A stretch of 64,000 nucleotides of DNA from Ferrovibrio sp. MS7. Lineage in GTDB: Bacteria > Pseudomonadota > Alphaproteobacteria > Ferrovibrionales > Ferrovibrionaceae. The stretch is from NCBI RefSeq assembly GCF_038404985.1, contig NZ_JBBKBA010000001.1:1454001-1518000 (forward strand), read 5' to 3'. Position numbers and translations under genes: made by a program. Positions 1-64,000 of this stretch are shown piece by piece. The stretch's first letter is position 1. Every line of letters begins with the position of its first letter. Below the pieces are notes generated by a model that saw nothing but the letters and a program-made list of their open reading frames with translations, was not told the DNA's origin and ran no database searches.

Positions 1-393
1 GCCTTCGCCCCAGCCGGTGGCACGTTCGGTCAGGTTGGGTTCCCAGTCGCGGCCGAAGCGCTCGCGGATCAGGTCTTCCACATAGCGCAGCGCGTTCACC
101 ACATGCTGCTGGCGCTGGTTGCGCAGATCATCGCCCTGCATCAGTTCTACGATCGCGGCCATCGCCGGTGACTGCGGCAATTGCTTGCCGATTTCCATGA
201 GCTGCGCACTGAAGGCCTGGGCGGACTTCGATTGTGCGTTGCGCAGGTCTTCGATTTCTTCCTTGATTGCCAGCATCACCAGGGCGATGAAGTCCAGCAG
301 TTCGCGTTCGGCGGCGGTTGGCTGCTCTCGCACCGTCGTCTTGCCGCCCTGTGCTTTGCTCGCTTGCCGTGCCACGCCGGATTTGCGCGTCAC
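1..393 (-). CDS. CheZ-like chemotaxis-associated protein (3' end outside window)
   Basis: The reading frame is open from a GTG start (codon at 393-391) to the window edge, 131 codons. The start is set by an AGGGGAG ribosome site just upstream on the minus strand. The N-terminus is basic and low in complexity. It is followed by a helical stretch (LLDFIALVMLAIKEEIEDL, about residues 32-50), then a segment reading MQGDDLRNQRQQHV (about 88-101). The last resembles the 'QFQDhxRQxhxHV' helix of CheZ-type phosphatases and related chemotaxis helix-bundle proteins. The divergent neighbours are CheD and a receiver protein, which supports a chemotaxis role. The CheZ link is inference from one motif and context; the catalytic part is not visible because the gene is cut. 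It could also be an uncharacterised helical protein. Confidence 0.55.
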   Translation of the reverse strand, partial: MTRKSGVARQASKAQGGKTTVREQPTAAERELLDFIALVMLAIKEEIEDLRNAQSKSAQAFSAQLMEIGKQLPQSPAMAAIVELMQGDDLRNQRQQHVVNALRYVEDLIRERFGRDWEPNLTERATGWGEG

Positions 394-650
394 CGGACTC
401 CCCTATGCTTGTGTGTCCGCCGCCCCTGGCAAGCATTAAGACACAAGACGGGGTAAAATGCGACTAGCTCCCCAGCAATTAAGAACGGGGCATTTAAGTG
501 CCGGCATTTAAGCGATTGCACCGCAGGCGCCCCCGTTCCATTATGCCGCCAGGGGGCAAAGGCGGCTGTCGGCTGCCTGTAGTTGAGTGCAGTACAACCG
601 TGCTGGCATAACGGCCGGCGCGCTTGCGGTCTGGAGGATGGCGGCCGCCA
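394..650. other. Divergent intergenic region
   Basis: This stretch separates the minus-strand CheZ-like gene from the plus-strand pentapeptide gene, so promoters for both must lie here. A TAAAAT at 455-460 could be a -10 element for the rightward operon, but I see no convincing -35 partner. No gene is supported. Confidence 0.4.
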
Positions 651-1871
651 ATGGATCCGCTCGATATCAAGGAAATGCTGCACCACCATCAGCTTTGGCT
701 GAAGGGGTTGCCCACAGGCAAGGCCGCCGATTTCAGCGGCAAGGACCTGACTGGCGCAGACCTTTCCAAGGCTGATCTGCGGCGTGCGGTTTTCCGTGCC
801 GCGATCCTGCGCAATTGCCAACTCCAGGGCGCCAATCTGGCGCAGTGCAGCTTCTTCAAGGCTGATCTTTCCGGGGCTGATCTTTCCGCGGCGGACCTGA
901 CCCGCGCCGACATGCGCGGCGCCGTGCTGGAAAGCACCAATTTCGCCAATGCGGTGATGGCCGGGGTCAATTTCCGCCGTGGCCTGGAAATCGGCGAGGC
1001 GGTGCCCGGCGCCGGTACCGGCGAGGGCATTGCTGTGCTGCGCCAGAATATCACCGGCAGCAATTTCGCCGGCGCGAATCTGGCCGGGGTCGATGCTCTG
1101 GGTGCGGACTTTACCGGCAGCAATCTGGCTGGTGCCAACCTGGAGAATTCGGCTCTGACCGATTGCCAACTCGCCCAGGTCGACCTTTCCGGCGCCAATC
1201 TCGGTGGTGCCACCCTGGTCGGCGCCAATCTGATGGGGGCGGAGCTGTCCGGCGCCAAGCTTGCAGGCGCCACTTTGGCCGGTGCCAACCTGACGGATGC
1301 GCATCTGCATGGTGTCGATCTCAATGGTGTTGAGGTTTATGGCGCGAATATCGCCATGGCCAACCTGGCTGCCGAAGCCTTGCCGCCGCCTAAACCGCTG
1401 ACGCCGGAAGAGATTACCACGCTGCTAGAGGAGCATCGCAGCTGGGTGCAGACCGGCCGCGGCCAGCCTGCAAACCTGCGTGGTGCCGATCTTTCCGGGT
1501 TCGACTTGCGCGGGCAAGACCTGTCCGGCATCCGTCTGCGTGGCGCCAAGCTGCGCGAGGCTCGCATGGAGCGCACGGTGCTGCGCTTCGCCGATCTCTC
1601 TGGCATCGATGCGCGCGATGCCGAGGCCAAGGGGGCGGTGTTTCTCGGTGCCACACTCACTGGTGCCGACTTCCGCTTTGCGGATATCGCGGAGGCGGTG
1701 TTCGGCAGTGCCGAAATCCTTACCGCCCAGGGTGAGCGTACCGGTCGGCGCATGCGCTGCGATCTCACCGGGGCCAATCTGGGTGGTGCGCGGGTTGATG
1801 CGGTGCAATGGAACGATGCCGTGATCGAACAGGTCACCGGCCTTGAACCCAGCATGGTTGCCGGTCCATGA
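651..1871 (+). CDS. Pentapeptide-repeat protein with two repeat blocks
   Basis: The 406-residue protein is built almost entirely from A(D/N)LXX pentapeptide repeats such as GADLS, GANLA and GADFR, which fold as a right-handed quadrilateral beta-helix. There are two blocks. Each is introduced by a similar non-repeat segment: HHHQLWLKGLPTGKAADFSG near residue 12 and EEHRSWVQTGRGQPANLRG near residue 265. A Pro-rich linker (PPPKPLTPEE) lies between them. This looks like an internal duplication. ATG 651 is preferred; a TTG at 624 would add nine residues, and GGAGG at 633-637 is rather far from the ATG. cheD follows after 10 bases, so the gene probably belongs to a chemotaxis-linked operon. Family members are often structural or interaction scaffolds; the function here is unknown. 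Confidence 0.85.
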   Translation: MDPLDIKEMLHHHQLWLKGLPTGKAADFSGKDLTGADLSKADLRRAVFRAAILRNCQLQGANLAQCSFFKADLSGADLSAADLTRADMRGAVLESTNFANAVMAGVNFRRGLEIGEAVPGAGTGEGIAVLRQNITGSNFAGANLAGVDALGADFTGSNLAGANLENSALTDCQLAQVDLSGANLGGATLVGANLMGAELSGAKLAGATLAGANLTDAHLHGVDLNGVEVYGANIAMANLAAEALPPPKPLTPEEITTLLEEHRSWVQTGRGQPANLRGADLSGFDLRGQDLSGIRLRGAKLREARMERTVLRFADLSGIDARDAEAKGAVFLGATLTGADFRFADIAEAVFGSAEILTAQGERTGRRMRCDLTGANLGGARVDAVQWNDAVIEQVTGLEPSMVAGP

Positions 1872-1881
1872 TGGCCGCCGC

Positions 1882-2529
1882 ATGAGCACGCTGAGCACCA
1901 ATCTGCAACGAAACGAGGCAGGCTTCGGCGTCGCGCCGATGAGCGAGCGTCGGCGTTACTACGATCCGGTGCTCAAGGTGCATGTGGTGCAGGTGTTCCA
2001 GGGTGATTTCTATGTCTCGACCCAGCCGGGCGAGATGCTGGCCACCGTGCTTGGTTCCTGCATTGCTGCCTGCATCCGCGATCCGGTCGCCGGCAAGGGT
2101 GGCATGAACCATTTTTTGTTGCCCGACAAAGGCGGCGACAGCAACCCGGATTTGCCTTTCTCGGCCTCGCTGCGCTACGGCAGCTACTCCATGGAGCAGC
2201 TCATCAACGGCATCCTTGCCGTGGGTGGCCGGCGCGAGCGGCTGGAAGTGAAGGTGTTCGGCGGTGCCAATGTGCTTTCAGGGCTCCGCGGCATCGGGCA
2301 TCAGAATGCGGATTTCGTCGAGCGCTATCTCAAGGCGGAAGGTTTCCGCGTGATGGGTGCCGACCTGCGCGGCAACCTGCCGCGCAAGGTGCAGTATTTT
2401 CCCGAGACTGGCGTCGTGCGCATGAAGCAGATCGAGGATGCCAGCGCCAAGGCGGTGTTCCAGCGTGAGTCGGCGAAGAAGATCACGGCGGTGCAGAATG
2501 CCGCCGGCAGTATCGAGTTGTTCGACTGA
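1882..2529 (+). CDS. cheD: Chemoreceptor glutamine deamidase CheD
   Basis: CheD deamidates specific glutamines of chemoreceptors and binds CheC/CheY-P-type adaptation partners in the cytoplasm. The family signature is intact: TVLGSCIAACIRDP holds the nucleophile Cys60 with the nearby Thr55, and GGMNHFLLP holds His77. Downstream, KVFGGANVL and GHQNADFVERYLKAEG match the conserved second half. ATG 1882 is chosen because it lies 10 bases after the preceding stop; an upstream in-frame start at 1843 would overlap the previous gene. At 215 residues it is longer than the core family (about 160) because of about 40 N-terminal residues that lack the catalytic motif. The two chemoreceptors in this window (15.8-18.3 kb and 49.8-51.9 kb) are plausible substrates. 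Confidence 0.95.
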   Translation: MSTLSTNLQRNEAGFGVAPMSERRRYYDPVLKVHVVQVFQGDFYVSTQPGEMLATVLGSCIAACIRDPVAGKGGMNHFLLPDKGGDSNPDLPFSASLRYGSYSMEQLINGILAVGGRRERLEVKVFGGANVLSGLRGIGHQNADFVERYLKAEGFRVMGADLRGNLPRKVQYFPETGVVRMKQIEDASAKAVFQRESAKKITAVQNAAGSIELFD

Positions 2530-2541
2530 CAGGCCGGCACG

Positions 2542-3093
2542 ATGACGTACAAGCTCAATAATGTTGCCTGTCTGGTGGTTGAGAGTAACCAGAACCATAT
2601 GCAGTTGATCAAGGAGGTGCTGCGTCCGCTCGGCATCACCAAAGTCGCCGAGGCGACCAACGCCCAGGTCGCGATTGCCTATCTCGAAAATAACGTCGTC
2701 GACATCATCTTCACCGAATGGCACATGGATGGTGAGATGGATGGCATTGGCTTCGTCGAATGGGTGCGCAAGAATCAGGCCTCGAAGAATGTGTTCGTGC
2801 CGATCGTGATGGTTACCGCGCAGTCGGAAGAGTGGAAGGTGATCAAGGCCCGCGATGCCGGTGTCACCGAATTCCTGGTCAAGCCGTTTTCCGCCTCCAC
2901 CATGGCCAAGCGCATCACCGTGGTGATCGAGAATCCGCGCACCTTCGTGCGTACCGACGATTTCTTCGGCCCCGACCGTCGCCGCCACCGGGTTTCCAAC
3001 TATACCGGCGAGGAACGGCGCAAGGACCTGCTTGCCAAGGGCGACCAGGTCATGGACGAAAGCTCCGTCGAAGAGCTGCTCAAGGAGCTCTAG
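2542..3093 (+). CDS. Atypical CheY-like receiver protein with Glu at the phosphorylation site
   Basis: Residues 8-125 align with a receiver domain: LVVES (strand 1), TEWHMDGEMDG (phosphorylation loop), MVTAQ (switch Thr) and LVKPF (conserved Lys). The phospho-acceptor Asp is replaced by Glu59 (GAA codon at 2716-2718). The acidic pair that binds Mg2+ (DD after strand 1) is replaced by Glu-Ser. The C-terminal 55 residues are basic, with FFGPDRRRHR and GEERRKD, and end in an acidic helix; similar tails occur on single-domain receivers of alphaproteobacteria. It lies 12 bases after cheD, so the two are likely cotranscribed. Glu often mimics phospho-Asp, so the protein may be constitutively active or phosphorylation-independent. 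That is inference. Confidence 0.88.
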   Translation: MTYKLNNVACLVVESNQNHMQLIKEVLRPLGITKVAEATNAQVAIAYLENNVVDIIFTEWHMDGEMDGIGFVEWVRKNQASKNVFVPIVMVTAQSEEWKVIKARDAGVTEFLVKPFSASTMAKRITVVIENPRTFVRTDDFFGPDRRRHRVSNYTGEERRKDLLAKGDQVMDESSVEELLKEL

Positions 3094-3174
3094 GCTCGTT
3101 TACCGGGTTGACGCATAAGCGTCATGGGACCAAGATTCAGGTCCGAAACACGCATGGAGGCCGGCCCGCGCGGT

Positions 3175-3561
3175 ATGAGCGATATTCTAGCCTTCCAGGA
3201 TTACCGCCCCGCCAAGGGGCAGACGGCGCAGCCGCTTCAGGCCGTGGCCAATCAGGCGGCGCCGCCGCCGGTGTTTTTCGACCGACGCGAATTCGCCCAG
3301 ATCCTTGATCTCTATTCCCGCATGGTTGGGCGCGGCGAGTGGCGCGACTATGCCATCGGGCATGACAAGGATAGCTGCTGTTTCGCGGTATTCAGACGCA
3401 GCGCTGATGGCGCCCTCTATCGCATCGTGAAAACGCCAAAATTGGCGCGTCGCCAAGGCGCCTTCGCCATTCTCGGCCAGGGCGGACGGATCCTGCGGCG
3501 CGGCCGTGAACTGGCCATGCTGCTGCGCTATTTTGAACCAAAAAGGGACGCGCTGGCCTGA
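3175..3561 (+). CDS. DUF2794 family protein
   Basis: The 128-residue protein matches the alphaproteobacterial DUF2794 family along its length: FDRREFAQILDLYSRMV, GEWRDYAIGHDKD, FAVFRRSADGALYRIVK and RRQGAFAIL are recognisable. The function of the family is unknown. ATG 3175 is preferred for its MSDILAF start; in-frame ATGs at 3154 and 3124 are alternatives, and a GGAGG at 3156-3160 could serve 3175 with long spacing. It is separated from the receiver gene by 81 bases, so it may or may not share its transcript. The gene ends just before the terminator of the convergent Lys-rich gene. Confidence 0.85.
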   Translation: MSDILAFQDYRPAKGQTAQPLQAVANQAAPPPVFFDRREFAQILDLYSRMVGRGEWRDYAIGHDKDSCCFAVFRRSADGALYRIVKTPKLARRQGAFAILGQGGRILRRGRELAMLLRYFEPKRDALA

Positions 3562-3590
3562 GTGGGCGCCGGCGGCTTAAATCACCGCAA

Positions 3591-3629
3591 ACAAAAAGCC
3601 CCCGCCCGGCAAGCGCCGGGGCAGGGGCC
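3591..3629 (-). terminator. Rho-independent terminator of the Lys-rich peptide gene
   Basis: Read on the minus strand, a GC-rich stem (GCCCCTGCCCCGGCG pairing with CCGGGCGGGGGC, with small mismatches) is followed by TTTTTGTTTG. It lies about 30 bases beyond the stop of the minus-strand gene ending at 3658. Confidence 0.85.
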
Positions 3630-3657
3630 TGAAATCCGTCTAGGGCTTTGCAGCCGA

Positions 3658-3906
3658 TCAGGCGGCCTTCTTGGTAGTGGCCTTCTTGGCCGGCTTGGCA
3701 GCGGCCTTCTTCACCGGCGCCTTCTTCTCGGCAGCCGGCTTCTTGGCGGAAGCCTTCTTGGCCGGGGCCTTCTTCGCGGCGGGCTTGGCCGGGGTGGCCG
3801 GGGTGGCCTGGGCCTGCGCGGCCGGAGCGAAGGCCGGGGCGACGACGCCAGACAGGAAGCCAGCGACGATGAAGGCGGCGGCAATCGTCTTGATACGGGT
3901 GAACAT
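3658..3906 (-). CDS. Small exported Lys/Ala/Pro-rich protein
   Basis: The product is 82 residues. The first 30 or so form a signal peptide: MFTRIKTI, a hydrophobic core AAAFIVAGFLSGVV, and a likely cleavage near AQA. The mature part is almost only Ala, Lys and Pro in PAKKA/AAKK-type repeats, like the tail of histone H1 or Hc1-type proteins but preceded by an export signal. ATG 3906 is chosen for its AGGGA ribosome site and the signal peptide; an upstream ATG at 3951 would spoil the signal. The gene has its own promoter and terminator. The function is unknown; a highly cationic periplasmic or secreted peptide could bind DNA, LPS or peptidoglycan. This is inference. Confidence 0.75.
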   Translation of the reverse strand: MFTRIKTIAAAFIVAGFLSGVVAPAFAPAAQAQATPATPAKPAAKKAPAKKASAKKPAAEKKAPVKKAAAKPAKKATTKKAA

Positions 3907-3975
3907 TGCTATGATCCCTGAGATTGAGGCTGCATGCCTGCCCATGCACATAGGTAAGCCGGCTGCATCGACATC

Positions 3976-4005
3976 ATCTCATGGAGGTGGCGGCCACACT
4001 GTCAA
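3976..4005 (-). promoter_or_regulatory. Predicted sigma-70-type promoter of the Lys-rich peptide gene
   Basis: On the minus strand a perfect -35 hexamer TTGACA (4005-4000) is followed after 18 bases by TGAGAT (3981-3976). The predicted start is about 60 bases before ATG 3906. The rest of the gap to 4121 is AT-rich and holds no gene. Confidence 0.5.
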
Positions 4006-4121
4006 GACGGAGTAATAGAGCCGCGCCAATCGTGGCGAATCGCCATGTCGTTATTTTTCGATTCGCGGAACTTTTATGGCTTTTTTATCGCGTTTAAGCC
4101 GATTCGCTGCCGAGTCGCGGA

Positions 4122-5429
4122 CTAATTGGCCGAGTCGATGCGGGCCAATTCGCGGCGGTGGCGGGCGATGCCGGGGCGTGCTGCGACCCGTAATTGCAGC
4201 AGCGGCCTGATCTCTGGCCCGCGCCCAGCGCGCCAGCCGGCCTCCAGCATCAGCCAGTGGAACAGGTCACGTTGGGCATGGCTGCCGCCGATGCCGGCAA
4301 TGCCTTCGAGGCCGAGGCGCAATTGCCGGAAGGCCTCGTCCCATTGCTGGCGGCCATAGGCCAGGATGCCGCGACCGAGCGGCAGCGCGACGCTATGCCA
4401 TACTGGATCGCCGGCAACATGGCTGTATTCGGCCATTGAGGTGAGCAATTCCTGCGCTGAGGCATCGTAGCCGGCGCGGGCCAGGCCGAGCAGGTAATGC
4501 AGGTCGAGAAACGGATCGACATGCTCATGCAGGCGTGGCTCCAGATACTGCGCCAAGTCCTGCCAGCGCCCGCCGGCATCGAGGCCGACAAATTCCAGCC
4601 GCGCCAGCAATGCCACAGCGTTCACCTGGTCCTGGCTGTATTCCTTCCACACCCCCCAGACTCGTTGATCATACAGCGCAAGCGCCTGCTCCGGGTCATC
4701 GCAATCGATGGCGAACAATGCGGCGTGCCACCAATTATGGGTCAGCATGAAGCTGTTGCAATCGGCCCAGCAATCGCTGAAGCCGAGCATGGTCTCGAGA
4801 CCTTCCGCCGCGCGGCCCTGCGCTTCCATCACATGCGCCAGCGCATGGTGCGCCCAGGGTTCGCGCCGCAGCATGGCAATGGCCTGCCGCGCGCTGGCTT
4901 CGGCTTCGTCGAGGTGATGGCATTCCTCCAGCGCGAAGGCGCGCATGCCATGCAGGTAGGGATTCTCTTCATTCGCCGGACGCGCCAGTTCGGCCAGCCG
5001 CAGCATGCCCTCAGCATCGCCGATATGAAACTGATGCACCTGGCCGAGCTTCATTGCCGCCAGATCGCGGGGAAATTCGCGCACGATCCGTTCATGCAGG
5101 CCAATCGCGCCATGCAGGTCATTCTTCGCCCAGGCGCGCACCGCCTGATGCCACAGCCGCTCGCGCGGCAATGCCGTGGCAAGCATGCCTTCGGCGCGGT
5201 CGAGGAAACGCGTGGCATTGGCTGCTGCGTCGCCGGTCTGCATGAACAGCGCCAGGGCCGCCGCCTTGGCCGCTACCAATGGCTGCCCCGGCGCACGCTC
5301 GGCGGCTTCCCAGGCCGCCGCGGCGGTCTTGCCGTAACTGAGGAAGCTGCGGTCGAATTCGTCCAGCCGGCCGACGATCTCCGGGTCGTCGCTGCTGACG
5401 CTCAGGCCCTGTGTATCCTGCAAGCTCAT
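4122..5429 (-). CDS. TTC38-like tetratricopeptide-repeat protein
   Basis: The 435-residue protein has no signal peptide and looks like an alpha-helical repeat protein of the TTC38 type. Characteristic pieces are PYLHGMRAFALEE, WAHHALAHVMEAQGR, LTHNWWHAALFAID and ALALYDQRVWG. The HNWWH motif and the following long-helix pattern are typical of this family, whose biochemical role is not established. It starts 21 bases after the stop of the upstream M81 peptidase gene, so the two are almost certainly cotranscribed and may act together. Confidence 0.85.
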   Translation of the reverse strand: MSLQDTQGLSVSSDDPEIVGRLDEFDRSFLSYGKTAAAAWEAAERAPGQPLVAAKAAALALFMQTGDAAANATRFLDRAEGMLATALPRERLWHQAVRAWAKNDLHGAIGLHERIVREFPRDLAAMKLGQVHQFHIGDAEGMLRLAELARPANEENPYLHGMRAFALEECHHLDEAEASARQAIAMLRREPWAHHALAHVMEAQGRAAEGLETMLGFSDCWADCNSFMLTHNWWHAALFAIDCDDPEQALALYDQRVWGVWKEYSQDQVNAVALLARLEFVGLDAGGRWQDLAQYLEPRLHEHVDPFLDLHYLLGLARAGYDASAQELLTSMAEYSHVAGDPVWHSVALPLGRGILAYGRQQWDEAFRQLRLGLEGIAGIGGSHAQRDLFHWLMLEAGWRAGRGPEIRPLLQLRVAARPGIARHRRELARIDSAN

Positions 5430-5450
5430 GGGTTCCGACTCATGTCGTGC

Positions 5451-6938
5451 TCAGGGCCAGTCGTTGAGCCTGTCGAAGGGATAGAGCGGCTTGCGCAACT
5501 GCTTGTAATCCAGCTTGGAATTGTCCGAGGTGGTGACGCCGGTGCCGTCCAGCGTATAGGTGGCGCGGGCCAGCGGTGCGAAGCCGGCGCGGTAATGGAT
5601 GCGCGATTTCAGCAGCAGATACTGCTTCGCCAGCGGATCGATGCCCACCGAGGTGAAGACGCCAGTATCCCAGGGTTCGTGGTGGTTTGAGACCACGACG
5701 ATCTGCATGCCACCGGTCTCGAATACCGCCGTCGGTCCCATCTTCACGACATAGCCGTTATACATTGGGCCGCGCACCACCCATTCGCCATCGGTGATGG
5801 TGCGCACGCGACCGGTGAGTTCCAGCGGCCGGCCGGGTTCGTGGATTGCCGGCATGTCGGTCTTGCCGCCGAGCTTCAGCGTGATGGTGGCGCCGACGCC
5901 GGCCTGCTGCATCTGCTTCACGGCCTCCGGATCCCACACGGCGCCGACGGCGACATCCTGCAATCCCTGGCGCAACACCTCGGCGATCACCGTCATCACA
6001 TCCTGGGTGCCGCCGGAGCCGCAATTGTCGGCATGGTCCAGCAGCACGATGGGGCCATCCACATCCTTGGCCTTGTTCTTGGCCTCGGCCACCGTGTCCT
6101 GCAGGTCGCGGTGCTTGTAGAGGAATATGTCGCGTTGTTCCCAGGCGGCCTTGGCGATGCGCGCCGCCGCCGCATCGGCCTGGGCGAAATCATCGCCGAT
6201 ACAGATCACGCTGGTGCCGGCATCGGCGATATCAGCCAGCGCGAAGCCGCCGAAGATGGTGGCCGCCGGTAAACCTGCGGCTTCCTCGGCCTTGCAGGCG
6301 GCGATCAGGCCCTTCATCGGCTCGTCCGCCGTGCCCTGCGCCAGGGTTTGCGACAGCAGCGGCAATTGCCGCCAGGCCATCACCGGCTTTGGCCGCTTGC
6401 CCTGCAGCCAGCCGAGCAGGATACGGCACACCTGTTCCGCCACGACATCCATATCGACATGCGGATAGGTCTTGTAGCCAATCAGCGCGTCGCAATTGTC
6501 GATCATGCGCTGGGTCAGGTTGCAATGCAGGTCGAGCGTCACGGCAATCGGCAGGTCCGGGCGAATGGCACGGATGCGTTCCAGCAGGGTGCCTTCGCCA
6601 TCATCGGTGCCGTCCGCCACCATGGCGCCGTGCAGGTCGAGCAGGCAGGCATCGCAGCCGGCCTTCACTGCCTCCAGGATCGGCTCGCAGAGTGCGGCAT
6701 AGGCTTCCCGCGTCACCTTGCCGCCCGGCATCGCCTCGGCGGCCACGGGCAGTACCACCTCGGCGCCCATTTCGCGGGCCAGCTTGAGATAGACGCCCAG
6801 CGGCATGTTGGTCTTGGCATAGGCGTCGATGGCGGCCTGGCCACGATAGAGCCCCCAGGCCTCGAACCGCGCCAGATCGGTCACGATCGGCGAGAAGGTA
6901 TTGGTCTCATGCTTCATCATCGCGAGGACGAATTTCAT
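5451..6938 (-). CDS. M81 family metallopeptidase (MlrC-like)
   Basis: The 495-residue protein matches the MlrC/DUF1485 family, named after an enzyme of microcystin breakdown; most members probably act on other peptides. Visible motifs are MKHETNTFSP (His10, Glu11), DLHGAMVADGTDDGEG, LDLHCNLTQRM and IGYKTYPHVDM, which carry the putative metal ligands, and LDHADNCGSGGTQD in the second half. There is no signal peptide. The gene is the first of a pair with the TTC38-like gene. Family members often sit beside peptide ABC transporters, and a lone peptide-binding protein gene lies just beyond trmO at 7.9 kb. The substrate is unknown. Confidence 0.92.
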   Translation of the reverse strand: MKFVLAMMKHETNTFSPIVTDLARFEAWGLYRGQAAIDAYAKTNMPLGVYLKLAREMGAEVVLPVAAEAMPGGKVTREAYAALCEPILEAVKAGCDACLLDLHGAMVADGTDDGEGTLLERIRAIRPDLPIAVTLDLHCNLTQRMIDNCDALIGYKTYPHVDMDVVAEQVCRILLGWLQGKRPKPVMAWRQLPLLSQTLAQGTADEPMKGLIAACKAEEAAGLPAATIFGGFALADIADAGTSVICIGDDFAQADAAAARIAKAAWEQRDIFLYKHRDLQDTVAEAKNKAKDVDGPIVLLDHADNCGSGGTQDVMTVIAEVLRQGLQDVAVGAVWDPEAVKQMQQAGVGATITLKLGGKTDMPAIHEPGRPLELTGRVRTITDGEWVVRGPMYNGYVVKMGPTAVFETGGMQIVVVSNHHEPWDTGVFTSVGIDPLAKQYLLLKSRIHYRAGFAPLARATYTLDGTGVTTSDNSKLDYKQLRKPLYPFDRLNDWP

Positions 6939-7028
6939 CAGGGCAGTCTCATCGGTATGGCGACTCGAAATCGTTCGTAGACGTATGGAAGCATAGGCCG
7001 TCGCTGTCGCAAAGGGGGAAAAGCCGCG

Positions 7029-7577
7029 TCAGCCGCGTGGATTTGCCGCGCCGGCATTGCCGGCACCGCTGCCCTGGCCACTGCTCTGGCCACTGCTCTG
7101 GCCACTGCTCTGGCCACTGCCCTGGCCACTGAATGGGCAATATTCCGGTTTGAGATCCAGCAAAGGCGTGCCGTCCAGGCAATCCAGGCCGCGCACCAGC
7201 AGGCTGTTGCCCTCGCGGCCTTCCAGAGCCACCACCGCCGTGCCGATGGGATTGGGCCGCAGTGGGGAGCGCAGCGCGAAACTGCCCAGGGTGCGGCCGT
7301 CATTTTTCGGGCTCTGCTGCACCAGGTCGCGGCGGGCCTGATGCAGCCAGTAGAGTATTTCCAGCCGCGGATAGCTCTCGATGCCTTGCAAAGCCAGTGC
7401 CCAGGGTTCGAACAATTCGATACGGCAGAGCGGGCCGTCCTGTTTGCCGTGGCGCGGGCAATCGGCGCGGCTGGTCCAGGGCGTGTGAATCCGTCCGATG
7501 AATTCCAGCCCGGCATCGTCGGCCTTCGGCGGTGCGACGCTCAATTCACCGGGGCGCAGGGAATCTGTTTCCTTCAT
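7029..7577 (-). CDS. trmO: tRNA m6t6A37 methyltransferase TrmO (TsaA domain) with low-complexity tail
   Basis: TrmO transfers a methyl group from S-adenosylmethionine to the t6A37 base of some threonine tRNAs. Residues about 25-150 form the TsaA/VirR beta-barrel: IGRIHTPW, CPRHG, SYPRLEILYWLH, LGSFALRSPLRPNPIG and LDGTPLLDLKPEY. The length fits the short single-domain form; the C-terminal subdomain of E. coli TrmO is absent. In its place is a Ser-Gly-Gln repeat tail encoded by a 12-bp minisatellite. ATG 7577 is preferred over an upstream ATG at 7604 that adds nine residues. It is separated from the M81 gene by about 90 bases. Confidence 0.85.
   Translation of the reverse strand: MKETDSLRPGELSVAPPKADDAGLEFIGRIHTPWTSRADCPRHGKQDGPLCRIELFEPWALALQGIESYPRLEILYWLHQARRDLVQQSPKNDGRTLGSFALRSPLRPNPIGTAVVALEGREGNSLLVRGLDCLDGTPLLDLKPEYCPFSGQGSGQSSGQSSGQSSGQGSGAGNAGAANPRG
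7071..7130. repeat. 12-bp minisatellite, five units, inside trmO
   Basis: Five consecutive 12-bp units of the form GCTCTGGCCACT (first and last GCCCTGGCCACT) encode the SGQS/SGQG repeats of the TrmO tail. The unit length is a multiple of three, so copy-number changes keep the frame. Confidence 0.95.
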
Positions 7578-7721
7578 GCCGCCATCTTCCCGCCATGGCG
7601 GCATCTTGGCAACGCGCGTTCGATGACTCCGCGTTCAATCAACGGCATGCAGCAAGAATCCGGCGGTTTCCCGCCCGGGTTTCGGATGGGACTTCAGTCC
7701 CGCCGGAGTGATGCCCGTGCC

Positions 7722-7750
7722 TTGGCATGAATATAGCAAGTAAGTAATCA
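7722..7750 (+). promoter_or_regulatory. Predicted promoter of the peptide-binding protein gene
   Basis: TTGGCA (7722-7727) and TAATCA (7745-7750) are spaced by 17 bases. The -10 element falls inside the palindrome at 7738-7761, so a repressor bound there would block initiation. Confidence 0.45.
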
Positions 7751-7761
7751 ATTACTTACTT
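7738..7761. promoter_or_regulatory. Perfect 24-bp palindromic operator
   Basis: Two exact 11-bp arms, AAGTAAGTAAT and ATTACTTACTT, flank a 2-bp centre. The site sits 105 bases before the ATG of the substrate-binding protein. Its size and symmetry suit a dimeric TetR-, MarR- or GntR-type repressor. No regulator gene is adjacent. Confidence 0.7.
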
Positions 7762-7762
7762 A

Positions 7763-7784
7763 TTTGGGCGGGGCAACGCCCAAA
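7763..7784 (+). promoter_or_regulatory. Leader hairpin after the palindromic operator
   Basis: TTTGGGCG and CGCCCAAA form an 8-bp stem around a 6-base loop directly after the operator. It would fold in the 5' leader of the downstream mRNA. No run of T follows, so it is more likely an mRNA-stability or minor attenuation element than a true terminator. Confidence 0.5.
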
Positions 7785-7866
7785 TGCCTCGGGGAGGCCA
7801 GAATCTGGGCATTCCTTGGGGCGAAGTGGCTCGAATAAACGGCAAATCCACAGCAAGGAGGTTCCA

Positions 7867-9483
7867 ATGTTGCGTATGAAATCCCAGGCCATGGCCATGG
7901 CGGCGGCCTGCTTCATTCTAACCGCGGCGACAGGACAGGCCGTCGCCCAGTCGCGGCAGGAAACCCTGCTGGTGGTGGTGGAGGCCGGCATGAATAGCCT
8001 CGACATGCATGGCCTTGGCACCAGCAGCCGCTCTTCCCTGGCGGCCTGGAATCTCTACGACCGCCTGGTCTCCTTCGGCATCAAGACGCTGCCGGATGGC
8101 ACCCAGATGTACGATTACAGCAAGATCGTGCCGGAGCTGGCCGAGAGCTACACGGTCTCGCCCGACGGCAAGAGCTTTACCTTCAAGATCCGCCGCAACG
8201 CGAAATTCCACGACGGTGAGCCGGTGACGGCGCATGACGTGAAGTGGTCCTACGACCGTGCCGTCTCTGTCGGCGGCTTCCCCACTTTCCAGATGGCCGC
8301 CGGCTCGTTGACCAAGCCGGAGCAGTTCGTGGTGGTGGACGATTACACCTTCCGCGTCGACCTGCCGAAGCGCGACAAGCTGGCTCTGCCTGACATGGCC
8401 GTGGTGGTGCCTGCGATCTACAATTCCAAGCTGGCCAAGAAGAACGCCACGGAGAAGGACCCGTGGGCGATGGACTGGATGAAGACCAATGATGCCGGCG
8501 GCGGCGCCTATAAGCTGGAGAAATGGACGCCGGGCCAGGAAATCAGCTTCACGCGTTTTGATGACTGGAAGAGCGGCACGCTCCCCAAGATGAAGCGCGT
8601 CATCCTGCGCGAGGTGCCGCAGGCCGGTAACCGCCGCGCCCTGATGGAACGCGGCGACGCCGATATGTCGCTGGATACGCCGCAGCGCGACGCGGCGGAG
8701 ATTTTCGCCGAGAAGGGTTCGGGCAAATACCTGGTGGTGGGCGTGCCGATCGAGAATTCACTGAAGTATCTCGGCATGATCACCACACAGAAGCCGTTTG
8801 ACGATGTGCGCGTGCGCCAGGCCATCGCTTATGCCGTGCCATTCGAGCAGATCAGCAAATCGGCGATCTACGGCCGGGGCCGCATGATGCATGGTGCGCC
8901 AGCCAGCGCGCCAGCCGATGCTTCCTGGCCGCAGCCTTTCCCCTATGACACCAATCTTGAGAAAGCGAAGAAGCTGCTGGCCGAGGCCGGTTACCCCGAT
9001 GGCTTCGAAACCACTATTTCCTTTGACTTGGGCGAGGCGACGGCGGACGAGCCGACGGCGGTGCTGTTGCAGGAATCGCTGGCCAAGATCGGTATCAAGG
9101 TGGCGATCGAGAAGATCCCGAGCGGCAGTTTCCGCAACGCCATGCTGCAGAAGAACCGGTCGTTGCACCTCGCCAGCTTCGGCGGCTGGCTGAATTTCCC
9201 CGACTATTTCTTCTTCTGGGGCTATCACGGCCAGAATGCCGTATTCAACACCATGTCCTATCAGAGCAAGGCGATGGATGCCCTGATCGATGCCTCACGC
9301 TATGAGGAAGACCCGGCGAAATATCGCGAGCAACTGATGGGCTTCATCAAGATGGCGATGGTCGAGGTGCCGCGCGTGCCGCTGTACCAGCAGATGCTCG
9401 ATGTCGGCATGCAGAAGAATATCAAGGGCTATACCTACTGGTTCCATCGCCAGCTCGACTTCCGCCAGATCGAGAAGCAGTGA
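7867..9483 (+). CDS. ABC transporter substrate-binding protein, peptide/oligopeptide type (SBP_bac_5)
   Basis: The 538-residue periplasmic protein begins with a signal peptide (MLRMKSQAMAMAAACFILTA, cut near AVAQ). It then follows the DppA/OppA plan: LVVVEAGMNSLDMHG, YDYSKIVPELAESYTVSPDG, FKIRRNAKFHDGEPVTAHDVKWSYDRA and VRQAIAYAVPFEQI. The start is fixed by a strong AAGGAGG at 7855-7861. No permease or ATPase gene is adjacent, so it is an orphan binding protein that must use components encoded elsewhere. A predicted promoter, palindromic operator and leader hairpin precede it, and a strong terminator follows. The ligand is unknown; a dipeptide or nickel-peptide is typical of the family. Confidence 0.93.
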   Translation: MLRMKSQAMAMAAACFILTAATGQAVAQSRQETLLVVVEAGMNSLDMHGLGTSSRSSLAAWNLYDRLVSFGIKTLPDGTQMYDYSKIVPELAESYTVSPDGKSFTFKIRRNAKFHDGEPVTAHDVKWSYDRAVSVGGFPTFQMAAGSLTKPEQFVVVDDYTFRVDLPKRDKLALPDMAVVVPAIYNSKLAKKNATEKDPWAMDWMKTNDAGGGAYKLEKWTPGQEISFTRFDDWKSGTLPKMKRVILREVPQAGNRRALMERGDADMSLDTPQRDAAEIFAEKGSGKYLVVGVPIENSLKYLGMITTQKPFDDVRVRQAIAYAVPFEQISKSAIYGRGRMMHGAPASAPADASWPQPFPYDTNLEKAKKLLAEAGYPDGFETTISFDLGEATADEPTAVLLQESLAKIGIKVAIEKIPSGSFRNAMLQKNRSLHLASFGGWLNFPDYFFFWGYHGQNAVFNTMSYQSKAMDALIDASRYEEDPAKYREQLMGFIKMAMVEVPRVPLYQQMLDVGMQKNIKGYTYWFHRQLDFRQIEKQ

Positions 9484-9506
9484 GCCGGATATGAAGCATG
9501 GGTAAC

Positions 9507-9538
9507 AAAAAACCCCGGCGGTTTCCCGCCGGGGTTTC
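9507..9538. terminator. Bidirectional rho-independent terminator
   Basis: AACCCCGGCGG and CCGCCGGGGTT form an 11-bp stem. An A-run on the left gives T6 when read leftwards, and TTT follows when read rightwards. It serves the convergent binding-protein gene and the Bax-inhibitor-1 gene. Confidence 0.9.
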
Positions 9539-9580
9539 TGGGCGAGGGCTTAAGCCCTGCCGAGTCTCTATTTACTCTGG

Positions 9581-10306
9581 TCACTCGTTCTTCTGGCCGA
9601 ACAGGTTCAGCAGGGCCAGGAAGATGTTGAGGAAGTTCACGTAGAGCGAGACGGCGCCGAAGATCGCCTGCTTGGTCTGGATATCGGCCGGATCGCCTTC
9701 ATAGAAGTCGCTCTTGATGCGCTGGGTGTCATAGGCGGTCAGGCCGGTGAACACCAGCACGGTGATCGCCGAGATCGCCATCTGCAGCACGCTCGAACCC
9801 AGGAAGATGTTCACGATGCCGGCGATCAGCAGGCCGATCACACCCATAAACAGGAACGAGCCCATGCCGGTGAGGTCACGTTTGGTGGTGTAGCCCCACA
9901 GGCTCATGGCACCGAACATCGACGCGGTGATCAGGAAGATGCGCGCGATCGAGCCGCCGGTATAGACCATGAAAATGCCGGCCAGCGACACGCCCATGGT
10001 GGCGGTGAAGGCCCAGTACAGCGCCTGCACGGCGGTGGCCGAGAGCTTGTTGGCGGCGAAGGTCATGATCAGCAGCAGGCCGAGCGGCACGAACGACACC
10101 AGCATGCCGAGGCCGGTGCCATACAGCGTCTGCATGATGGCCGGGCTCTGCGACACCGCGATGGCGAGGATGCCTGACAGCGCCAGGCCCGAACCCATCA
10201 GGTTATAGACACGAAGCATGTAGGAGCGCAGCGCCTGGTCGATGGTCGCGCGGTCCAACGTGCCGGCCGAGTAGCCGTAGCGCGTCTGGTTGAAGGGCGT
10301 GGACAT
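9581..10306 (-). CDS. Bax inhibitor-1/YccA family membrane protein
   Basis: The 241-residue protein has seven hydrophobic segments spread from about residue 35 to the C-terminus, and the family pattern LTAYDTQRIKSDFYEGD near residue 190, where the conserved Asp pair forms a pH-sensing di-aspartyl switch in relatives. Bacterial BI-1 proteins (YccA, YetJ) are inner-membrane proteins linked to FtsH control or calcium leak. The start is supported by an ACGGAGG site. The gene stands alone: a divergent MFS gene lies 200 bases upstream and a terminator follows. Confidence 0.92.
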   Translation of the reverse strand: MSTPFNQTRYGYSAGTLDRATIDQALRSYMLRVYNLMGSGLALSGILAIAVSQSPAIMQTLYGTGLGMLVSFVPLGLLLIMTFAANKLSATAVQALYWAFTATMGVSLAGIFMVYTGGSIARIFLITASMFGAMSLWGYTTKRDLTGMGSFLFMGVIGLLIAGIVNIFLGSSVLQMAISAITVLVFTGLTAYDTQRIKSDFYEGDPADIQTKQAIFGAVSLYVNFLNIFLALLNLFGQKNE

Positions 10307-10505
10307 GTGAGTAGCCTCCGTTGATGGAACGGCGTTTATGCGCCGTTTATGTCATCCCGATACTTGGGGATTTGCGCTGCAATTTCAAGCCCCCATCGCA
10401 GCCTCCCAGGAATGGCGATTCTCCCACTAAAACCGTTCATTTCAAAGGGAAATCGGTGTATTTGAAGATGCAAGAGCGCCTGATCAACCGGCGCCGGAGC
10501 CTCCC

Positions 10506-11717
10506 ATGACCGCCTCTTCCCCGCCCGCCGCCCCGGGAACCCGGGTTTCGCTAGCGCGCCTGACCCTGATTCTCGGCGCCCTCACGGCCTTCACGCCGCT
10601 GGGCGTCGACATGTATTTGCCGGCCCTGCCGGCCCTGGGCCGTGAATTCGCCGCCGCCCATGGCCGCATCGAGCTGACCCTCTCTGCCTTCTTCCTCGGC
10701 CTGGCGCTGGGGCAGTTGCTGATCGGCCCGCTCTCCGACCGGTTCGGCCGGCTGAAGCCACTCTATATCGCCAGCGCGGTGTTCATCGTTGCTTCCGTCG
10801 CCTGTGCCTTCGCCCGCGATGTCGAAACCCTGATCGTGCTGCGCTTCGTGCAGGCCTTGGGCTGCTGCGGCGGCCTGGTGATCGGCCGCGCCATGGTGCG
10901 CGACCTCTATCCGCCGCAGGAGATGGCCCGCGTCTTCTCGCTGCTGATGCTGGTACTGGGCGTGGCGCCGATCCTGGCGCCCTTGCTCGGCGGTTACATG
11001 CTGATCTGGTTCGGCTGGCCCTCGATCTTCGGCTTCCTCGGCGCCATCGGCCTGGTGGTGCTTGGGGCTGCCATGTGGCTGCTGCCGGAAAGCCATCGCG
11101 GCCCGTATCAGCCACTCTCCTTGATTGGTACGCTCAAGGCCTATGCCGGCTTTTTCCGCGACCGCCGCTTCATGGGCTACACGCTGGCCTCGGCTTTGCC
11201 ATCGGGTGGCATGTTCGCCTATATCGCCGGCTCGCCATACGTGTTCATCGACCTGCATGGCCTGCAGCCGCATCATTATGCCTGGGTGTTCGGCGGCGGT
11301 GCCTTCGGCCTGATCGGCCTGTCGCAGCTTAACCGCGTGCTGCTGCGCCATTTCAGCGCCGCCGAGGTGCTGAAAGTGGCCGGCGCGGTGGCCGCATTCT
11401 GCGGCATCGTGCTGTTCGCCGGCGCCTATGCCGGCCTCGGTCTCGGTTTCCTGATCCCCGGCGTGATCTGCACCATCGCGCCGATGGGCATGGTGATGCC
11501 GAATGCCGGCGCGTCGGCCATGGCCGGTGTGCTCGGGCCCCGTGCCGGCACGGCGGCGGCGCTCATGGGCATCATCCAGTTCGGCTGCGGCGGCATTTCC
11601 TCCGCCCTGGTCGGCGCGCTGCATAACGGCACGGCCCTGCCGATGACCGGCATGATCGCGCTGCTGATGACCGGCGGCTTCGTCGCCCGCGCCGTGCTGG
11701 TGCGGGAGGAAGACTGA
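10506..11717 (+). CDS. Bcr/CflA family multidrug efflux MFS transporter
   Basis: The 403-residue protein has 12 predicted membrane segments. The family signatures are TPLGVDMYLPALPALGREF in the first helix, GQLLIGPLSDRFGRLKPL in the loop after helix 2, and RFVQALGCCGG in helix 4. Members are proton-driven inner-membrane exporters of drugs such as bicyclomycin and chloramphenicol, and some export amino acids or peptides; the substrate here cannot be read. The gene has no partner and its end converges on ybbP with 15 bases between. Confidence 0.92.
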   Translation: MTASSPPAAPGTRVSLARLTLILGALTAFTPLGVDMYLPALPALGREFAAAHGRIELTLSAFFLGLALGQLLIGPLSDRFGRLKPLYIASAVFIVASVACAFARDVETLIVLRFVQALGCCGGLVIGRAMVRDLYPPQEMARVFSLLMLVLGVAPILAPLLGGYMLIWFGWPSIFGFLGAIGLVVLGAAMWLLPESHRGPYQPLSLIGTLKAYAGFFRDRRFMGYTLASALPSGGMFAYIAGSPYVFIDLHGLQPHHYAWVFGGGAFGLIGLSQLNRVLLRHFSAAEVLKVAGAVAAFCGIVLFAGAYAGLGLGFLIPGVICTIAPMGMVMPNAGASAMAGVLGPRAGTAAALMGIIQFGCGGISSALVGALHNGTALPMTGMIALLMTGGFVARAVLVREED

Positions 11718-11732
11718 TCCGGCCGGGACTGA

Positions 11733-14258
11733 CTAGGCTTGCCTGAGCAGGGGTGCTGGCTTGGCGTTCAGCGTTGCCCAGGCACCGCCGAGGCCGAGCA
11801 GCAGGGCGACGCCGAGGCCGCCGAGCGCGGTGAAGGCAGCGGTGCCGGCCAGCGGCGTATAGCCGGAACTCATGATCCGCGCCACGATGCCCCAGGAGGC
11901 GGCGAGGCCGAGGCCATAGGCGAGGGCCGCACCGACCAGGCCGACGGCGGCATATTCCAGCAGATGCGCCGCCAGGATATCGCTGCGCGTGGCGCCCAGC
12001 GCCTTCAGGATCGCGCCTTCGCGCAGCCGGCGGCGATGCTCGGCGGCCAGCGCGCCGGCCAGCACCAGCAGGCCGGAAATCAGCGTGACGATGGCGGCGC
12101 CGCGCACCGCCGAGCCGAGCTTGGTGACAAGGTTGTTAACCTCGGTCAGCACATCCTTCATGCGGATCACCGAGATGCCGGGCATCTGCCTGGTGACGGC
12201 GCGGAACAGCGCATTCTCGCCCTCCGGCGTCGCCTTCACAGTGGCGAGATGGGTATGCGGCGCGCGCTCCAGCAGGCCGGGCGAGAACACGATGACGAAA
12301 TTGATGCCAAGGCTGCTCCAGTCGAGCCGTCGGATATTCGCGATCTTCGCCTCAATGTCGCGGCCCAGGATATTCACCGTCAGGCTGTCGCCGAGGCGCA
12401 GGCCCAGTCCCTTGGCGACGGCTTCCTCCAGCGAGATCAGCGGCGGGCCGTCATAATCCTTCGGCCACCATTCGCCGGCGACCAGCGTCGAGCCTTCCGG
12501 TAATTCGCGCGCATAGGTCAGGCCGCGGTCGCCCTGCAGCACCCAGCGCTGTTCTGGATCCACCGCCACCTGTTCCGGCGCCAGGGCACCGACGCGGGTG
12601 ATGCGGCCACGCAGGTTCGGCACTGTCTGCACCGCGCCGGTGCCCGGTGTGGCCGCAACAAGCTGCTTGAAGGCGTCGATCTGGTCCGGCTGGATATCGA
12701 CAAAGAAAAACGCCGGTGCTTCGTCGGGCAGGCGCTCGGTCACCTGCGCATGCAGGTTGCCTTCCACCTGCGCCATGGTGACGAGCAAGGTCAGCGCCAC
12801 GCCGAGCGACAGCATCAGGCTGGCGGTGGCGGAACCCGGGCGATGCAGGGCGGCGAGCGCCAAGCGCAGCCGGGCGCTCCAGCGACCGCGATTGGCCGGC
12901 AGGGTGATGCGTGCCGCCACCTTGCCCAGGCCCCAGGCAAGCAGGCGGAAGAACAGGAAACTGACCGCCGCGCCGGCCACGAAATAGGCGGCGAAGCGCG
13001 GCACTTCGGCGGAGAAGATCGCCAGCGCCGCCAAGGCGGCGAAAAGCAAAGCCGTGCCGAGCAGGTAGGGCCAGCGCGGCAGGTTGAGGCCGGGCGCGAC
13101 GAGGTCACGGTAGAGCGCGGCGGGGCGGATATCGGCGGCGCGCGCCAAGGGCCACAGCGCAAAAGCCAGCGCCACCAGCAGGCCATAGAGCCCGGCGACG
13201 GCCAGCGGCTGCCAGTAGAGGCTGGTGGCGAGCGGCACCGGCAGGGCGGTGTTCAGCGCGTTGGCGGCCAGCAGCGGCAGGAAGGCGCCGAGGCTGACGC
13301 CGATGATGATGCCGATGCCGGCGAGCAGGAATGTCTGCCACAGATAGACGCGGAAGATCAGCCCGGTGGTGGCGCCGAGCGATTTGAGCGTGGCGATGGT
13401 GCCGGTTTTGGCCTGCATATGGGCATGCACGGCATTGGCAACGCCGACGCCGCCGATCAGCAGGGCGGTGAGGCCGACCAGCACCAGGAACAGGCCAGCG
13501 CGGTCGAGGAAGCGGCGCAGGCCGGGATTGCCGCCGCGCCAGTCGCGGATGCGCCAGCCGCTTTCGGCGAATTCCGCCTTGGCACGCGCGGTCACGCTTT
13601 CCGGCTCGATGTCGGGGAAGTAAGAAACGCGGTAGTGGAAATAGCTTAAACTGCCGGGCTGCACCAGGCCGCTGGCATCCAGCGCGGCGCGGCTCGCTAG
13701 CACGCGCGGGCCCAGCGTCAGGCCCTCAGTGGCGCGGTCCGGTTCGCGCTCGATCACGGCGTTGAGCTTGAATTGCGCCTGGCCGATGCGGATCACATCG
13801 CCAAGCTGTGCTTCCAGCCGCACCAGTGTCGCTTCATCCACGGCGGCGCCGAATACATTGCCATCCCGGCGCAGCACGTCTGCCAGCGGCAGCGCCGGCT
13901 GCATTGCCACCTGGCCGACCAGCGGATAGGCAGCATCGACGGCTTTCAATTCGACCAGCGTGCTGCCATCGCCCTGGCTGCGGTGCGCCATGGCACGCAT
14001 CTGCACGGTTTCGGAGACGCGGCCCTGGGAATCGAGGAAAGCACGTTCGCGCGGTTCGGCCTCGCGGTGGATGAGGCGGAATTCGATATCGCCGCCCAGC
14101 AGCAGGCGGCCATCGCGCTCAAGTCCGGCGACGATGGCGGAACTGAGCGAACCAATGCCGGCGATGGAGGCAACGCCGAGCGCGAGGCAAGCGACGAACA
14201 GGCGGAAGCCGAGCAGGCCGCCGCGCAGCTCGCGCCAGGAAAGTTTGAGTGACAGCAT
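11733..14258 (-). CDS. ybbP: FtsX-like ABC transporter permease (YbbP type)
   Basis: The 841-residue inner-membrane protein has an N-terminal helix (LFVACLALGVASIAGIGSL), a large periplasmic domain, and two FtsX permease units: around 250-390 (LVLVGLTALLIGGVGVANAV, the GATTGLIFRVYLWQT coupling helix) and at the C-terminus (ALGATRSDILAAHLLEYAA). This matches YbbP of MacB/LolCDE-like mechanotransmission ABC systems. ATG 14258 overlaps the stop of the ATPase gene by one base (TGATG), so translation is coupled; a TTG at 14261 is an alternative. With the ATPase and the divergent tesA it reproduces the tesA/ybbA-ybbP arrangement of E. coli. The transported substrate is unknown. Confidence 0.92.
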   Translation of the reverse strand: MLSLKLSWRELRGGLLGFRLFVACLALGVASIAGIGSLSSAIVAGLERDGRLLLGGDIEFRLIHREAEPRERAFLDSQGRVSETVQMRAMAHRSQGDGSTLVELKAVDAAYPLVGQVAMQPALPLADVLRRDGNVFGAAVDEATLVRLEAQLGDVIRIGQAQFKLNAVIEREPDRATEGLTLGPRVLASRAALDASGLVQPGSLSYFHYRVSYFPDIEPESVTARAKAEFAESGWRIRDWRGGNPGLRRFLDRAGLFLVLVGLTALLIGGVGVANAVHAHMQAKTGTIATLKSLGATTGLIFRVYLWQTFLLAGIGIIIGVSLGAFLPLLAANALNTALPVPLATSLYWQPLAVAGLYGLLVALAFALWPLARAADIRPAALYRDLVAPGLNLPRWPYLLGTALLFAALAALAIFSAEVPRFAAYFVAGAAVSFLFFRLLAWGLGKVAARITLPANRGRWSARLRLALAALHRPGSATASLMLSLGVALTLLVTMAQVEGNLHAQVTERLPDEAPAFFFVDIQPDQIDAFKQLVAATPGTGAVQTVPNLRGRITRVGALAPEQVAVDPEQRWVLQGDRGLTYARELPEGSTLVAGEWWPKDYDGPPLISLEEAVAKGLGLRLGDSLTVNILGRDIEAKIANIRRLDWSSLGINFVIVFSPGLLERAPHTHLATVKATPEGENALFRAVTRQMPGISVIRMKDVLTEVNNLVTKLGSAVRGAAIVTLISGLLVLAGALAAEHRRRLREGAILKALGATRSDILAAHLLEYAAVGLVGAALAYGLGLAASWGIVARIMSSGYTPLAGTAAFTALGGLGVALLLGLGGAWATLNAKPAPLLRQA

Positions 14259-15022
14259 CAATCTGCTGCCTGGGCCAGCACGGCCTTGCCAGGCTCGATA
14301 CTCCTGATCCGGCCATCCTCGATGCGCACCACGCGGTCACAGCGTTCGGCGAGTGCCTGATCGTGGGTGATCAGGATCAGTGTCGAATTCAGCCGGGCGG
14401 CCTCGCCAAACAACAGGTCAATTATCGTCTGGCCAGTGCTGCCATCGAGATTGCCGGTCGGCTCGTCGGCCAGCAGCAGGGCCGGCTTCGGCGCCACGGC
14501 GCGGGCCAAAGCCACGCGCTGTTGTTCGCCGCCGGAAAGCTGCGCCGGGTAATGGGTTTCGCGCTCTGCCAGCCCAACCTGTGCCAGCGCGGCCTTGGCT
14601 CGTGCCTCCGCATCCGCCGCGCCGGCGAGTTCCATCGGCACCATCACGTTTTCCAGCGCCGTCATGGTCGGGATCAGGTTGAAGGCCTGAAACACGATGC
14701 CGATACGCTGGCGGCGCCACAGCGCCAGTTCGTCCTCTTTAAGCTTGTTGAGATCGGCGCCGGCAACGCGCACTTGGCCGCTGCTGACGCCTTCCAGGCC
14801 GCCCAGCACCGCCAGCAGGGTGGATTTGCCGGAACCCGAGGGGCCGACAATGCCAATCCGTTCGCCCGGCGCCACACTGAGATCAATGCCGCGCAGGATG
14901 TTGACCGGGCCGGCCGTGCTGGTGAGAGTGAGCTTCACATCGGCCAGCGTCACGATGGCGCCGGCTAGGGAAATGGATTGCGAAGCGGATTCGGAGGCGG
15001 AAGAAGCTGTCATGCGCGTCAT
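14258..15022 (-). CDS. ybbA: ABC transporter ATP-binding protein (YbbA type)
   Basis: The protein, about 254 residues, has all ABC ATPase motifs: Walker [11 protein letters not shown]-loop [17 protein letters not shown], signature [14 protein letters not shown], Walker [13 protein letters not shown] and the switch His in LILITHD. It belongs to the LolD/MacB-like group and energises the YbbP permease encoded next. The start is uncertain: ATG at 15022 or 15013. Either way the start region overlaps the start codon of divergent tesA, so the promoter for each gene must lie inside the other. A longer frame reaching 15178 lies inside tesA and is not credible. Confidence 0.92.
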
Positions 15023-15692
15023 GGTTCCTTTGCACGGACTATATGGGAGGCTCCTGCGCCAGCGCCAATATTTGGCGCGGCTGTTTGTGATCCTGCTCAC
15101 CATTACGTTATCGCCGTTCTCCGCCGCCTGGGGCCAAGCACAGGCCGTGCGCCTGCTGGCGCTCGGCGACAGCCTCACCGCCGGTTACAATCTGCCCGCC
15201 GATGCGGCTTTTCCGGCACAGCTTGAAAAGGCGTTGCGCGAGGCGGGCCTGAATGTCACCGCAATCAATGCCGGGGTTTCCGGTGATACCTCGGCTGGTG
15301 CGCTGTCGCGGCTCGATTGGTCGCTGGCGGACAAGCCGACCCATGCCCTGGTGGCGCTCGGCGCCAACGACATGCTGCGGGGCCTGAGCCCGGAGAATGC
15401 CCAGGCCAATATCGAGAAGATTGTTACCAAGCTGCAATCTGCTGGCGTCAAGGTGATGCTGGTCGGCATGCTGGCGGCGCCCAATCTCGGCGAGGATTAC
15501 GGCCGCCGCTTCAATGCGCTGTATCCGGCCTTGGCCGAGAAATACAAGCTGCCGCTCTATCCGTTCTTTCTCGATGGCGTCGCCACCCGGCGCGACCTGA
15601 CGTTGGATGACGGCATGCACCCTAACCGCGCCGGTGTTGCCGAGATGGTGAAGCGCATGCTGCCGTCGGTGACAGCGTGGCTGAAGGGCTGA
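15012..15692 (+). CDS. tesA: Arylesterase / lysophospholipase TesA (SGNH hydrolase)
   Basis: The 226-residue protein has a signal peptide (basic LLRQRQYLAR, then LFVILLTITLSPFSAA, cut near GQA). The SGNH blocks are complete: LGDSLTAGYN with Ser54, the Gly in NAGVSGDTS, GANDMLRG, and the catalytic Asp-His in DDGMHPN near the C-terminus. TesA-type enzymes are periplasmic thioesterases, lysophospholipases and proteases. An ATG at 15021 is an alternative start. The frame extends upstream to 14697, but that part lies inside ybbA. The divergent pairing with ybbA is conserved in many proteobacteria and hints at a shared role in lipid handling. Confidence 0.93.
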   Translation: MRVMVPLHGLYGRLLRQRQYLARLFVILLTITLSPFSAAWGQAQAVRLLALGDSLTAGYNLPADAAFPAQLEKALREAGLNVTAINAGVSGDTSAGALSRLDWSLADKPTHALVALGANDMLRGLSPENAQANIEKIVTKLQSAGVKVMLVGMLAAPNLGEDYGRRFNALYPALAEKYKLPLYPFFLDGVATRRDLTLDDGMHPNRAGVAEMVKRMLPSVTAWLKG

Positions 15693-15704
15693 GCTAACCT
15701 ACAG

Positions 15705-15798
15705 CGTCATGCCCTGCGAAGGCAGGGCATCCAAGAGTTACCATTTTCTGGATATTTAAAACAAACTCGTGGATGGCCCGCCTGCGCGGGCCATGACG
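15705..15798. repeat. Composite inverted-repeat element (REP-like), copy 1
   Basis: The element begins CGTCATGCCCTGC and ends GGGCCATGACG, and holds two hairpins: ATGCCCTGC with GCAGGGCAT, and GGCCCGC with GCGGGCC. Inner edges read GCATCCA and TGGATG, themselves inverted. It lies between the convergent ends of tesA and the chemoreceptor gene and has the same plan as the element at 54826-54899. Confidence 0.8.
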
Positions 15799-15810
15799 AT
15801 TGTTAGATCC

Positions 15811-18330
15811 TTAGAATTCCTGCCAGTCGTCGTCATCCGCAGCCTTGGGGACAGGCTTCGGCGCTGCGGCCGGCTTTGCGATGGGCGCTGCCGGCTTCGG
15901 CGGGATCGGCTTTGCCGCCGGCTTGGCGGCAATCGGTGCCAGTTTGGGCGCGGCGGGAGCCATGGGCTTCGCCATCACAGGTGCTGCTGCCGACACCGGC
16001 GCTGTGGCAGTCGTTTCATCCAGCTTGAAGAAGCCGACCAGTTGCGCCAGTTCGCGGGCCTGTCCGGCCAGCGACTGCGCCGCCGCCGTGGTTTCCTCCA
16101 CCAGGGCGGCATTGCGCTGGGTCATCTCGTCCATGCTGCCGACGGCGGTGTTGATCTGCTCAAGACCCGTGGCCTGCTCGCGGCTCGCCGCAGCGATCTC
16201 GGCGACGATATCCGACACCTTCTTGATCGCCGACACGATATCGGTAAGCGACTTGCCGGTCTGATTGACCAGGTTGGCGCCGGTTTTCACCTGTGCGTTA
16301 GAGGCCTGGATCAGCGCCTTGATGTCCTTGGAGGCATTGGCCGAGCGCTGCGCCAGCGCGCGGACTTCCTGCGCCACCACCGCGAAGCCCTTGCCGGCTT
16401 CGCCAGCACGGGCGGCTTCCACGCTGGCATTCAGTGCCAGCAGGTTGGTCTGGAAGGCGATTTCGTCGATCAGGCCGACAATGTCGGAAATCTTGCGCGC
16501 GCTTTCCTCGATCTGCGTCACCGCCGATACCGCGTCGTTCACCACCTTGCCGCCGGTTTCGGCGGTGTCGCGTGCCGTGGTGGCGAGCTGGTTGGCCGCC
16601 TGGGCATTGTCGGCATTCTGCTTCACCGTGGTGGTGATTTCGTGCATCGATGCCGCCGTCTCCTCAATGCTGGCGGCCTGGGATTCGGTGCGCTGCGCCA
16701 GATCCTGGCTGCCAGTGGAGATTTCGTCGGAGGCGGTGCGCACTGATTGCGCCGTCATGGTCAGGCGGCCGGCGAAATCGCGCATCTGGTCGGCCATGCT
16801 GTTGACGCCGTGCTTGATCTCGCCGAACACCCCGCGATAGTCGCCCTTCACGCGGGGCCGCAGGTCGCCATCGGCCATGGCGCCCATGGTAGAGGCGAGT
16901 TCCTCGCTCATGGTCTGCAACGTCACCACCAGGCGGTTCAGTTCCTGGCTGGTCGAAAGGAAGAAGCCGCTCTTGCCACTCTCGCTGATGCGGCCCGAGA
17001 GGTCGCCCTGGCCGACCTGGTTGACCAGCGTGGCGATTTCCTCGCCAGCGGCCTTCTCGCTGGCCTCGAGTTCCTGGCGGCGGCGCTCGGTTTCCTCGCG
17101 CTGGCGGGCGATATCGGCTTCGGCCTGTTCGCGCGCCACCATGTTGTCCTTGAATACCTGCAGCGCCTTGGCCATGCGGCCGATCTCGGCACCACGCTCG
17201 ACGAAGGGAATGGTGGTGTCGAGGTCGCGTTCGGCCAGCCGCTGCATCGCCTCGGTCATGCCGCTGATCGGGCCGCTGACGCGCCATTGCACGATCAGGA
17301 AGCCGATAGCCGTCACCGCCACAGCCAGCGCCAGCAACACGCCGCTGATGATCAGGCGGCGTTGTGCCAGTTCCTTTTGATCCTCGGCCCGCAGGATCAG
17401 TTGCTCAAGCGCCTGGTTGGCGATTTCGTTGATCAGGCTGAGGCCTTCCACCTGGCGCGGCTGAAATTCCGCCTGCGGGATATCGGGCTTCTGGCCGGTG
17501 GCGAGCGCCATCACCACCTTCTGGCGTTCATCGGCCATCGGGCCCTGGAACACGGCGCGGGTCTTGTTGGCGGCTTCCGCCACGGCGGGCGGCGTGTCGT
17601 TGCGCGCGGCGGCTTCCGTGATGATGCTCCAGGCAGTGAGCAGCCGGCCGAAATCCTCGGCATGGGCGGCGATATCAGTGGCGGTCCATGGCTGGCCGCC
17701 GGTCATCGAACCCAGCAGGCGCAGCACCATCGAACCGGCATAGTTGCGCGCTACCCAGGCGGTGCGCTTCACCATCAGCAATTGGTCCACCATCGGGTCG
17801 ACCATCTTGAGGGAGGCTTCGAGATAATCGGAAGCGGCTTCCACGGCATCGAGATAGGCCTGAGTCACGCGCGGCCAGTCGCGTATCGCTTGGGCGTCGC
17901 GTTGCGCTTCCGCAGCGGCCATCGCCGCCTGCGCCTTCGGCCGCAGCGCATCCACTGCATCATGGCTTTCCTTCAGCCTGGTCAGGATTGGGCCCGAGCC
18001 GGGCAGTGACGCCGCCAGGGCGCTGAAGCCGGCATAGCCATCCTGGAAGCCCTTCTTGGCCATGGCGCCGTAGTCGACGACATTCTTGCGCGCGGTATCC
18101 TCGGCCGGGTCCTTGCTGCGCATGGCGATGATGACGTTGCCGCGCTCCAGGCGATGCTGCTGCAGCGAGAGGAAGAAACTTTGGCTGATCGGCGCCAGGG
18201 CCGCGACGCGCTGTGCCGCCTGGCTACGCTCCAGGGCCTCCTGCAGCGACTTGACGCTGACCGCCACCAGCAGCAGCCCAAGCACGCCTATGATCACGCC
18301 AAGAATGGTGCGGATCGAAAGGTTTTTCAT
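15811..18330 (-). CDS. Methyl-accepting chemotaxis protein with C-terminal CheR/CheB tether
   Basis: The 839-residue receptor has a first membrane helix (about 9-26), a long helical periplasmic ligand domain (about 27-325), a second membrane helix (about 325-348), a HAMP domain, a further HAMP-like unit (GQGDLSGRISESGKSGF; MADGDLRPRVKGDYRGVFGE), and the signalling hairpin with [20 protein letters not shown]. The tail is a flexible Ala/Pro/Lys linker ending in DDDDWQEF, which resembles the NWETF pentapeptide that docks CheR and CheB. ATG 18330 has a well-spaced GGGG site; 18336 is also possible. The ligand is unknown. Confidence 0.95.
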   Translation of the reverse strand: MKNLSIRTILGVIIGVLGLLLVAVSVKSLQEALERSQAAQRVAALAPISQSFFLSLQQHRLERGNVIIAMRSKDPAEDTARKNVVDYGAMAKKGFQDGYAGFSALAASLPGSGPILTRLKESHDAVDALRPKAQAAMAAAEAQRDAQAIRDWPRVTQAYLDAVEAASDYLEASLKMVDPMVDQLLMVKRTAWVARNYAGSMVLRLLGSMTGGQPWTATDIAAHAEDFGRLLTAWSIITEAAARNDTPPAVAEAANKTRAVFQGPMADERQKVVMALATGQKPDIPQAEFQPRQVEGLSLINEIANQALEQLILRAEDQKELAQRRLIISGVLLALAVAVTAIGFLIVQWRVSGPISGMTEAMQRLAERDLDTTIPFVERGAEIGRMAKALQVFKDNMVAREQAEADIARQREETERRRQELEASEKAAGEEIATLVNQVGQGDLSGRISESGKSGFFLSTSQELNRLVVTLQTMSEELASTMGAMADGDLRPRVKGDYRGVFGEIKHGVNSMADQMRDFAGRLTMTAQSVRTASDEISTGSQDLAQRTESQAASIEETAASMHEITTTVKQNADNAQAANQLATTARDTAETGGKVVNDAVSAVTQIEESARKISDIVGLIDEIAFQTNLLALNASVEAARAGEAGKGFAVVAQEVRALAQRSANASKDIKALIQASNAQVKTGANLVNQTGKSLTDIVSAIKKVSDIVAEIAAASREQATGLEQINTAVGSMDEMTQRNAALVEETTAAAQSLAGQARELAQLVGFFKLDETTATAPVSAAAPVMAKPMAPAAPKLAPIAAKPAAKPIPPKPAAPIAKPAAAPKPVPKAADDDDWQEF

Positions 18331-18715
18331 CGGCATTCCCCGCCTTGCCTCAATCTGTCAGGGGCGCAAATGCTTTGCGCCTTGGTTCGATTCTAACGGG
18401 TGATGGCGTGGAGGAGATAGCCTGCTTTTTTGCTGTTATCCCTTTCATTTCACGAATATTTCGGCCTGCAAAGATGCGTGCGGAGCTTGTACCCGGCTTA
18501 GCTCATGCAGCCTGCAGTGCGAATCACCCGACCAGGACATTTTGGCTGGCCAGCGATATGGGCGCGGGAATCAAAACGAGTCCGAAAGTGGACGGCATCG
18601 GCAAACTGTTATCTTCGGACAGGGAAAATTGCTTCAAACGCAATTAGTTGTTGTCGATGGGGTGGCCAACCTACAATATGTCGCTGTTACGCTTGTTGCC
18701 TGAAGGATTGCCGTT
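18331..18715. other. Intergenic region, no gene seen
   Basis: This 385-base gap separates two divergent genes and should hold both promoters. A 100-codon frame (18345-18647) lacks a ribosome site and does not resemble a protein. No RNA gene or clear palindrome was recognised. Confidence 0.5.
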
Positions 18716-19759
18716 ATGGAGTTTCGTCGCCTCGGTCGCACCGATTTGCAGGTGAGCCTGATCTGTCTCGGCACCATGACCTGGGGCCAGCAGAACACCG
18801 AAGCGGAAGCCCATGCCCAGCTTGATTATGCCTGGGAGCGCGGCATCAATTTCCTCGACGCCGCCGAAATGTATCCGGTGCCGCCCAGGGCCGAGACCCA
18901 GGGGCGCACCGAAAGCTATATCGGCACCTGGCTGAAGGCCCGCCAAAACCGCGACAAGGTGATTCTCGCCACCAAGGTGGCCGGCCGTGGCGGCGGGCCG
19001 CGCGGCGATTTCACCTGGCTGCGCGATGATGGCTTGCCGCCAAATTTAAGCCGCGGGCAAATTTTCGAGGCGGTGGACAAAAGCCTGAAGCGGCTGCAGA
19101 CCGACTATATCGATCTCTACCAGACCCACTGGCCGGATCGCCTGACGACGAATTTCGGCCGTGCCGAATATCCTTGGAACGACGAAGAGTCGGTGGCGAT
19201 CGAGGAAACCGTCGATGCCATGGCGGCGCTGGTGAAGGCTGGCAAGATCCGGCATTTCGGCGTCTCGAACGAAACCGCCTGGGGTGTCATGCGCCACCTT
19301 GGCTCGCCGGGTCCGCGCCTGGCCTCGATCCAGAATCCCTACAATCTGCTGAACCGCGCCTATGAAGGCTCGCTCTCCGAAGTGGCGCACAAGGAGCAGG
19401 TCGGCCTGCTGGCCTATTCGCCGCTCGGCATGGGCGTGCTCAGTGGCAAGTATCTTGATGGCGCGCGCCCGGCCGGCGCCCGGCTGACCTTGTTCACGCG
19501 CTTCACGCGCTATTCCAACCCGCAGGTTGACCGCACTGTCGGGCGCTATGTGGCGCTGGCGCGCCAGCATGGCCTCGATCCGGCGCAGATGGCGCTGGCT
19601 TATGTCAACACGCGGCCTTTCGTCACCGCGAATATCATCGGCGCCACCAGCCTGGAACAGCTCAAGGCCGATATCGACTCCCTTAACGTCAACCTGCCTA
19701 AGGAGGTGCTGGACGGCATCGACGCGATTCACCGCGACCAACCCAATCCTGCTGCCTGA
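18716..19759 (+). CDS. tas: NADP(H)-dependent aldo-keto reductase, Tas type
   Basis: The 347-residue TIM-barrel enzyme matches E. coli Tas closely along its whole length. It has LICLGTMTWGQQN, the catalytic tetrad region DAAEMYPVPPRAETQGRTE (Asp, Tyr), ATKVAG (Lys) and YQTHWPDR (His), and the cofactor segment LGMGVLSGKYL. The family reduces aldehydes and ketones in the cytoplasm; the natural substrate of Tas is unclear, although it can support tyrosine prototrophy in E. coli. thpR follows 48 bases later and may share the transcript. Confidence 0.93.
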   Translation: MEFRRLGRTDLQVSLICLGTMTWGQQNTEAEAHAQLDYAWERGINFLDAAEMYPVPPRAETQGRTESYIGTWLKARQNRDKVILATKVAGRGGGPRGDFTWLRDDGLPPNLSRGQIFEAVDKSLKRLQTDYIDLYQTHWPDRLTTNFGRAEYPWNDEESVAIEETVDAMAALVKAGKIRHFGVSNETAWGVMRHLGSPGPRLASIQNPYNLLNRAYEGSLSEVAHKEQVGLLAYSPLGMGVLSGKYLDGARPAGARLTLFTRFTRYSNPQVDRTVGRYVALARQHGLDPAQMALAYVNTRPFVTANIIGATSLEQLKADIDSLNVNLPKEVLDGIDAIHRDQPNPAA

Positions 19760-19807
19760 TATCGCCGCCCATTGCGGCCAGGCCAGCGTGACGAGGAGTA
19801 CACGCCC

Positions 19808-20476
19808 ATGGTCCGCCTGTTTGTCGCCTTAAGCATGCCCGAGGCCACGTCCCTGGCCTTGCGCGAACTCTGCTCCGGCCTGCCCGGAGCACGTTGGGTC
19901 AATCCCGCCCAGTTCCACATCACCTTACGCTTCATCGGCGAAGTGGATGGCCGCACCGCCCGCCATGTCGCGGAGGCCCTCAGCGGCATCCAGATGCCGA
20001 GCTTCGAGGTTGCCCTGCATGGGGTGGGCACGTTCGGCGACAAGCGCGCGGCGCGCAGCCTGTGGGCCGGTGTACGGCCGAGCCAGGGATTGGAACGGCT
20101 GCATGAGAAGGTGGATGGCGCCATGGCGCGGCTGGGCCTGGAGCCGGACCGGCGCAAATTCACGCCGCATGTCACCTTGGCGCGGCTGAATCAGCCGCCT
20201 GTGGATCGTCTTGGCGCATACCTGGCCCATCATGCGCTGGTCTCACCGCCCTGCTTCACCTGCGACCGCTTCGTGCTCTATTCCAGTTTCCTCTCCCATG
20301 GCGGCGCCATCTACACGCCGGAGCGGATCTATCGCCTGGATGGCGACGATGACCATGGCTGGATCGCCGACGAGGCCGAGGATTGGGAGCGGGCCGAAGC
20401 GGCGCGCGAACGTGAATCCTGGGAACAGGAGCGGCGCCATCTGCAACCAGCTCTGAGCTACGGCTTTGGCGACTAA
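19808..20476 (+). CDS. thpR: RNA 2',3'-cyclic phosphodiesterase ThpR
   Basis: The 222-residue protein is a 2H phosphoesterase. Its two catalytic motifs are HITLRFIGE (about residue 37) and HVTLARL (about 120), which open 2',3'-cyclic phosphates at RNA ends and reversibly join 2'-5' tRNA halves. The domain ends near residue 180 ([21 protein letters not shown]). About 45 extra residues, rich in Glu, Arg and Trp, follow and look like a charged helix. ATG 19808 is chosen for its GAGGAG site. The last 11 bases overlap the start of the sirtuin gene, which implies coupled translation. Confidence 0.9.
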
Positions 20477-21170
20477 ATACCGTTCGCTGGTCATTCTTAC
20501 CGGCGCCGGCATTTCCGCCGAGTCAGGGCTTGGCACCTTCCGCGACAAGGATGGGCTATGGACCAAGTATGACCTGCGCGATGTGGCGACGCCGGAAGGC
20601 TTCGAGCGCAATCCGGCCCTGGTGCATGATTTCTACAATGCCCGCCGCCGCAATCTGATCGAGGCCGTGCCCAACCCGGCCCATGCTGCTCTCGCGGCGC
20701 TGGAACGGGCCTGGCCCGGCGACTTCCTGCTGGTGACGCAGAATGTCGACGACCTGCATGAGCGTGCCGGCTCGGCCAAGCTGCTGCACATGCATGGCGA
20801 GTTGCTGAAGATCCGCTGCGAAAGCTGCGGCAACGTGTTGCCCTGCCGCGAGGATATCGATCTCTCCAGTGCCTGTCCGGCCTGTGCCACACCGGGCTAC
20901 ATGCGGCCGCATGTGGTGTGGTTCGGCGAGATGCCGTTCTACATGGACCGTATCGAACAGGCGCTGAATGGCTGCGACCTGTTCGTTTCCATCGGGACGT
21001 CGGGCAATGTCTATCCAGCCGCCGGCTTCGTTGCCGAGGCCCGCCGCCGCCGCGCCCATACGGTGGAACTCAATCTTGAGCCATCGGAGGGCTACTCGCA
21101 CTTTGCCGAGAAACGCTATGGCGCGGCTTCCGAGATTGTCCCGGCCTACGTGCAGGAACTGCTCGGCTGA
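20466..21170 (+). CDS. cobB: NAD-dependent protein deacylase (sirtuin, CobB type)
   Basis: The 234-residue enzyme removes acyl groups from lysines using NAD. Motifs are [16 protein letters not shown] (NAD site), [12 protein letters not shown], the catalytic His110 in HMHGELL, and a zinc site with Cys118, Cys121, Cys137 and Cys140. DFYNARRR supplies the Tyr57-x-x-Arg60 pair that marks SIRT5/CobB enzymes able to remove succinyl groups. The only start that fits is TTG 20466, inside the end of thpR; no in-frame ATG precedes the NAD motif. Possible targets such as succinyl-CoA synthetase lie at the right end of the window, but a link is speculative. Confidence 0.93.
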
Positions 21171-21244
21171 CACCACGCTGTTGTGTTGCGCCGCCGCCGC
21201 TTTTCAGGCGACACTGCCGCGGGGTGACGGGGTGATGGATCGGG

Positions 21245-22636
21245 ATGACCGAGGCGGGTAGGGCGCGTTTGCGCTGGTATGATGCGTGTTTCGCCGATCC
21301 CGGCGAAGAAGCGGCCTATCGCTGGGCCGATCTTGATGCCACCCTGTTTTTTGCCCGGATCGCGCTGCTGCTGGCATTGGCGCTGTTCGGCCTGTTCGCC
21401 GCCGTCGACCTGCTTTTTGGCGCCGATGGTCGCAGCCGGTTGCTGGTTGCCCGGGCGCTGATCTGCGCCAGCTTCGCCCTGCTCCTGCTGCTCACCTGGC
21501 ATCCGGCCTTGCGTCGGCCGGACTGGGCGACGCGCCATTCCCAGGCCGCTGCCTTCGCCATTGCCCTGGGCTTTGGCCTGCTGGTTGGTTTGGCAGACGA
21601 GCCGCTGCGCGGCTTCTATGTTCCCGGCATCCTGCTGGTGGTGGTGGCATTGTTCGTGCTGCTGCGCCTGACGCTGCCGGAAATTGCCTGGGTGGCGGTG
21701 CCGCTGGTCTGCATCTACGACGCCGTCTGGCTGCGGGAATGGATCATGCCCGGCGAGTTCGGCGCTTTCGTGGTGATGCAGTTCTACCTCTTCGCCGCCG
21801 TCATCGTCGGCAGTTTCTCGAATTACGCCATCGCGCATCACCGCCGCATCACCCATGCCGCCGCCGGCGACCTGCGCGCCCAGGCGACGCGGCTGCAGCA
21901 GGCCCTGCAGCAGGCGGCGATGGCGCGGCAGCATGCTGAGCATGCCTCGCGGGCCAAGTCGGATTTCATTGCCCATATGAGCCATGAATTGCGCACGCCG
22001 CTGAACGCGGTGATCGGCTTCGGCCAGGTGCTGGAAGGCGAGGTCTATGGCCCGCTCGGCGGCGACAAGTACCGCGAATACGCCCGCCATATTCACGAAA
22101 GCGGCCAGCACCTGCTGTCGTTGATCAACGACGTCCTGGATCTTTCCAAGGTCGAGGCCGGGCAGTTCGAACTGCACCGCGAGGAAATCGACATCGCCGC
22201 CGCGATGCGCGCCGCCAGCCTGCTGGTTTCCGGCCTCTCCCACAAGCGGCAGGTGAAGCTGAAGTTGATAGTGCCGCCTTCACTGCCGTCGCTGCAGGCG
22301 GATGAGCGGGCGCTGAAGCAGATCCTGGTCAACCTGCTCTCGAACGCGGTGAAATTCTCACCTGCCGGTGGCGAGGTGACATTCGCGGCGGAAATTCTGC
22401 CGCAGGCCATCGCCTTCATTATCGCCGATGCCGGGCCCGGCATGGACGTGCAGCAGGTGGCGCGCGCCGTGGTGCCGTTCGGTCAGGCCAGCGGCCACAC
22501 CGCTGAAGCGACGCGCGGTACCGGCCTCGGCCTGCCGCTGGCACAGCGCTTCACCGATCTGCATGGCGGCAGCCTGGTGATCGACAGCCGGCCGGGCCAG
22601 GGCACCCGCGTCACGGTGACGCTGCCATTAGAGTAA
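21245..22636 (+). CDS. Membrane sensor histidine kinase
   Basis: The 463-residue protein has a membrane domain of about six helices (residues 33-200) without a recognisable extracellular sensor, then a short coiled coil, a HisKA domain with the phosphorylation motif SHELRTPLNAVIGF (about residue 246), and an HATPase_c domain with N-box NLLSNAVKF, G1 DAGPGM and G2 GTGLGLPLA. It would autophosphorylate on His and pass the phosphate to an unlinked response regulator; none is adjacent. The signal is unknown. The gene starts about 75 bases after the sirtuin gene and converges on the zincin gene. Confidence 0.92.
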   Translation: MTEAGRARLRWYDACFADPGEEAAYRWADLDATLFFARIALLLALALFGLFAAVDLLFGADGRSRLLVARALICASFALLLLLTWHPALRRPDWATRHSQAAAFAIALGFGLLVGLADEPLRGFYVPGILLVVVALFVLLRLTLPEIAWVAVPLVCIYDAVWLREWIMPGEFGAFVVMQFYLFAAVIVGSFSNYAIAHHRRITHAAAGDLRAQATRLQQALQQAAMARQHAEHASRAKSDFIAHMSHELRTPLNAVIGFGQVLEGEVYGPLGGDKYREYARHIHESGQHLLSLINDVLDLSKVEAGQFELHREEIDIAAAMRAASLLVSGLSHKRQVKLKLIVPPSLPSLQADERALKQILVNLLSNAVKFSPAGGEVTFAAEILPQAIAFIIADAGPGMDVQQVARAVVPFGQASGHTAEATRGTGLGLPLAQRFTDLHGGSLVIDSRPGQGTRVTVTLPLE

Positions 22637-22649
22637 CTTTGGTGCTCGG

Positions 22650-23066
22650 CTAATCCGTCGCCGCTTCGATGCGTTCCATATCCTCGTCGGACAGGCCGAA
22701 ATGATGGCCGATCTCATGGATCAGCACATGGCGCACCAGCCGGCCCAAAGGCTCGGCATTCTCGCACCAGTAATCCAGCAAGGGCCGGCGGTAGAGGAAG
22801 ATCATCGCCGGCATGGTGCCGGTGAAGCCGGCTTCTTCGGCGGTAATGCTGCCGCCCTGGTAGAGCCCGAGCAGGTCGAACGGGCTTTCCAGCCCCATCG
22901 TGGTCTGCACATCCTCATCGGGGAATTCCTCGACGCGGATTGGTACGCCATCGAGAAAACGGCCCAAAGCCGGCATCAGCCGCGAGCGTTCAGCTTCCGC
23001 GAGTGCGGCCAGATCATCCAGACTTGGCGGCAACTTGTCCGCACCGATATGTGAAGCAGAGCCCAT
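22650..23066 (-). CDS. Small zinc metallopeptidase-like protein (minimal zincin)
   Basis: The 138-residue protein carries HEIGHHFGLSDEDMERIE near its C-terminus, the HExxHxxGxxD zinc motif of the minimal-zincin family (bacterial proteins related to DUF1025). FPDEDVQTTMGLESPFDLLGLYQG is the other conserved block. No signal peptide is present. ATG 23066 is chosen; the frame extends to 23210 but would then overlap the divergent pterin dehydratase gene. The substrate is unknown, and activity in this family is weak or restricted in the few proteins studied. Confidence 0.88.
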   Translation of the reverse strand: MGSASHIGADKLPPSLDDLAALAEAERSRLMPALGRFLDGVPIRVEEFPDEDVQTTMGLESPFDLLGLYQGGSITAEEAGFTGTMPAMIFLYRRPLLDYWCENAEPLGRLVRHVLIHEIGHHFGLSDEDMERIEAATD

Positions 23067-23196
23067 GCGGCGTGTTGTCCCAGGGTGGTTGCGGCGGGGC
23101 GTGGTCCACGATAGGTAGTCGCCCCAGTACAGTTTGTATATTTTATTGAGCTGGCGCGGTTTGTATAGCCGCGGGCAGCAAGCGGAGGAGGCGGCC

Positions 23197-23526
23197 ATGG
23201 CGATTGCCAAGCTGAATCAGGAAGAGCGCACAGCGGCGCTGGCGGCCTTGCCGCATTGGTCGCTGGTCGAGGGGCGCGATGCCATTCAGCGCTCCTTGCG
23301 CTTCGCCGACTTCAATGCCGCCTTCGGCTTCATGGCCTGCGTCGCGCTGGCAGCCGAAAAGGCGGACCATCATCCCGAATGGTTCAATGTCTGGAACCGC
23401 GTCGATATCACGCTCTCGACCCATGATGCCGGCGGCATAAGCCGCCGCGACATCGACCTGGCCAAGGTGATCGACGCCATGGCCCTTGCCATGGGGGCGA
23501 CTGCCATGGGAGGCAAGGCATCATGA
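23197..23526 (+). CDS. phhB: 4a-hydroxytetrahydrobiopterin dehydratase
   Basis: The 109-residue protein is a complete pterin-4a-carbinolamine dehydratase. The signature [18 protein letters not shown] followed by [15 protein letters not shown] contains the catalytic His residues. The enzyme recycles the pterin cofactor of aromatic amino-acid hydroxylases; no phenylalanine hydroxylase gene is visible in the window. In some bacteria it instead supports molybdopterin or folate chemistry. ATG 23197 has an AGCGGAGGAG site. The last four bases overlap the SCO gene (ATGA), so the two are translationally coupled. Confidence 0.92.
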
Positions 23527-24137
23527 ATTCCGCTCTGCGTGGCCTGGTCCGCGGCCTGGCGATTGCTGCTGTTGCGGCCATCGTGGTCTTTGCCGGCTTC
23601 TATGTCGTGCATTGGCTGGATGGCGGCAAGCAGGACAGTGCCGGCGTCGGCGAGGTCAGCATCGGCGGCCCTTACGCGCTCACCGACCAGAATGGCCGCG
23701 CCGTCACCGACAAGGATTTCCGCGGCAAGCTGCAACTGATCTATTTCGGCTTCACCTCCTGCCCCGATATCTGCCCCACGGCGTTGCAGACGGTCGCTAT
23801 CGCGCTGGACGAGATGGGAGCTGCGGCAAAGGACGTGGTGCCGATCCTGATCACCGTGGACCCGGAACGCGATACGCCGCCGGTGATGAAGGAATATGTG
23901 CAGGCCTTCCACGAATCCATGATCGGCCTCACCGGCACGCCGGAGCAGATTGCCGCAGCAGCGAAGGCCTACCGCGTCTACTATCAGAAAGTGAAGCTGC
24001 AAAATTCCAGCCTGGACTATTCCATGGATCATTCCGGCTTCCTCTACCTGATGAACCGGGACGGCAAATATCTGGCGCATTTCCGCCACAACGCCACGCC
24101 GGAAGATATCGTGAAGCGAGTCAAGGCGGCGCTCTGA
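23523..24137 (+). CDS. SCO1/SenC family copper chaperone
   Basis: The 204-residue protein is anchored by an N-terminal membrane helix (residues 10-29) with the thioredoxin-fold domain outside. It has [12 protein letters not shown] with Cys80 and Cys84 and the copper-ligand His170 in [13 protein letters not shown] proteins deliver copper to, or reduce, the CuA site of cytochrome c oxidase. No oxidase genes are near; the overlapping partner is the pterin dehydratase gene, an unusual pairing. Confidence 0.93.
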
Positions 24138-24275
24138 ACATTGCCTTGGTGGACCAGGTCAAGGCCGCCGAAAGTATATTTTTGCACTGCAAAATAACAC
24201 TATCCCTCGTGGCGGTTTCTTGTCATGATTCCGCCATGGCTGCGGTTTTCGCCGCGACATAAGGGGTGGGACCCG

Positions 24276-25505
24276 ATGCTCTATCAACTACACGAATGGC
24301 AGCATGCTGCCATGGCGCCGATGCGTCTCATGGCCGAAGCACAGGCTAGCCTGCTGAACCTGCCGCATCCGGTGAACATGATGCCGGCGGCGCGCGGTCT
24401 GGCGGCCGGCCTGGAAGTGTTCGAGCGCGTCACACGGCGCTATCCGAAGCCGAAATTCGGCTTTGAGCCTGTCACCGTCGGCGGCCGCAAGCGCGCAGTG
24501 AACGAGCGCGTGGTGCTGCGCCTGCCATTCTGCCAGCTCAAGCATTTCGAGCGCGAGGGCACCGCCCAGCGCAAGGACCCCAAGCTGCTGATCGTAGCGC
24601 CGCTCTCGGGTCATTACGCCACGCTGCTGCGCGGTACTGTGGAAGCGATGCTGCCGAATCATGAGGTCTATATCACCGACTGGCGCGATGCCCGGCTGGT
24701 GCCATTGCGCGACGGTGATTTCGGCCTCGATGATTACATCGACTACATCATCCATTTTCTGCATCATCTCGGCCCCAACACCCATGTGATGGGGGTGTGC
24801 CAGCCGAGCGTGCCGGTGCTGGCGGCGGTGGCGCTGATGAGCCAGGCGCGCAATCCCAATGTGCCCGCTTCCATGACCCTGATGGGCGGCCCGATCGACA
24901 CACGCTTAAGCCCCACGGTGCCGAACACCTTGGCGCAGGAACGCTCCATCGAATGGTTCGAGCATTCGGTGATCAACCGCGTGCCGGTGAATTATCCGGG
25001 CTTCATGCGCCGCGTCTATCCCGGCTTCATCCAGCTCTCCGGCTTCATGAGCATGAATATCGACCGCCATGTCGGCGCTCATGTGCGGCTGTTTCACCAC
25101 CTGATCCAGGGCGATGGCGACAGCGCGCAGCAGCACAAGGCTTTCTACGACGAATATCTCTCGGTGATGGACCTGCCGGCGGATTACTACCTCGAAACCG
25201 TGCAGCGCGTGTTCCAGCAGCATCTGCTGCCGCTGCACCGTTTTCCCTGGCGCGGCCAGATCATCGATACCAATGCCATCGAGCGTACCGCCCTGCTCAC
25301 CGTGGAAGGTGAACTCGACGATATTTCCGGCATCGGCCAGACCCATGCGGCGCATACCATCTGCGGCCGCATCCCGAAGGCAAAGCGCGAGCACCATTTG
25401 CAGCCCAGCGTGGGCCATTACGGCGTGTTCAACGGCCGCCGCTGGCGCGAGCAGATCGCGCCGCGTGTCACCGCTTTCATCGCCAGGCATGATCGGAACA
25501 CCTGA
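24276..25505 (+). CDS. phaZ: Intracellular polyhydroxyalkanoate depolymerase PhaZ
   Basis: The 409-residue protein lacks a signal peptide and matches the intracellular PHA depolymerase family. The nucleophile elbow reads HVMGVCQPSVP, with Cys175 where ordinary lipases have Ser, as in the Ralstonia-type PhaZ enzymes. Other family blocks are LLIVAPLSGHYATLLRGTVE, VYITDWRDARLVP and the C-terminal HHLQPSVGHYGVFNGRRWR holding the catalytic His. It mobilises carbon from storage granules. ATG 24276 is preferred because GGGGTGGG precedes it; an ATG at 24225 is less likely. ycgN follows after six bases. Confidence 0.93.
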   Translation: MLYQLHEWQHAAMAPMRLMAEAQASLLNLPHPVNMMPAARGLAAGLEVFERVTRRYPKPKFGFEPVTVGGRKRAVNERVVLRLPFCQLKHFEREGTAQRKDPKLLIVAPLSGHYATLLRGTVEAMLPNHEVYITDWRDARLVPLRDGDFGLDDYIDYIIHFLHHLGPNTHVMGVCQPSVPVLAAVALMSQARNPNVPASMTLMGGPIDTRLSPTVPNTLAQERSIEWFEHSVINRVPVNYPGFMRRVYPGFIQLSGFMSMNIDRHVGAHVRLFHHLIQGDGDSAQQHKAFYDEYLSVMDLPADYYLETVQRVFQQHLLPLHRFPWRGQIIDTNAIERTALLTVEGELDDISGIGQTHAAHTICGRIPKAKREHHLQPSVGHYGVFNGRRWREQIAPRVTAFIARHDRNT

Positions 25506-25511
25506 GGCGCG

Positions 25512-26006
25512 ATGCCGGGAGAAAAGCCTTTCTGGCGCCGCAAGACGCTGAAGCAGCTCACCACCGCCGAGTGGGAGGCGCTCTGCGACGGCTGCGGCAA
25601 ATGCTGCCTCTATCGCCTCGAGGATGAGGACGAAGGCACGCTGGAGGCAACCAATGTCGCCTGCCGTCTGCTCGACTGCAAATCCGGCGCCTGCTCCAAT
25701 TACGCCAAGCGCAAGGAAATCGTGCCGGACTGCATCAAGCTGACCCCGGCTGTGGTGGCGAAGATGGACTGGCTGCCGGCCACCTGCGGCTATCGCCGGG
25801 TACATCTCGGCAAGGACCTGCCCTGGTGGCATTACCTCAAGAGCGGCGACCGCGATCTGGTGCATAAGCTCGGTGTCTCGGTGCGCGGCAAGGCGATCTC
25901 GGAATTGAAGGCCGGGCCGCTGGAGCATCATATCGTCGACTGGGTCGACCATCCTGGCCCGCCGAAGCCCAAGAAGTCGGCGAAGAAAAAGACCAAGCGG
26001 GGCTAA
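25512..26006 (+). CDS. ycgN: YcgN-family cysteine-cluster protein (UPF0260)
   Basis: The 164-residue protein has the CDGCGKCCLYR cluster at residues 25-35, plus LLDCKSGACSNY and PDCIKLTP, the eight-Cys pattern of the UPF0260/YkgJ-like putative zinc- or iron-binding family. The function is unknown. The C-terminal tail is Lys-rich. It follows phaZ by six bases and so is probably in the same transcript. Its final four bases overlap the tail of the convergent ATPase gene. Confidence 0.9.
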   Translation: MPGEKPFWRRKTLKQLTTAEWEALCDGCGKCCLYRLEDEDEGTLEATNVACRLLDCKSGACSNYAKRKEIVPDCIKLTPAVVAKMDWLPATCGYRRVHLGKDLPWWHYLKSGDRDLVHKLGVSVRGKAISELKAGPLEHHIVDWVDHPGPPKPKKSAKKKTKRG

Positions 26007-26773
26007 TTCTCGCTCTGACCCTCGTCATCCTCCGGCAGCGGCGCGTTGATCGCGTCGTCGTAATAGCTGTCCGGATCGGCGAAATAATTCTGCATCTCAT
26101 GGAAATGCGGCACATCGCGCAGGCGGCAGGGCGTGATGCCCTCGTCATTGATCAGTCGCAGGTCGGCGCCGGGCAGACCCATGATGATCGGCGAATGGGT
26201 GGCGATGATCGCCTGCACATGGCTGCCATTCTGCCAGCGGTCCATCAGGCGCAGGAAACGCCGCATGCGTTGCGGCGACAGCGCAGCCTCGGGCTCATCG
26301 AGGATATAGATGCTGGGCTTGCGGCTTTTGAACTTGCTCTCGAAGGTGGCGAGAAAAGATTCCCCATGACTCTGATCCAGCAGCTTCTTGCCGCCCCAAT
26401 AATCCTTGTCGCCTTCCTCGTCGATGTAGTTCGCCAGATTGAAGAAGCTTTCGGCGCGGAAGAAGAAGCCATGCGTCACCTTCGGTAGCCAGGCGGCCCG
26501 CAAGGCGTCGCGCAACGGATTGGCGCCACCGACATGCAGCAGCCGGTGATGCTGGTTGCCGCCATAGGCGGAAAAACCGCAAAGGCTGGCGATGGCTTCC
26601 AGGAGTGTCGATTTGCCGCTGCCATTCTCGCCTGCCAGAATCGTGATGGGGGCCGTGAAGCCGAGCTGGAAGTCATCCTCGAGCCAGGAGAGACGCGAGA
26701 ACGGGAAGGCCGCGCGGTCGATCCGTTCCGGCAGCAAGATCAGGCGTTTCAAGAAAGGGGCGGAGAGCGGCAT
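26003..26773 (-). CDS. AAA family ATPase (COG3910 type), tandem copy 2
   Basis: The 256-residue protein has Walker [16 protein letters not shown] (about 48-62), Walker B YILDEPEAALSPQR, and IIATHSPIIMGLPGA, the ABC/SMC-like layout of predicted ATPases in COG3910. The spacing between the Walker motifs is short, with no coiled coil, and no nuclease domain is fused. It begins five bases after the stop of a close paralogue, so the pair forms an operon. The family function is unknown; related ATPases act in DNA repair or phage defence when joined to nuclease partners, none of which is seen here. Confidence 0.88.
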   Translation of the reverse strand: MPLSAPFLKRLILLPERIDRAAFPFSRLSWLEDDFQLGFTAPITILAGENGSGKSTLLEAIASLCGFSAYGGNQHHRLLHVGGANPLRDALRAAWLPKVTHGFFFRAESFFNLANYIDEEGDKDYWGGKKLLDQSHGESFLATFESKFKSRKPSIYILDEPEAALSPQRMRRFLRLMDRWQNGSHVQAIIATHSPIIMGLPGADLRLINDEGITPCRLRDVPHFHEMQNYFADPDSYYDDAINAPLPEDDEGQSEN

Positions 26774-26778
26774 GGCGT

Positions 26779-27564
26779 TCAGTAAGGCTCGTCATCCGGG
26801 TCGAACGGCAGGGCCGGGGGCAGATCGGGCAGCGGCGTGTTGATGGCTTCGTCGTAATAGCTGTCGGGATCGTCGAAATAGCCCTGCAACTCGCGGAAAT
26901 GCGGCACATCGCGCAGGCGACAGGGCGCGATGCCCTCGGCATTGATCAGCCGCAGGTCGGCGCCGGGCAGCCCCATGATGATCGGCGAATGGGTGGCGAT
27001 GATGGCCTGGGTGCGGCTCGAGGTCTGCCATTCATCCAGGATACGGATGAACTGCCGCAGCCGCTGCGGCGACAAAGCCGCCTCGGGTTCGTCCAGGATG
27101 TAGAAGGCGCGCTCCTGGCTGTTCAGGCGGTGGCGGAAGGTGGCGAGGAAGGATTCGCCATGGCTCTGCCCATGCAGATTGCGGCCGCCCCAGGCATCGG
27201 GATTACCGTCGCGGTCGATATAGTCGGCGAGATTGAAAAAGCTTTCGGCACGGAAGAAGAAGCCCCGCGTCACCTTGGGCAGCCAGGAGGCACGCAGGGC
27301 ATGGGCCAGCGGATCGGAACCGACGCCTGACAGCAACTGGTGATCCCGGCTGCCGCCATAGGCCGGAAAACCGGCGAGGCGGGCAATGGCTTCCAGCAAG
27401 GTGGATTTGCCGCTGCCATTCTCACCGGCCAGGATGGTGATGGGCGAAGTCAGGCTGATCTCGAAGTCTTCGTTCAGCCATTTCAGCCGGCTGAATGGGA
27501 AGAGATCCGGAAGCATCCGCTCCGGCAGCAGGGTGATGCGCTTGAGAAACGGGCTGGTCAGCAT
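26779..27564 (-). CDS. AAA family ATPase (COG3910 type), tandem copy 1
   Basis: The 261-residue protein is a close paralogue of the gene that follows. By eye about two thirds of the positions are identical over their whole length, including FLKR..LLPER, FFFRAESFFNL, QSHGESFLATF and PDSYYDEAIN. Walker A is [15 protein letters not shown] and Walker B is YILDEPEAALSPQR. ATG 27564 is chosen because it gives the same N-terminus as the paralogue; a longer frame to 27840 would overlap the divergent phosphatase gene. The C-terminus ends in an acidic DPDDEPY. The two may form a heterodimer, since ATPases of this fold work as dimers. Confidence 0.88.
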   Translation of the reverse strand: MLTSPFLKRITLLPERMLPDLFPFSRLKWLNEDFEISLTSPITILAGENGSGKSTLLEAIARLAGFPAYGGSRDHQLLSGVGSDPLAHALRASWLPKVTRGFFFRAESFFNLADYIDRDGNPDAWGGRNLHGQSHGESFLATFRHRLNSQERAFYILDEPEAALSPQRLRQFIRILDEWQTSSRTQAIIATHSPIIMGLPGADLRLINAEGIAPCRLRDVPHFRELQGYFDDPDSYYDEAINTPLPDLPPALPFDPDDEPY

Positions 27565-27751
27565 CGGCGCTGCTCCGAAAGGCGAGAAGTATGAAGAGGC
27601 AATATGATTAAGAGGGTAGCGCATAAAGAACATTATGGCAACATAAGAATCGCCGGCGATACGATTTTCCGCCCGTCTGCCGCGACGGCAGCACTGGCAC
27701 GCGGTGAGGGTTCGCGCATAATCGGCGCCTTGCCGGAGGGTGCCCTTATTC

Positions 27752-28267
27752 ATGTCTGATTCCATTTCGCTGGACGCTGCCCTGATTGCTTCGCTGTCCC
27801 AGATCAAGCTGCTGTCGCTCGATCTCGATGGCACGCTCACCGATGGCGGGCTGTATTATTTCGAGGATGGCGGCGAGGCGCGCAAATACCATGTGCAGGA
27901 TGGCTTCGGCATCGTCGCGGTGCAGAAGGCCGGCATCGCCGTCTGCCTGATCACCATGAGCAATACGCCGGCCATCGCGCGCCGCGCCGAGCGGCTGCGC
28001 ATCAAGCATTGCCATATGGGCGTGCATGACAAGCTGCCGGTGCTCAGGACGATCTGCGCTGATCTCGGCATCGGTCTGCACCAGGTGGCGCATATGGCTG
28101 ATGACATCAACGACCTCACCGTGCTGCACGAAGTTGGCCTGCCGATTGCGGTGGCCAATGCGCGGCCGGCAGTGAAACAGGCATCGCGCTATGTCACGCA
28201 AGCCAAGGGTGGCGATGGCGCCGTGCGCGAGATTTGCGATTTCCTGCTCGACTATCAGAAAAGATAA
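27752..28267 (+). CDS. kdsC: HAD-IIIA phosphatase, KdsC/YrbI-like
   Basis: The 171-residue protein begins the HAD motif at LLSLDLDGTLTDGGLYY (nucleophile Asp24, general acid Asp26) and continues with KYHVQDGFGIVAVQKAGI and the Mg2+-binding MADDINDL. This is the tetrameric KdsC family that dephosphorylates KDO-8-phosphate in LPS core synthesis. No other KDO synthesis gene is adjacent, but the KDO transferase waaA lies 10 kb away. Related sugar-acid phosphatases (neuraminate-9-P) cannot be excluded. ATG 27752 is supported by GGAGG upstream; a GTG at 27740 is less likely. Confidence 0.82.
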   Translation: MSDSISLDAALIASLSQIKLLSLDLDGTLTDGGLYYFEDGGEARKYHVQDGFGIVAVQKAGIAVCLITMSNTPAIARRAERLRIKHCHMGVHDKLPVLRTICADLGIGLHQVAHMADDINDLTVLHEVGLPIAVANARPAVKQASRYVTQAKGGDGAVREICDFLLDYQKR

Positions 28268-28281
28268 GGGAGAAGAGTCCG

Positions 28282-29190
28282 ATGGCCATCGATTTCCAGG
28301 GGCGCGTTGCCATTGTCACCGGTGCCGGCTCGGGCTTGGGCCGCAGCCATGCGCTGGCGCTGGCTGCGCGCGGCGCCCGCGTGGTGGTGAACGATCTCGG
28401 CGGCGCGGTGGATGGCACCGGCGGTTCGGCCAAGGCGGCGGACCAAGTGGTGGCTGAGATCAAGGCCGCTGGTGGTGAAGCGGTGGCGAACCATGACAGC
28501 GTTTCCGATGCGGCAGGTGCCGCACGCATCGTTCAGGCGGCCATGGATGCCTGGGACCGCGTCGATGTGCTGGTGAACAATGCCGGTATCCTGCGCGACA
28601 AGAGCTTCGCCAAGATGGAACTCGGTGATTTCGATACCGTGGTGGATGTGCATCTGCTTGGCTCGGCCTATGTCACCAAGGCAGCCTGGCCGGTGATGCA
28701 GGCGCAAAATTACGGCCGCATCGTCATGACCACTTCGGCTGCCGGGCTCTATGGCAATTTCGGCCAGACCAACTATGCCGCCGCCAAGCTCGGCCTGGTC
28801 GGCCTGATGAACGCGCTGAAGCAGGAAGGTGCCAAGAACGGCATCCTGGTCAACACCATCGCGCCGGTGGCCGCCACGCGCATGACCGAAGCCCTGTTTC
28901 CGCCGGCCCTGCTGCCGCATCTCAAGCCGGAATACATCACCGCCGCCGTGGTCTATCTCTGCTCGGAAGCCTGCAATGCCACCGGCGATATCGTTTCCGC
29001 CGGCGCCGGCTTCTATGCCAAGGCGCAGGTGGTGGAAAGCGAAGGCGTGTTCTTCGGTGCCGGCAGCAGTGTGTCGCCAGAAATGATCGCCGAGAATTAC
29101 GGCCGCATTACCGATATGAGCCAGGCGCGCGCCTATGCCGCGGCCATGGAGGAAGTGGCGAAGATTTTTGGCTTCTTCCAGAAGAAGTGA
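28282..29190 (+). CDS. SDR family dehydrogenase, MFE-2 3-hydroxyacyl-CoA dehydrogenase-like
   Basis: The 302-residue Rossmann enzyme has VTGAGSGLGRSHALALA (cofactor site), VVVNDLGGAVDG (NAD preference), NNAGILRDKSFAKM, and the catalytic Ser, Tyr and Lys in TTSAAGLYGNFGQTNYAAAK. The GILRDKSFAKM block and length are typical of the (3R)-hydroxyacyl-CoA dehydrogenase domain of multifunctional enzyme type 2, so a role in fatty acyl-CoA oxidation is likely. AAGGGAGAAGAG precedes ATG 28282, and the gene begins 14 bases after the phosphatase gene. Confidence 0.88.
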   Translation: MAIDFQGRVAIVTGAGSGLGRSHALALAARGARVVVNDLGGAVDGTGGSAKAADQVVAEIKAAGGEAVANHDSVSDAAGAARIVQAAMDAWDRVDVLVNNAGILRDKSFAKMELGDFDTVVDVHLLGSAYVTKAAWPVMQAQNYGRIVMTTSAAGLYGNFGQTNYAAAKLGLVGLMNALKQEGAKNGILVNTIAPVAATRMTEALFPPALLPHLKPEYITAAVVYLCSEACNATGDIVSAGAGFYAKAQVVESEGVFFGAGSSVSPEMIAENYGRITDMSQARAYAAAMEEVAKIFGFFQKK

Positions 29191-29202
29191 CGCGGCGCAA
29201 GC

Positions 29203-29320
29203 CCCCCGGGTCAAGCCCGGGGGTGACGCCTAGTGTTGATAGCCTCGTCATGCCCGGCCCTTCGGGCCTGTGCGCCCATGAACGCCCCTTGGCGCTCACG
29301 CGCTTACAGTGAGCCGGGCA
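29203..29320. repeat. Hairpin pair downstream of the SDR gene
   Basis: CCCCCGGG and CCCGGGGG form a hairpin at 29203-29223. A second, longer inverted repeat has arms TGCCCGGC (29251-29258) and GCCGGGCA (29313-29320) and starts with CGTCATG at 29246. The composition resembles the REP-like elements at 15.7 and 54.8 kb, though this copy is less regular. It lies between convergent genes and may also end transcription. Confidence 0.6.
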
Positions 29321-29329
29321 TCACTTTAT

Positions 29330-30682
29330 TCAGTAATGCATCTCGGCGAAGACGACGCGGTTCTCGGCTGTCGGCCAGCTCTGCACCGCGAAGTTTTCGT
29401 CATTGCCGCGCACCAGCACGGTGCGGGGCGCCGCCGCCGGCAGCCGCAGCGTACCGGTGGATAGTGCGGGCACGCCTTCGCTCACGCCCGGCGCCACAGC
29501 GCCATCGATGGTGAAGACATCGCGGCCATGGCCGAAATAGCCACGCGGCCGGGTCAGCGTGATCGACGAGCCAGCCGCCTTGTCGGCATCGCTCAGGCGG
29601 CCCGGGCGCAGATGCACCAGGTTGGATGAGCGCGGGAAGGGCGTGCGGTAGATATGGGTGATCGCTTCGCCCGGCGCGCTGACCACGAATTCATAGGTCG
29701 CGTCCGGCTTGGCGGTGAAGGGGCCCCAGAGGCCATCGCTGCCGGTGGTTTTGCTATGCACCAGGCCGCGCCGCTGGCCGGTCGCCGGATCGGTCTCATA
29801 GATTTCCACCTTGGCGCCGGCAACCGGCAGATTGGTCGGCGTGCCGCCCGGCATGCCGTTCACCTTGCCGTTCAGTACCGGTGCGGCCTCGGCCTGGATC
29901 GCGAGGCTTGCCGGCGGCTTGCCGAGCAGGAATTCATAAATTGCCGCGAAGGCCTTGGGATGGAACGCTACCTCGCGGTGGTCCAGGCCCGGCAGCACGA
30001 TATCCTTGGCGCCCTTCAGGGCCGGTCCCTCGAAGGTGACGCCGGTGGGCGTGCCGGCCGGCAGGCCGAGATAACGGCCATCGGGTTGAGCGAATTTGTC
30101 GGCATTGTCGGATCGCGTGGTGGCCCATTGCGTGCCGGGCACCACTTCGTTCGGCCCGTCATTGAGCTGGCGCAGGAAAGCACCGGCGCCGTTGAATTCG
30201 CTGCCGACCAGGATGCGGTCGGAGACGATCACGCCATGGTTCGGCGTACCGCAGAGGATGGCATGGCTGACATGGGCGGTGCCGCCGCCATTCTTGATGA
30301 AATTGCGCACCGCGTTGCCGCCGCGCGAGGAGGCGACCAGCGCGACTTTCTCGGCGCCGGTGCGTTGCTTCACTTCGGCGACAAAGGCGGCGAGTTCTTG
30401 GCGGGCCTCGGCGGTGGAGGAGCGCAGTTCCTGCTCTTTGTCATCGACGCTGCGCGATAGCGGATAGCGGAAGTCGATGGCGGCCAGGCGGTCGCGCGGA
30501 AAGCCGTTCGATTCAAAGCGCCACAGCATGGTGTGCCACAAGGCGGCGGTGTCGCCATTGCCATGCACGAACACGATCGGCACCGGTGGCGGCACCACCG
30601 GCGTGCTGGCGCAGCCGAGCAGTGGCAGCGTGGCTGCACCGGCAGTGCCGAGCAGGAAGGAGCGGCGGGAAACAGGCAGCAT
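29330..30682 (-). CDS. Exported alpha/beta hydrolase (lipase) with Tat-type lipoprotein signal
   Basis: The 450-residue protein starts with SRRSFLLGTAGAATLPLLGC, combining a twin-arginine motif with a lipobox Cys, so it is probably a Tat-exported lipoprotein. The hydrolase domain has IVFVHGNGDTAALW (oxyanion region), the nucleophile elbow LVASSRGGNA, and LPGLDHREVAFHPKAF with a likely catalytic His. After about residue 270 a carboxypeptidase-regulatory-like beta domain follows (VAGAKVEIYETDPATGQR), then a further domain. The start is supported by CGGAG nine bases upstream. The substrate is unknown; lipids or short polyesters are plausible. Confidence 0.85.
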   Translation of the reverse strand: MLPVSRRSFLLGTAGAATLPLLGCASTPVVPPPVPIVFVHGNGDTAALWHTMLWRFESNGFPRDRLAAIDFRYPLSRSVDDKEQELRSSTAEARQELAAFVAEVKQRTGAEKVALVASSRGGNAVRNFIKNGGGTAHVSHAILCGTPNHGVIVSDRILVGSEFNGAGAFLRQLNDGPNEVVPGTQWATTRSDNADKFAQPDGRYLGLPAGTPTGVTFEGPALKGAKDIVLPGLDHREVAFHPKAFAAIYEFLLGKPPASLAIQAEAAPVLNGKVNGMPGGTPTNLPVAGAKVEIYETDPATGQRRGLVHSKTTGSDGLWGPFTAKPDATYEFVVSAPGEAITHIYRTPFPRSSNLVHLRPGRLSDADKAAGSSITLTRPRGYFGHGRDVFTIDGAVAPGVSEGVPALSTGTLRLPAAAPRTVLVRGNDENFAVQSWPTAENRVVFAEMHY

Positions 30683-30805
30683 GGCGTTCACTCCGAGACG
30701 ATTCTTATCTTTTCCAGCATGACAGCGGCCCCAGGGCTGGCCGTCAAGCATGGGTGGATGCTAATCATGACAATATGATGACAGTTATGTGAAGCCCCGC
30801 CGACA

Positions 30806-32041
30806 ATGACCCCCCGCCGCCTGATTCTGCTGCTTTCCGCGCTGGGCGTGTTTGGCATCCTGCCCAATTCCAGTTTCCCCGCCCTGGTGCCGGATTTCAT
30901 TGCCGCCTGGGGCCTAAGCAATGCCGAGGCCGGCTGGATCGCCGGCATGTACTACCTCGGCTACATGGCCTGCGTCGCCACGGCGATGCTGCTTACCGAC
31001 CGTATCGATGCCAAATGGGTATTCCTCACCGGCTGCGTGCTGGCCGGTGGCAGCACCATCATCTACGCCGCCATTGCCGATGGCTTCTGGAGCGCCATGC
31101 TGCTGCGCGGTATCGCGGGGATCGGCCATGCCGCGATCTACATGCCCGGTCTGCGGGCGCTCACCGACCGGCTGAACCTGCTGCCGGGCGGCTCCGGCCC
31201 GGCGCTGCAAAGCCGTGCCGTCACCCTCTACACCGCCTGCTACTCGGTCAGCATCGCCGCCAGCTTCACGCTCACCGGCCTGCTGGCGGAGTGGTTCGGC
31301 TGGCGTGTCAGCTTCGCCGTTGTCGGCGCCCTGGCGCTGCTGCCCGCGATAGTGACCTGGCTGGTATTGTCGGATCTGCCGCCGCCGAAAACCGCAGGCA
31401 AGCCGCGGCTCGACTGGCGGCCGGTGTTCCGCAACCGGGCCGCCCTTGGCTATATCGTCGCCTATGGCGCCCATGGCTTCGAGCTGATGGCGATGCGCAC
31501 CTGGCTCACGGCGTTTCTGGTTTTCGCCCTGGCGCGCGAGGCGGCGAACGCGCCCTCCTGGCTGCCCGGGCCGACCTTGCTCGCCGCTTTCGTCACCCTG
31601 ATCGGCCTGCCGGCCAGCCTGCTTGGCAACGAGGTGGCGTTGAAGGTCGGCCGCCGCCGCGCACTGATGGTGATCATGGGTATCTCGGCGCTGATGGGCA
31701 TCGCCTATGGCTTTGTCAGCGCGCTGCCTGTGCTCTGGCTGCTGCTCTACATGTGCGTCTACTTCATCTTCATCTGCGGCGATTCCGGCTCGCTCACCGC
31801 CGGCATGATGGCGGCGGCCGATCCGGCCTCGCGCGGCGCCACCATGGCGGTGCATTCGATCTTCGGCTTCGGCGCCAGCGTGCTTGGGCCGCTCTGCGTC
31901 GGCCTGGCGCTCGATGCCGTGTTCCCGGTCTTCGGCCAGGGTGTGCTGTCCTGGGGCTTGGGCCTGGCGGTGATGGGCTTTGGTGCCGGCCTGGGGCCGC
32001 TGGCGCTGTGGTGGTGGGCGCGGGAGAAAGCCCCCAACTAG
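30806..32041 (+). CDS. MFS transporter
   Basis: The 411-residue protein has 12 predicted membrane helices and the MFS pattern: NSSFPALVPDFIAAW in helix 1, AGWIAGMYYLGYM in helix 2, LLTDRIDAKWVF in the following loop, and GIAGIGHAAIYMPG in helix 4. It resembles uncharacterised sugar- or drug-type carriers; no substrate can be assigned. It is divergent from the lipase gene with about 120 bases between. Its end converges on the DoxX gene, with a 6-bp hairpin TAGAGC/GCTCTA at the junction. Confidence 0.87.
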   Translation: MTPRRLILLLSALGVFGILPNSSFPALVPDFIAAWGLSNAEAGWIAGMYYLGYMACVATAMLLTDRIDAKWVFLTGCVLAGGSTIIYAAIADGFWSAMLLRGIAGIGHAAIYMPGLRALTDRLNLLPGGSGPALQSRAVTLYTACYSVSIAASFTLTGLLAEWFGWRVSFAVVGALALLPAIVTWLVLSDLPPPKTAGKPRLDWRPVFRNRAALGYIVAYGAHGFELMAMRTWLTAFLVFALAREAANAPSWLPGPTLLAAFVTLIGLPASLLGNEVALKVGRRRALMVIMGISALMGIAYGFVSALPVLWLLLYMCVYFIFICGDSGSLTAGMMAAADPASRGATMAVHSIFGFGASVLGPLCVGLALDAVFPVFGQGVLSWGLGLAVMGFGAGLGPLALWWWAREKAPN

Positions 32042-32050
32042 AGCAATGCT

Positions 32051-32515
32051 CTAACGCCGCAGGCGCGGATTTAGCGGTTCCCAGAACAGGCGGTCGAGCG
32101 AGAGTGAGCCGGGGCCACGGATAACCAGCAGCAGTAGGCCGCCGGCCCACAACAGGTGATCGCTCCAGTCGCCGGGATAAACCCACTGGATCACCAGTGT
32201 CACCACCAAAAGGCCGGCGGCGGCGAAGCGGCCGAACAGGCCGAAAAGCAGCAGGGCCGAAAGGATCAGTTCGCCACCGGCGCCCAGCATGGCGGCGGTT
32301 TCCGGGCCCAGCAGCGGCACGCGGTATTCATTGGCGAAGATATCGACCACGCCGGCCGCCAGACGTGGCGGTATTTCCGGCAGCATGCCCGAAGCCGTGG
32401 TGGTGACCTTGGTGAGGCCGGACCGCCAGAACAGTATCGCGAGCGCGATGCGCAGCATCAGCAGCGCCGGACTGAGCGGCAAGGCGGTGAGGGCGCTGCG
32501 GATCGCGAACAGCAT
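32051..32515 (-). CDS. DoxX family membrane protein (HvfX-like)
   Basis: The 154-residue protein has four hydrophobic segments and the DoxX pattern: LMLRIALAILFWRSGLTKV, a loop with NEYRVPLLGPETAA, and GGELILSALLLFGLFGRFAA. It is the last gene of an operon with the DUF2063 and DUF692 genes, six bases after the former. DoxX proteins are regular partners in such operons, where they are called HvfX. A role in quinone or thiol redox chemistry at the membrane is proposed for the family but not shown. Confidence 0.88.
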   Translation of the reverse strand: MLFAIRSALTALPLSPALLMLRIALAILFWRSGLTKVTTTASGMLPEIPPRLAAGVVDIFANEYRVPLLGPETAAMLGAGGELILSALLLFGLFGRFAAAGLLVVTLVIQWVYPGDWSDHLLWAGGLLLLVIRGPGSLSLDRLFWEPLNPRLRR

Positions 32516-32521
32516 GGTGCG

Positions 32522-33289
32522 TCAGCCGGGCCGTCCGAAGACGCCGCCTTCCAGGCACCAGGCAAAACTGGCGGTGAAGTCGAATGTTCCGGCTGCCTGT
32601 GCCACCGCCTGGGCTTGGGCCACCGCCTTGGCCAGCGATTTGCCGGCGAGAATGGTGTCGAGGAAGACGGCTTCCGCGGCCGTCAGCTTGCACCAGCGCA
32701 GATCGATGCCGGCACGCCAGACCAGCAATTGCTCGCCGCCCTGCTTCAGGTCGATGCTGTCGATGGCTGGTGCATCGGGCTGGTGCACCTGCCAGATCTC
32801 GCTGACCGGCCAGGGCGTATCGAGGCGGCGGGCGGAAGGATGCAGCCGCAAGGCCCGCTTCGCCATGGCTTCGGCATCGCCGATATCGTCGGCGCCCAGC
32901 GGTGGCGCATCCTCGGCATGATAGGCCTGATGCAAGGCCCATTCGAAAGCCGCGACGCAGGGCAGGTAGGCATGGCCGGCGAGATCGCGCAACGCCCGCA
33001 ATGCCGCCGGAAAGTCGCCGCCATACATGAACAGCCGGGGGTCGCGCGGCGGCTGGCGCAAGACGAAGTCACGTGCCGCCTGGGTGAAGAAGGCTTCGCC
33101 GACCAGGGCATGGCTGACTGGAAACGTGGCAGCCAGCGCCTCGATCAGGCTGATACGGAACTGATCGGCATAGACCTGGATGCGGCTGGAGGCCGGGATG
33201 GCATCCTCTAGCACGCGCGCCGCCATGGCGCTGGGTCGTCCGACCAGGGCGGCGGCGAAATCGCGCTGCAGGTCAGGCAGCCTGTTCAT
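32522..33289 (-). CDS. HvfC/BufC-like DUF2063 protein
   Basis: The protein, about 255 residues, begins MNRLPDLQRDFAAAL and has the DUF2063 N-terminal fold (IQVYADQFRISLIEALAATFPV, FFTQAARDFVLRQPP, GHAYLPCVAAFEWA), annotated as a putative DNA-binding domain. In studied MNIO operons this partner (HvfC, BufC, MbnC-like) instead binds the precursor peptide and the oxidase. The start overlaps the upstream hvfB end by 17 bases; ATG 33301 is an alternative. The coupling and order match HvfB-HvfC-HvfX. Confidence 0.88.
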   Translation of the reverse strand: MNRLPDLQRDFAAALVGRPSAMAARVLEDAIPASSRIQVYADQFRISLIEALAATFPVSHALVGEAFFTQAARDFVLRQPPRDPRLFMYGGDFPAALRALRDLAGHAYLPCVAAFEWALHQAYHAEDAPPLGADDIGDAEAMAKRALRLHPSARRLDTPWPVSEIWQVHQPDAPAIDSIDLKQGGEQLLVWRAGIDLRWCKLTAAEAVFLDTILAGKSLAKAVAQAQAVAQAAGTFDFTASFAWCLEGGVFGRPG

Positions 33290-34205
33290 CGCCCTGCTCA
33301 TCAATGCCGTTCGGGCTGCTGTCGAGGGTGGCGGCGCGGTGGCGGTCGGCCAGGGCGGCTTCCGCCACCAGGGCACTGAGCGGCGGGATGTTGCTGTCCC
33401 ACTCGATCAGCGTCTCGGCTTCAGGAAATAGCTGCACCGCATGGCGGTAGAGCCGCCAGAGCGGTTCCGGCACCATGGTGCCATGGTCGTCGATCAGGAT
33501 GGCATCGCCGCCATCCAGCTCGGCCTCGCGGTATCCGGCGAGGTGAAGCTGCCGCACCGCCTGGCGTGGCAAGTCCTCAAGATAGGCTTCCGCCACCGCA
33601 TGGGCAGCGCCAGCGCCGATATGGTTGAAGCTCGAGACATAGATGTTGCCGATATCGCAGAGCAGGCCGCAGCCGGTGCTGGCCACCAGTTGCGTGAGGA
33701 AATCCACCTCCGACATATGGCTTTCGCTGTAGCGCAGGTAGGTCGCGGGATTCTCGATCAGGATCGGGCGCTGCAGGCGCTGCATCACTGCCGCGACATT
33801 GCGGCGGCAATGCTCCAGGGTCTCATCGGTATAAGGCAGCGGCAGTTGGTCGTTGTAGTAACGGCCATCGATGCCGGTCCAGGCGAGATGCTCAGAGACC
33901 AGCAGCGGTTCAGTCCGTGCCACCAGGGCAGCGAGCCGGTCGAGATGCGCCGCGTTCGGCGGTTCGCTGCCGCCAAGCCCAAGGCCGGTGCCATGCACGG
34001 CGATCGGCCAATGCTGGCGTGCCTGCTCCAGGTAATGCAGTGCCGCACCGCCGCCCATATAGCTCTCGGCATGGATTTCTAGCCAGCCGACCGGCGGGCG
34101 CTGCTCGAGCAAAGCCACATGATGCGGCGCGCGCATGCCGATGCCGGCCGGCAGCGGCATGGCTGCGGCACCGGTGGAAGCGGCAAACGGGGCGGCCATC
34201 TGCAA
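33273..34205 (-). CDS. HvfB/BufB-like multinuclear iron oxidase (MNIO, DUF692)
   Basis: The 310-residue TIM-barrel protein has the DUF692 ligand motifs: WLEIHAESYM, AVHGTGLGLGG (His71), VSEHLAWTG (Glu105, His106), ILIENPATYLRYS (Glu151), LLCDIGNIYVSSFNH (Asp184, Asn187), HLAGYREAE and IDDHGTMV. MNIO enzymes use an iron cluster to modify Cys (or Asp/Asn) residues in small precursor peptides, making copper-binding peptides such as methanobactin and bufferins. TTG 34205 lies eight bases after AAGGAG; ATG 34199 is an alternative. HvfC and DoxX follow in the same operon. No precursor gene is visible upstream, where the gap is only about 90 bases. Confidence 0.92.
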   Translation of the reverse strand: MQMAAPFAASTGAAAMPLPAGIGMRAPHHVALLEQRPPVGWLEIHAESYMGGGAALHYLEQARQHWPIAVHGTGLGLGGSEPPNAAHLDRLAALVARTEPLLVSEHLAWTGIDGRYYNDQLPLPYTDETLEHCRRNVAAVMQRLQRPILIENPATYLRYSESHMSEVDFLTQLVASTGCGLLCDIGNIYVSSFNHIGAGAAHAVAEAYLEDLPRQAVRQLHLAGYREAELDGGDAILIDDHGTMVPEPLWRLYRHAVQLFPEAETLIEWDSNIPPLSALVAEAALADRHRAATLDSSPNGIDEQGDEQAA

Positions 34206-34297
34206 CAGCCATACTCCTTGAGGCCAGGATCAGGATCGGAACCAGCGGATCATAACACCCGGTTGTGCGGCTTGACGCAAGGTTAACGCCGGTTGTT

Positions 34298-35053
34298 CTA
34301 GTCCGTGTTGCCCCGTTCAGGGTTGGCAGGCAGGCCGATGCGGCCGATGCCGGGCAGCTTGATGGCCGGCCGCAGCGGGTCGATGCCCAGCGTCAGGCCC
34401 AGCAAGTGGATTTCCAGGCCCTCGCGCGGTGCCACCAGCAGGCCGGCAAGGCCGAACAGCGATACCTGCACGCCCTCGCCGCTGGGGGCACGGCCGAGCA
34501 GCGCGCCATCGGTGATATAGTCCTTGCCGATGGCGGTTGGCGGCAATTCCAGGCCTAGTTCGGGCACGCTGCGGCCGATATGGGCGATGAAGCTGTTCGA
34601 GTTCGGCCCCGGCCAGGTGATGTATTCCTTGCCATGCGGATAGCTCTCGATGCTGGCGAGGATTTTCGGGATCAGCGCGGCGGCTTCCGGGCCGCGGCGG
34701 TCGAGCAGCAATTCCGGGGCGTTGCCGGCCCAGCGCGTATCCGGCTCTGTGGTGATGCGCTGGCGCAGCGGCGGGCTGCTCCAGCGCATGATGTCAAAGC
34801 GCTGGTAGCTCGGCGCGCCCTCCGGCTTCACCGCGATCCAGCTATGCACCGCCAATGCGCCGCGCCAGCCCCAAAGCCGCGCGGCATAGACCTGGATCAC
34901 AGCTTCCTGCGTGGTCGCCGGATCGGGCGCGATATCGATGCTGGCGGTGGAAGCCACCGACCAATGTGGCCGCTCGCCCAGCGCCACCGAGGCGCCGCTC
35001 CAGGCCAGCGGCAGCAGCAGAGCCAGCAGCAGGATGAGGATCAGGCGCTTCAT
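34298..35053 (-). CDS. DUF3750 family exported protein
   Basis: The 251-residue protein has a signal or anchor helix (LILILLLALLLPLAWSGASVA). Its body matches the DUF3750 family: AVHSWIAVKPEGAPSYQRFDIMRW, YITWPGPNSNSFIAHIGRSVPEL, and LGLTLGIDPLRPAIKLPGIGRIG. The function is unknown. Its ATG overlaps the stop of the upstream CoA-transferase beta gene (ATGA), so it is translated from the same mRNA. The MNIO operon follows after about 90 bases. Confidence 0.85.
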   Translation of the reverse strand: MKRLILILLLALLLPLAWSGASVALGERPHWSVASTASIDIAPDPATTQEAVIQVYAARLWGWRGALAVHSWIAVKPEGAPSYQRFDIMRWSSPPLRQRITTEPDTRWAGNAPELLLDRRGPEAAALIPKILASIESYPHGKEYITWPGPNSNSFIAHIGRSVPELGLELPPTAIGKDYITDGALLGRAPSGEGVQVSLFGLAGLLVAPREGLEIHLLGLTLGIDPLRPAIKLPGIGRIGLPANPERGNTD

Positions 35054-35799
35054 GCCGCCAGGCTGTCCGGAAACAACCGCGCCACGAAGCGCGGATAGGT
35101 CTCGGCCAGTTCGCGCGCGATCTGGCCGCGCATCAGCGCCAGGGTGGCGGCGTCAGGGGGCGGCGTTTCCGACACCGTTGCCGGGCAGTCGAAATCGAAA
35201 CCGGTATGGTCGCGCACTTCCTCGACGCTGTGGCCCGGATGCACGCTCTCCAGCGTGAAGCGGCGGCGCGCGCGGTCGAAGGAGAACCAGCACAGATTGG
35301 TCAGCAGGCCGATGGGGCCGCCGGGGCGATAGGTGCCGTCATTCTTCGGTCCGGCCGAAGAGATGAAATCCACCTTCGGCACCAGCACGCGGCGCGAATG
35401 TTCTTCGCGGAACAGGATCACGCGCGGCACCAGGTAATAGAGATAGGCCGAGCCAAAGGAGCCGGGCCAGCGCACGTTGGTTTGCGGGTATTCGCCGCCG
35501 GCGCCGACGAGATTGATATTAGCCTCGCCATCGATCTGGCCGCCGCCGAGGAAGAAGGCCTCCAGCCGGCCCTGGGCCGCGATGTCGAATAATTCGACGC
35601 CGCCATCGCAGAAGAAATCGTTGCGGATGCTGCCGAGCACATTCACGCGCATACGGCCGCCGGATTGCGCCCGCGCCAGCAGCGCGCCGGCACCGGGGAT
35701 CGGCGAGGACGAACCCGTGGCGATCAGCCGGCAGCCGGCCAGCAGCCGTGCGATGGTATGGATCAGCAATTCCTGCGGGCGGAACGGCAGTTCGGCCAT
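35050..35799 (-). CDS. CoA-transferase-like beta subunit (IpdB/GctB family)
   Basis: The 249-residue protein belongs to family I CoA transferases: GSSSPIPGAGALLARAQSGG, RNDFFCDGGVELFDIAAQGRLEAFFLGGGQIDGEANIN and LVPKVDFISSAG are recognisable. The catalytic Glu of true transferases (an E-x-G motif in the beta subunit) is not evident, so the pair may act like IpdAB, a ring-opening CoA hydrolase of steroid degradation. That is inference. Upstream extension to 35883 overlaps the alpha gene and is unlikely; ATG 35799 follows the alpha stop by five bases. Confidence 0.82.
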   Translation of the reverse strand: MAELPFRPQELLIHTIARLLAGCRLIATGSSSPIPGAGALLARAQSGGRMRVNVLGSIRNDFFCDGGVELFDIAAQGRLEAFFLGGGQIDGEANINLVGAGGEYPQTNVRWPGSFGSAYLYYLVPRVILFREEHSRRVLVPKVDFISSAGPKNDGTYRPGGPIGLLTNLCWFSFDRARRRFTLESVHPGHSVEEVRDHTGFDFDCPATVSETPPPDAATLALMRGQIARELAETYPRFVARLFPDSLAA

Positions 35800-35804
35800 G
35801 GCGC

Positions 35805-36620
35805 TCACTCCGCCGCCTGGCGCGGCAGCACGAATTCGGCGAGATACTGCGCGAAGCCGGCCTCGCTGCGCGCCAGTTCGCAATAGCGCGTGATATGCGC
35901 CTCGTCATGACCGTAGATATTCCACAGGTTCACCGGCCAGGCACCGCGCGGTGCCACGGCAATGCCGCCGATATAGGCGCCGGTCAGCGTGCCGGCGGCG
36001 CTCTCTTCGTTGGCCAGCAGGTCGATGTCGCGGATTTCCTCCACCGTCACCAACGCTTGCTTGGCGGCATGCGCCATCGCCACCAGTTCGCGGCGACGGC
36101 CAATGAAGACATTGCCGTTGCGGTCGGCGTAGGGAGCATGGAACAGGGCGAAATCCGGCCGGATCGCCGGCAGCAGCACGATGGGATCAGGCTCGGTGCT
36201 GAACGGATTGTCCATCACCTGCCAGTCGCTGCGATGTTTCAGCAGGTCGGTACCCAGCATGCCACGCAACGGCATGAAGGGAATGCCCTTGCCGGCGGCC
36301 TGGATCGCGGCATGGATCGCGGGGCAGGTGGCATCCAGCATGCGGAAGGCCTTCTGCTTCAGGCCGGCGATGAAGCGGTGCGCGGTGCCATACTCGCCGA
36401 GCGTGACGGCGGAGGTTTCCAGCACCCGCACGGCGCCGGCGCCGATCAGCATTTCGGTCTGCAGGCCGGTCACCGGCACGCCCACCACATGCAGATCGCG
36501 GATGCCGCGGCGGATCATGGCGCGGGTGAGTTCCATCGCCACGCCGGAATAATCCGGCGGCACGGCGACTTTGGCACCATTTGGAATCAGGGCAGCGAGA
36601 TCGTCGACGGAGAAAGTCAT
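35805..36620 (-). CDS. CoA-transferase-like alpha subunit (IpdA/GctA family)
   Basis: The 271-residue protein matches the alpha subunit: IPNGAKVAVPPDYSGVAMELTRAMIRRG, LHVVGVPVTGLQTEMLIGAGAV, MPLRGMLGTDLLKHR and FHAPYADRNGNVFIG. It is encoded directly before the beta subunit with five bases between, and the two should form a heterotetramer. Substrate candidates range from 3-oxoacids and glutaconate to steroid ring fragments; the sequence does not decide. Confidence 0.85.
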   Translation of the reverse strand: MTFSVDDLAALIPNGAKVAVPPDYSGVAMELTRAMIRRGIRDLHVVGVPVTGLQTEMLIGAGAVRVLETSAVTLGEYGTAHRFIAGLKQKAFRMLDATCPAIHAAIQAAGKGIPFMPLRGMLGTDLLKHRSDWQVMDNPFSTEPDPIVLLPAIRPDFALFHAPYADRNGNVFIGRRRELVAMAHAAKQALVTVEEIRDIDLLANEESAAGTLTGAYIGGIAVAPRGAWPVNLWNIYGHDEAHITRYCELARSEAGFAQYLAEFVLPRQAAE

Positions 36621-36662
36621 GGCAGGCCTCCAGAGCCCGCCGATTGTCGCGCCGGTCGGCGC

Positions 36663-37142
36663 CTAGCGCAAGCGATGACGCACCGGGTCGGCACTGGCGC
36701 GGAGGTTGGCATCCTGACGTTTTAGTGATTTCTCCAAGGCCGTCACCGGCACGCCGATGCCGACCAGGCAGGAAGCCTGGTAGCACCATTCGTTGTAGCC
36801 GGCGATCAGGCCATCGCGCAGGCGATAGCGGCTGGCGCCGGCCATCAGTACGCGTTTGCCCTGGTTCGGCGCCATATTCGAGGTGAAGCTGAACAGCCAG
36901 TTGGCATAGCCGATGCCGTTTGCCGCCACCGGTTCGTGCATCTCCCATTCGAAATCGCTGCCATCGCGGAAGAATTTCGCCAGCATCTCGCCAATCGCCG
37001 CGCGGCCATCATGGCGGCCATAGAACACATCATCGTAATAGGCATCCGGCGTGAACAGGGCCGTGAAGCCGGGAATATCCTGGCGCCGCACGGCATCGGA
37101 AAACTGCTCCATCAAGGCAATGAAAGCCGCCGTCTCGCTCAT
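36663..37142 (-). CDS. SnoaL-like (NTF2-fold) protein
   Basis: The 159-residue protein fits the SnoaL-like NTF2 fold: an N-terminal helix (FIALMEQFSDAVRRQD), LFTPDAYYDDVFYGRHDGRAAIGEMLAKFF, and a C-terminal sheet with RYRLRDGLIAGYNEW. Members include small cyclases, isomerases and stress proteins. The function is unknown. It is 42 bases upstream of the CoA-transferase alpha gene on the same strand, so it could be part of that operon. Confidence 0.8.
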   Translation of the reverse strand: MSETAAFIALMEQFSDAVRRQDIPGFTALFTPDAYYDDVFYGRHDGRAAIGEMLAKFFRDGSDFEWEMHEPVAANGIGYANWLFSFTSNMAPNQGKRVLMAGASRYRLRDGLIAGYNEWCYQASCLVGIGVPVTALEKSLKRQDANLRASADPVRHRLR

Positions 37143-37159
37143 TGTATCTCTCCCGGTTT

Positions 37160-38428
37160 TTATAGGTTATGCAGCCGCTGCAGCACGGCCTGTTCGGTCT
37201 TGTCCAGCACGGCATTCTGCTCTGTGGCAAAAGCGGCGCCGGCCTGGCCCATCGCCGCGAGCGCGGCTGGATCATCCAGCAGGCGGGCGAGTTCCAGAGC
37301 CAAAGCTGTGGCATCCGGCACTTGCGTGGCAGCATGACGCGCCACCAGATCGGCAGCAATTTCACTGAAATTGAACATATGCGGGCCGAACAGCACGGCG
37401 CGTCCAAGCCGCGCCGGCTCCATCGGATTCTGCCCGCCATGCGCGATCAGCGAACCGCCCATCACCGCAATCGGGCAGAGGCGATACCACAGGCCGAGTT
37501 CGCCGAGCGTGTCGGCAACATAGATGTCGGTCGCAGCAGTGATGGCTTCGCCAGCAGCCCGGCGGCTCACCTTGAGGCCGGCTTGGCGCAAAGCTTCGAC
37601 TACCGCCGGCCCACGTTCGGGATGGCGCGGCACCACGATGCCGAGCAGGCCAGGATGCCGGGCGGCGACGGCACGCTGAATCGTGGCGGTGGTTTCATCT
37701 TCGCCGGGATGGGTGGAGGCCATCAGCCAGAGTGTCCGGCCGGCGGTCTGGGCCTGGAGGGCGGCCAGGGCTGCTGCGTCCGCCGGCAGCGGCGGCGCTG
37801 CGAGTTTCAGGTTGCCCAGACTCTGCACGTCGCGGGCGCCCAGCACGCGGTAGCGTTCGGCATCGGCCTGACTCTGGGCATAGATGGTCTCGAAGCCGGC
37901 AAGCAGCCAGCGTGCGATGCCGGGCACGCGCTGCCAGCGGCGGCAGGAGCGTTCCGACATACGTGCATTCAGCAGCAGCATGGGAATGCCGCGCCGCGCC
38001 GCGCCAGCCAGCAGGCCGGGCCAGAGTTCGCTTTCACTCCACAGCACCAGATTCGGCCGCCAATGGGCAAAGAAGCGGTCGGTGGCCTGTGGCAGATCGG
38101 ATGGCAGATACTGGTGCAGCAGGCCCGGTGCGCGCGACGCCACGGTGGCCGCCGAGGTACGGGTGCCGGTGGTGATCAGCAAGGCAATGTCAGGACGTGC
38201 CGCCTGCAGCCGCTGCAGCAGCGGGATCAGCGCCACCGCTTCGCCAACGCTGGCGGCATGACTCCAGACCAGCAGGCCGGCGGGGCGGGGCAGACTGGCG
38301 ATGCCATTGCGCTCACCAAGCCGCGCAGCATCTTCCTTGCCTTGCGCCACGCGGCGGCGCAGCCACAGGGCGATACCCGGCGCGATGGCATGGCCGATGC
38401 CACGCCACAGGCTTTCCAGCCCGCTCAT
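37160..38428 (-). CDS. waaA: 3-deoxy-D-manno-octulosonic acid transferase WaaA (KdtA)
   Basis: The 422-residue inner-membrane-associated glycosyltransferase adds KDO to lipid A precursors. Motifs are LLVWSHAASVGEAVALIPLL, LWSESELWPGLL (the catalytic Glu region), STHPGEDE, VPRHPERGP and the CMP-KDO binding MGGSLIAHGGQNPMEPA. ATG 38428 overlaps the asnB stop (ATGA), so translation is coupled. It differs from the common lpxK-linked context, and the coupled AsnB hints at an amide-bearing envelope product. An upstream start at 38476 would lie within asnB. Confidence 0.92.
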   Translation of the reverse strand: MSGLESLWRGIGHAIAPGIALWLRRRVAQGKEDAARLGERNGIASLPRPAGLLVWSHAASVGEAVALIPLLQRLQAARPDIALLITTGTRTSAATVASRAPGLLHQYLPSDLPQATDRFFAHWRPNLVLWSESELWPGLLAGAARRGIPMLLLNARMSERSCRRWQRVPGIARWLLAGFETIYAQSQADAERYRVLGARDVQSLGNLKLAAPPLPADAAALAALQAQTAGRTLWLMASTHPGEDETTATIQRAVAARHPGLLGIVVPRHPERGPAVVEALRQAGLKVSRRAAGEAITAATDIYVADTLGELGLWYRLCPIAVMGGSLIAHGGQNPMEPARLGRAVLFGPHMFNFSEIAADLVARHAATQVPDATALALELARLLDDPAALAAMGQAGAAFATEQNAVLDKTEQAVLQRLHNL

Positions 38429-40335
38429 GCTTTCAGCCATTGCCGTTGCCATGCCTGCAGCATGAGCACGCCCCACAGGCCGTATTGCCGGTTGGCGCGG
38501 CCGCTCAAGTGATCCTGCCAGGCTTGCCGGATCGGGGTGGCGCGCAGCAGGCCGGTTTCATTCAGGGCCGCTTCCGAGAGCAGATCCTCGGCCCAGTCGC
38601 GCAGCGGCCCACGCAGCCAGGTGCCGATCGGCACCGCGAAACCGCTTTTCGGCCGCTCGAACAATTCCGGCGGCACATAGCGGCCGAGCAGATGGCGCAG
38701 CAGCCATTTGCCCTTGCCGTCGCGCAGCTTGATATTGCGTGGCAGGGCCAGGCCGAAACTCAGCACGCGGTGATCCAGCAGCGGCACGCGCGCTTCCAGC
38801 GCCACCGCCATGGTGGCGCGGTCCACCTTGGTCAGCACATCGTCATGCAGATAAGTGCCGGCATCGAGGCGCTGCAGATAGGCAACTATATCCTCAGCTT
38901 TGTGGCGTTTCGCCAAGGGCGGCACCGCGCCCGGCTGTTGCAGCAGCACAGCGGCATCGGGCCATTGCTCCACCAGCGGGCGGTAATATTGCTCCAGGCT
39001 TTCCGCCTGCAACGTGCCGGCCAGCTTATGCAGCTTCTCGCCGAATTGCGGCGGGCGCAGTGAAGCCGGCAGCAGGCCGGCCGCACTATCCCATTGCGAT
39101 GGACTCAACAGCCGCAGCGCACCGGCCAGGCCCTGGCGCAACGGCGCCGGCCAGGCGGCATAATTCTGCCAGGCTGGTGCCATGACATGGCGGTTATAGC
39201 CGGCGAAGCCTTCATCGCCGCCATCGCCGGAGAGTGCCACGGTGACATGCCGCCGCGTCAGCCGCGCCACCAGATAGGTCGGGATCTGCGAAGCATCGGC
39301 GAAGGGCTCGTCATAGATCGAGGCCAGGCCGGGAATTACTTCCAGCGCCTCGGCCGGCGTGACGGTCAGGGTGGTATGCTCGCAGCCGAGATGCTTCGCC
39401 ACCGCCTCGGCGGCCTGCGATTCATCATAGCCGGACTCGGTATAGCCGATGGTGAAGGTTTTCACCGGCCGTGCCGACTGGCTCTGCATCAGGGCTGCCA
39501 CCAGGCTGCTGTCGATGCCGCCGGAGAGGAAGGCGCCGAGCGGCACATCGCTGATCATGTGGTCGCGCACCGCGTCGCGCAGCAATTCGTGCAAGCGCTG
39601 CGTGGCTTCCGTATCGCTGGTGACAGCGGGTTCGGCGGCGATGGCCTGGTCCAGCGTCCAGTACAGCCGCTCTTCCGGCGCGGCATCCGGGCGCTTGATC
39701 AGTAGGCCACCCGGCGGCAGCTTGCGCAGGCCCTGCCAGATGCTGCGCGGCGTCGGGATGTAGTTGAAGCGCAGATAGTCGGAAACGGCCGTTGCATCCA
39801 GCCGTTTCTCGAAACCGGGCAAATAATGGAAGGCGCGGGTCTCGGAGGCGAAGGCGATGCCCTCAGTGCCGACCGGATACCAGTAGAGCGGCTTGATGCC
39901 GACGCGGTCGCGGGCCAGCGACAGGGTCCGGGTTTCATGGTCCCAGAGTGCCAGGGCAAACATGCCCTGCAGCCGGGCAAGGCAGGGTTCGAGCCCCCAG
40001 GCTTCTATGCCAGCCAGCATCACCTCGGTATCGGAATGGCCCCGGAACGGCACGCCGGCGGCTTCCAGTTCGCGCCGCAACGCCTGGAAGTTATAGATCT
40101 CGCCGTTATAGGTGAGCATGTAGCGGCCGCTATGGGAGGCCATGGGTTGGCGGCCAAGCGGCGACAGGTCGATGATACTGAGGCGGCGTTGACCCAGCGC
40201 GATGCCGGCGGTATCTGCCCACACATCGCCGTCATCGGGGCCGCGATGCTGCAACGAGGCCGTCATCGCCGCGGCGATTTCGCGCAGCCGGTCCGGGCCG
40301 GAATGAGGGTCGAGCAGGCCAGCGATGCCGCACAT
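38425..40335 (-). CDS. asnB: Asparagine synthase (glutamine-hydrolysing)
   Basis: The 636-residue protein has the complete two-domain plan. The glutaminase domain starts MCGIAGLLDP, with the N-terminal nucleophile Cys2, RRLSIIDLS and NGEIYNF. The synthetase domain has the ATP pyrophosphatase motif AFLSGGIDSSLVAALM and ALSGDGGDEGFAGYNRH. It makes Asn from Asp, or in many AsnB paralogues amidates a cell-surface or secondary metabolite substrate. Its overlap with waaA makes an envelope role possible. Upstream is the TauE gene, 10 bases away on the same strand. Confidence 0.93.
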   Translation of the reverse strand: MCGIAGLLDPHSGPDRLREIAAAMTASLQHRGPDDGDVWADTAGIALGQRRLSIIDLSPLGRQPMASHSGRYMLTYNGEIYNFQALRRELEAAGVPFRGHSDTEVMLAGIEAWGLEPCLARLQGMFALALWDHETRTLSLARDRVGIKPLYWYPVGTEGIAFASETRAFHYLPGFEKRLDATAVSDYLRFNYIPTPRSIWQGLRKLPPGGLLIKRPDAAPEERLYWTLDQAIAAEPAVTSDTEATQRLHELLRDAVRDHMISDVPLGAFLSGGIDSSLVAALMQSQSARPVKTFTIGYTESGYDESQAAEAVAKHLGCEHTTLTVTPAEALEVIPGLASIYDEPFADASQIPTYLVARLTRRHVTVALSGDGGDEGFAGYNRHVMAPAWQNYAAWPAPLRQGLAGALRLLSPSQWDSAAGLLPASLRPPQFGEKLHKLAGTLQAESLEQYYRPLVEQWPDAAVLLQQPGAVPPLAKRHKAEDIVAYLQRLDAGTYLHDDVLTKVDRATMAVALEARVPLLDHRVLSFGLALPRNIKLRDGKGKWLLRHLLGRYVPPELFERPKSGFAVPIGTWLRGPLRDWAEDLLSEAALNETGLLRATPIRQAWQDHLSGRANRQYGLWGVLMLQAWQRQWLKA

Positions 40336-40345
40336 GGCGCGGACC

Positions 40346-41137
40346 TTAGAACATCACGTTCCCGAAATGAAGCATCGCGCTGCGGTAGAGCATGTAGGCC
40401 GCCACCAGCACCAGTATGGCGGCGAATAGCCGGGTCAGTAGGCCTCGGCGCTGTGCCAGTCGTTGTGCCAGTCCCTGGCCGAACCAGCCGCCGATGGCGC
40501 CGCCCAGGATGAACAGGCCGGCGATACCCCAATCGACCAGCCCGGCACTGGCATAGCTGACGGCAGTGGTGAGGCCGAACGCAGCTACGCCGAGCAGCGA
40601 GGAGCCGACGGCATTCAGTCCTGCCATGCCGGAACCCAGCAGCAGACCGGGCAGGATCAGGAAGCCGCCGCCGATACCGAAGAAGCCGGCCGCAAGCCCG
40701 GCAAGCAGGCCGAGGCCGGCCAGGCGCCAGGCAATGCGCGGTGTGATGCGCACGTTTGGATCGCCGCCATCAGCACGCCGGCGCAGCATGTTGGCGGCAA
40801 CGGCCAGCATCGCCAGGGCAAATAGGGCAATCAGCTTCTGACCATCCACCTGGCGGCCGGCCCAGGCACCGATAGCGGCACCGAACATGCCGCTGGCGGC
40901 AAAGACACTGGCGCAGGGCCATTTCACTGTGCCGGCACGGGCATGCGGCACCAGGCTGAGGGCGGCGCTTGCCGCCACCGCCAGCGACGCCGTGCCGATG
41001 GCGCGGTGTGGATCGGAAATACCAACCCCATAGAGCAGCAGCGGCACCGCCAGGATCGAGCCGCCGCTGCCGATAACGCCCAGCACTAGGCCAACCAGGA
41101 CGCCGGCGCCTGTGGCAGCGGCAGAGCTCAGGATCAT
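40346..41137 (-). CDS. TauE/SafE family sulfur-compound exporter
   Basis: The 263-residue protein has eight hydrophobic segments and the two family repeats: LVGLVLGVIGSGGSILAVPLLL and GLLAGLAAGFFGIGGGFLILPGLLL. It is the last clearly sulfide-linked gene of the BigR-type operon and starts four bases after the rhodanese stop. In related operons the protein exports sulfite or another product of sulfide oxidation across the inner membrane. Confidence 0.92.
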   Translation of the reverse strand: MILSSAAATGAGVLVGLVLGVIGSGGSILAVPLLLYGVGISDPHRAIGTASLAVAASAALSLVPHARAGTVKWPCASVFAASGMFGAAIGAWAGRQVDGQKLIALFALAMLAVAANMLRRRADGGDPNVRITPRIAWRLAGLGLLAGLAAGFFGIGGGFLILPGLLLGSGMAGLNAVGSSLLGVAAFGLTTAVSYASAGLVDWGIAGLFILGGAIGGWFGQGLAQRLAQRRGLLTRLFAAILVLVAAYMLYRSAMLHFGNVMF

Positions 41138-41141
41138 GGTG

Positions 41142-41675
41142 TCACGCGGGTATGGAGAAGCGGCGATTCCATGGCATCAGGGCGAGCAGGCGGGCCATGC
41201 CACAGAAGCCGGTAACGCCGGCAAAGACCAAGCCGGCACCGACGAAGCCGGAAAGCATGATGAACCAGGGCGACACCAGCCAGGCGAGCAATGCGCCCAG
41301 CGCGACCAGGCTGCCAGCGGTGATCTGCACCTGGCGCATCAGGTCGATGGGGGCGTCGCGGTTTTCATGCAATGGCAGGCCGGCCTTGCGCCAGGCATCC
41401 AGGCCGCCTTGCAGGATATAGGCTTCCCGGAAACCGGCGGCAGCGAGTTTCGCTGCATTCATTGCCGTGCGATTGCCACTCTTGCAGTGGAATACCGCGA
41501 TCTTGTCCTTGTCGCGGTCGAAGTCATGCTGGTCGAAGGCGGAAAGGGGGGCGAGGCGGGCACCCAGGATATGCTCGCGGGCATGCTCGGAGGGTTCGCG
41601 GATGTCGATCAGTACGGTCTGGCCGGCATCCATCAGGGTTTTCAGGCGGTCGGCAGTGATGCTTTGCAGGCTCAT
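41142..41675 (-). CDS. Rhodanese with membrane DUF2892 domain (YgaP-like)
   Basis: The 177-residue protein has a rhodanese domain (residues 1-105) with the active loop HCKSGNRT (Cys64), then a C-terminal DUF2892 membrane hairpin (ITAGSLVALGALLAWLV and FIMLSGFVGAGLVFAGVTGFCGMARLLALMPWN). The layout is that of YgaP, a membrane sulfurtransferase. It should move sulfane sulfur from persulfides at the inner membrane. The gene starts one base after the repressor gene ends. Confidence 0.93.
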   Translation of the reverse strand: MSLQSITADRLKTLMDAGQTVLIDIREPSEHAREHILGARLAPLSAFDQHDFDRDKDKIAVFHCKSGNRTAMNAAKLAAAGFREAYILQGGLDAWRKAGLPLHENRDAPIDLMRQVQITAGSLVALGALLAWLVSPWFIMLSGFVGAGLVFAGVTGFCGMARLLALMPWNRRFSIPA

Positions 41676-41676
41676 G

Positions 41677-42006
41677 TCACTTCTTCTTTGATTTGCCGGC
41701 GGGCTGGCAGAATTGCCGGTAGAGCAATTCGATCAGGGCCGCCACTTTCGGATCGGCAAGGTGGTAATAAATGGATTGCCCGTCGCGACGCGTGGCGACC
41801 AGGCCGTCATCACGCAGCTTCTGCAGATGCTGCGAGAGGGCAGACTGGCTAAGCTCCACACGCGCCGCCAGGTCGCCCACGCTCAATTCGCCCTCGACCA
41901 ATTGGCAGAGGGCAAGCAGTCGCTTTTCATTGGCGAGCTGGCGCAGGAAGCGGCTGGCTTCCTGGGCGGCTTCGGCCATGGCAGCGGCGTTCGGCTTGGT
42001 CGGCAT
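41677..42006 (-). CDS. bigR: BigR/SqrR-like ArsR-family persulfide-sensing repressor
   Basis: The 109-residue protein is a winged-helix ArsR repressor: FLRQLANEKRLLALCQLVEGELSVGDLAARVELSQSALSQHLQKL. Cys34 (LLALCQL) and Cys100 (YRQFCQP) occupy the positions of the two Cys that form a di- or polysulfide bridge in BigR and SqrR. Reactive sulfur would oxidise them and release DNA. An in-frame ATG at 42021 would add five residues; neither start has a good ribosome site. It heads an operon with rhodanese and TauE, divergent from the dioxygenase gene, with two operators between. Confidence 0.92.
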   Translation of the reverse strand: MPTKPNAAAMAEAAQEASRFLRQLANEKRLLALCQLVEGELSVGDLAARVELSQSALSQHLQKLRDDGLVATRRDGQSIYYHLADPKVAALIELLYRQFCQPAGKSKKK

Positions 42007-42026
42007 TGTACGGCAATCCATGTATT

Positions 42027-42055
42027 TTAGTTGTTGCTAATTTAGTATTATCTAA
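42027..42055. promoter_or_regulatory. Two tandem operators TTAG-N6-CTAA
   Basis: TTAG TTGTTG CTAA lies at 42027-42040 and TTAG TATTAT CTAA at 42042-42055. They are the same inverted repeat, 15 bases apart start to start. Both overlap the promoters in each direction, so they are the likely binding sites of the adjacent ArsR-family repressor. Confidence 0.7.
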
Positions 42056-42061
42056 TATAAT
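42034..42061 (+). promoter_or_regulatory. Predicted promoter of the persulfide dioxygenase gene
   Basis: A perfect TATAAT (42056-42061) is preceded after 16 bases by TTGCTA (42034-42039). The predicted start is about 19 bases before ATG 42087. The element overlaps both TTAG-N6-CTAA operators. Confidence 0.5.
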
Positions 42062-42067
42062 TGGCAA
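42039..42067 (-). promoter_or_regulatory. Predicted promoter of the bigR operon
   Basis: On the minus strand TTGCCA (42067-42062) and TAAATT (42044-42039) are spaced by 17 bases. The second operator fills the spacer, so repression by occlusion is expected. Confidence 0.5.
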
Positions 42068-42086
42068 GAGAAAAGATGAGGACGTC

Positions 42087-42947
42087 ATGGCGCTGCAGAT
42101 TTCTCCGCATTTCCACGAACCCACCTTTACGGTTGCCTACCTGCTTTGGGATGACGCCACGCGGCAGGCGGCGGTAATTGATCCGGTGCTGGATTTCGAT
42201 GCCAAGTCTGGCCGCACCCACACCCAGTCGGTTGATGCGCTGCTGGCCGAGGTGGAGCGGCGCGGTCTTGAGGTGCGCTGGTCGTTGGAAACCCATGCCC
42301 ATGCCGATCATCTTTCCGCCGCCCCGGTGGTGCGCAGCCGTACCGGTGCCCGCACTGTGATCGGTGAACGCATCACCCAGGTGCAGAAGGTATTCAAGCC
42401 GATCTTCGATGCCGGCGATCTGGCAACCGATGGCTCCGCCTTTGATCATTTGGCGAAGGATGGCGAAAGGCTGCCGCTCGGCAACCTGGAGATCGAGGTG
42501 ATCCCGACGCCAGGCCATACCCCCGCCTGTGTCAGCTACCGCATTGCCGATGCTGTGTTCGTCGGCGACACATTATTCATGCCTGATTACGGCACAGCGC
42601 GCTGTGATTTTCCTGGTGGCAATGCCGCCACGTTGTATCGTTCGATCCGCAGATTGCTCAGCCTGCCGCCGGAAACGCGGCTGTTCATGTGCCACGACTA
42701 CAAGGCGCCGGGCCGCGAGGCTTATGCCTGGGAAACCACGGTGGCGGCACAGCGCCAGGGCAATGTCCATGTACATGACGGGATCGACGAGGCGGCTTTT
42801 GTTGCCATGCGCGAGGCACGCGACCGCAAACTCGACATGCCGGCGCTGATCCTGCCTTCAGTGCAGGTGAATATCCGCGCCGGTGAGATGCCGCCGCCAT
42901 CGGAGAATGGCATCCGTTATCTCAAACTGCCGGTGAACACCCTTTAA
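42087..42947 (+). CDS. MBL-fold persulfide dioxygenase-like hydrolase (ETHE1/Blh type)
   Basis: The 286-residue metallo-beta-lactamase-fold protein has the metal motif THAHADHLSAA (His70, His72, Asp74, His75), PTPGHTPACVSY and GDTLFMPDYGTARCDFPGG. The last motif is typical of ETHE1-like persulfide dioxygenases and the Blh proteins linked to BigR. It would oxidise glutathione persulfide to sulfite, which TauE could export. ATG 42087 has a GATGAGGA site. The end overlaps the convergent cupin gene by four bases. Confidence 0.92.
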   Translation: MALQISPHFHEPTFTVAYLLWDDATRQAAVIDPVLDFDAKSGRTHTQSVDALLAEVERRGLEVRWSLETHAHADHLSAAPVVRSRTGARTVIGERITQVQKVFKPIFDAGDLATDGSAFDHLAKDGERLPLGNLEIEVIPTPGHTPACVSYRIADAVFVGDTLFMPDYGTARCDFPGGNAATLYRSIRRLLSLPPETRLFMCHDYKAPGREAYAWETTVAAQRQGNVHVHDGIDEAAFVAMREARDRKLDMPALILPSVQVNIRAGEMPPPSENGIRYLKLPVNTL

Positions 42948-43459
42948 CGGATGAAGCGGTCGACATAATCGGCGCCGAGGCCGCAGGCGGTGTAATGCTT
43001 GCGGCACATCTCGATCTTGCTGAACACATCCTCATAGGCCATCACCTTGCCCCAGGGATCGACATAGATCATGGCGCCGGTGATATGGAACAGCGTGATC
43101 ATTTCCGGGCAATCTTCCGGCACCACCAGGGTATGGGTCTCGCCCGGCGGCTCGAACACGTAGGAGCCGGTCTCCGCCACCCAGTCATGCTCCAGGTAAT
43201 GCCATTTGCCGCGCAACACTTGGCCGTGCACCGGCGCCGGATGGCGGTGGCGGCTCAAGACGCCGGAGCGGCGCACGCGCAGCAGGTTGACCCAGTAGCC
43301 CTGGCCGGCATGCAGGCAGAGCGGCCGGAACCAGACATTCTCCGCCTGCGGCACCCAGACGCGCTCATCCTCGGGAATGACGCTGCCGATCACGATTTCA
43401 CTGGCCGCTTCCTTTGGAAACGGCAACTGGTAGGGCATGCGGCTGGTATCGTCGGTCAT
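42944..43459 (-). CDS. Cupin, 2,4'-dihydroxyacetophenone dioxygenase family
   Basis: The 171-residue protein has a cupin barrel with metal motif SRHRHPAPVHGQVLRGKW (three His) and GSYVFEPPGETHTLVVPED. It matches the family named for 2,4'-dihydroxyacetophenone dioxygenase, which cleaves a C-C bond using iron; most members are uncharacterised. An SDR gene lies 42 bases upstream on the same strand, so a two-gene catabolic operon is likely. The stop region overlaps the dioxygenase gene from the other side. Confidence 0.88.
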   Translation of the reverse strand: MTDDTSRMPYQLPFPKEAASEIVIGSVIPEDERVWVPQAENVWFRPLCLHAGQGYWVNLLRVRRSGVLSRHRHPAPVHGQVLRGKWHYLEHDWVAETGSYVFEPPGETHTLVVPEDCPEMITLFHITGAMIYVDPWGKVMAYEDVFSKIEMCRKHYTACGLGADYVDRFIR

Positions 43460-43501
43460 GATGTTTCCCTCTCAAGCGACGGCGTAGCCGCGCGCCTTGC
43501 G

Positions 43502-44230
43502 TTATGCGATAGCGTAGCCGCCATCGACCGGCAGAATGCTGCCGGTGATGAAGCCGGCGGCGTCGGAGGCCAGGAACAGCACGGCGCGCGCCACATCCTC
43601 AGGTCGGCCCCAGCGTTTCATCGGCGTGCGGTCGAGAATGCCCTGCGAACGGCCCGGGTCGTCCTGCAGCGCCTGGGTCAGCGGCGTCGCGATCCAGCCC
43701 GGCGCCACGGCGTTGACGCGGATATTCTCAGCTGCCCAGGCTATCGCCAGCGACTTGGTGAGCTGCATCACGCCGCCCTTGCTGGCCGAATAGGCCGGCA
43801 CCAGGCCGCCGCCGAAGAAACTGAGCATCGAGGCGGTGTTGACAATGCTGCCGCCCTGGCGTGCCAGCAGCGGCCGCGCGGCGGTGCAGAGCCGCATTGT
43901 GCCGGCAAGATTTACGTCCAGCACGCGCAGGAAGGTTTCCATGTCGTATTCCGCCTGGCGACGGATCATGCCGGCGCAGTTCACCAGGATGTCGAGCCGG
44001 CCAGGATTGCTGCCGATACGGCTGACCAGGGCATCGACGCCGGCCTGATCGCCGGCATCCAGGGCGACGAATTCAATGCCGCTGGCGGATGGCGTCTCAC
44101 CCGGCAGATGTGTGGCGATCACCCGCGCCCCGGCATCGCGGAAGGCTTCGGCGATGGCCCGGCCAATGCCGCTGCTGCCGCCGCTGACCAGCGCCACTTG
44201 GCCGGAAAAATCGAATGAATACCTGCCCAT
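43502..44230 (-). CDS. SDR family oxidoreductase
   Basis: The 242-residue classical short-chain dehydrogenase has ALVSGGSSGIGRAIAEAF (cofactor site), NCAGMIRR, catalytic NTASMLSFF...YSASKGG (Ser, Tyr, Lys) and VNAVAPGWIATPLTQ. ATG 44230 has GGGAGGGACGGGT upstream; a TTG at 44245 is less likely. It probably oxidises a secondary alcohol or sugar alcohol. It is followed by the cupin gene, and a palindrome sits 27 bases before its start. Confidence 0.9.
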   Translation of the reverse strand: MGRYSFDFSGQVALVSGGSSGIGRAIAEAFRDAGARVIATHLPGETPSASGIEFVALDAGDQAGVDALVSRIGSNPGRLDILVNCAGMIRRQAEYDMETFLRVLDVNLAGTMRLCTAARPLLARQGGSIVNTASMLSFFGGGLVPAYSASKGGVMQLTKSLAIAWAAENIRVNAVAPGWIATPLTQALQDDPGRSQGILDRTPMKRWGRPEDVARAVLFLASDAAGFITGSILPVDGGYAIA

Positions 44231-44256
44231 ACCCGTCCCTCCCAAGACTAAACTGA

Positions 44257-44269
44257 CATATCAGATATG
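44257..44269. promoter_or_regulatory. Palindrome CATATC-A-GATATG
   Basis: A perfect 6-bp inverted repeat with a 1-base centre lies between the SDR gene and the divergent permease gene. It could be the operator of a GntR- or similar-type regulator controlling the SDR-cupin operon. No regulator is adjacent. Confidence 0.4.
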
Positions 44270-44399
44270 AATCGCAGCGACAAGGCGAGGCGGAATCCAG
44301 TTGGCGCGACTCAAGGGGGCGCATTAAAGTTCCGTGATTGAAAGCGATGCGACTCCGAAGGTGGCGGGGGCTGCCGGGCGCAGGCTTGGGGGATATCAC

Positions 44400-45689
44400 A
44401 TGCTTGAGAGCTATTTCCGGCTGAAGGAAAACGGCACCACCGTGCGGGTCGAACTGGTGGCGGGTCTCACCACCTTCCTGACCATGGCCTACATCATCTT
44501 CGTCAACCCGATGATCATGTCCAAGGCCGGCATGGACCAGGGCGCCGCCTTCGTCGCCACCTGCCTCAGCGCCGCCTTCGCCAGTGCCTTGATGGGCCTG
44601 TGGGCACGCTATCCGGTGGCGCTGGCGCCGGGCATGGGCCTGAATGCCTATTTCACCTATGGCGTGGTGCTGGGCATGGGCCACACCTGGCAGGTCGGCC
44701 TGGGCGCCGTGTTCCTTTCCGGCTGCCTGTTCCTGATCATCAGCGTGCTGCCGATCCGGGAGAAGATCGTCAATGCCATCCCGATGAGCCAGAAGATGGC
44801 AATCGGCGCCGGTATCGGCCTGTTTCTCGCCATCATCGCCCTGGAAAACGCCAATATCGTGGTGGCGCATCCTGCCACCATCGTCACCCTGGGCAAGATC
44901 GGCGCCCCGGCCGGCCTGCTTGCCTGCCTCGGTTTCGTGCTGATCGTGGCGCTGGATTACCGCAAGATTCCCGGCTCGATCATGATCGCCATTCTGGCCA
45001 TCACCGTGATCGGCATTATCGCCGGCGTCTCCAAGTTCAACGGCCTGGTTTCGGCGCCGCCGAGCCTGGGACCGACCTTCCTGCAGCTCGATATTCCCGG
45101 CGCGCTCTCGGTCGGCCTGGTTTCCATCGTCTTCGCCTTCTTCATGGTCGACCTGTTCGACAATACCGGCACGCTGATCTCGATTGCGCCGCGCGCCGGC
45201 ATGATGGATGCGGATGGCAAGCTGAAGCGCATCGGCCCGGCCTTCATCTCGGACTCGGTCGCCTGCATGGTCGGTGCCGCGCTCGGCACTTCCACCGTCA
45301 CCAGCTACATCGAATCCGCGGCCGGCATCCGCGCCGGCGGCCGCACCGGCCTTACCGCCGTGGTGGTGGCGGTGCTGTTCCTGCTTTCGATCTTCATCGC
45401 GCCGCTGGCCACCTCGATCCCGGCCTTCGCCACGGCTCCGGCCTTGTTCTTCGTTGCCTGCGTCATGGCCGGCAGCATGGTGAAGATCGATTGGGAGGAT
45501 GTTACCGAATACGCCCCGGCGGTGGTGACGATGATCGCCATGCCGCTGACCTTCTCGATCGCCACTGGCATTGCGCTGGGCTTCATCGCCTATGTGGTCT
45601 CGAAGCTGCTCGCCGGCCGCATCCAGGAAGTCAGCTTCGTGATGATCCTGCTGGCGATTGCCTTCGTCGCCAAGCTGGCCTTTGCTTGA
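44400..45689 (+). CDS. NCS2 family purine permease (AzgA/PbuG type)
   Basis: The 429-residue protein has about 12-14 membrane segments and the AzgA-type signatures: FRLKENGTTVRVELVAGLTTFLTMAYIIFVNP at the start, APGMGLNAYFTY in helix 3 and FFMVDLFDNTGTLI in helix 8. It imports purine bases such as adenine, guanine or hypoxanthine with protons. ATG 44400 has GGGGGA upstream; an ATG at 44334 is possible but adds residues with no family match. Confidence 0.92.
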   Translation: MLESYFRLKENGTTVRVELVAGLTTFLTMAYIIFVNPMIMSKAGMDQGAAFVATCLSAAFASALMGLWARYPVALAPGMGLNAYFTYGVVLGMGHTWQVGLGAVFLSGCLFLIISVLPIREKIVNAIPMSQKMAIGAGIGLFLAIIALENANIVVAHPATIVTLGKIGAPAGLLACLGFVLIVALDYRKIPGSIMIAILAITVIGIIAGVSKFNGLVSAPPSLGPTFLQLDIPGALSVGLVSIVFAFFMVDLFDNTGTLISIAPRAGMMDADGKLKRIGPAFISDSVACMVGAALGTSTVTSYIESAAGIRAGGRTGLTAVVVAVLFLLSIFIAPLATSIPAFATAPALFFVACVMAGSMVKIDWEDVTEYAPAVVTMIAMPLTFSIATGIALGFIAYVVSKLLAGRIQEVSFVMILLAIAFVAKLAFA

Positions 45690-45713
45690 GGCCTCGGGCT
45701 TGAGGCCAGCTAT

Positions 45714-46628
45714 TTAGATCGCGTGCGTGGCGAGGCTGAGGGCGATACCGCCGAGCAGCAGCGCCACGCCGACGATTTCGGTGGGGCTAGGCCTTTCGCG
45801 GAAGGCGAAATAGCCGATGAGGAAGGTGAAGATGATCTCCACCAGCCCCAGCATGCGGACATAGGCCGCCACCTGCAGCGCCATGGCGGTGAACCAGCCC
45901 GCTGACCCTGCGGCAGACGTGATGCCCACCATCAGGCCGGGTTTCCAGGCGGCAGCAACCGCCCGGAGCTGGCCCGGCTCGCGCCAGGCGATATAGGCCA
46001 GCATCAGCAAGGTCTGCGTCACCGTGGCATAGGCCAGCGTAGTGGCAGCGGCCAGCGGAATATTGGCGGCCTCGAGCGAGAGGGAGGCGGCGCGAAAGCC
46101 GATAGCCGAGACGGCGAAGAAGCCGCCCGACGCAATGCCGATCAGCGCCGAGCGTTCGGTCCAGCCGAGCAGGAAGGCGCGCAGCTTGTCGTCGCTGCCG
46201 CGCAGCGAAATCAGCATCACGCCGACGGTGCCGAGCATGATGGCGAACACGCCTGCGGCGCTGATCGTCTCGCCCAGCAGCACCACGCCGAAGATCGCCG
46301 CCTGGATCGCCTCGGTCTTGGAATAGGCGGTGCCGACCACGAAATTGCGCAAGCTCAGCGCCAGGATCAGCAGGTTGGTGGCGATGATCTGGGCCACGGC
46401 GCCAAACAGCATCCAGCCGAGGAAGCTGCTATTCGCCATGGGCACCGGCGCCTGACTGATCTTGGCGGCGATGAACAGGTAGATCAGTGCCAGCGGCATG
46501 CCGAAGACGAAGCGGGTGAAGCTGGCGCCGTTGGTGCTGAGGCGGCCCTTGAGATGCTTTTGCAGGCCGGTACGCACGGTCTGGCAGGCGGCGGCCCAGA
46601 TGGTGATCGGTATCCAGGCCCATTCCAT
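45714..46628 (-). CDS. EamA/DMT family transporter
   Basis: The 304-residue protein has ten predicted membrane helices in two EamA halves. The repeated pattern is seen in LRNFVVGTAYSKTEAIQAAIFGVVLLGE and VRMLGLVEIIFTFLIGYFAFRERPS. DMT carriers move small metabolites such as amino acids or nucleotides; the substrate is unknown. It converges on the purine permease gene with 24 bases between, and is divergent from the solute-binding protein gene. Confidence 0.88.
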   Translation of the reverse strand: MEWAWIPITIWAAACQTVRTGLQKHLKGRLSTNGASFTRFVFGMPLALIYLFIAAKISQAPVPMANSSFLGWMLFGAVAQIIATNLLILALSLRNFVVGTAYSKTEAIQAAIFGVVLLGETISAAGVFAIMLGTVGVMLISLRGSDDKLRAFLLGWTERSALIGIASGGFFAVSAIGFRAASLSLEAANIPLAAATTLAYATVTQTLLMLAYIAWREPGQLRAVAAAWKPGLMVGITSAAGSAGWFTAMALQVAAYVRMLGLVEIIFTFLIGYFAFRERPSPTEIVGVALLLGGIALSLATHAI

Positions 46629-46793
46629 GGCACATCATCCTTATCGCTGGTGCGCCGTGGATACGCTGTGGCGCGAAATTAGGCAAATGAGAAAGCCGCA
46701 AGCCAGGTTGAAGGGAATTTCAAGTTGCTGATTTTGCTGGACCTTGCCGGTCATGCCGTTAAGCTTGGCATGCAACCTTGGGGATTGGAGCGC

Positions 46794-47561
46794 ATGTTCG
46801 GCCTTGCTGCAGCAACCTGGCGACTGATGCTGGTCATGCTGTCGCTGATCGGCATGCCAGACATGGCCCGGTCGCAGCCTCCGGCCCAGCCTGCCAAGGA
46901 AACCTGGGTTATCGCCTGCGACAGCTTCTTCCCGCCCTATAACTGGCTCGACCAGGGCAAGGTCACGGGCATGGACGCGGAGATCGTCACCGCCCTGGTG
47001 CGCCGTGCCGGTGCCGAACCGCGTTTCGAGCCGGCACCCTGGAACCGGGTGCAGCAATTGCTCGAACTAGGCCAGATCGATGCTGCCTTCCAGTTTGTCG
47101 GCCGGCCGGACCGTTTCGAGAAATTCCACATGATAGGCCCCATCCGCCATGGCGAGACGGTGTTCGCGGTGCCGAGAGATGGCATGCCGGATTGGGACAC
47201 GCTGGAAGATTTCAAGCCGTTCAGCATCGGCGTGGTGCAGGGCTACACTTATGGCGCGGCTTTCGATCAGGCGACCTATCTGCGCAAGGAAAGCACTGCC
47301 GGCGATAACCGCCTGCTGCTGCGCATGCTGGCAGCGAAGCGGGTGGATGCGGTGATTGGCGACCGCGTGACGCTGGCCTATCTGGCGCAGCAGGAGGGCC
47401 TGCGCGACAGTATCCGCTTCCTGACCAAGCCGTTCGATCGCGTGGCGCGCTATATCGCGGTGCCGAAGGCAAAAGCCGCCATTGCCGAACGGCTGCAGCG
47501 CGCGCTGGATGCCATGAATAGCGACGGCAGCATCACCCGTATTATGCTGAACTGGGAATAG
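46794..47561 (+). CDS. Periplasmic solute-binding protein (SBP_bac_3 type)
   Basis: The 255-residue protein starts with a signal peptide (RLMLVMLSLIGMPDMARS) and then the amino-acid-binding fold: ACDSFFPPYNWLDQGKVTGMDAEIVTALVRRAG, LGQIDAAFQFVGRPDRFEKF, IGVVQGYTYGAAFDQA and LAAKRVDAVIGDRVTL. No ABC membrane genes are adjacent. It may be an orphan sensor or binding protein, possibly working with the histidine kinase encoded convergently six bases away. ATG 46794 is preferred; 46770 or 46725 are alternatives. Confidence 0.83.
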   Translation: MFGLAAATWRLMLVMLSLIGMPDMARSQPPAQPAKETWVIACDSFFPPYNWLDQGKVTGMDAEIVTALVRRAGAEPRFEPAPWNRVQQLLELGQIDAAFQFVGRPDRFEKFHMIGPIRHGETVFAVPRDGMPDWDTLEDFKPFSIGVVQGYTYGAAFDQATYLRKESTAGDNRLLLRMLAAKRVDAVIGDRVTLAYLAQQEGLRDSIRFLTKPFDRVARYIAVPKAKAAIAERLQRALDAMNSDGSITRIMLNWE

Positions 47562-47567
47562 TCCAGT

Positions 47568-49256
47568 TCAGGCGGCGAGCACGCGGCCCTGGGGAAAGCG
47601 CAAGGTGGCAGCTGTGCCGCGGCGCGGTGCCGAGCGCAGGTCAATGCGGCCGCCATGCAAAGCCATCAGCGAGCGCACGATGGGCAGGCCGAGGCCCATG
47701 CCATCCTCTGGGCGGGCCACCATGGCATTGGCGCGGCCGAATGGCTCGAAGACATGGCGGCGTTCATCGGGCGAGATGCCGCGCCCGGTATCGCTCACCA
47801 CGATGCTCAAGCCCTCCGGTCCTTTCAGGGCCGATACCACGATGGAGCCGCCGGACTCGGTATACTTGATCGCGTTGCTGAGCAGGTTAAGCAGCATCTG
47901 GCGCAGCAGCAAAGGATCGGCCTTCAGCGCCGCTGCCGGCATATCGCCAATGCCGATCTGCAATTGCCGCGCTGCGGCCTGGGCGCGGACCAGATCCACC
48001 GCCTCGTTTACCGCCCGCACCACATCGCAGTTTTCCTCGCGCAGCGGCATCGCCTGGGATTCCAGCCGGGCGATCTGCAGCACCTGGTTCACCAGCCCGA
48101 GCAGATGTTCGCCGCTGCGGTGAATGTCCTGGCCATAGCGTTTGTAGGTGTCGCTCAAGCTTCCCAGCATGCCGCCGGCGATGATTTCGGAAAACCCCAG
48201 AATGGCATTCAGCGGTGTGCGCAATTCGTGGCTCATGCGGGCCATGAAATGCCGCTTGGCCTCGTTCGCCGCCTCGGCCCGGTTCAGTGCCCAGCGCACC
48301 CGTGCGGCTTCTGCATCGCGCCGGCGCAGCAGGGCCAGGATCAGCATCAGGAAACCCAAAGTCAGCAGCGTGGCGATGCTGCCGAGCACCAGCGGCAATA
48401 CAATCTGACGCTGCCATTTGGCCTTGAGGTCCTGGAGTTCAACGCCGACGAAGGCGGTGACCGGCAGTTTTTCCAGCATGGCGTAGCCGGCCAGCATCGG
48501 CGGTACGGACTTACTGTTGGTATATTCTATTACACCGCTCGTCCCCTTGGTCTGGCGCAGGTTTTCGAGGAAATCTTCTGGCATCCGGGCACCGATCAGG
48601 TTGCGTTCCTCATTGGCGGTGAACAGCACCAGGCCATCCTGCCGCGCGATGCCGAGATAGGTCGGTGCCGAGATCAGGAAATCACTGTAGGCGTCACGGA
48701 AATGCGCCACTGGCACGGCGGCCAGCAATACTTCGACGCCATGGCTATTGGCGGAGGTGCGCATGGTCAGGGTGATCACCGGGCGACCAGAGACGCGGCT
48801 GCTGCGCACCGCAGAGATGTGCAGGTAACCCGGCTGCGCACCGGTCATGGCGCGCATGTATTCGCGGTCGCTGACATCAATGGCGCTTTCGCGTGGATCG
48901 CCGAGCCGCCATAGTTTCTGATCTCTGCCGATCAGGCCAAGTTCGATCGGTTCGTCGTCGAAACCTTGCAGGCGTGCCATCAGGTTTTCGATGTCGGCCA
49001 TTGTATTTGCGTCACGGCCCAGCATGTGGTCGATGCCGGCCAGCATCACCTGGGCATTTTCCAGCGTCTTTCGCAGATGCGCCTGCAGCGCCTTCTGGGC
49101 GCCGAACAACTCATTCTCAGCATCATGCCGGATCTGGTCGTAGGTGGCAGCCATGCGTTGCGCCGTAGTGATCCAGATGCTGGCAACCACCAGGGTAGTG
49201 AAGACGATGACCGCGGCACGGGGGGCCAGCCAGAGACGGCGCAGTTTCCGGATCAT
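47568..49256 (-). CDS. Sensor histidine kinase with Cache-like periplasmic domain
   Basis: The 562-residue protein has a membrane helix (about 14-33), a periplasmic Cache-type domain (about 35-290, with IDVSDREYMRAMTGAQPGYL and RPVITLTMR), a second membrane helix (about 290-315), HisKA with SHELRTPLNAILGF, and HATPase_c with NLLSNAIKY, DTGRGIS and GMGLGLPIV. It should respond to a small extracellular ligand. No response regulator is adjacent; cheW and a chemoreceptor follow upstream on the same strand, so crosstalk with chemotaxis is possible. The start lies 25 bases after the cheW stop. Confidence 0.92.
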   Translation of the reverse strand: MIRKLRRLWLAPRAAVIVFTTLVVASIWITTAQRMAATYDQIRHDAENELFGAQKALQAHLRKTLENAQVMLAGIDHMLGRDANTMADIENLMARLQGFDDEPIELGLIGRDQKLWRLGDPRESAIDVSDREYMRAMTGAQPGYLHISAVRSSRVSGRPVITLTMRTSANSHGVEVLLAAVPVAHFRDAYSDFLISAPTYLGIARQDGLVLFTANEERNLIGARMPEDFLENLRQTKGTSGVIEYTNSKSVPPMLAGYAMLEKLPVTAFVGVELQDLKAKWQRQIVLPLVLGSIATLLTLGFLMLILALLRRRDAEAARVRWALNRAEAANEAKRHFMARMSHELRTPLNAILGFSEIIAGGMLGSLSDTYKRYGQDIHRSGEHLLGLVNQVLQIARLESQAMPLREENCDVVRAVNEAVDLVRAQAAARQLQIGIGDMPAAALKADPLLLRQMLLNLLSNAIKYTESGGSIVVSALKGPEGLSIVVSDTGRGISPDERRHVFEPFGRANAMVARPEDGMGLGLPIVRSLMALHGGRIDLRSAPRRGTAATLRFPQGRVLAA

Positions 49257-49281
49257 CGTCGTCCCCCAACGTCGCTACTGA

Positions 49282-49782
49282 CTATGCAGCGATTGCTTCC
49301 ACCGCTGATGCGCCGAGCAGGCGGTCCGGATCCAGGATCGATACCATCTGCTCGCCGCGCGTCGCCAGGGCGGCGAGGAAGGCATGATCGCTGCCGAGCC
49401 CTGTCTGCGGCACCGGCTGCAGATCGCCGGGCGCCAGCGACAGTATATCGGAAACCGTGTCAACCAGCAGGCCATAGGTACCGGCAGCGGCGGCAATCAC
49501 GATCACCACATGGCTGGGCGTCGGCGGTGTTGCCGTGGCCCCCAGCCGCAAGCGCAGATCATAGATCGGCACGACTTCGCCGCGCAGGTTGATCACACCG
49601 CGCACATGCGCCGGGCAGTTGGGCAGCGGGTTCTCCGCTGTCCAGCCACGGATCTCGCGTACCGTCAGGATATCGAGCGCATAGCTCTCTGTGGCGACGG
49701 TGAAGGCCAGGAAGTCGCGCGGGGAGTCGCCGGTGAAACTGGCGAGCAGGGGGGCGGGGGCATTGGTCGCAAGAGCGTTCAT
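49282..49782 (-). CDS. cheW: Chemotaxis coupling protein CheW
   Basis: The 166-residue protein is a single CheW domain: FLAFTVATESYALDILTVREI, PAHVRGVINLRGEVVPIYDLRLRLG and GLLVDTVSDILSL. It links receptors to a CheA kinase. It is encoded 27 bases after the chemoreceptor gene on the same strand, so the pair is likely cotranscribed; no cheA is present in the window. Confidence 0.95.
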   Translation of the reverse strand: MNALATNAPAPLLASFTGDSPRDFLAFTVATESYALDILTVREIRGWTAENPLPNCPAHVRGVINLRGEVVPIYDLRLRLGATATPPTPSHVVIVIAAAAGTYGLLVDTVSDILSLAPGDLQPVPQTGLGSDHAFLAALATRGEQMVSILDPDRLLGASAVEAIAA

Positions 49783-49809
49783 GGTCGTTCTCCTCAGAAC
49801 CGATTCTGC

Positions 49810-51903
49810 TCAGAACTCAGTCCACGCGGCATCGCCTTCGGCATCGGCCTTGACCGCCGTGTTGCCGGCAAGCTTCAGCGCCGGCTTCGCGGCGGGCTTG
49901 GTTGCGGTCCTGGTGCCTGCGGGCTTGCTGCCGGCAACCGGAGCCAGAACCGGCTTGCGGTCATTGGCGGCGGGACGGGCGGCCTGCGGCTTGGTGTCGA
50001 CGCGGAAGAAGGCCACCAGGCCGGAAAGCTGCTCGGCCTGGGTGGCGAGCTGCTGTGCGGCGGCCGAGGTTTCTTCAACCAGGGCGCCATTGCGCTGGGT
50101 GGTTTCATCCATGCCGGCAACGGCGGTGTTGATCTGCTCCAGGCCCACGGCCTGTTCCTGGCTGGCGGCGGCGATTTCACCGACGATGTCAGCCACTTTC
50201 TTCACCGCGCCGACAATGTCTTCCAGGCTGGTGCCGGCCTGCTGCACCAGGCTGGCGCCCTGGCGCACCTGGCCGTTCGACTCGTTGATCAGCGACTTGA
50301 TTTCCTTCGAGGCGCCGGCGGAACGCTGCGCCAGGCTGCGCACTTCCTGCGCCACCACCGCAAAACCCTTGCCGGCTTCGCCGGCGCGCGCCGCTTCCAC
50401 GGAAGCGTTCAGTGCCAGCAGGTTGGTCTGGAAGGCAATTTCGTCGATCAGGGTCATGATTTCGGAAATCTTGCGGGCGCTGTCTTCGATGCGGCCCATC
50501 GCCTGCACCGCCTCGCCGACAATGCCGCCGCCCTTGTTCGCCGTTTCGCGCGCCGTGGTGGCGAGCTGGTTGGCGGCCTGGGCATTCTCGGCATTCTGCT
50601 TCACGGTTGCGGTGATCTCCTGCATCGAGGCGGCGGTTTCCTCGATATTTGCCGCCTGCGCCTCGGTGCGGCTGGCCAGATCCTGGCTGCCGGCGGAGAT
50701 TTCGGCGGAGGCATCGCGCACCGCGTGGGAGGCCTGACCAAGCTGGCCGGCAAAGTCGCGCAGCGTCGAGGACATGCCGTTGACGCTCTGCTTCAGCTCA
50801 CCGAACACGCCGGCATAGTCGCCGTTCACGGTGCGGCTCAGGTCGCCTTCGGCCATGGCGCCGGTGATGGTGGCCAGTTCACCGGTCATGGTCTGCAGCA
50901 TCCCGGCCAGGCTGTTGAGCTGCTGGCTCATGGTGAGCAGGAAGCCATCCTTGCCGGCTTCGTCCAGGCGGCTGTTGAGGTCGCCGGCGGCAATGCGGTC
51001 GCAGAGCTGGCTGATCTCGGCGATGGCGGCCTTCTCGCGCGCCTCACGCTCGGCGCGGGACTGCTCGTCGCTCTTGCGCTGGGCTTCGATCTGCGCTTCC
51101 GCCTCGGCACGGGCTACCATGTTGTCCTTGAACACGCCGACGGCCTTGGCCATGGCGCCGATTTCATCGCGGCGCTCGGCGCCATTGATGCGGGTTTCCA
51201 GGTCGCCGGTGGCAAGCTGGCGCATCGCGGCGGTGATGCCGGTGATCGGGCGGGTGATGGTGGCAATCACGATGAACAACGCCAGCGCGAGCACGATAAC
51301 CAGGCCGGCGATGCTGCCCCAGATCATTACCGGGCGCTGCTGGTTGTAGAACACGGTCAGCGCGTCATTCATGTCGCCTGCTGCCTTGGCGTTGCGGTCG
51401 CTCACCGTTACCAGGGTATTGAGGATATTCTGGCGCAGCTCGCGGTAATCCTCGCGATCCGCCTCGAGCTGGGCGGTGATGATGCTGTCCAGTTCGGCGA
51501 CGCGGGCAATCTGCTGGCGGCTCTTGATGAAGGCGGCGATCGGCGCCTTCACCTGGTCGGTAAAGGCTTGGCGCGATTCCACCGGCACCTTATTTTCCCA
51601 CAGCGCGATCAACTCCTCGGCTTCCTTGATATGCTGGCGCAGGTCGGCATTGGCGCTCTTCATTTCTTGCTGATTGCGCGCGGTGTAGACGCCGCGGGTG
51701 TCGCCGACGATGGCGGTGATCACCGCATTCATCTTGAGGCTGAGCATGGCGCGCTCGGAAACGCTCGACATGGCGTTCGACTGTTCTTCGTAGCGGTCGA
51801 GGCCATTCACGCCCATGGCGCCGACCCCGACAGTCAGGGCGACCAGCAGGCCGAGCACGATGAAAATACGGACACCGATGTTGAAACGGGACAATAGGCG
51901 CAT
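49810..51903 (-). CDS. Methyl-accepting chemotaxis protein, 4HB sensor, with C-terminal CheR/CheB tether
   Basis: The 697-residue receptor has membrane helices at about 11-30 and 192-214 around a helical (four-helix-bundle type) sensor domain, then HAMP, a coiled coil, a second HAMP-like pair ([37 protein letters not shown]) and the signalling hairpin [20 protein letters not shown]. The tail is a Lys/Pro/Ala linker ending in GDAAWTEF, like the NWETF docking site. It shares its cytoplasmic part with the receptor at 15.8-18.3 kb. ATG 51903 follows GCAGGGGGT; the frame extends upstream to 52143, but that part lacks receptor features. Confidence 0.95.
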
Positions 51904-52195
51904 AGCTACCCCCTGCCTGCCGGGCAGCCAGCAGGCCTCAATAGAGACTAGAGTGGAGAGCCGATGATGTGCTGGGCGGCGCCGGTAACATGCGAGGCCC
52001 TCATCGACGGTATATGCGCCCCCCTTCCCGCGGGAGACGGCCACTCGCCATGCGGGCGATCTGCCCGAGCAACGGTTGTGGACGGGGCGGAAAATGACCG
52101 AGCAAAGATCATCTCGCAATTGCAAACTCTGACGGGCAGTCATGCATCTGGTGCATGCCTAGGCAGAAGTTGCGCCTTACGCTAATACATCCGCC

Positions 52196-52867
52196 ATGAA
52201 CAGCCCAATGACCGGCCCAATGACCAGCTTCGTGATCGCAATCGATGGCCCCGTTGCCGCCGGCAAGGGCACCCTGGCACGGCTTCTGGCGGCTCGTTTC
52301 GGCTACGCCTATCTGGATACCGGTGCGCTTTACCGTGCCGTAGGCTCCAAGGTTCTGCGGCTTGGCGGCGATCCTGCGGATGCGGATTTTGCCACGAAAG
52401 CCGCAGAAAACCTTACTGCCGATGACCTGACCGCGCCTGACCTGCGGGCCGAGGCGGTGGGCCTCGCAGCGTCCAAGGTGGCGTCCATTCCCGGCGTGCG
52501 GGCCGCCCTGCTGGATTACCAGCGCCGCTATGCCGCCCACCCGCCGGGTGGTGAGAAGGGCGCTGTGCTGGATGGCCGTGATATCGGCACCGTGGTCTGC
52601 CCCGATGCACCGGTGAAGCTGTTCGTTACCGCCAGCGACGAGGTCCGTGCCGGCCGCCGGCACAAGGAATTGCTCGAGAAAGGCGGCAATATTGCCTTCG
52701 AGCAGGTGCTGGAGGACTTGCGCCGGCGCGATGCCCAGGACAGTTCCCGCGCCACCGCACCGCTTAAACCGGCGGTGGATGCCCACTTGCTCGATACCTC
52801 GTATTTGGCTATAGATGCCGCCGCCGAGGCGGCAGCTCAGATTGTCGCCCGGGTCCTGGGGCGCTGA
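52196..52867 (+). CDS. cmk: Cytidylate kinase
   Basis: The 223-residue enzyme phosphorylates CMP and dCMP with ATP. It has the P-loop [44 protein letters not shown] and the LID arginines in [10 protein letters not shown]. Several in-frame ATGs (52196, 52208, 52220) could be the start; the latest still retains the whole P-loop. rpsA follows after about 145 bases, as in many proteobacteria. The N-terminal repeats MNSPMTGPM look like spare coding sequence. Confidence 0.93.
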
Positions 52868-53012
52868 CGCCCGCCCCGGGCGATCCATCCAACCTCCCGC
52901 CGCTCTAGCGTCAGCGCCGGACCCGCCTGCATCCCCCGCGGCGCAGCCTCCAGGACCATATGTCCCCGGGGCCGCCGGCAGGCACCAGCCCACGGGGACC
53001 TCAGGAGACAAT

Positions 53013-54737
53013 ATGGCTAAACGTAGCGCCGCGGCGGCCGTTCAGGTCGAGCCGATGGAAGTCGAAAATTTTGCTGCCCTGCTCGATGAATCGTTCAGCA
53101 CGTCCAATTCCATGGAAGGTTCCGTGGTCAAGGGCGTGGTGGTTTCGATCGAGAATGATTTCGCTCTGATCGATGTGGGCCTCAAGTGCGAAGGCCGCAT
53201 CTCGATCAAGGAATTCGCCGGTCCCGGCCAGCAGGCCGAGATCAAGGTCGGTGACGTGGTCGAGGTCTACCTCGAGCGCATCGAAAACGCGATGGGCGAA
53301 GCGGTGATCAGCCGCGACAAGGCCCGCCGCGAAGAGGCTTGGGAAAAGCTGGAGCAGGCGTTCAACGCCAACCAGCGCGTGGAAGGCATCCTGTTCGGCA
53401 AGGTCAAGGGCGGTTTCACCGTCGACCTGTCCGGCGCGGTCGCCTTCCTGCCCGGCAGCCAGGTCGATGTGCGCCCGGTGCGCGATGTCGGCCCGCTCAT
53501 GGGCCATCCGATGCAGTTCCAGATCCTCAAGATGGATCGCCGCCGCGGCAATATCGTGGTGTCGCGCCGCGCCGTGCTCGAAGAGAGCCGCGCCGAGGCC
53601 CGTTCGGAACTGGTGTCGAACCTCAAGGAAGGCCAGGTGCTCGACGGCGTGGTCAAGAACATCACCGATTACGGTGCGTTCGTTGATCTCGGCGGCGTCG
53701 ACGGCCTGCTGCATGTCACCGACATCGCGTGGCGCCGCGTCAATCACCCGTCCGAGGTGCTGACCATCGGCCAGACCGTCAAGGTGCAGGTGATCCGCGT
53801 CAATCCGGAAACCCAGCGCATCTCGCTCGGCATGAAGCAGCTCGAGGCGGATCCGTGGGAGGGCGTGAAGTCCAAGTATCCGGTCACCGCGAAGTTCATC
53901 GGTCGCGTCACCAACATCACCGACTACGGCGCCTTCGTGGAGCTGGAGCCGGGCGTGGAAGGTCTGGTGCACGTGTCCGAAATGAGCTGGACCAAGAAGA
54001 ACGTGCATCCGGGCAAGATCGTCTCCACCTCTCAGGAAGTGGAAGTGATGATCCTCGAGGTCGATCCGGCCAAGCGCCGCATCAGCCTGGGCCTGAAGCA
54101 GTGCCTCGCCAATCCTTGGGACGCCTTCGCCGACAAGCATCCGATCGGCTCGGTCATCGAGGGCGAGATCAAGAACATCACCGAATTCGGTCTGTTCATC
54201 GGTCTCGACGGCCAGGTCGACGGCATGGTGCATCTCTCCGACCTCGACTGGAACAAGGCGGGCGAAGAGGCCATCAAGGAGTACCAGAAGGGCCAGATCG
54301 TCAAGGCGCAGGTGCTGGACGTGGATACCGAGAAGGAGCGTATCTCCCTCGGCATCAAGCAGCTCGCCAACGATCCGTTCCAGTCGCTCGGCAGCCTGAA
54401 GAAGGGCGACGTCGTCACCTCCACGGTGGTGGCGGTGGATCCGCGCGGCATCACGGTCAGCGTCGGCGACGGCGTGCAGGGCTACATCCGCAAGGCCGAG
54501 CTGTCGCGTGACCGCGACGAGCAGCGCCCGGACCGCTTCTCGGTCGGCGACAAGCTGGACGCCAAGATCGTCACCATCGACGGCAAGGCGCGCAAGCTGA
54601 GCCTGTCGGTGAAGGCGCGCGAGATCGAGGAAGAGCGCGAAGCCATGGAGCAGTATGGCTCCGCGGATTCGGGCGCTTCGCTCGGCGACATCCTGGGCGC
54701 CGCCATGCGCAAGAAGAAGGACGAGGACGCCGCTTAA
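53013..54737 (+). CDS. rpsA: 30S ribosomal protein S1
   Basis: The 574-residue protein contains six S1 (OB-fold) repeats from about residue 36 to 540. The later repeats are clearest, with KNITDYGAFVDLGGVDGLLHVTDI, TNITDYGAFVELEPGVEGLVHVSEM and KNITEFGLFIGLDGQVDGMVHLSDL. S1 brings mRNA to the 30S subunit. ATG 53013 has TCAGGAG upstream. A terminator follows. The C-terminus is Lys- and Glu-rich and ends KKKDEDAA, as in alphaproteobacterial S1. Confidence 0.97.
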   Translation: MAKRSAAAAVQVEPMEVENFAALLDESFSTSNSMEGSVVKGVVVSIENDFALIDVGLKCEGRISIKEFAGPGQQAEIKVGDVVEVYLERIENAMGEAVISRDKARREEAWEKLEQAFNANQRVEGILFGKVKGGFTVDLSGAVAFLPGSQVDVRPVRDVGPLMGHPMQFQILKMDRRRGNIVVSRRAVLEESRAEARSELVSNLKEGQVLDGVVKNITDYGAFVDLGGVDGLLHVTDIAWRRVNHPSEVLTIGQTVKVQVIRVNPETQRISLGMKQLEADPWEGVKSKYPVTAKFIGRVTNITDYGAFVELEPGVEGLVHVSEMSWTKKNVHPGKIVSTSQEVEVMILEVDPAKRRISLGLKQCLANPWDAFADKHPIGSVIEGEIKNITEFGLFIGLDGQVDGMVHLSDLDWNKAGEEAIKEYQKGQIVKAQVLDVDTEKERISLGIKQLANDPFQSLGSLKKGDVVTSTVVAVDPRGITVSVGDGVQGYIRKAELSRDRDEQRPDRFSVGDKLDAKIVTIDGKARKLSLSVKAREIEEEREAMEQYGSADSGASLGDILGAAMRKKKDEDAA

Positions 54738-54769
54738 GTAAGCGGCTCCCTCAACCCTGTTTCACGAGA

Positions 54770-54803
54770 AACCCCGGCGGAGCGATCCGCCGGGGTTTTT
54801 CTT
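54770..54803 (+). terminator. Rho-independent terminator of rpsA
   Basis: AACCCCGGCGGA and TCCGCCGGGGTT form a perfect 12-bp stem around GCGA, followed by TTTCTTTA. It lies 32 bases after the rpsA stop. Confidence 0.95.
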
Positions 54804-54825
54804 TATTTGGGATTGCCATTCCAAT

Positions 54826-54899
54826 CGTCATGCGCGGACTTGATCCGCGCATCTCAGGCCAATTGGAAAAAGATGCCCGGCTCAAGGCCGGGCATGACG
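54826..54899. repeat. Composite inverted-repeat element (REP-like), copy 2
   Basis: The element begins CGTCATGCGCGGA and ends GGGCATGACG. It holds two hairpins, TGCGCGGA with TCCGCGCA and TGCCCGGC with GCCGGGCA, separated by an AT-rich centre. The plan matches the element at 15705-15798. It lies between rpsA and the convergent Kelch gene. Confidence 0.8.
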
Positions 54900-54933
54900 A
54901 TATGGAGGCGGCAGAATGGGGGGCGGAAAGCGC

Positions 54934-56016
54934 CTAGCCCAGCGTAAACGCTTCATGCACGGCGCTCTGCACGCCGCCGCCCATCACCGCGCCGCCGCCG
55001 GCGACATGGATATAGTCGCCGATCGCCACGGCGCCGAGGCCATGGCGCGGCGTCGGCATTGGCGCATAGGCCTGCCAGCGGTCGGTGCTGAGGTCATAAG
55101 CCTCGTTCTGGCCGAACACGCGGTTGGTGCCTTCGCCGCCCATGATGAAAATCTGGTTCCGGTACAGCACGGCGCCATGGCCGGACCGCGCGGTGGGCAG
55201 CGGGTTGCGCATGCGCCAGCGGTCCTCCTTGGCATCATAGGTGTGGTGCAGGTTGGAATTGGTATGGAAGCTGTCGACGCGGCCACCGATCACATGCACC
55301 ACGCCATTGGCGACAAGCGTGCCGGTATGGTCGCGGGCAGTGGGCAGCGGCGCGGCGCTCTCCCATTTGTTGGCCTTGGGGTCGTAGGCCCAATGCCAGT
55401 CGACCGATTTCTTGGTCTCGAAAGTATCGCCGATGGCACCACCGATGGCATGGATGCGGCCCGCCAGCGCGACGCAGGCAATCGCCGCGAAAGGCTGCGG
55501 TAGTGGTGCAATGCTGCGCCAGGCATTGTTCTCGAACACGAAGCAGAGATTGTCCGGCTTGCGGTTCTGCTCAACGAATCCGCCGATGGCATAGAGTTTG
55601 CCATCCAGCACCGCGACGCCGACATGGTTGGCGCCGCGCGGCAGCAGCGGCGCGTCGATCCAGCGGTCGGCGGCCTGGTCGTAGGCATGGTGATAGGGGC
55701 GGTCGACACGCTGTTCGCCATAGCCGCCGACAATATGCATCTTATTTTCGAGCACAGTGGCCCAGGCCATCTCACTGCGCGGCAGCGGCAGCGGCGCGCG
55801 TTCCACCCAGCGGCCCGGGTTGGCGGCTTTCGGTGCCGGGCTGTCGGTAACGCGCTGCTCCTGCGCCACCTCCGGCACCGGGATGCGGCCAGGCCGGTCC
55901 AGCCGCTCGAACATCGGGCCGTGGCCGGCATGCTGTGCCCAGGCGCGGCCGGCGAGGGCCGGCATGGCAAAGGCGGCGGCGCCGAGGCCGGCCAGCAGGT
56001 TCCTGCGCTTGATCAT
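54934..56016 (-). CDS. Exported Kelch-repeat beta-propeller protein
   Basis: The 360-residue protein starts with IKRRNLLAGLGAAAFAMPALAG, a Tat-like signal (RR followed by a hydrophobic stretch) cut near AWAQ. The body has at least five Kelch repeats with the GG pattern: MHIVGGYG, LYAIGGFVE, IHAIGGAIG, VHVIGGRVD and IFIMGGEG, each followed by Y/W-containing strands such as YDQAADRWI. It should fold as a propeller in the periplasm; galactose-oxidase active-site residues are not seen. GGAGG sits five bases before ATG 56016; ATG 56019 is equally possible. The partner is unknown. Confidence 0.88.
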   Translation of the reverse strand: MIKRRNLLAGLGAAAFAMPALAGRAWAQHAGHGPMFERLDRPGRIPVPEVAQEQRVTDSPAPKAANPGRWVERAPLPLPRSEMAWATVLENKMHIVGGYGEQRVDRPYHHAYDQAADRWIDAPLLPRGANHVGVAVLDGKLYAIGGFVEQNRKPDNLCFVFENNAWRSIAPLPQPFAAIACVALAGRIHAIGGAIGDTFETKKSVDWHWAYDPKANKWESAAPLPTARDHTGTLVANGVVHVIGGRVDSFHTNSNLHHTYDAKEDRWRMRNPLPTARSGHGAVLYRNQIFIMGGEGTNRVFGQNEAYDLSTDRWQAYAPMPTPRHGLGAVAIGDYIHVAGGGAVMGGGVQSAVHEAFTLG

Positions 56017-56089
56017 CATATCCTCCCGGAGAGTCGCGTCGGGGAAGGCTATGCGAGCCGCCGGATAGCTGGAAGGGGGATTCTATGCC

Positions 56090-57622
56090 TCAGCCCTTGG
56101 CAGCGCCGACGGGGTCGAAATATTGCTGGATCATCTTGGCGATCTGGCGGTCGTGGCAGACATATTTCACCGCGATCATGCCGTCCTGGGCGGCGCGCAT
56201 CACTTCCGCCTCGGCCTCGAAGGCAATCTGGATTTTCGGATTCTTGATCCGCACCGTGAGGCGCAGCTTCTCGCCGGTGGCGAGCGTGGCGCTCACCGGG
56301 CCGAACAGCAGGCCCATCGCGCTCCAGTTCTTCAGCGGCACCTTCATGGTCTCGACGACGACATGATCCTCGGGGCCGCAGATGGTGCGTGGTGCGCGGC
56401 GCTGCTCGCCGGCCTTGATGGTGCCGATCAGGTGGTCGATCAGCTCGGTGAGCTTTTCGCGGCGGTGGTCGGGCAGGCCAGCAGTGCTCAGCTTGTCGCG
56501 AATCGCCCCGGCCATTTCCAGTTTCTCGGCCTGGCTGGTCGAGGGATCGGCGAAATCCTTCGCCAGATCACGGTGCTCGGCCATGTAGAGCACGAATTTC
56601 AGCAGGATGTCGCGTGCGCCTTCGCCGATGGTCTGTTCATACAGCATCAGCGCCTGCATCAGCTTCGGGCCGGCATAGATACCCTGGATCAGGCGGGCGA
56701 GATTTTCCCGCGTCACCAGCCGCTTCATGCGGGTTTCCATGCGGTCGGCAACACCGATTTCCACCGCCAGGGCCTGGTCGCGCGTCAGCGTCTCGTAGAC
56801 CAGCCGGGTGGCACGGAATTCCTCGTTCGGCTCGTCGGAAAGGAAGGGGATCGAACTATCGAGCAGGCGGCGGATGAGCTGCAGCACGGCGTCGCGCAGG
56901 GCCGACATCGGCTGACCATGCATCAGCTTGGTCAGTTTTTCGGCCAGCTCGGTCACCGGTTCATCCGCCGGCAAGGCAAAGCGCTCGTCTAGCAGCGCGA
57001 GCAGCTGTGCGATGCGGTGCAGCGGGTTGCGCGCCTTGCCCATCAGTTCCGGCACGCCGGTACGCGCGAGCAGGATTTCCGCCAGCGCGGCATCCAGGAT
57101 ATGCAGCGCGGCGGCATCGGCGGCGGGCCGCTGCGGGTTGCCGATCAACAGGAAGCAGCGTTCCGCTTTCTCGATCCAGCCACGGGTGAAGGCCAGATGG
57201 CGGGTCAGGGCGGCGAAGGCGATGCGCTCGCCATAGAGCGGATCGCCCTGCGCCAGTTTCGAGAGGCCGGCGGCATCCACCGGCGGCGGCGGCAATCGTT
57301 TCTCGAATTGCTGCGTCTGGGTCACAGCGCCGTTGAGCAGGGCGGTGAGCTTGTTGACGCGGTCGCGCACGCCTTGCTTCAGCGCCTGGGCCTGCGCGAT
57401 GGCGACGCGTTGTACCAGGGCGCCGAACAGCGTGTCGCTGTTCACCACCATGCGCGCCTGTTCGCTGGAGGACAGCAGCTCAAGCGCGGTGAGCTTGTTC
57501 TCCTCCAGGTAATCGGCGGCAGCCCGAGCCACGGCGGCGCGGCCACGCGGACTGTAGAGCTCTTCGGTATTCTCGCAGACGATCAGGGGCCCTTGCGAGG
57601 CGGGTGCGGCGGTAACATTCAT
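56090..57622 (-). CDS. PilZ-domain protein with large helical N-terminal region
   Basis: The 510-residue protein ends in a PilZ-like domain: RRAPR (the RxxxR motif) near residue 408 and NWSAMG (the N-x-S-x-x-G motif) near residue 432, followed by beta strands (KLRLTVRIKN, IQIAFEAEAEV). These motifs bind cyclic di-GMP. The first 400 residues are mainly helical, with no membrane segment or known domain seen. A role in motility or surface attachment under second-messenger control is a fair inference. It lies about 70 bases beyond the Kelch gene on the same strand. Confidence 0.82.
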   Translation of the reverse strand: MNVTAAPASQGPLIVCENTEELYSPRGRAAVARAAADYLEENKLTALELLSSSEQARMVVNSDTLFGALVQRVAIAQAQALKQGVRDRVNKLTALLNGAVTQTQQFEKRLPPPPVDAAGLSKLAQGDPLYGERIAFAALTRHLAFTRGWIEKAERCFLLIGNPQRPAADAAALHILDAALAEILLARTGVPELMGKARNPLHRIAQLLALLDERFALPADEPVTELAEKLTKLMHGQPMSALRDAVLQLIRRLLDSSIPFLSDEPNEEFRATRLVYETLTRDQALAVEIGVADRMETRMKRLVTRENLARLIQGIYAGPKLMQALMLYEQTIGEGARDILLKFVLYMAEHRDLAKDFADPSTSQAEKLEMAGAIRDKLSTAGLPDHRREKLTELIDHLIGTIKAGEQRRAPRTICGPEDHVVVETMKVPLKNWSAMGLLFGPVSATLATGEKLRLTVRIKNPKIQIAFEAEAEVMRAAQDGMIAVKYVCHDRQIAKMIQQYFDPVGAAKG

Positions 57623-57707
57623 GCCACCGTCTTAAGCCGAAACCGCCGCGCTGCCGAGTCCGAATTGTCAGTTATCTATGCAACTACTGCTTGATACGAG
57701 CGTTGCT

Positions 57708-58604
57708 TCAGGCGGCGCGCTCGGCCATCGGGGCTTCCCCGGCGACGAAGGCACGCACCCGTTCGATGTTGGCGGGATCGCTCAGGATGCGGCGGTGTCC
57801 CAGGCCTTCGAGGATTTCCAGCCGCGCGCCACGCCAGGCATCGGCATTGTCGCGGCTGTGCTGCAGCGGCACCACGCGGTCGGCCCGGTCATGCAGGAAC
57901 AGCGCTGGCAGGTTCAGGCGGCGCAGCAGCGGCGGCAGGTGCAGCGCCTGCATCGGGCGGCCGGCCAGGCTTTCGATGGCGAGCCGCATGCGTTGGAAGC
58001 TGGCTTCGTTCAGGCCGATGAAGCCGGCAATGCCGCGCGCGAAATGTTCCGGGTGATTGGGCGAGGCGAGGATCACGGCGCGACGGGCCGTTACGCCGAG
58101 CTCGGCCATGGCGATCATGGCGGCGGTGCCGCCGAGCGAATGCGCCACGATGGCTTCCAACGGCCCGACCAGGCGGGCCACTGCTGCGACGGCTTCGGCA
58201 AGCTGCGGGATCGGTGCCAGCCTGCCATCGGAGCGGCCATGACCCGGCAGGTCCAGCGCCACGACGCGGAAGCCCGACCAGGTGAGGCGGTCGATCAGCG
58301 CCGTCATGCCGCGATGGTCATCCTCCCAGCCATGCACCACCAGCACGGTCGGTCCCTGACCCCAGCTCCAGGCGCGCAGATGGCCGCCCCGGAAATCGAG
58401 TTCGAAAGGCGTGGCGCCACCCTGGGGTTCAGGCAGATGGGCCGGCGCACGGCGCTGTGGCGTGAGGAAGATCCGCGCCGCTCGTCCGGCGGCATAACCG
58501 GGCGCAAGGGTGAAACCGAGGCGATAACCCAGCCGCAGGGCGGCGAGGCTCAAGTATTGCCGCACGTTCGTGCTTAATTTACGCAGCGGATTGGTCTTGG
58601 CCAT
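57708..58604 (-). CDS. Alpha/beta hydrolase
   Basis: The 298-residue protein has VLVVHGWEDDHRGM (oxyanion region), VALDLPGHGRSDG, the nucleophile elbow IVAHSLGGTAA, FLHDRADRVVP (catalytic Asp) and EGLGHRRIL (catalytic His). The substrate is unknown. A longer frame to 58988 lies inside the TetR gene and is not credible. It follows the TetR gene by 17 bases, so it is probably the target of that regulator and part of its operon. Confidence 0.88.
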   Translation of the reverse strand: MAKTNPLRKLSTNVRQYLSLAALRLGYRLGFTLAPGYAAGRAARIFLTPQRRAPAHLPEPQGGATPFELDFRGGHLRAWSWGQGPTVLVVHGWEDDHRGMTALIDRLTWSGFRVVALDLPGHGRSDGRLAPIPQLAEAVAAVARLVGPLEAIVAHSLGGTAAMIAMAELGVTARRAVILASPNHPEHFARGIAGFIGLNEASFQRMRLAIESLAGRPMQALHLPPLLRRLNLPALFLHDRADRVVPLQHSRDNADAWRGARLEILEGLGHRRILSDPANIERVRAFVAGEAPMAERAA

Positions 58605-58621
58605 GGGCTGGCTCCTTATTC

Positions 58622-59266
58622 TCAGGCGTTGTTCGGGGAGGCTTGGGCGTACTGGAATGCAGCCAGCGGCGCAGCGCCATGACGTGCCATGAGCTGGGAA
58701 AAAGCGGTTTCGGCATGGCGCCGCCAAGCGGCATCGTGCAGCAGGCGGGCATGCTGCTGCGCTTCCAGGATCAGGCCGTAAAGCTGGAAGGCGATCAGGC
58801 CGGGATCGCCGGCATTGTCGAGATGGCCCTGGCGCATCGCGCGGCGGACGAATTCCTCCAGCGTGCCAACCCATTGCGCGTGGCTGTCGCGCAGCCGGTC
58901 CTGCAGCGGGCCGGGCAGGTCGTCCCATTCGCGCATCGCCGGAATCAGCGGGCAGCCGCCGGGCAGGCCATCGGCGGTCTCGACCCAATCAAGCCAGTAG
59001 CGAAAGATGGCAACTAGGCGCGGCAGGCCGCGCGGCGCCTGCAGGCTCGGGGTGAACACGGCGGTGGTGAAACGCGCCATCGCCGCTTCCAGCACGGCCA
59101 TCTGCAGGCCCTGCTTGTTGCCGAACGGCAGCACCACGCCGGGTTTGCTTAACCCCAGCAGGCCGGCCAGACGGCCGAGCGACAGACCGCGCAGGCCTTC
59201 CAGGCTGGCTTCGATCAGCGCAGCATTCAAGATGCGGTCGCGGGTGGTGAGGATGGCAACGGACAT
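58622..59266 (-). CDS. TetR family transcriptional regulator
   Basis: The 214-residue protein has an N-terminal TetR DNA-binding domain (RDRILNAALIEASLEGLRGLSLGRLAGLLGLSKPGVVLPFGNKQGLQMAVLEAA) and a C-terminal ligand domain (TetR_C type, with LPGGCPLIPAM). It should repress its own operon with the hydrolase gene. The predicted promoter's -10 box ends seven bases before the ATG, so the mRNA may be leaderless; no good ribosome site is present. Confidence 0.9.
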   Translation of the reverse strand: MSVAILTTRDRILNAALIEASLEGLRGLSLGRLAGLLGLSKPGVVLPFGNKQGLQMAVLEAAMARFTTAVFTPSLQAPRGLPRLVAIFRYWLDWVETADGLPGGCPLIPAMREWDDLPGPLQDRLRDSHAQWVGTLEEFVRRAMRQGHLDNAGDPGLIAFQLYGLILEAQQHARLLHDAAWRRHAETAFSQLMARHGAAPLAAFQYAQASPNNA

Positions 59267-59272
59267 GATCTC

Positions 59273-59301
59273 AATTTAACGAACGGTCGTAAAGCTGACA
59301 A
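59273..59301 (-). promoter_or_regulatory. Predicted promoter and operator of the TetR-hydrolase operon
   Basis: On the minus strand TTGTCA (59301-59296) and TAAATT (59278-59273) are spaced by 17 bases. The spacer holds an imperfect palindrome, TTTACGA and TCGTTAAA around CCGT (59275-59293), typical of a TetR-type operator. The predicted start falls at or within a base or two of ATG 59266. Confidence 0.55.
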
Positions 59302-59344
59302 GAAAAATCCCAGTATAGGGAAAAAATTAATAGAAAATAATGAG

Positions 59345-59668
59345 TTAGCCGAGTTTAACGGCGGTCCCGTTGGCCGTCACCATCAGCAGGGTACGGTCGT
59401 TGCCGCTGATCGCCTCGTAATCCAGGTCGATGCCGACCACGGCATCGGCGCCAAGTTTCTTGGCCTTCTCGGCCAGATCCTGCAGCGCCTCCTGCTTGGC
59501 GTCACCGAGCACGCCCTCATAGCTCTTGGTGCGGCCGCCGACGATGTCGCGCACGCCGGCGAAGAAATCCTTGAACAGGTTGGTGCCCATCACGGTCTCG
59601 CCCGAGACGACGCCGAGATAGGCGGTGATGCGCTTGCCTTCGACGCTGTCGGTAGTGGTCAGGATCAT
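59345..59668 (-). CDS. YbjQ family protein (UPF0145)
   Basis: The 107-residue protein matches the YbjQ/UPF0145 family: TTTDSVEGKRITAYLGVVSGE, FFAGVRDIVGGRTKSYEGVL, A-K-x-LGADAVVGIDLDYEAI. These are small pentameric heavy-metal-binding-domain-like proteins of unknown role. ATG 59668 has GAGGA upstream. The frame extends to 59977 but overlaps the divergent lolA gene. The gene stands alone. Confidence 0.92.
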   Translation of the reverse strand: MILTTTDSVEGKRITAYLGVVSGETVMGTNLFKDFFAGVRDIVGGRTKSYEGVLGDAKQEALQDLAEKAKKLGADAVVGIDLDYEAISGNDRTLLMVTANGTAVKLG

Positions 59669-59750
59669 GGCGGGTTCCTCCTCGATGCTGACAGCAAGAC
59701 TAGCATCGCCTGCCTTGATTTCGCCATCCCCGGGCTTTAAAGCCAAGGCC

Positions 59751-60416
59751 ATGAACGCTGAACGCACGACCCGCCGCGCGCTGCTTGGCGCCGCCTGCCT
59801 TACCGGCCTTGCCGCCCTGCTGCCGCGCGCCGTCCTGGCGCAGGGCGCCAAGTTCTCGGATGCGGAAAAGGCGGAATTGGCGCGGCTTGCAGCGTATTTC
59901 AACGGCATCCGCAGCCTGATGGGCCGCTTCCTGCAGATCGGCCCCGATGGCAGTGCCAGCGAGGGCCTGATCGCCATGCAGCGACCGGGCCGCTTCCGCT
60001 TCGAATACGATCCGCCGGCGCCGTTGCTGATCGTGTCGGATGGCAGTTACATCACCATGGAAGACCGTCAGCTCAAGTCGGTCGACCGACTGCCGCTCGG
60101 CACCACGCCGCTCGACATCCTGGTCCGCGACCAGGTCAGCTTCGATGACCCCAAGCTGGCGGTAACGCGGCTGGAGCGCGGCGCTGCCGCCCTGCGGGTG
60201 ACGCTTGCGGAAGCCGGCAAGCAGGGCGATGGCAGCCTGGTGCTGGCCTTCGCCGACAAGCCGCTCGGCTTCACCGGCTGGACGGTGCTCGATGCCCAGG
60301 GCAACACCACCACGGTTTCGCTCTCCAGCCTGGACCTCAATCCGACCCTGCCGGAGAGCCTTTTCCGCTATGGCATGCGGCCGGCCCAGCTCCGCGAATT
60401 GCAGCGCCGCCGGTAA
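59751..60416 (+). CDS. lolA: Outer-membrane lipoprotein carrier LolA-like protein
   Basis: The 221-residue protein has a Tat-like signal ([25 protein letters not shown]) and then the LolA fold: [43 protein letters not shown], a defining LolA block, and [16 protein letters not shown]. LolA shuttles lipoproteins from the LolCDE complex across the periplasm. ATG 59751 is chosen for the signal peptide. The FtsX-type permease and ATPase at 11.7-15 kb are related to LolCDE but distant. Confidence 0.9.
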
Positions 60417-60456
60417 ACTTTTTTCGACAACGACGTTACATTTTGCAATACCTCCG

Positions 60457-60477
60457 CCCGGGCCCCGGGCCCCGGGC
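60457..60477. repeat. GC-rich heptamer repeat CCCGGGC, three copies
   Basis: Three direct copies of CCCGGGC lie between lolA and sucC. Each unit is nearly self-complementary, so the stretch can pair with itself as a strong hairpin. No T-run follows, so it is not a classical terminator. Confidence 0.8.
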
Positions 60478-60549
60478 CGCGCCCCGGCAGGGGTGGGACC
60501 ATTCCTGGAACTTTCGTCTAAAACCCGGATTCGCAAGGCCCGGCAGAGG

Positions 60550-60577
60550 TTGCGGCGGCAGCGGAGGCTGCTATAAC
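60550..60577 (+). promoter_or_regulatory. Predicted promoter of the suc operon
   Basis: TTGCGG (60550-60555) and TATAAC (60572-60577) are spaced by 16 bases. The predicted start lies about 70 bases before ATG 60653. Confidence 0.45.
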
Positions 60578-60652
60578 CTCGCTCGCACTTCGAACCGAGA
60601 ACAGCCGGGGTTCCAGAGCTTTTGCAGGGTTCCCCCCAAACCGAAGGTCCGC

Positions 60653-61821
60653 ATGAATATCCATGAATACCAGGCCAAGAGCCTGCTCGCCAAATACGGT
60701 GTCGCGGTGCCCCGCGGCGGCGTCGCGTTCACCCCGGAAGAAGCCGCCAACGTGGCGCGCGAACTCGGTGGTCCGGTTTGGGTCGTGAAGGCCCAGATTC
60801 ATGCCGGCGGCCGTGGCAAGGGCGGCGGCGTCAAGGTGGTGAAGTCGATCGATGCCGTCACCGATACCGCCAAGGCGATGCTGGGCATGACCCTGGTGAC
60901 GCACCAGACCGGCCCCGAGGGCAAGCTGGTGAAGCGTCTCTACGTGGAAGAAGGCTGCGACATCAAGCGTGAGCTGTATCTCAGCCTGCTGATCGACCGC
61001 GCCACCTCGCGCATCACCGTGATGGCCTCCACCGAAGGCGGCATGGACATCGAGGAAGTGGCCGCCAAGCATCCGAAGAAGATCTTCAAGCTGGCGATCG
61101 ACCCGGTGACCGGCCTGCAGCCCTTCCACGCCCGCAAGATCGCCTTCGCGCTGAAGCTGAAGGACAAGCAGGTCGGCTCGGCGGTTAAGTTCCTGCAGGC
61201 GATGTACCAGGCCTTCGTCGGCCTCGATGCTTCCATCGTCGAGATCAACCCGCTGGTGGTGACCGGTGCCGGCGACCTGATCGCGCTCGATGCCAAGATG
61301 AACTTCGACGACAACGCGCTGTTCCGCCACAAGGACGTGGCCGAGATGCGCGACCCGGACGAGGAAGACCCGTCCGAGCTCGAAGCCGCCAAATATGAAC
61401 TGAACTACGTCAAGCTCGACGGCAAGATCGGCTGCATGGTCAATGGCGCCGGCCTTGCCATGGCGACCATGGACATCATCAAGCTCTACGGCTCCGAGCC
61501 GGCGAACTTCCTCGATGTCGGTGGCGGCGCCACCAAGGAGCGCGTCACTGCGGCCTTCAAGATCATTCTCAAGGACCCGAACGTGAAGGGCATCCTGGTG
61601 AATATCTTCGGCGGCATCATGCGTTGCGACGTGATCGCCGAAGGCGTGATCGCGGCTGCCCGCGAAGTGAAGCTGAGTGTGCCGCTTGTCGTTCGCCTCG
61701 AGGGCACTAACGTTGAGCTTGGCAAGAAGATCATGGCCGAGTCCGGCCTGCCGATCATTTCCGGCGACAATCTCGCCGATGCCGCCGCCAAGGTGGTCAA
61801 GGCCGTGAAGGAGGCCGCGTA

Positions 61822-61822
<1 letters not shown>
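60653..61822 (+). CDS. sucC: Succinyl-CoA synthetase beta subunit (ADP-forming)
   Basis: The 389-residue subunit begins [20 protein letters not shown] and has the ATP-grasp fold. Motifs are [17 protein letters not shown] (nucleotide site), [20 protein letters not shown] and [10 protein letters not shown]. With SucD it makes succinate and ATP or GTP from succinyl-CoA in the TCA cycle. GAAGG sits five bases before the ATG. Its stop overlaps the sucD start by one base, giving tight coupling. The order sucC-sucD-sucA is usual in alphaproteobacteria. Confidence 0.97.
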
Positions 61823-62700
<878 letters not shown>

Positions 62701-62757
62701 CGGCAACACACTGCAGAGGGCGGCGCCGGCCAACAAGCGGCGCCGCGATACAGCCCC

Positions 62758-64000
62758 ATGACGGCGCAACTCGAACGCACCCAGTTCCTCTACGGCGGCA
62801 ACAGCTCCTTCGTGGAGGAGCTGTACGGCAAGTTCGTCGCCGATCCCAACAGCGTCGATGCTTCCTGGCGCGAGTTCTTCTCCGGCCTTGGCGAAGGTTT
62901 CGCCAAGCCGGCGGAGGCCCAGACCCGGCCGTCATGGCAGCCGGTGCCGCCGCTGGTGCAGCTCGACGACGAGGGTCTGCTGGGCAGCCAGGGCAAGGCC
63001 GCCAAGGCTGCCGAAAAGGCGCTGAAGGGTGGCGCCACCGCCGCCGATGCCCGCGCCGCCGCGCTGGATACCATCCGTGCCGCGATGCTGATCCGCAATT
63101 ACCGTATCCGTGGCCACCTCATGGCCAACCTGGATCCGCTCGGCATCCAGGCGCCGGGCGCGCATCCCGAACTCGAGCCGTCGAGCTACGGTTTCTCGGA
63201 TGCCGATCTCGACCGTCCGATCTTCATTGATCACATGCTGGGCCTGGAAACCGCGTCTTTGCGCGAAATCCTCGCCATCCTGCGCCGCACCTACTGCTCC
63301 ACCATCGGCGTGGAGTTCATGCATATCTATCACCAGGAACAGAAGGCCTGGATCCAGGCCCGCATCGAGGGCCGCGACAAGGAAGTGCACTTCACGCCCG
63401 AGGGCAAGAAGGCGATCCTCAACAAGCTGGTGGAAGCCGAAATCTTCGAGCGCTTCTGCCACATGAAGTTCACCGGCACCAAGCGCTTCGGCCTTGAGGG
63501 CGGCGAGGCGCTGATCCCGGCGCTGGAAGCCATCATCAAGCGCGGCGGCCAGATGGGCCTGAAGGATATCGAGCTGGGCATGCCGCATCGCGGCCGCCTC
63601 AACCTACTCGGCAACGTGATGGCCAAGCCCTACCGCGCCATCTTCTCCGAATTCAAGGGCATGGCCTATCACCCCGAGGATTTCCAGGGCTCGGGCGATG
63701 TGAAGTACCATCTCGGCGTTTCGTCCGACCGCGAATTCGACGGCAACAAGGTGCATCTCTCGCTGGCGGCCAACCCGTCGCATCTCGAGATCATCAACCC
63801 GGTCTGCCTCGGCAAGTCGCGCGCCAAGCAGACCCAGATGGGCGATACCGAGCGCGGTCAGGTGATGTCGGTGCTGCTGCATGGCGATGCTGCCTTTGCC
63901 GGCCAGGGCGTGGTGGCGGAATGCTTCGCGCTCAGCGAACTGCGCGGCTACCGCACCGGCGGCACCATCCACATCATCGTCAACAACCAGATCGGCTTCA
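62758..64000 (+). CDS. sucA: 2-oxoglutarate dehydrogenase E1 component (3' end outside window)
   Basis: The first 414 codons are present; the family length is about 950. It begins MTAQLERTQFLYGGNSSFVEELYGKF, the N-terminal segment that binds the E2 core, then a 2-oxoglutarate dehydrogenase N domain and the thiamine-diphosphate region with IELGMPHRGRLNLLGNV (about residues 277-293) and HGDAAFAGQGVVAE (about 378-391). E1 decarboxylates 2-oxoglutarate. It lies 57 bases after sucD, so it is very likely cotranscribed with sucCD. Confidence 0.96.
   Translation, partial: MTAQLERTQFLYGGNSSFVEELYGKFVADPNSVDASWREFFSGLGEGFAKPAEAQTRPSWQPVPPLVQLDDEGLLGSQGKAAKAAEKALKGGATAADARAAALDTIRAAMLIRNYRIRGHLMANLDPLGIQAPGAHPELEPSSYGFSDADLDRPIFIDHMLGLETASLREILAILRRTYCSTIGVEFMHIYHQEQKAWIQARIEGRDKEVHFTPEGKKAILNKLVEAEIFERFCHMKFTGTKRFGLEGGEALIPALEAIIKRGGQMGLKDIELGMPHRGRLNLLGNVMAKPYRAIFSEFKGMAYHPEDFQGSGDVKYHLGVSSDREFDGNKVHLSLAANPSHLEIINPVCLGKSRAKQTQMGDTERGQVMSVLLHGDAAFAGQGVVAECFALSELRGYRTGGTIHIIVNNQIGF

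Follow-up and report, generated by a model that had tools for sequence, protein, structure and literature searches.

A bufferin-type maturation operon of Ferrovibrio without its precursor gene, and its possible action in trans

In this study, we describe an operon from the genus Ferrovibrio that encodes the maturation proteins of a bufferin pathway but not the peptide itself. The operon lies in a 64,000-nucleotide stretch of DNA (the window, whose own positions are used below). Comparison with related loci indicates that it once had a canonical DUF2282 precursor gene, bufA, which was deleted in place between a DUF3750 gene and bufB. We propose, as close to an even call, that this is a bufferin maturation operon whose bufA was deleted and whose maturase acts in trans on the BufA1 precursor encoded at 922 kb of the same genome.

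Layout and identity of the operon

The operon consists of bufB, bufC and doxX, and all three ORFs are open. Together with their surroundings, they are arranged as follows:

30806-32041, plus strand: MFS transporter (PF07690), convergent, the downstream border of the operon
32051-32515, minus strand: DoxX-family membrane protein, 154 aa (PF07681, E 1.3e-14)
32522-33289, minus strand: bufC, DUF2063 (PME-type 1) partner, 255 aa (PF09836, E 1.3e-21)
33273-34205, minus strand: bufB, MNIO bufferin maturase, 310 aa, TTG start (PF05114, E 1.8e-88)
34206-34297, minus strand: gap of 92 bases between bufB and the DUF3750 gene, no precursor (ORF and sequence reading)
34298-35053, minus strand: DUF3750 gene, 251 aa, no Cys (PF12570, E 1.1e-45)

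The bufC gene overlaps bufB by 17 bases, and an AAGGAG motif is found 8 bases before the TTG start of bufB, inside the 92-base gap. The DUF3750 gene is the upstream neighbour in all seven Ferrovibrio genomes where the operon was found, and by synteny the MFS transporter is also downstream of the orthologous operon at loci L034, L036 and L037.

The first-pass annotation had called these genes an HvfB-HvfC-DoxX operon without a precursor. The set of MNIO, DUF2063 and DoxX genes is indeed present at these ORFs, but the Hvf naming did not hold. HvfABC(X) oxazolin systems do share with the window an MNIO, a DUF2063 partner and a DoxX/HvfX-like protein. However, the window MNIO scored 176.7 bits against the HvfB model (NF003818), failing the cut-off of 360, its DUF2063 partner scored 53.9 bits against the HvfC model (below the cut-off of 142) and its DoxX protein scored 38 bits against the HvfX model (below 80); the EGKCG codon pattern had no match in the genome (a sequence-pattern test, not a profile). 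The MNIO passed the MNIO_BufB model (NF050167) with 319.4 bits at a cut-off of 310. Because it lies above the BufB cut-off and below the HvfB cut-off, we classify the operon, on these profile scores, as bufferin-type and its MNIO as BufB-type, not HvfB. The annotation's broader statement, that the set matches a bufferin-class RiPP operon, agrees with the matches to the BufB model, PF09836 and PF07681.

The window MNIO has kept nine of nine predicted iron ligands (H71, H106, E151, D184, N187, H221, D239, H241 and E268), read in columns against the TglH and MbnB ligands from papers and from PDB chain alignments. We had considered its DIGN motif as a ligand loss (the N of DVNN lost) and rejected this, because only the first D and the final N of this motif are ligands. 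With all nine ligands present, the window MNIO does not show the ligand loss expected of a pseudoenzyme. Its AlphaFold2 model has a pLDDT of 92.3 and a pTM of 0.89, and the best PDB matches are TglH, 3bww and MbnB.

Buf1 clusters (bufA DUF2282-bufB MNIO-bufC DUF2063-doxX) contain the same families in the same order, and the sister operon has the precursor. The window has the BufB MNIO, its iron ligands, a DUF2063 gene after the MNIO and DoxX, a gene that some Buf1 clusters lack; it does not have the DUF2282 bufA (Sec signal peptide, four Cys) before the MNIO. We conclude from its gene content that the operon is predicted to work like a bufferin maturation operon and is not a complete bufferin cluster. 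The Caulobacter sigma-F operons CC3254-CC3257 and CC2907-CC2905 are examples of Buf1, the latter without DoxX. The window operon differs from these in having no precursor; a profile scan of nine genes in 29330-37142 detected neither a sigma nor an anti-sigma gene, and the 92-base gap upstream of bufB contains no match to a sigma-F-type promoter. A scan of 31950-35150 for sigma-70-like promoters found nothing.

Loss of bufA and the search for a precursor

Locus L033 is colinear with the window in the order AsnB-KdtA-SnoaL-CoA transferase A-CoA transferase B-DUF3750-[bufA]-bufB-bufC-doxX, with bufA alone missing from the window. In the colinear locus of Ferrovibrio Gw_Bodden_bin_55, bufA (DUF2282, 89 aa, 4 Cys) lies between DUF3750 and the MNIO. 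The gene is kept in the orthologous operon of G008, of the same genus, and in those of all four genomes of other genera in which we found an orthologue (G004, G014, G015 and G016). Since the colinear sister locus and the four other-genus operons carry bufA at this position, the comparison shows that it was lost in place from the window; the deletion breakpoints are not placeable by alignment of the loci. The first-pass annotation, made from a single sequence, had no means of seeing this loss.

We also compared 91 related loci, made up of the family's orthologues and the top 80 out of at least 573 related stretches; they are nearest relatives, not a random sample, and hold 83 distinct MNIOs. 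A bufA gene is found upstream of the MNIO on the same strand in 74 of the 91, three are cut by a contig edge (L051, L059 and L106), and the 14 without it represent 10 distinct MNIOs, including that of the window. Because 74 of these 91 nearest related loci carry bufA upstream, its absence from the window is more than chance. At locus L069, no bufA precedes the MNIO, although a bufA and a DoxX match occur nearby on the other strand.

The first-pass annotation had noted some 90 free bases upstream of the MNIO and no precursor. The gap is 92 bases long, and no precursor was found there or anywhere in 28000-38500, where a canonical precursor just beyond the reach of the annotation's frame reading could have lain. 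This region was covered on both strands by a home-made scan for ORFs of 40-200 aa that begin with a signal-like sequence and contain two or more Cys. It gave two candidates, neither a credible precursor: one is an internal start within the MFS transporter gene, and the other lies out of frame within the SnoaL gene. In positive controls, the scan recovered the known precursor in five of five loci, with false candidates alongside in three of the five. A 100-aa out-of-frame ORF at 33910-34212, overlapping the MNIO start, was rejected by eye (Arg-rich, no signal peptide). DUF3750 was rejected as a Cys-modified substrate because the copies in the window, L008, L009 and L010 contain no Cys. Nor did a bufA profile scan of L007 reveal a precursor within or close to the operon.

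The annotation also suggested that the precursor may be encoded elsewhere and called for a whole-genome DUF2282 search. A genome-wide profile search found a single gene, at C1:922253-922399, 565 kb from the window operon. This precursor belongs to a complete bufferin operon of its own, and its four Cys are laid out as in the lost precursor. The BufA2 model gave only a sub-cut-off match, to the same 922-kb bufA, and TIGR04222 had no match in the genome. A Buf2-type (CKG-type) peptide from a relative gave two weak genome-wide matches: one (L171, E 0.019) is not credible, as it comes from a frame antisense to a 543-aa ORF, and the other (E 0.48) is the 922-kb bufA. Together, the five genome-wide searches, each aimed at a known kind of precursor, returned only the 922-kb bufA and no new type. 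The host genome also carries an operon with a Cys-rich protein at 429 kb.

Each of the six genomes with the orphan operon has, in addition, a second operon of sigma factor, NrsF, bufA, bufB, bufC and DoxX, so that bufA loss coincides with the second operon in six of six; as these may reflect one or two loss events, the association is statistically weak. In G010, only the second-operon type of MNIO was found. Of 18 family genomes, 12 yielded a DUF2282 gene, and each of these exactly one; several of the genomes are incomplete. The sigma-F-type promoter GTAACG-N16-CGAA occurs twice at the 922-kb operon, once facing bufA and once facing the divergent sigma gene. Because such a match precedes the 922-kb bufA and is absent from the window gap, the two operons are probably not co-regulated.

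Related operons with altered iron ligands

Five Ferrovibrio genomes (G007, G009, G011, G012 and G013) have the orthologous operon but lack its bufA; in all five, the MNIO has ligands replaced. The changes common to them are H71Q, E151A and H216R, in the Fe1/Fe2 pair; the site-3 residues D184, N187, D229 and H231 are retained. No DoxX match was found downstream of these operons at L034, L036 and L037 (over 4 kb readable), and the L034 MNIO scored 301 bits against the BufB model, below the cut-off of 310.

These MNIOs have a median dN/dS of 0.118 (range 0.035-0.16, 10 pairs), compared with 0.294 for the intact paralogue in the same genomes, and the value is lower in 10 of 10 genome pairs. LepA, for comparison, has a dN/dS of 0.082 (6 pairs), and the DUF2063 partner of the ligand-loss operons has 0.04-0.11 (6 pairs; L012, which is cut short, was left out). 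The low values for both proteins argue against decay after precursor loss in these five genomes. For the G007 protein, an MNIO fold is predicted (pLDDT 90.4, pTM 0.88), with MNIO structures as the best matches. Taken together, the loss of ligands in five of five, the purifying selection and the predicted fold make the MNIO of this lineage look like an exapted pseudoenzyme. Its lack of catalysis would follow from the three ligand changes together and from published single-ligand mutants, although in one assay low activity remained in the H71A variant of TglH. Our literature search found no described MNIO pseudoenzyme; precursor-less MNIO clusters as such are already known (PMC12452194). For this lineage, with its lost iron ligands, the annotation's alternative of a different substrate or function is favoured.

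In the best MNIO tree, the window groups with the ligand-loss clade (support 87/84), but the alternative grouping of L007 with L008 is not rejected (p-AU 0.24), and in the LepA tree the window branches outside the rest of the genus. The G007 row of the LepA trees is a wrong ORF whose branch is very long, and it should be disregarded. The MNIO and LepA trees thus disagree, with moderate support, on one versus two losses of bufA. No rpoB match was found in G008. The window may be an intermediate toward the pseudoenzyme state. A tentative and rather doubtful extension of this idea is that the Ferrovibrio MNIO-DUF2063 pair was freed from its peptide and exapted: the precursor was deleted, as in the window, and one lineage then acquired H71Q, E151A and H216R under near-housekeeping constraint, with the window as the intermediate.

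Possible roles of the orphaned operon

Our preferred model begins with the loss of bufA from between DUF3750 and bufB, with bufB, bufC and doxX staying behind. Because all iron ligands and a complete partner protein are kept, and from what is known of the family, the window BufBC would most likely still oxidize Cys residues and form thiooxazole. Its most likely substrate would be the single BufA1 encoded 565 kb away, modified in trans alongside that peptide's own BufBC. The precursor, with its signal peptide, would be presented by BufC and oxidized at its central Cys residues by BufB, and the modified product would be exported by Sec and bind copper in the periplasm. The landscape paper considers it possible that precursors are encoded away from their enzymes and that one MNIO pair acts on several precursors (PMC12452194). 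Between the window and L008, dN/dS is 0.275 for bufB and 0.20 for bufC, for a single pair that also spans time before the bufA loss. Several observations count against the model. The 922-kb bufA has its own BufBC and needs no helper, and the two operons probably lack common regulation. The five related orphan MNIOs have lost three iron ligands; thus, retention of the operon need not mean that catalysis is retained.

The window BufB-BufC may instead have taken up a precursor-independent, possibly non-catalytic role, in a complex that binds metal, serves as scaffold or chaperone, or regulates, and that might include DUF3750. The sister lineage would share this role, and the window would still carry the full metal site only because it stands at an earlier stage. 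The shared ligand changes beside retained site-3 residues, the missing DoxX matches, the sub-cut-off L034 score, the dN/dS below that of the intact paralogue, the preserved predicted fold and the best MNIO tree all fit such a role. We nevertheless consider it unlikely for the window, whose MNIO keeps nine ligands and whose operon keeps DoxX; its grouping with the pseudoenzyme clade is weak, and the residual activity of TglH H71A also speaks against it. It is quite unlikely that the operon is a relic, redundant after the second bufferin operon, unselected and decaying. The complete second operon in the same genome, the coincidence in six of six genomes and the situation in G010 would suit this explanation, but the three window ORFs and nine ligands are intact and the five related bufA-less operons are strongly constrained. 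Finally, the true substrate might be a precursor of an undescribed type elsewhere in the genome. The landscape survey counts about 4,000 main-cluster MNIOs without an adjacent Buf1, Buf2, EGKCG or CxxxxC precursor, and it reports small Cys-containing ORFs of other kinds, in the hundreds, ahead of such MNIOs (PMC12452194). However, the ancestral substrate is known from the DUF2282 precursor of the colinear locus, and the genome-wide searches for known kinds returned only the 922-kb bufA. We regard this explanation as very unlikely.

Like the window operon, the clusters of those roughly 4,000 enzymes combine an MNIO and a DUF2063 protein without a recognisable precursor. The window differs in that its former precursor, the site of loss and a surviving genomic precursor were identified by synteny. 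Orphan pairs in Burkholderiales (L057 and L081; L105 is similar by eye) also have an MNIO and a DUF2063 protein without bufA and with intact ligands, but the gene ahead of them encodes a Sulf_transp (PF04143) protein instead of DUF3750.

For the thousands of MNIOs without a known adjacent substrate, the question is whether the precursor is unlinked, unrecognised or gone. In the window, synteny indicates that it is gone. In the sister lineage, the leftover pair has persisted under strong selection although its iron site is incomplete; an MNIO with a DUF2063 partner is therefore by itself no proof of a RiPP pathway, which is a caution for genome mining. Because the sequence of the ligand-loss MNIO is still strongly conserved, our results suggest that leftover enzymes can be reused for a new function, and these natural metal-site variants could serve for probing non-catalytic roles of the partner complex. 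If exaptation did occur, MNIO-DUF2063 complexes would have a conserved function beyond peptide oxidation, possibly through the third metal site alone.

The window operon and its lost precursor gene

The window operon is transcribed from the minus strand. Its features, in order of transcription, are:

35053-34298, minus strand: DUF3750 gene, first in transcription order
between 34298 and 34205, minus strand: gap of 92 bases from the end of the DUF3750 gene to the start of the MNIO gene
34205-33273, minus strand: MNIO gene (bufB), TTG start
33289-32522, minus strand: DUF2063 gene (bufC), overlapping the MNIO gene by 17 bases
32515-32051, minus strand: DoxX gene, last in the operon
ending at 32041, convergent to the operon: MFS transporter gene

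The first-pass annotation had called these genes HvfB-HvfC. That name was not borne out: the MNIO passes the NCBIfam bufferin maturase model (319 bits, cut-off 310) and misses the HvfB model (177 bits, cut-off 360), so bufB-bufC fits better. Its claim that no precursor is visible beside the operon held. When both strands of 28000-38500 were scanned for ORFs of 40-200 aa that contain Cys and bear a signal sequence, none looked like a precursor, and the same scan recovered the known precursor at all five control loci. Its two candidates were rejected: one begins at a start codon internal to the MFS gene, and the other lies out of frame within the SnoaL gene.

We compared 18 genomes of the family Ferrovibrionaceae; an order-level search yields the same 18. 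The window MNIO has an orthologue in 11 of them, counting the window genome, and the ten others are 53-69% identical to it, with orthology based on synteny within the genus and on similarity alone in other genera. A DUF2282 precursor gene (bufA) lies directly upstream of the orthologue in G008, a congener, and, outside the genus, in G004, G014, G015 and G016. None lies directly upstream in the window genome, G007, G009, G011, G012 or G013. In Ferrovibrio Gw_Bodden_bin_55 (L033, the named copy of the G008 locus) the order is AsnB-KdtA-SnoaL-CoA transferase A-CoA transferase B-DUF3750-bufA-bufB-bufC-doxX, and the window is colinear with it apart from bufA. Thus, the window operon has lost its precursor gene in place. 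Twelve of the 18 genomes, several of them incomplete MAGs (G008, 87%), have a DUF2282 match, and each has exactly one. In the six precursor-less genomes this lone gene belongs to a second operon, with sigma factor, NrsF, bufA, bufB, bufC and DoxX in 6/6.

The DUF3750 gene (34298-35053) is the constant upstream neighbour in all seven genus genomes where the operon was found. Beside the orthologous operon in other genera (L014-L017) a narrow profile gave no DUF3750 match. A functional tie between DUF3750 and the operon is possible.

Possible substrates of the window pair

The window genome (4.58 Mb, 5 contigs) contains three MNIO genes and three DUF2063 genes, each of the latter adjoining one MNIO gene:

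C1:922 kb: complete bufferin operon, with divergent ECF sigma factor and NrsF-type anti-sigma, bufA, MNIO, DUF2063 and DoxX
C1:429 kb (L005 2897-6675; G000:C1 ~426.9-430.7 kb): MNIO and DUF2063 directly after a 715-aa ferritin-like protein
window operon: third MNIO and DUF2063 set

The first-pass annotation had suggested that a precursor may be encoded elsewhere, and one DUF2282-like precursor was indeed found away from the window. This is BufA1 (101 aa, 4 Cys) of the 922-kb operon, the sole DUF2282 match in a genome-wide search; genome-wide searches for BufA2 (above cut-off), EGKCG and TIGR04222 precursors found none. The 715-aa protein has an N-terminal Ferritin-like domain (PF12902), and its gene overlaps the MNIO gene start. 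Its C-terminal part is Cys-rich (14 Cys in all), and it includes CRGTNACSGQGGCG and CQTLGGC. Homologues of this reading frame also lie upstream of MNIO genes in loci L019 and L028. Possibly the 715-aa protein is itself a large substrate that an MNIO modifies.

In Caulobacter, both DUF2282-DUF692-DUF2063 operons are described as being under sigma-F (motif GTAACC-N16-CGAA) in work with chromium and cadmium (PMC3511200). At the 922-kb operon this motif is matched twice with one mismatch each, once toward bufA and once toward the sigma gene (chance expectation 0.17 per 10-kb locus; two reached in 2/200 shuffles). A looser motif occurs upstream of bufA in 6/6 related second operons, a count without a chance control. 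The gap before the window MNIO has no match even at two mismatches, a pattern that is unspecific (44 matches in 64 kb vs 26 expected). The looser motif was likewise absent before the window MNIO, in G008 and in the five precursor-less loci of the sister lineage (one strand, ~150-270 bases each). Judged by these motifs, sigma-F probably does not control the window operon, and this argues mildly against a role as dedicated helper of the remaining bufA.

The metal ligands of TglH are H71, H107, E151, D184, N187, H216, D229, H231 and E258 (PMC10880893), with equivalents in MbnB (PMC8888699); in HvfB the site-3 residues are reported as essential too (PMC13419390). The window MNIO keeps 9/9 in alignment columns. 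Its AlphaFold2 model (pLDDT 92, pTM 0.89) has TglH, 3bww and MbnB as top PDB matches. In ligands and predicted fold alike, the enzyme is intact. That the operon is a relic seems quite improbable.

Our leading proposal, held with not quite even confidence, is that BufA1 serves as the window pair's substrate in trans. From what is known of the family, BufC would present the precursor via its signal peptide, and BufB would turn Cys into thiooxazole; preliminary results on signal-peptide recognition by BufB-BufC are mentioned in PMC12452194. A precursor-independent role is rather unlikely, and a precursor of undescribed kind as substrate very unlikely. Already reported are MNIO clusters for which no precursor is known, precursors that are unlinked, and genomes in which precursors outnumber MNIO pairs (PMC12452194). 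Compared with the surplus-precursor genomes described there, the window genome is the reverse: its MNIO pairs outnumber its precursors, and the lost gene can be traced.

Related loci

We surveyed 91 related loci (83 distinct MNIOs), comprising the family orthologues and the best 80 of at least 573 stretches. bufA lies upstream of the MNIO in 74/91, and 3/91 are cut by a contig edge. The 14 rows without bufA are the window, nine rows that represent five genus genomes, and L057, L069, L081 and L105, which come from Variovorax, Azohydromonas and two Burkholderiales MAGs. Near the MNIO of L069, a bufA match lies on the opposite strand.

L057, L081 and L105 (Variovorax, Burkholderiales MAGs) carry MNIO-DUF2063 pairs without bufA at ~3830-6600. 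A Sulf_transp (PF04143) membrane protein is encoded upstream of the pair in L057 and L081, and L105 is similar by eye. Such pairs are possibly an MNIO system linked to sulphur transport. In addition, signal-bearing CKG-repeat peptides with at least 6 Cys lie upstream of MNIO genes in L021 (638-943 and 1117-1368, in tandem), L027, L029, L030 and L031, all loci of family genomes; the peptides are Buf2-like by eye.

A ligand-poor MNIO in the sister lineage

The orthologous MNIO carries H71Q, E151A and H216R in all five other precursor-less genus genomes (L009-L013; four also as L034-L037). All nine ligands are kept in 82/91 rows (78/83 distinct), and each of the nine exceptions is one of these five proteins, four of which occur twice. 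The replaced residues are ligands of the Fe1/Fe2 pair, where E151 bridges both irons; site-3 residues D184, N187, D229 and H231 are retained. Single mutants of these ligands in MbnB are reported to abolish activity or impair protein level (PMC8888699). In TglH, E151A is reported as inactive and H71A as keeping low activity in one assay (PMC10880893). On this basis we predict that the sister-lineage MNIO is a pseudoenzyme.

Against the BufB model the L034 MNIO reaches 301 bits, slightly short of the cut-off. The operon is DUF3750-MNIO-DUF2063, with the DUF2063 gene retained; DoxX had no match downstream in L034, L036 and L037 within the >4 kb read, other copies being read over a shorter distance. 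The predicted fold of one of these proteins (pLDDT 90, pTM 0.88) best matches the same MNIO structures as that of the window MNIO. By simple pairwise NG86 over ten pairs, non-independent through shared ancestry, dN/dS on trimmed cores was 0.035-0.162 (median 0.118) vs 0.205-0.402 (median 0.294) for the intact paralogue of the same five genomes, and was lower in 10/10 pairs. The untrimmed calculation gave the same direction, and LepA gave 0.034-0.092 (6 pairs, G007 missing). Thus, these MNIOs are not decaying, and purifying selection on them is stronger than on the intact paralogue.

In the MNIO tree the window branches with the pseudoenzyme group, G008 lying outside (87/84), which would mean a single bufA loss, then ligand loss in one branch. 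Grouping the window with G008 was not rejected (p-AU 0.24); grouping G008 with the pseudoenzyme group gave p 0.041. By LepA, the species of the window falls outside the others and G008 lies closer to the pseudoenzyme species (key fork 87/90 protein, 80/88 DNA, both trees including a wrong G007 row), a topology that would require two bufA losses or a regain.

A literature search whose reach left out most subscription papers found no described MNIO pseudoenzyme among the papers listed. The predicted pseudoenzyme lineage is a more surprising part of these results than the precursor-less window operon.
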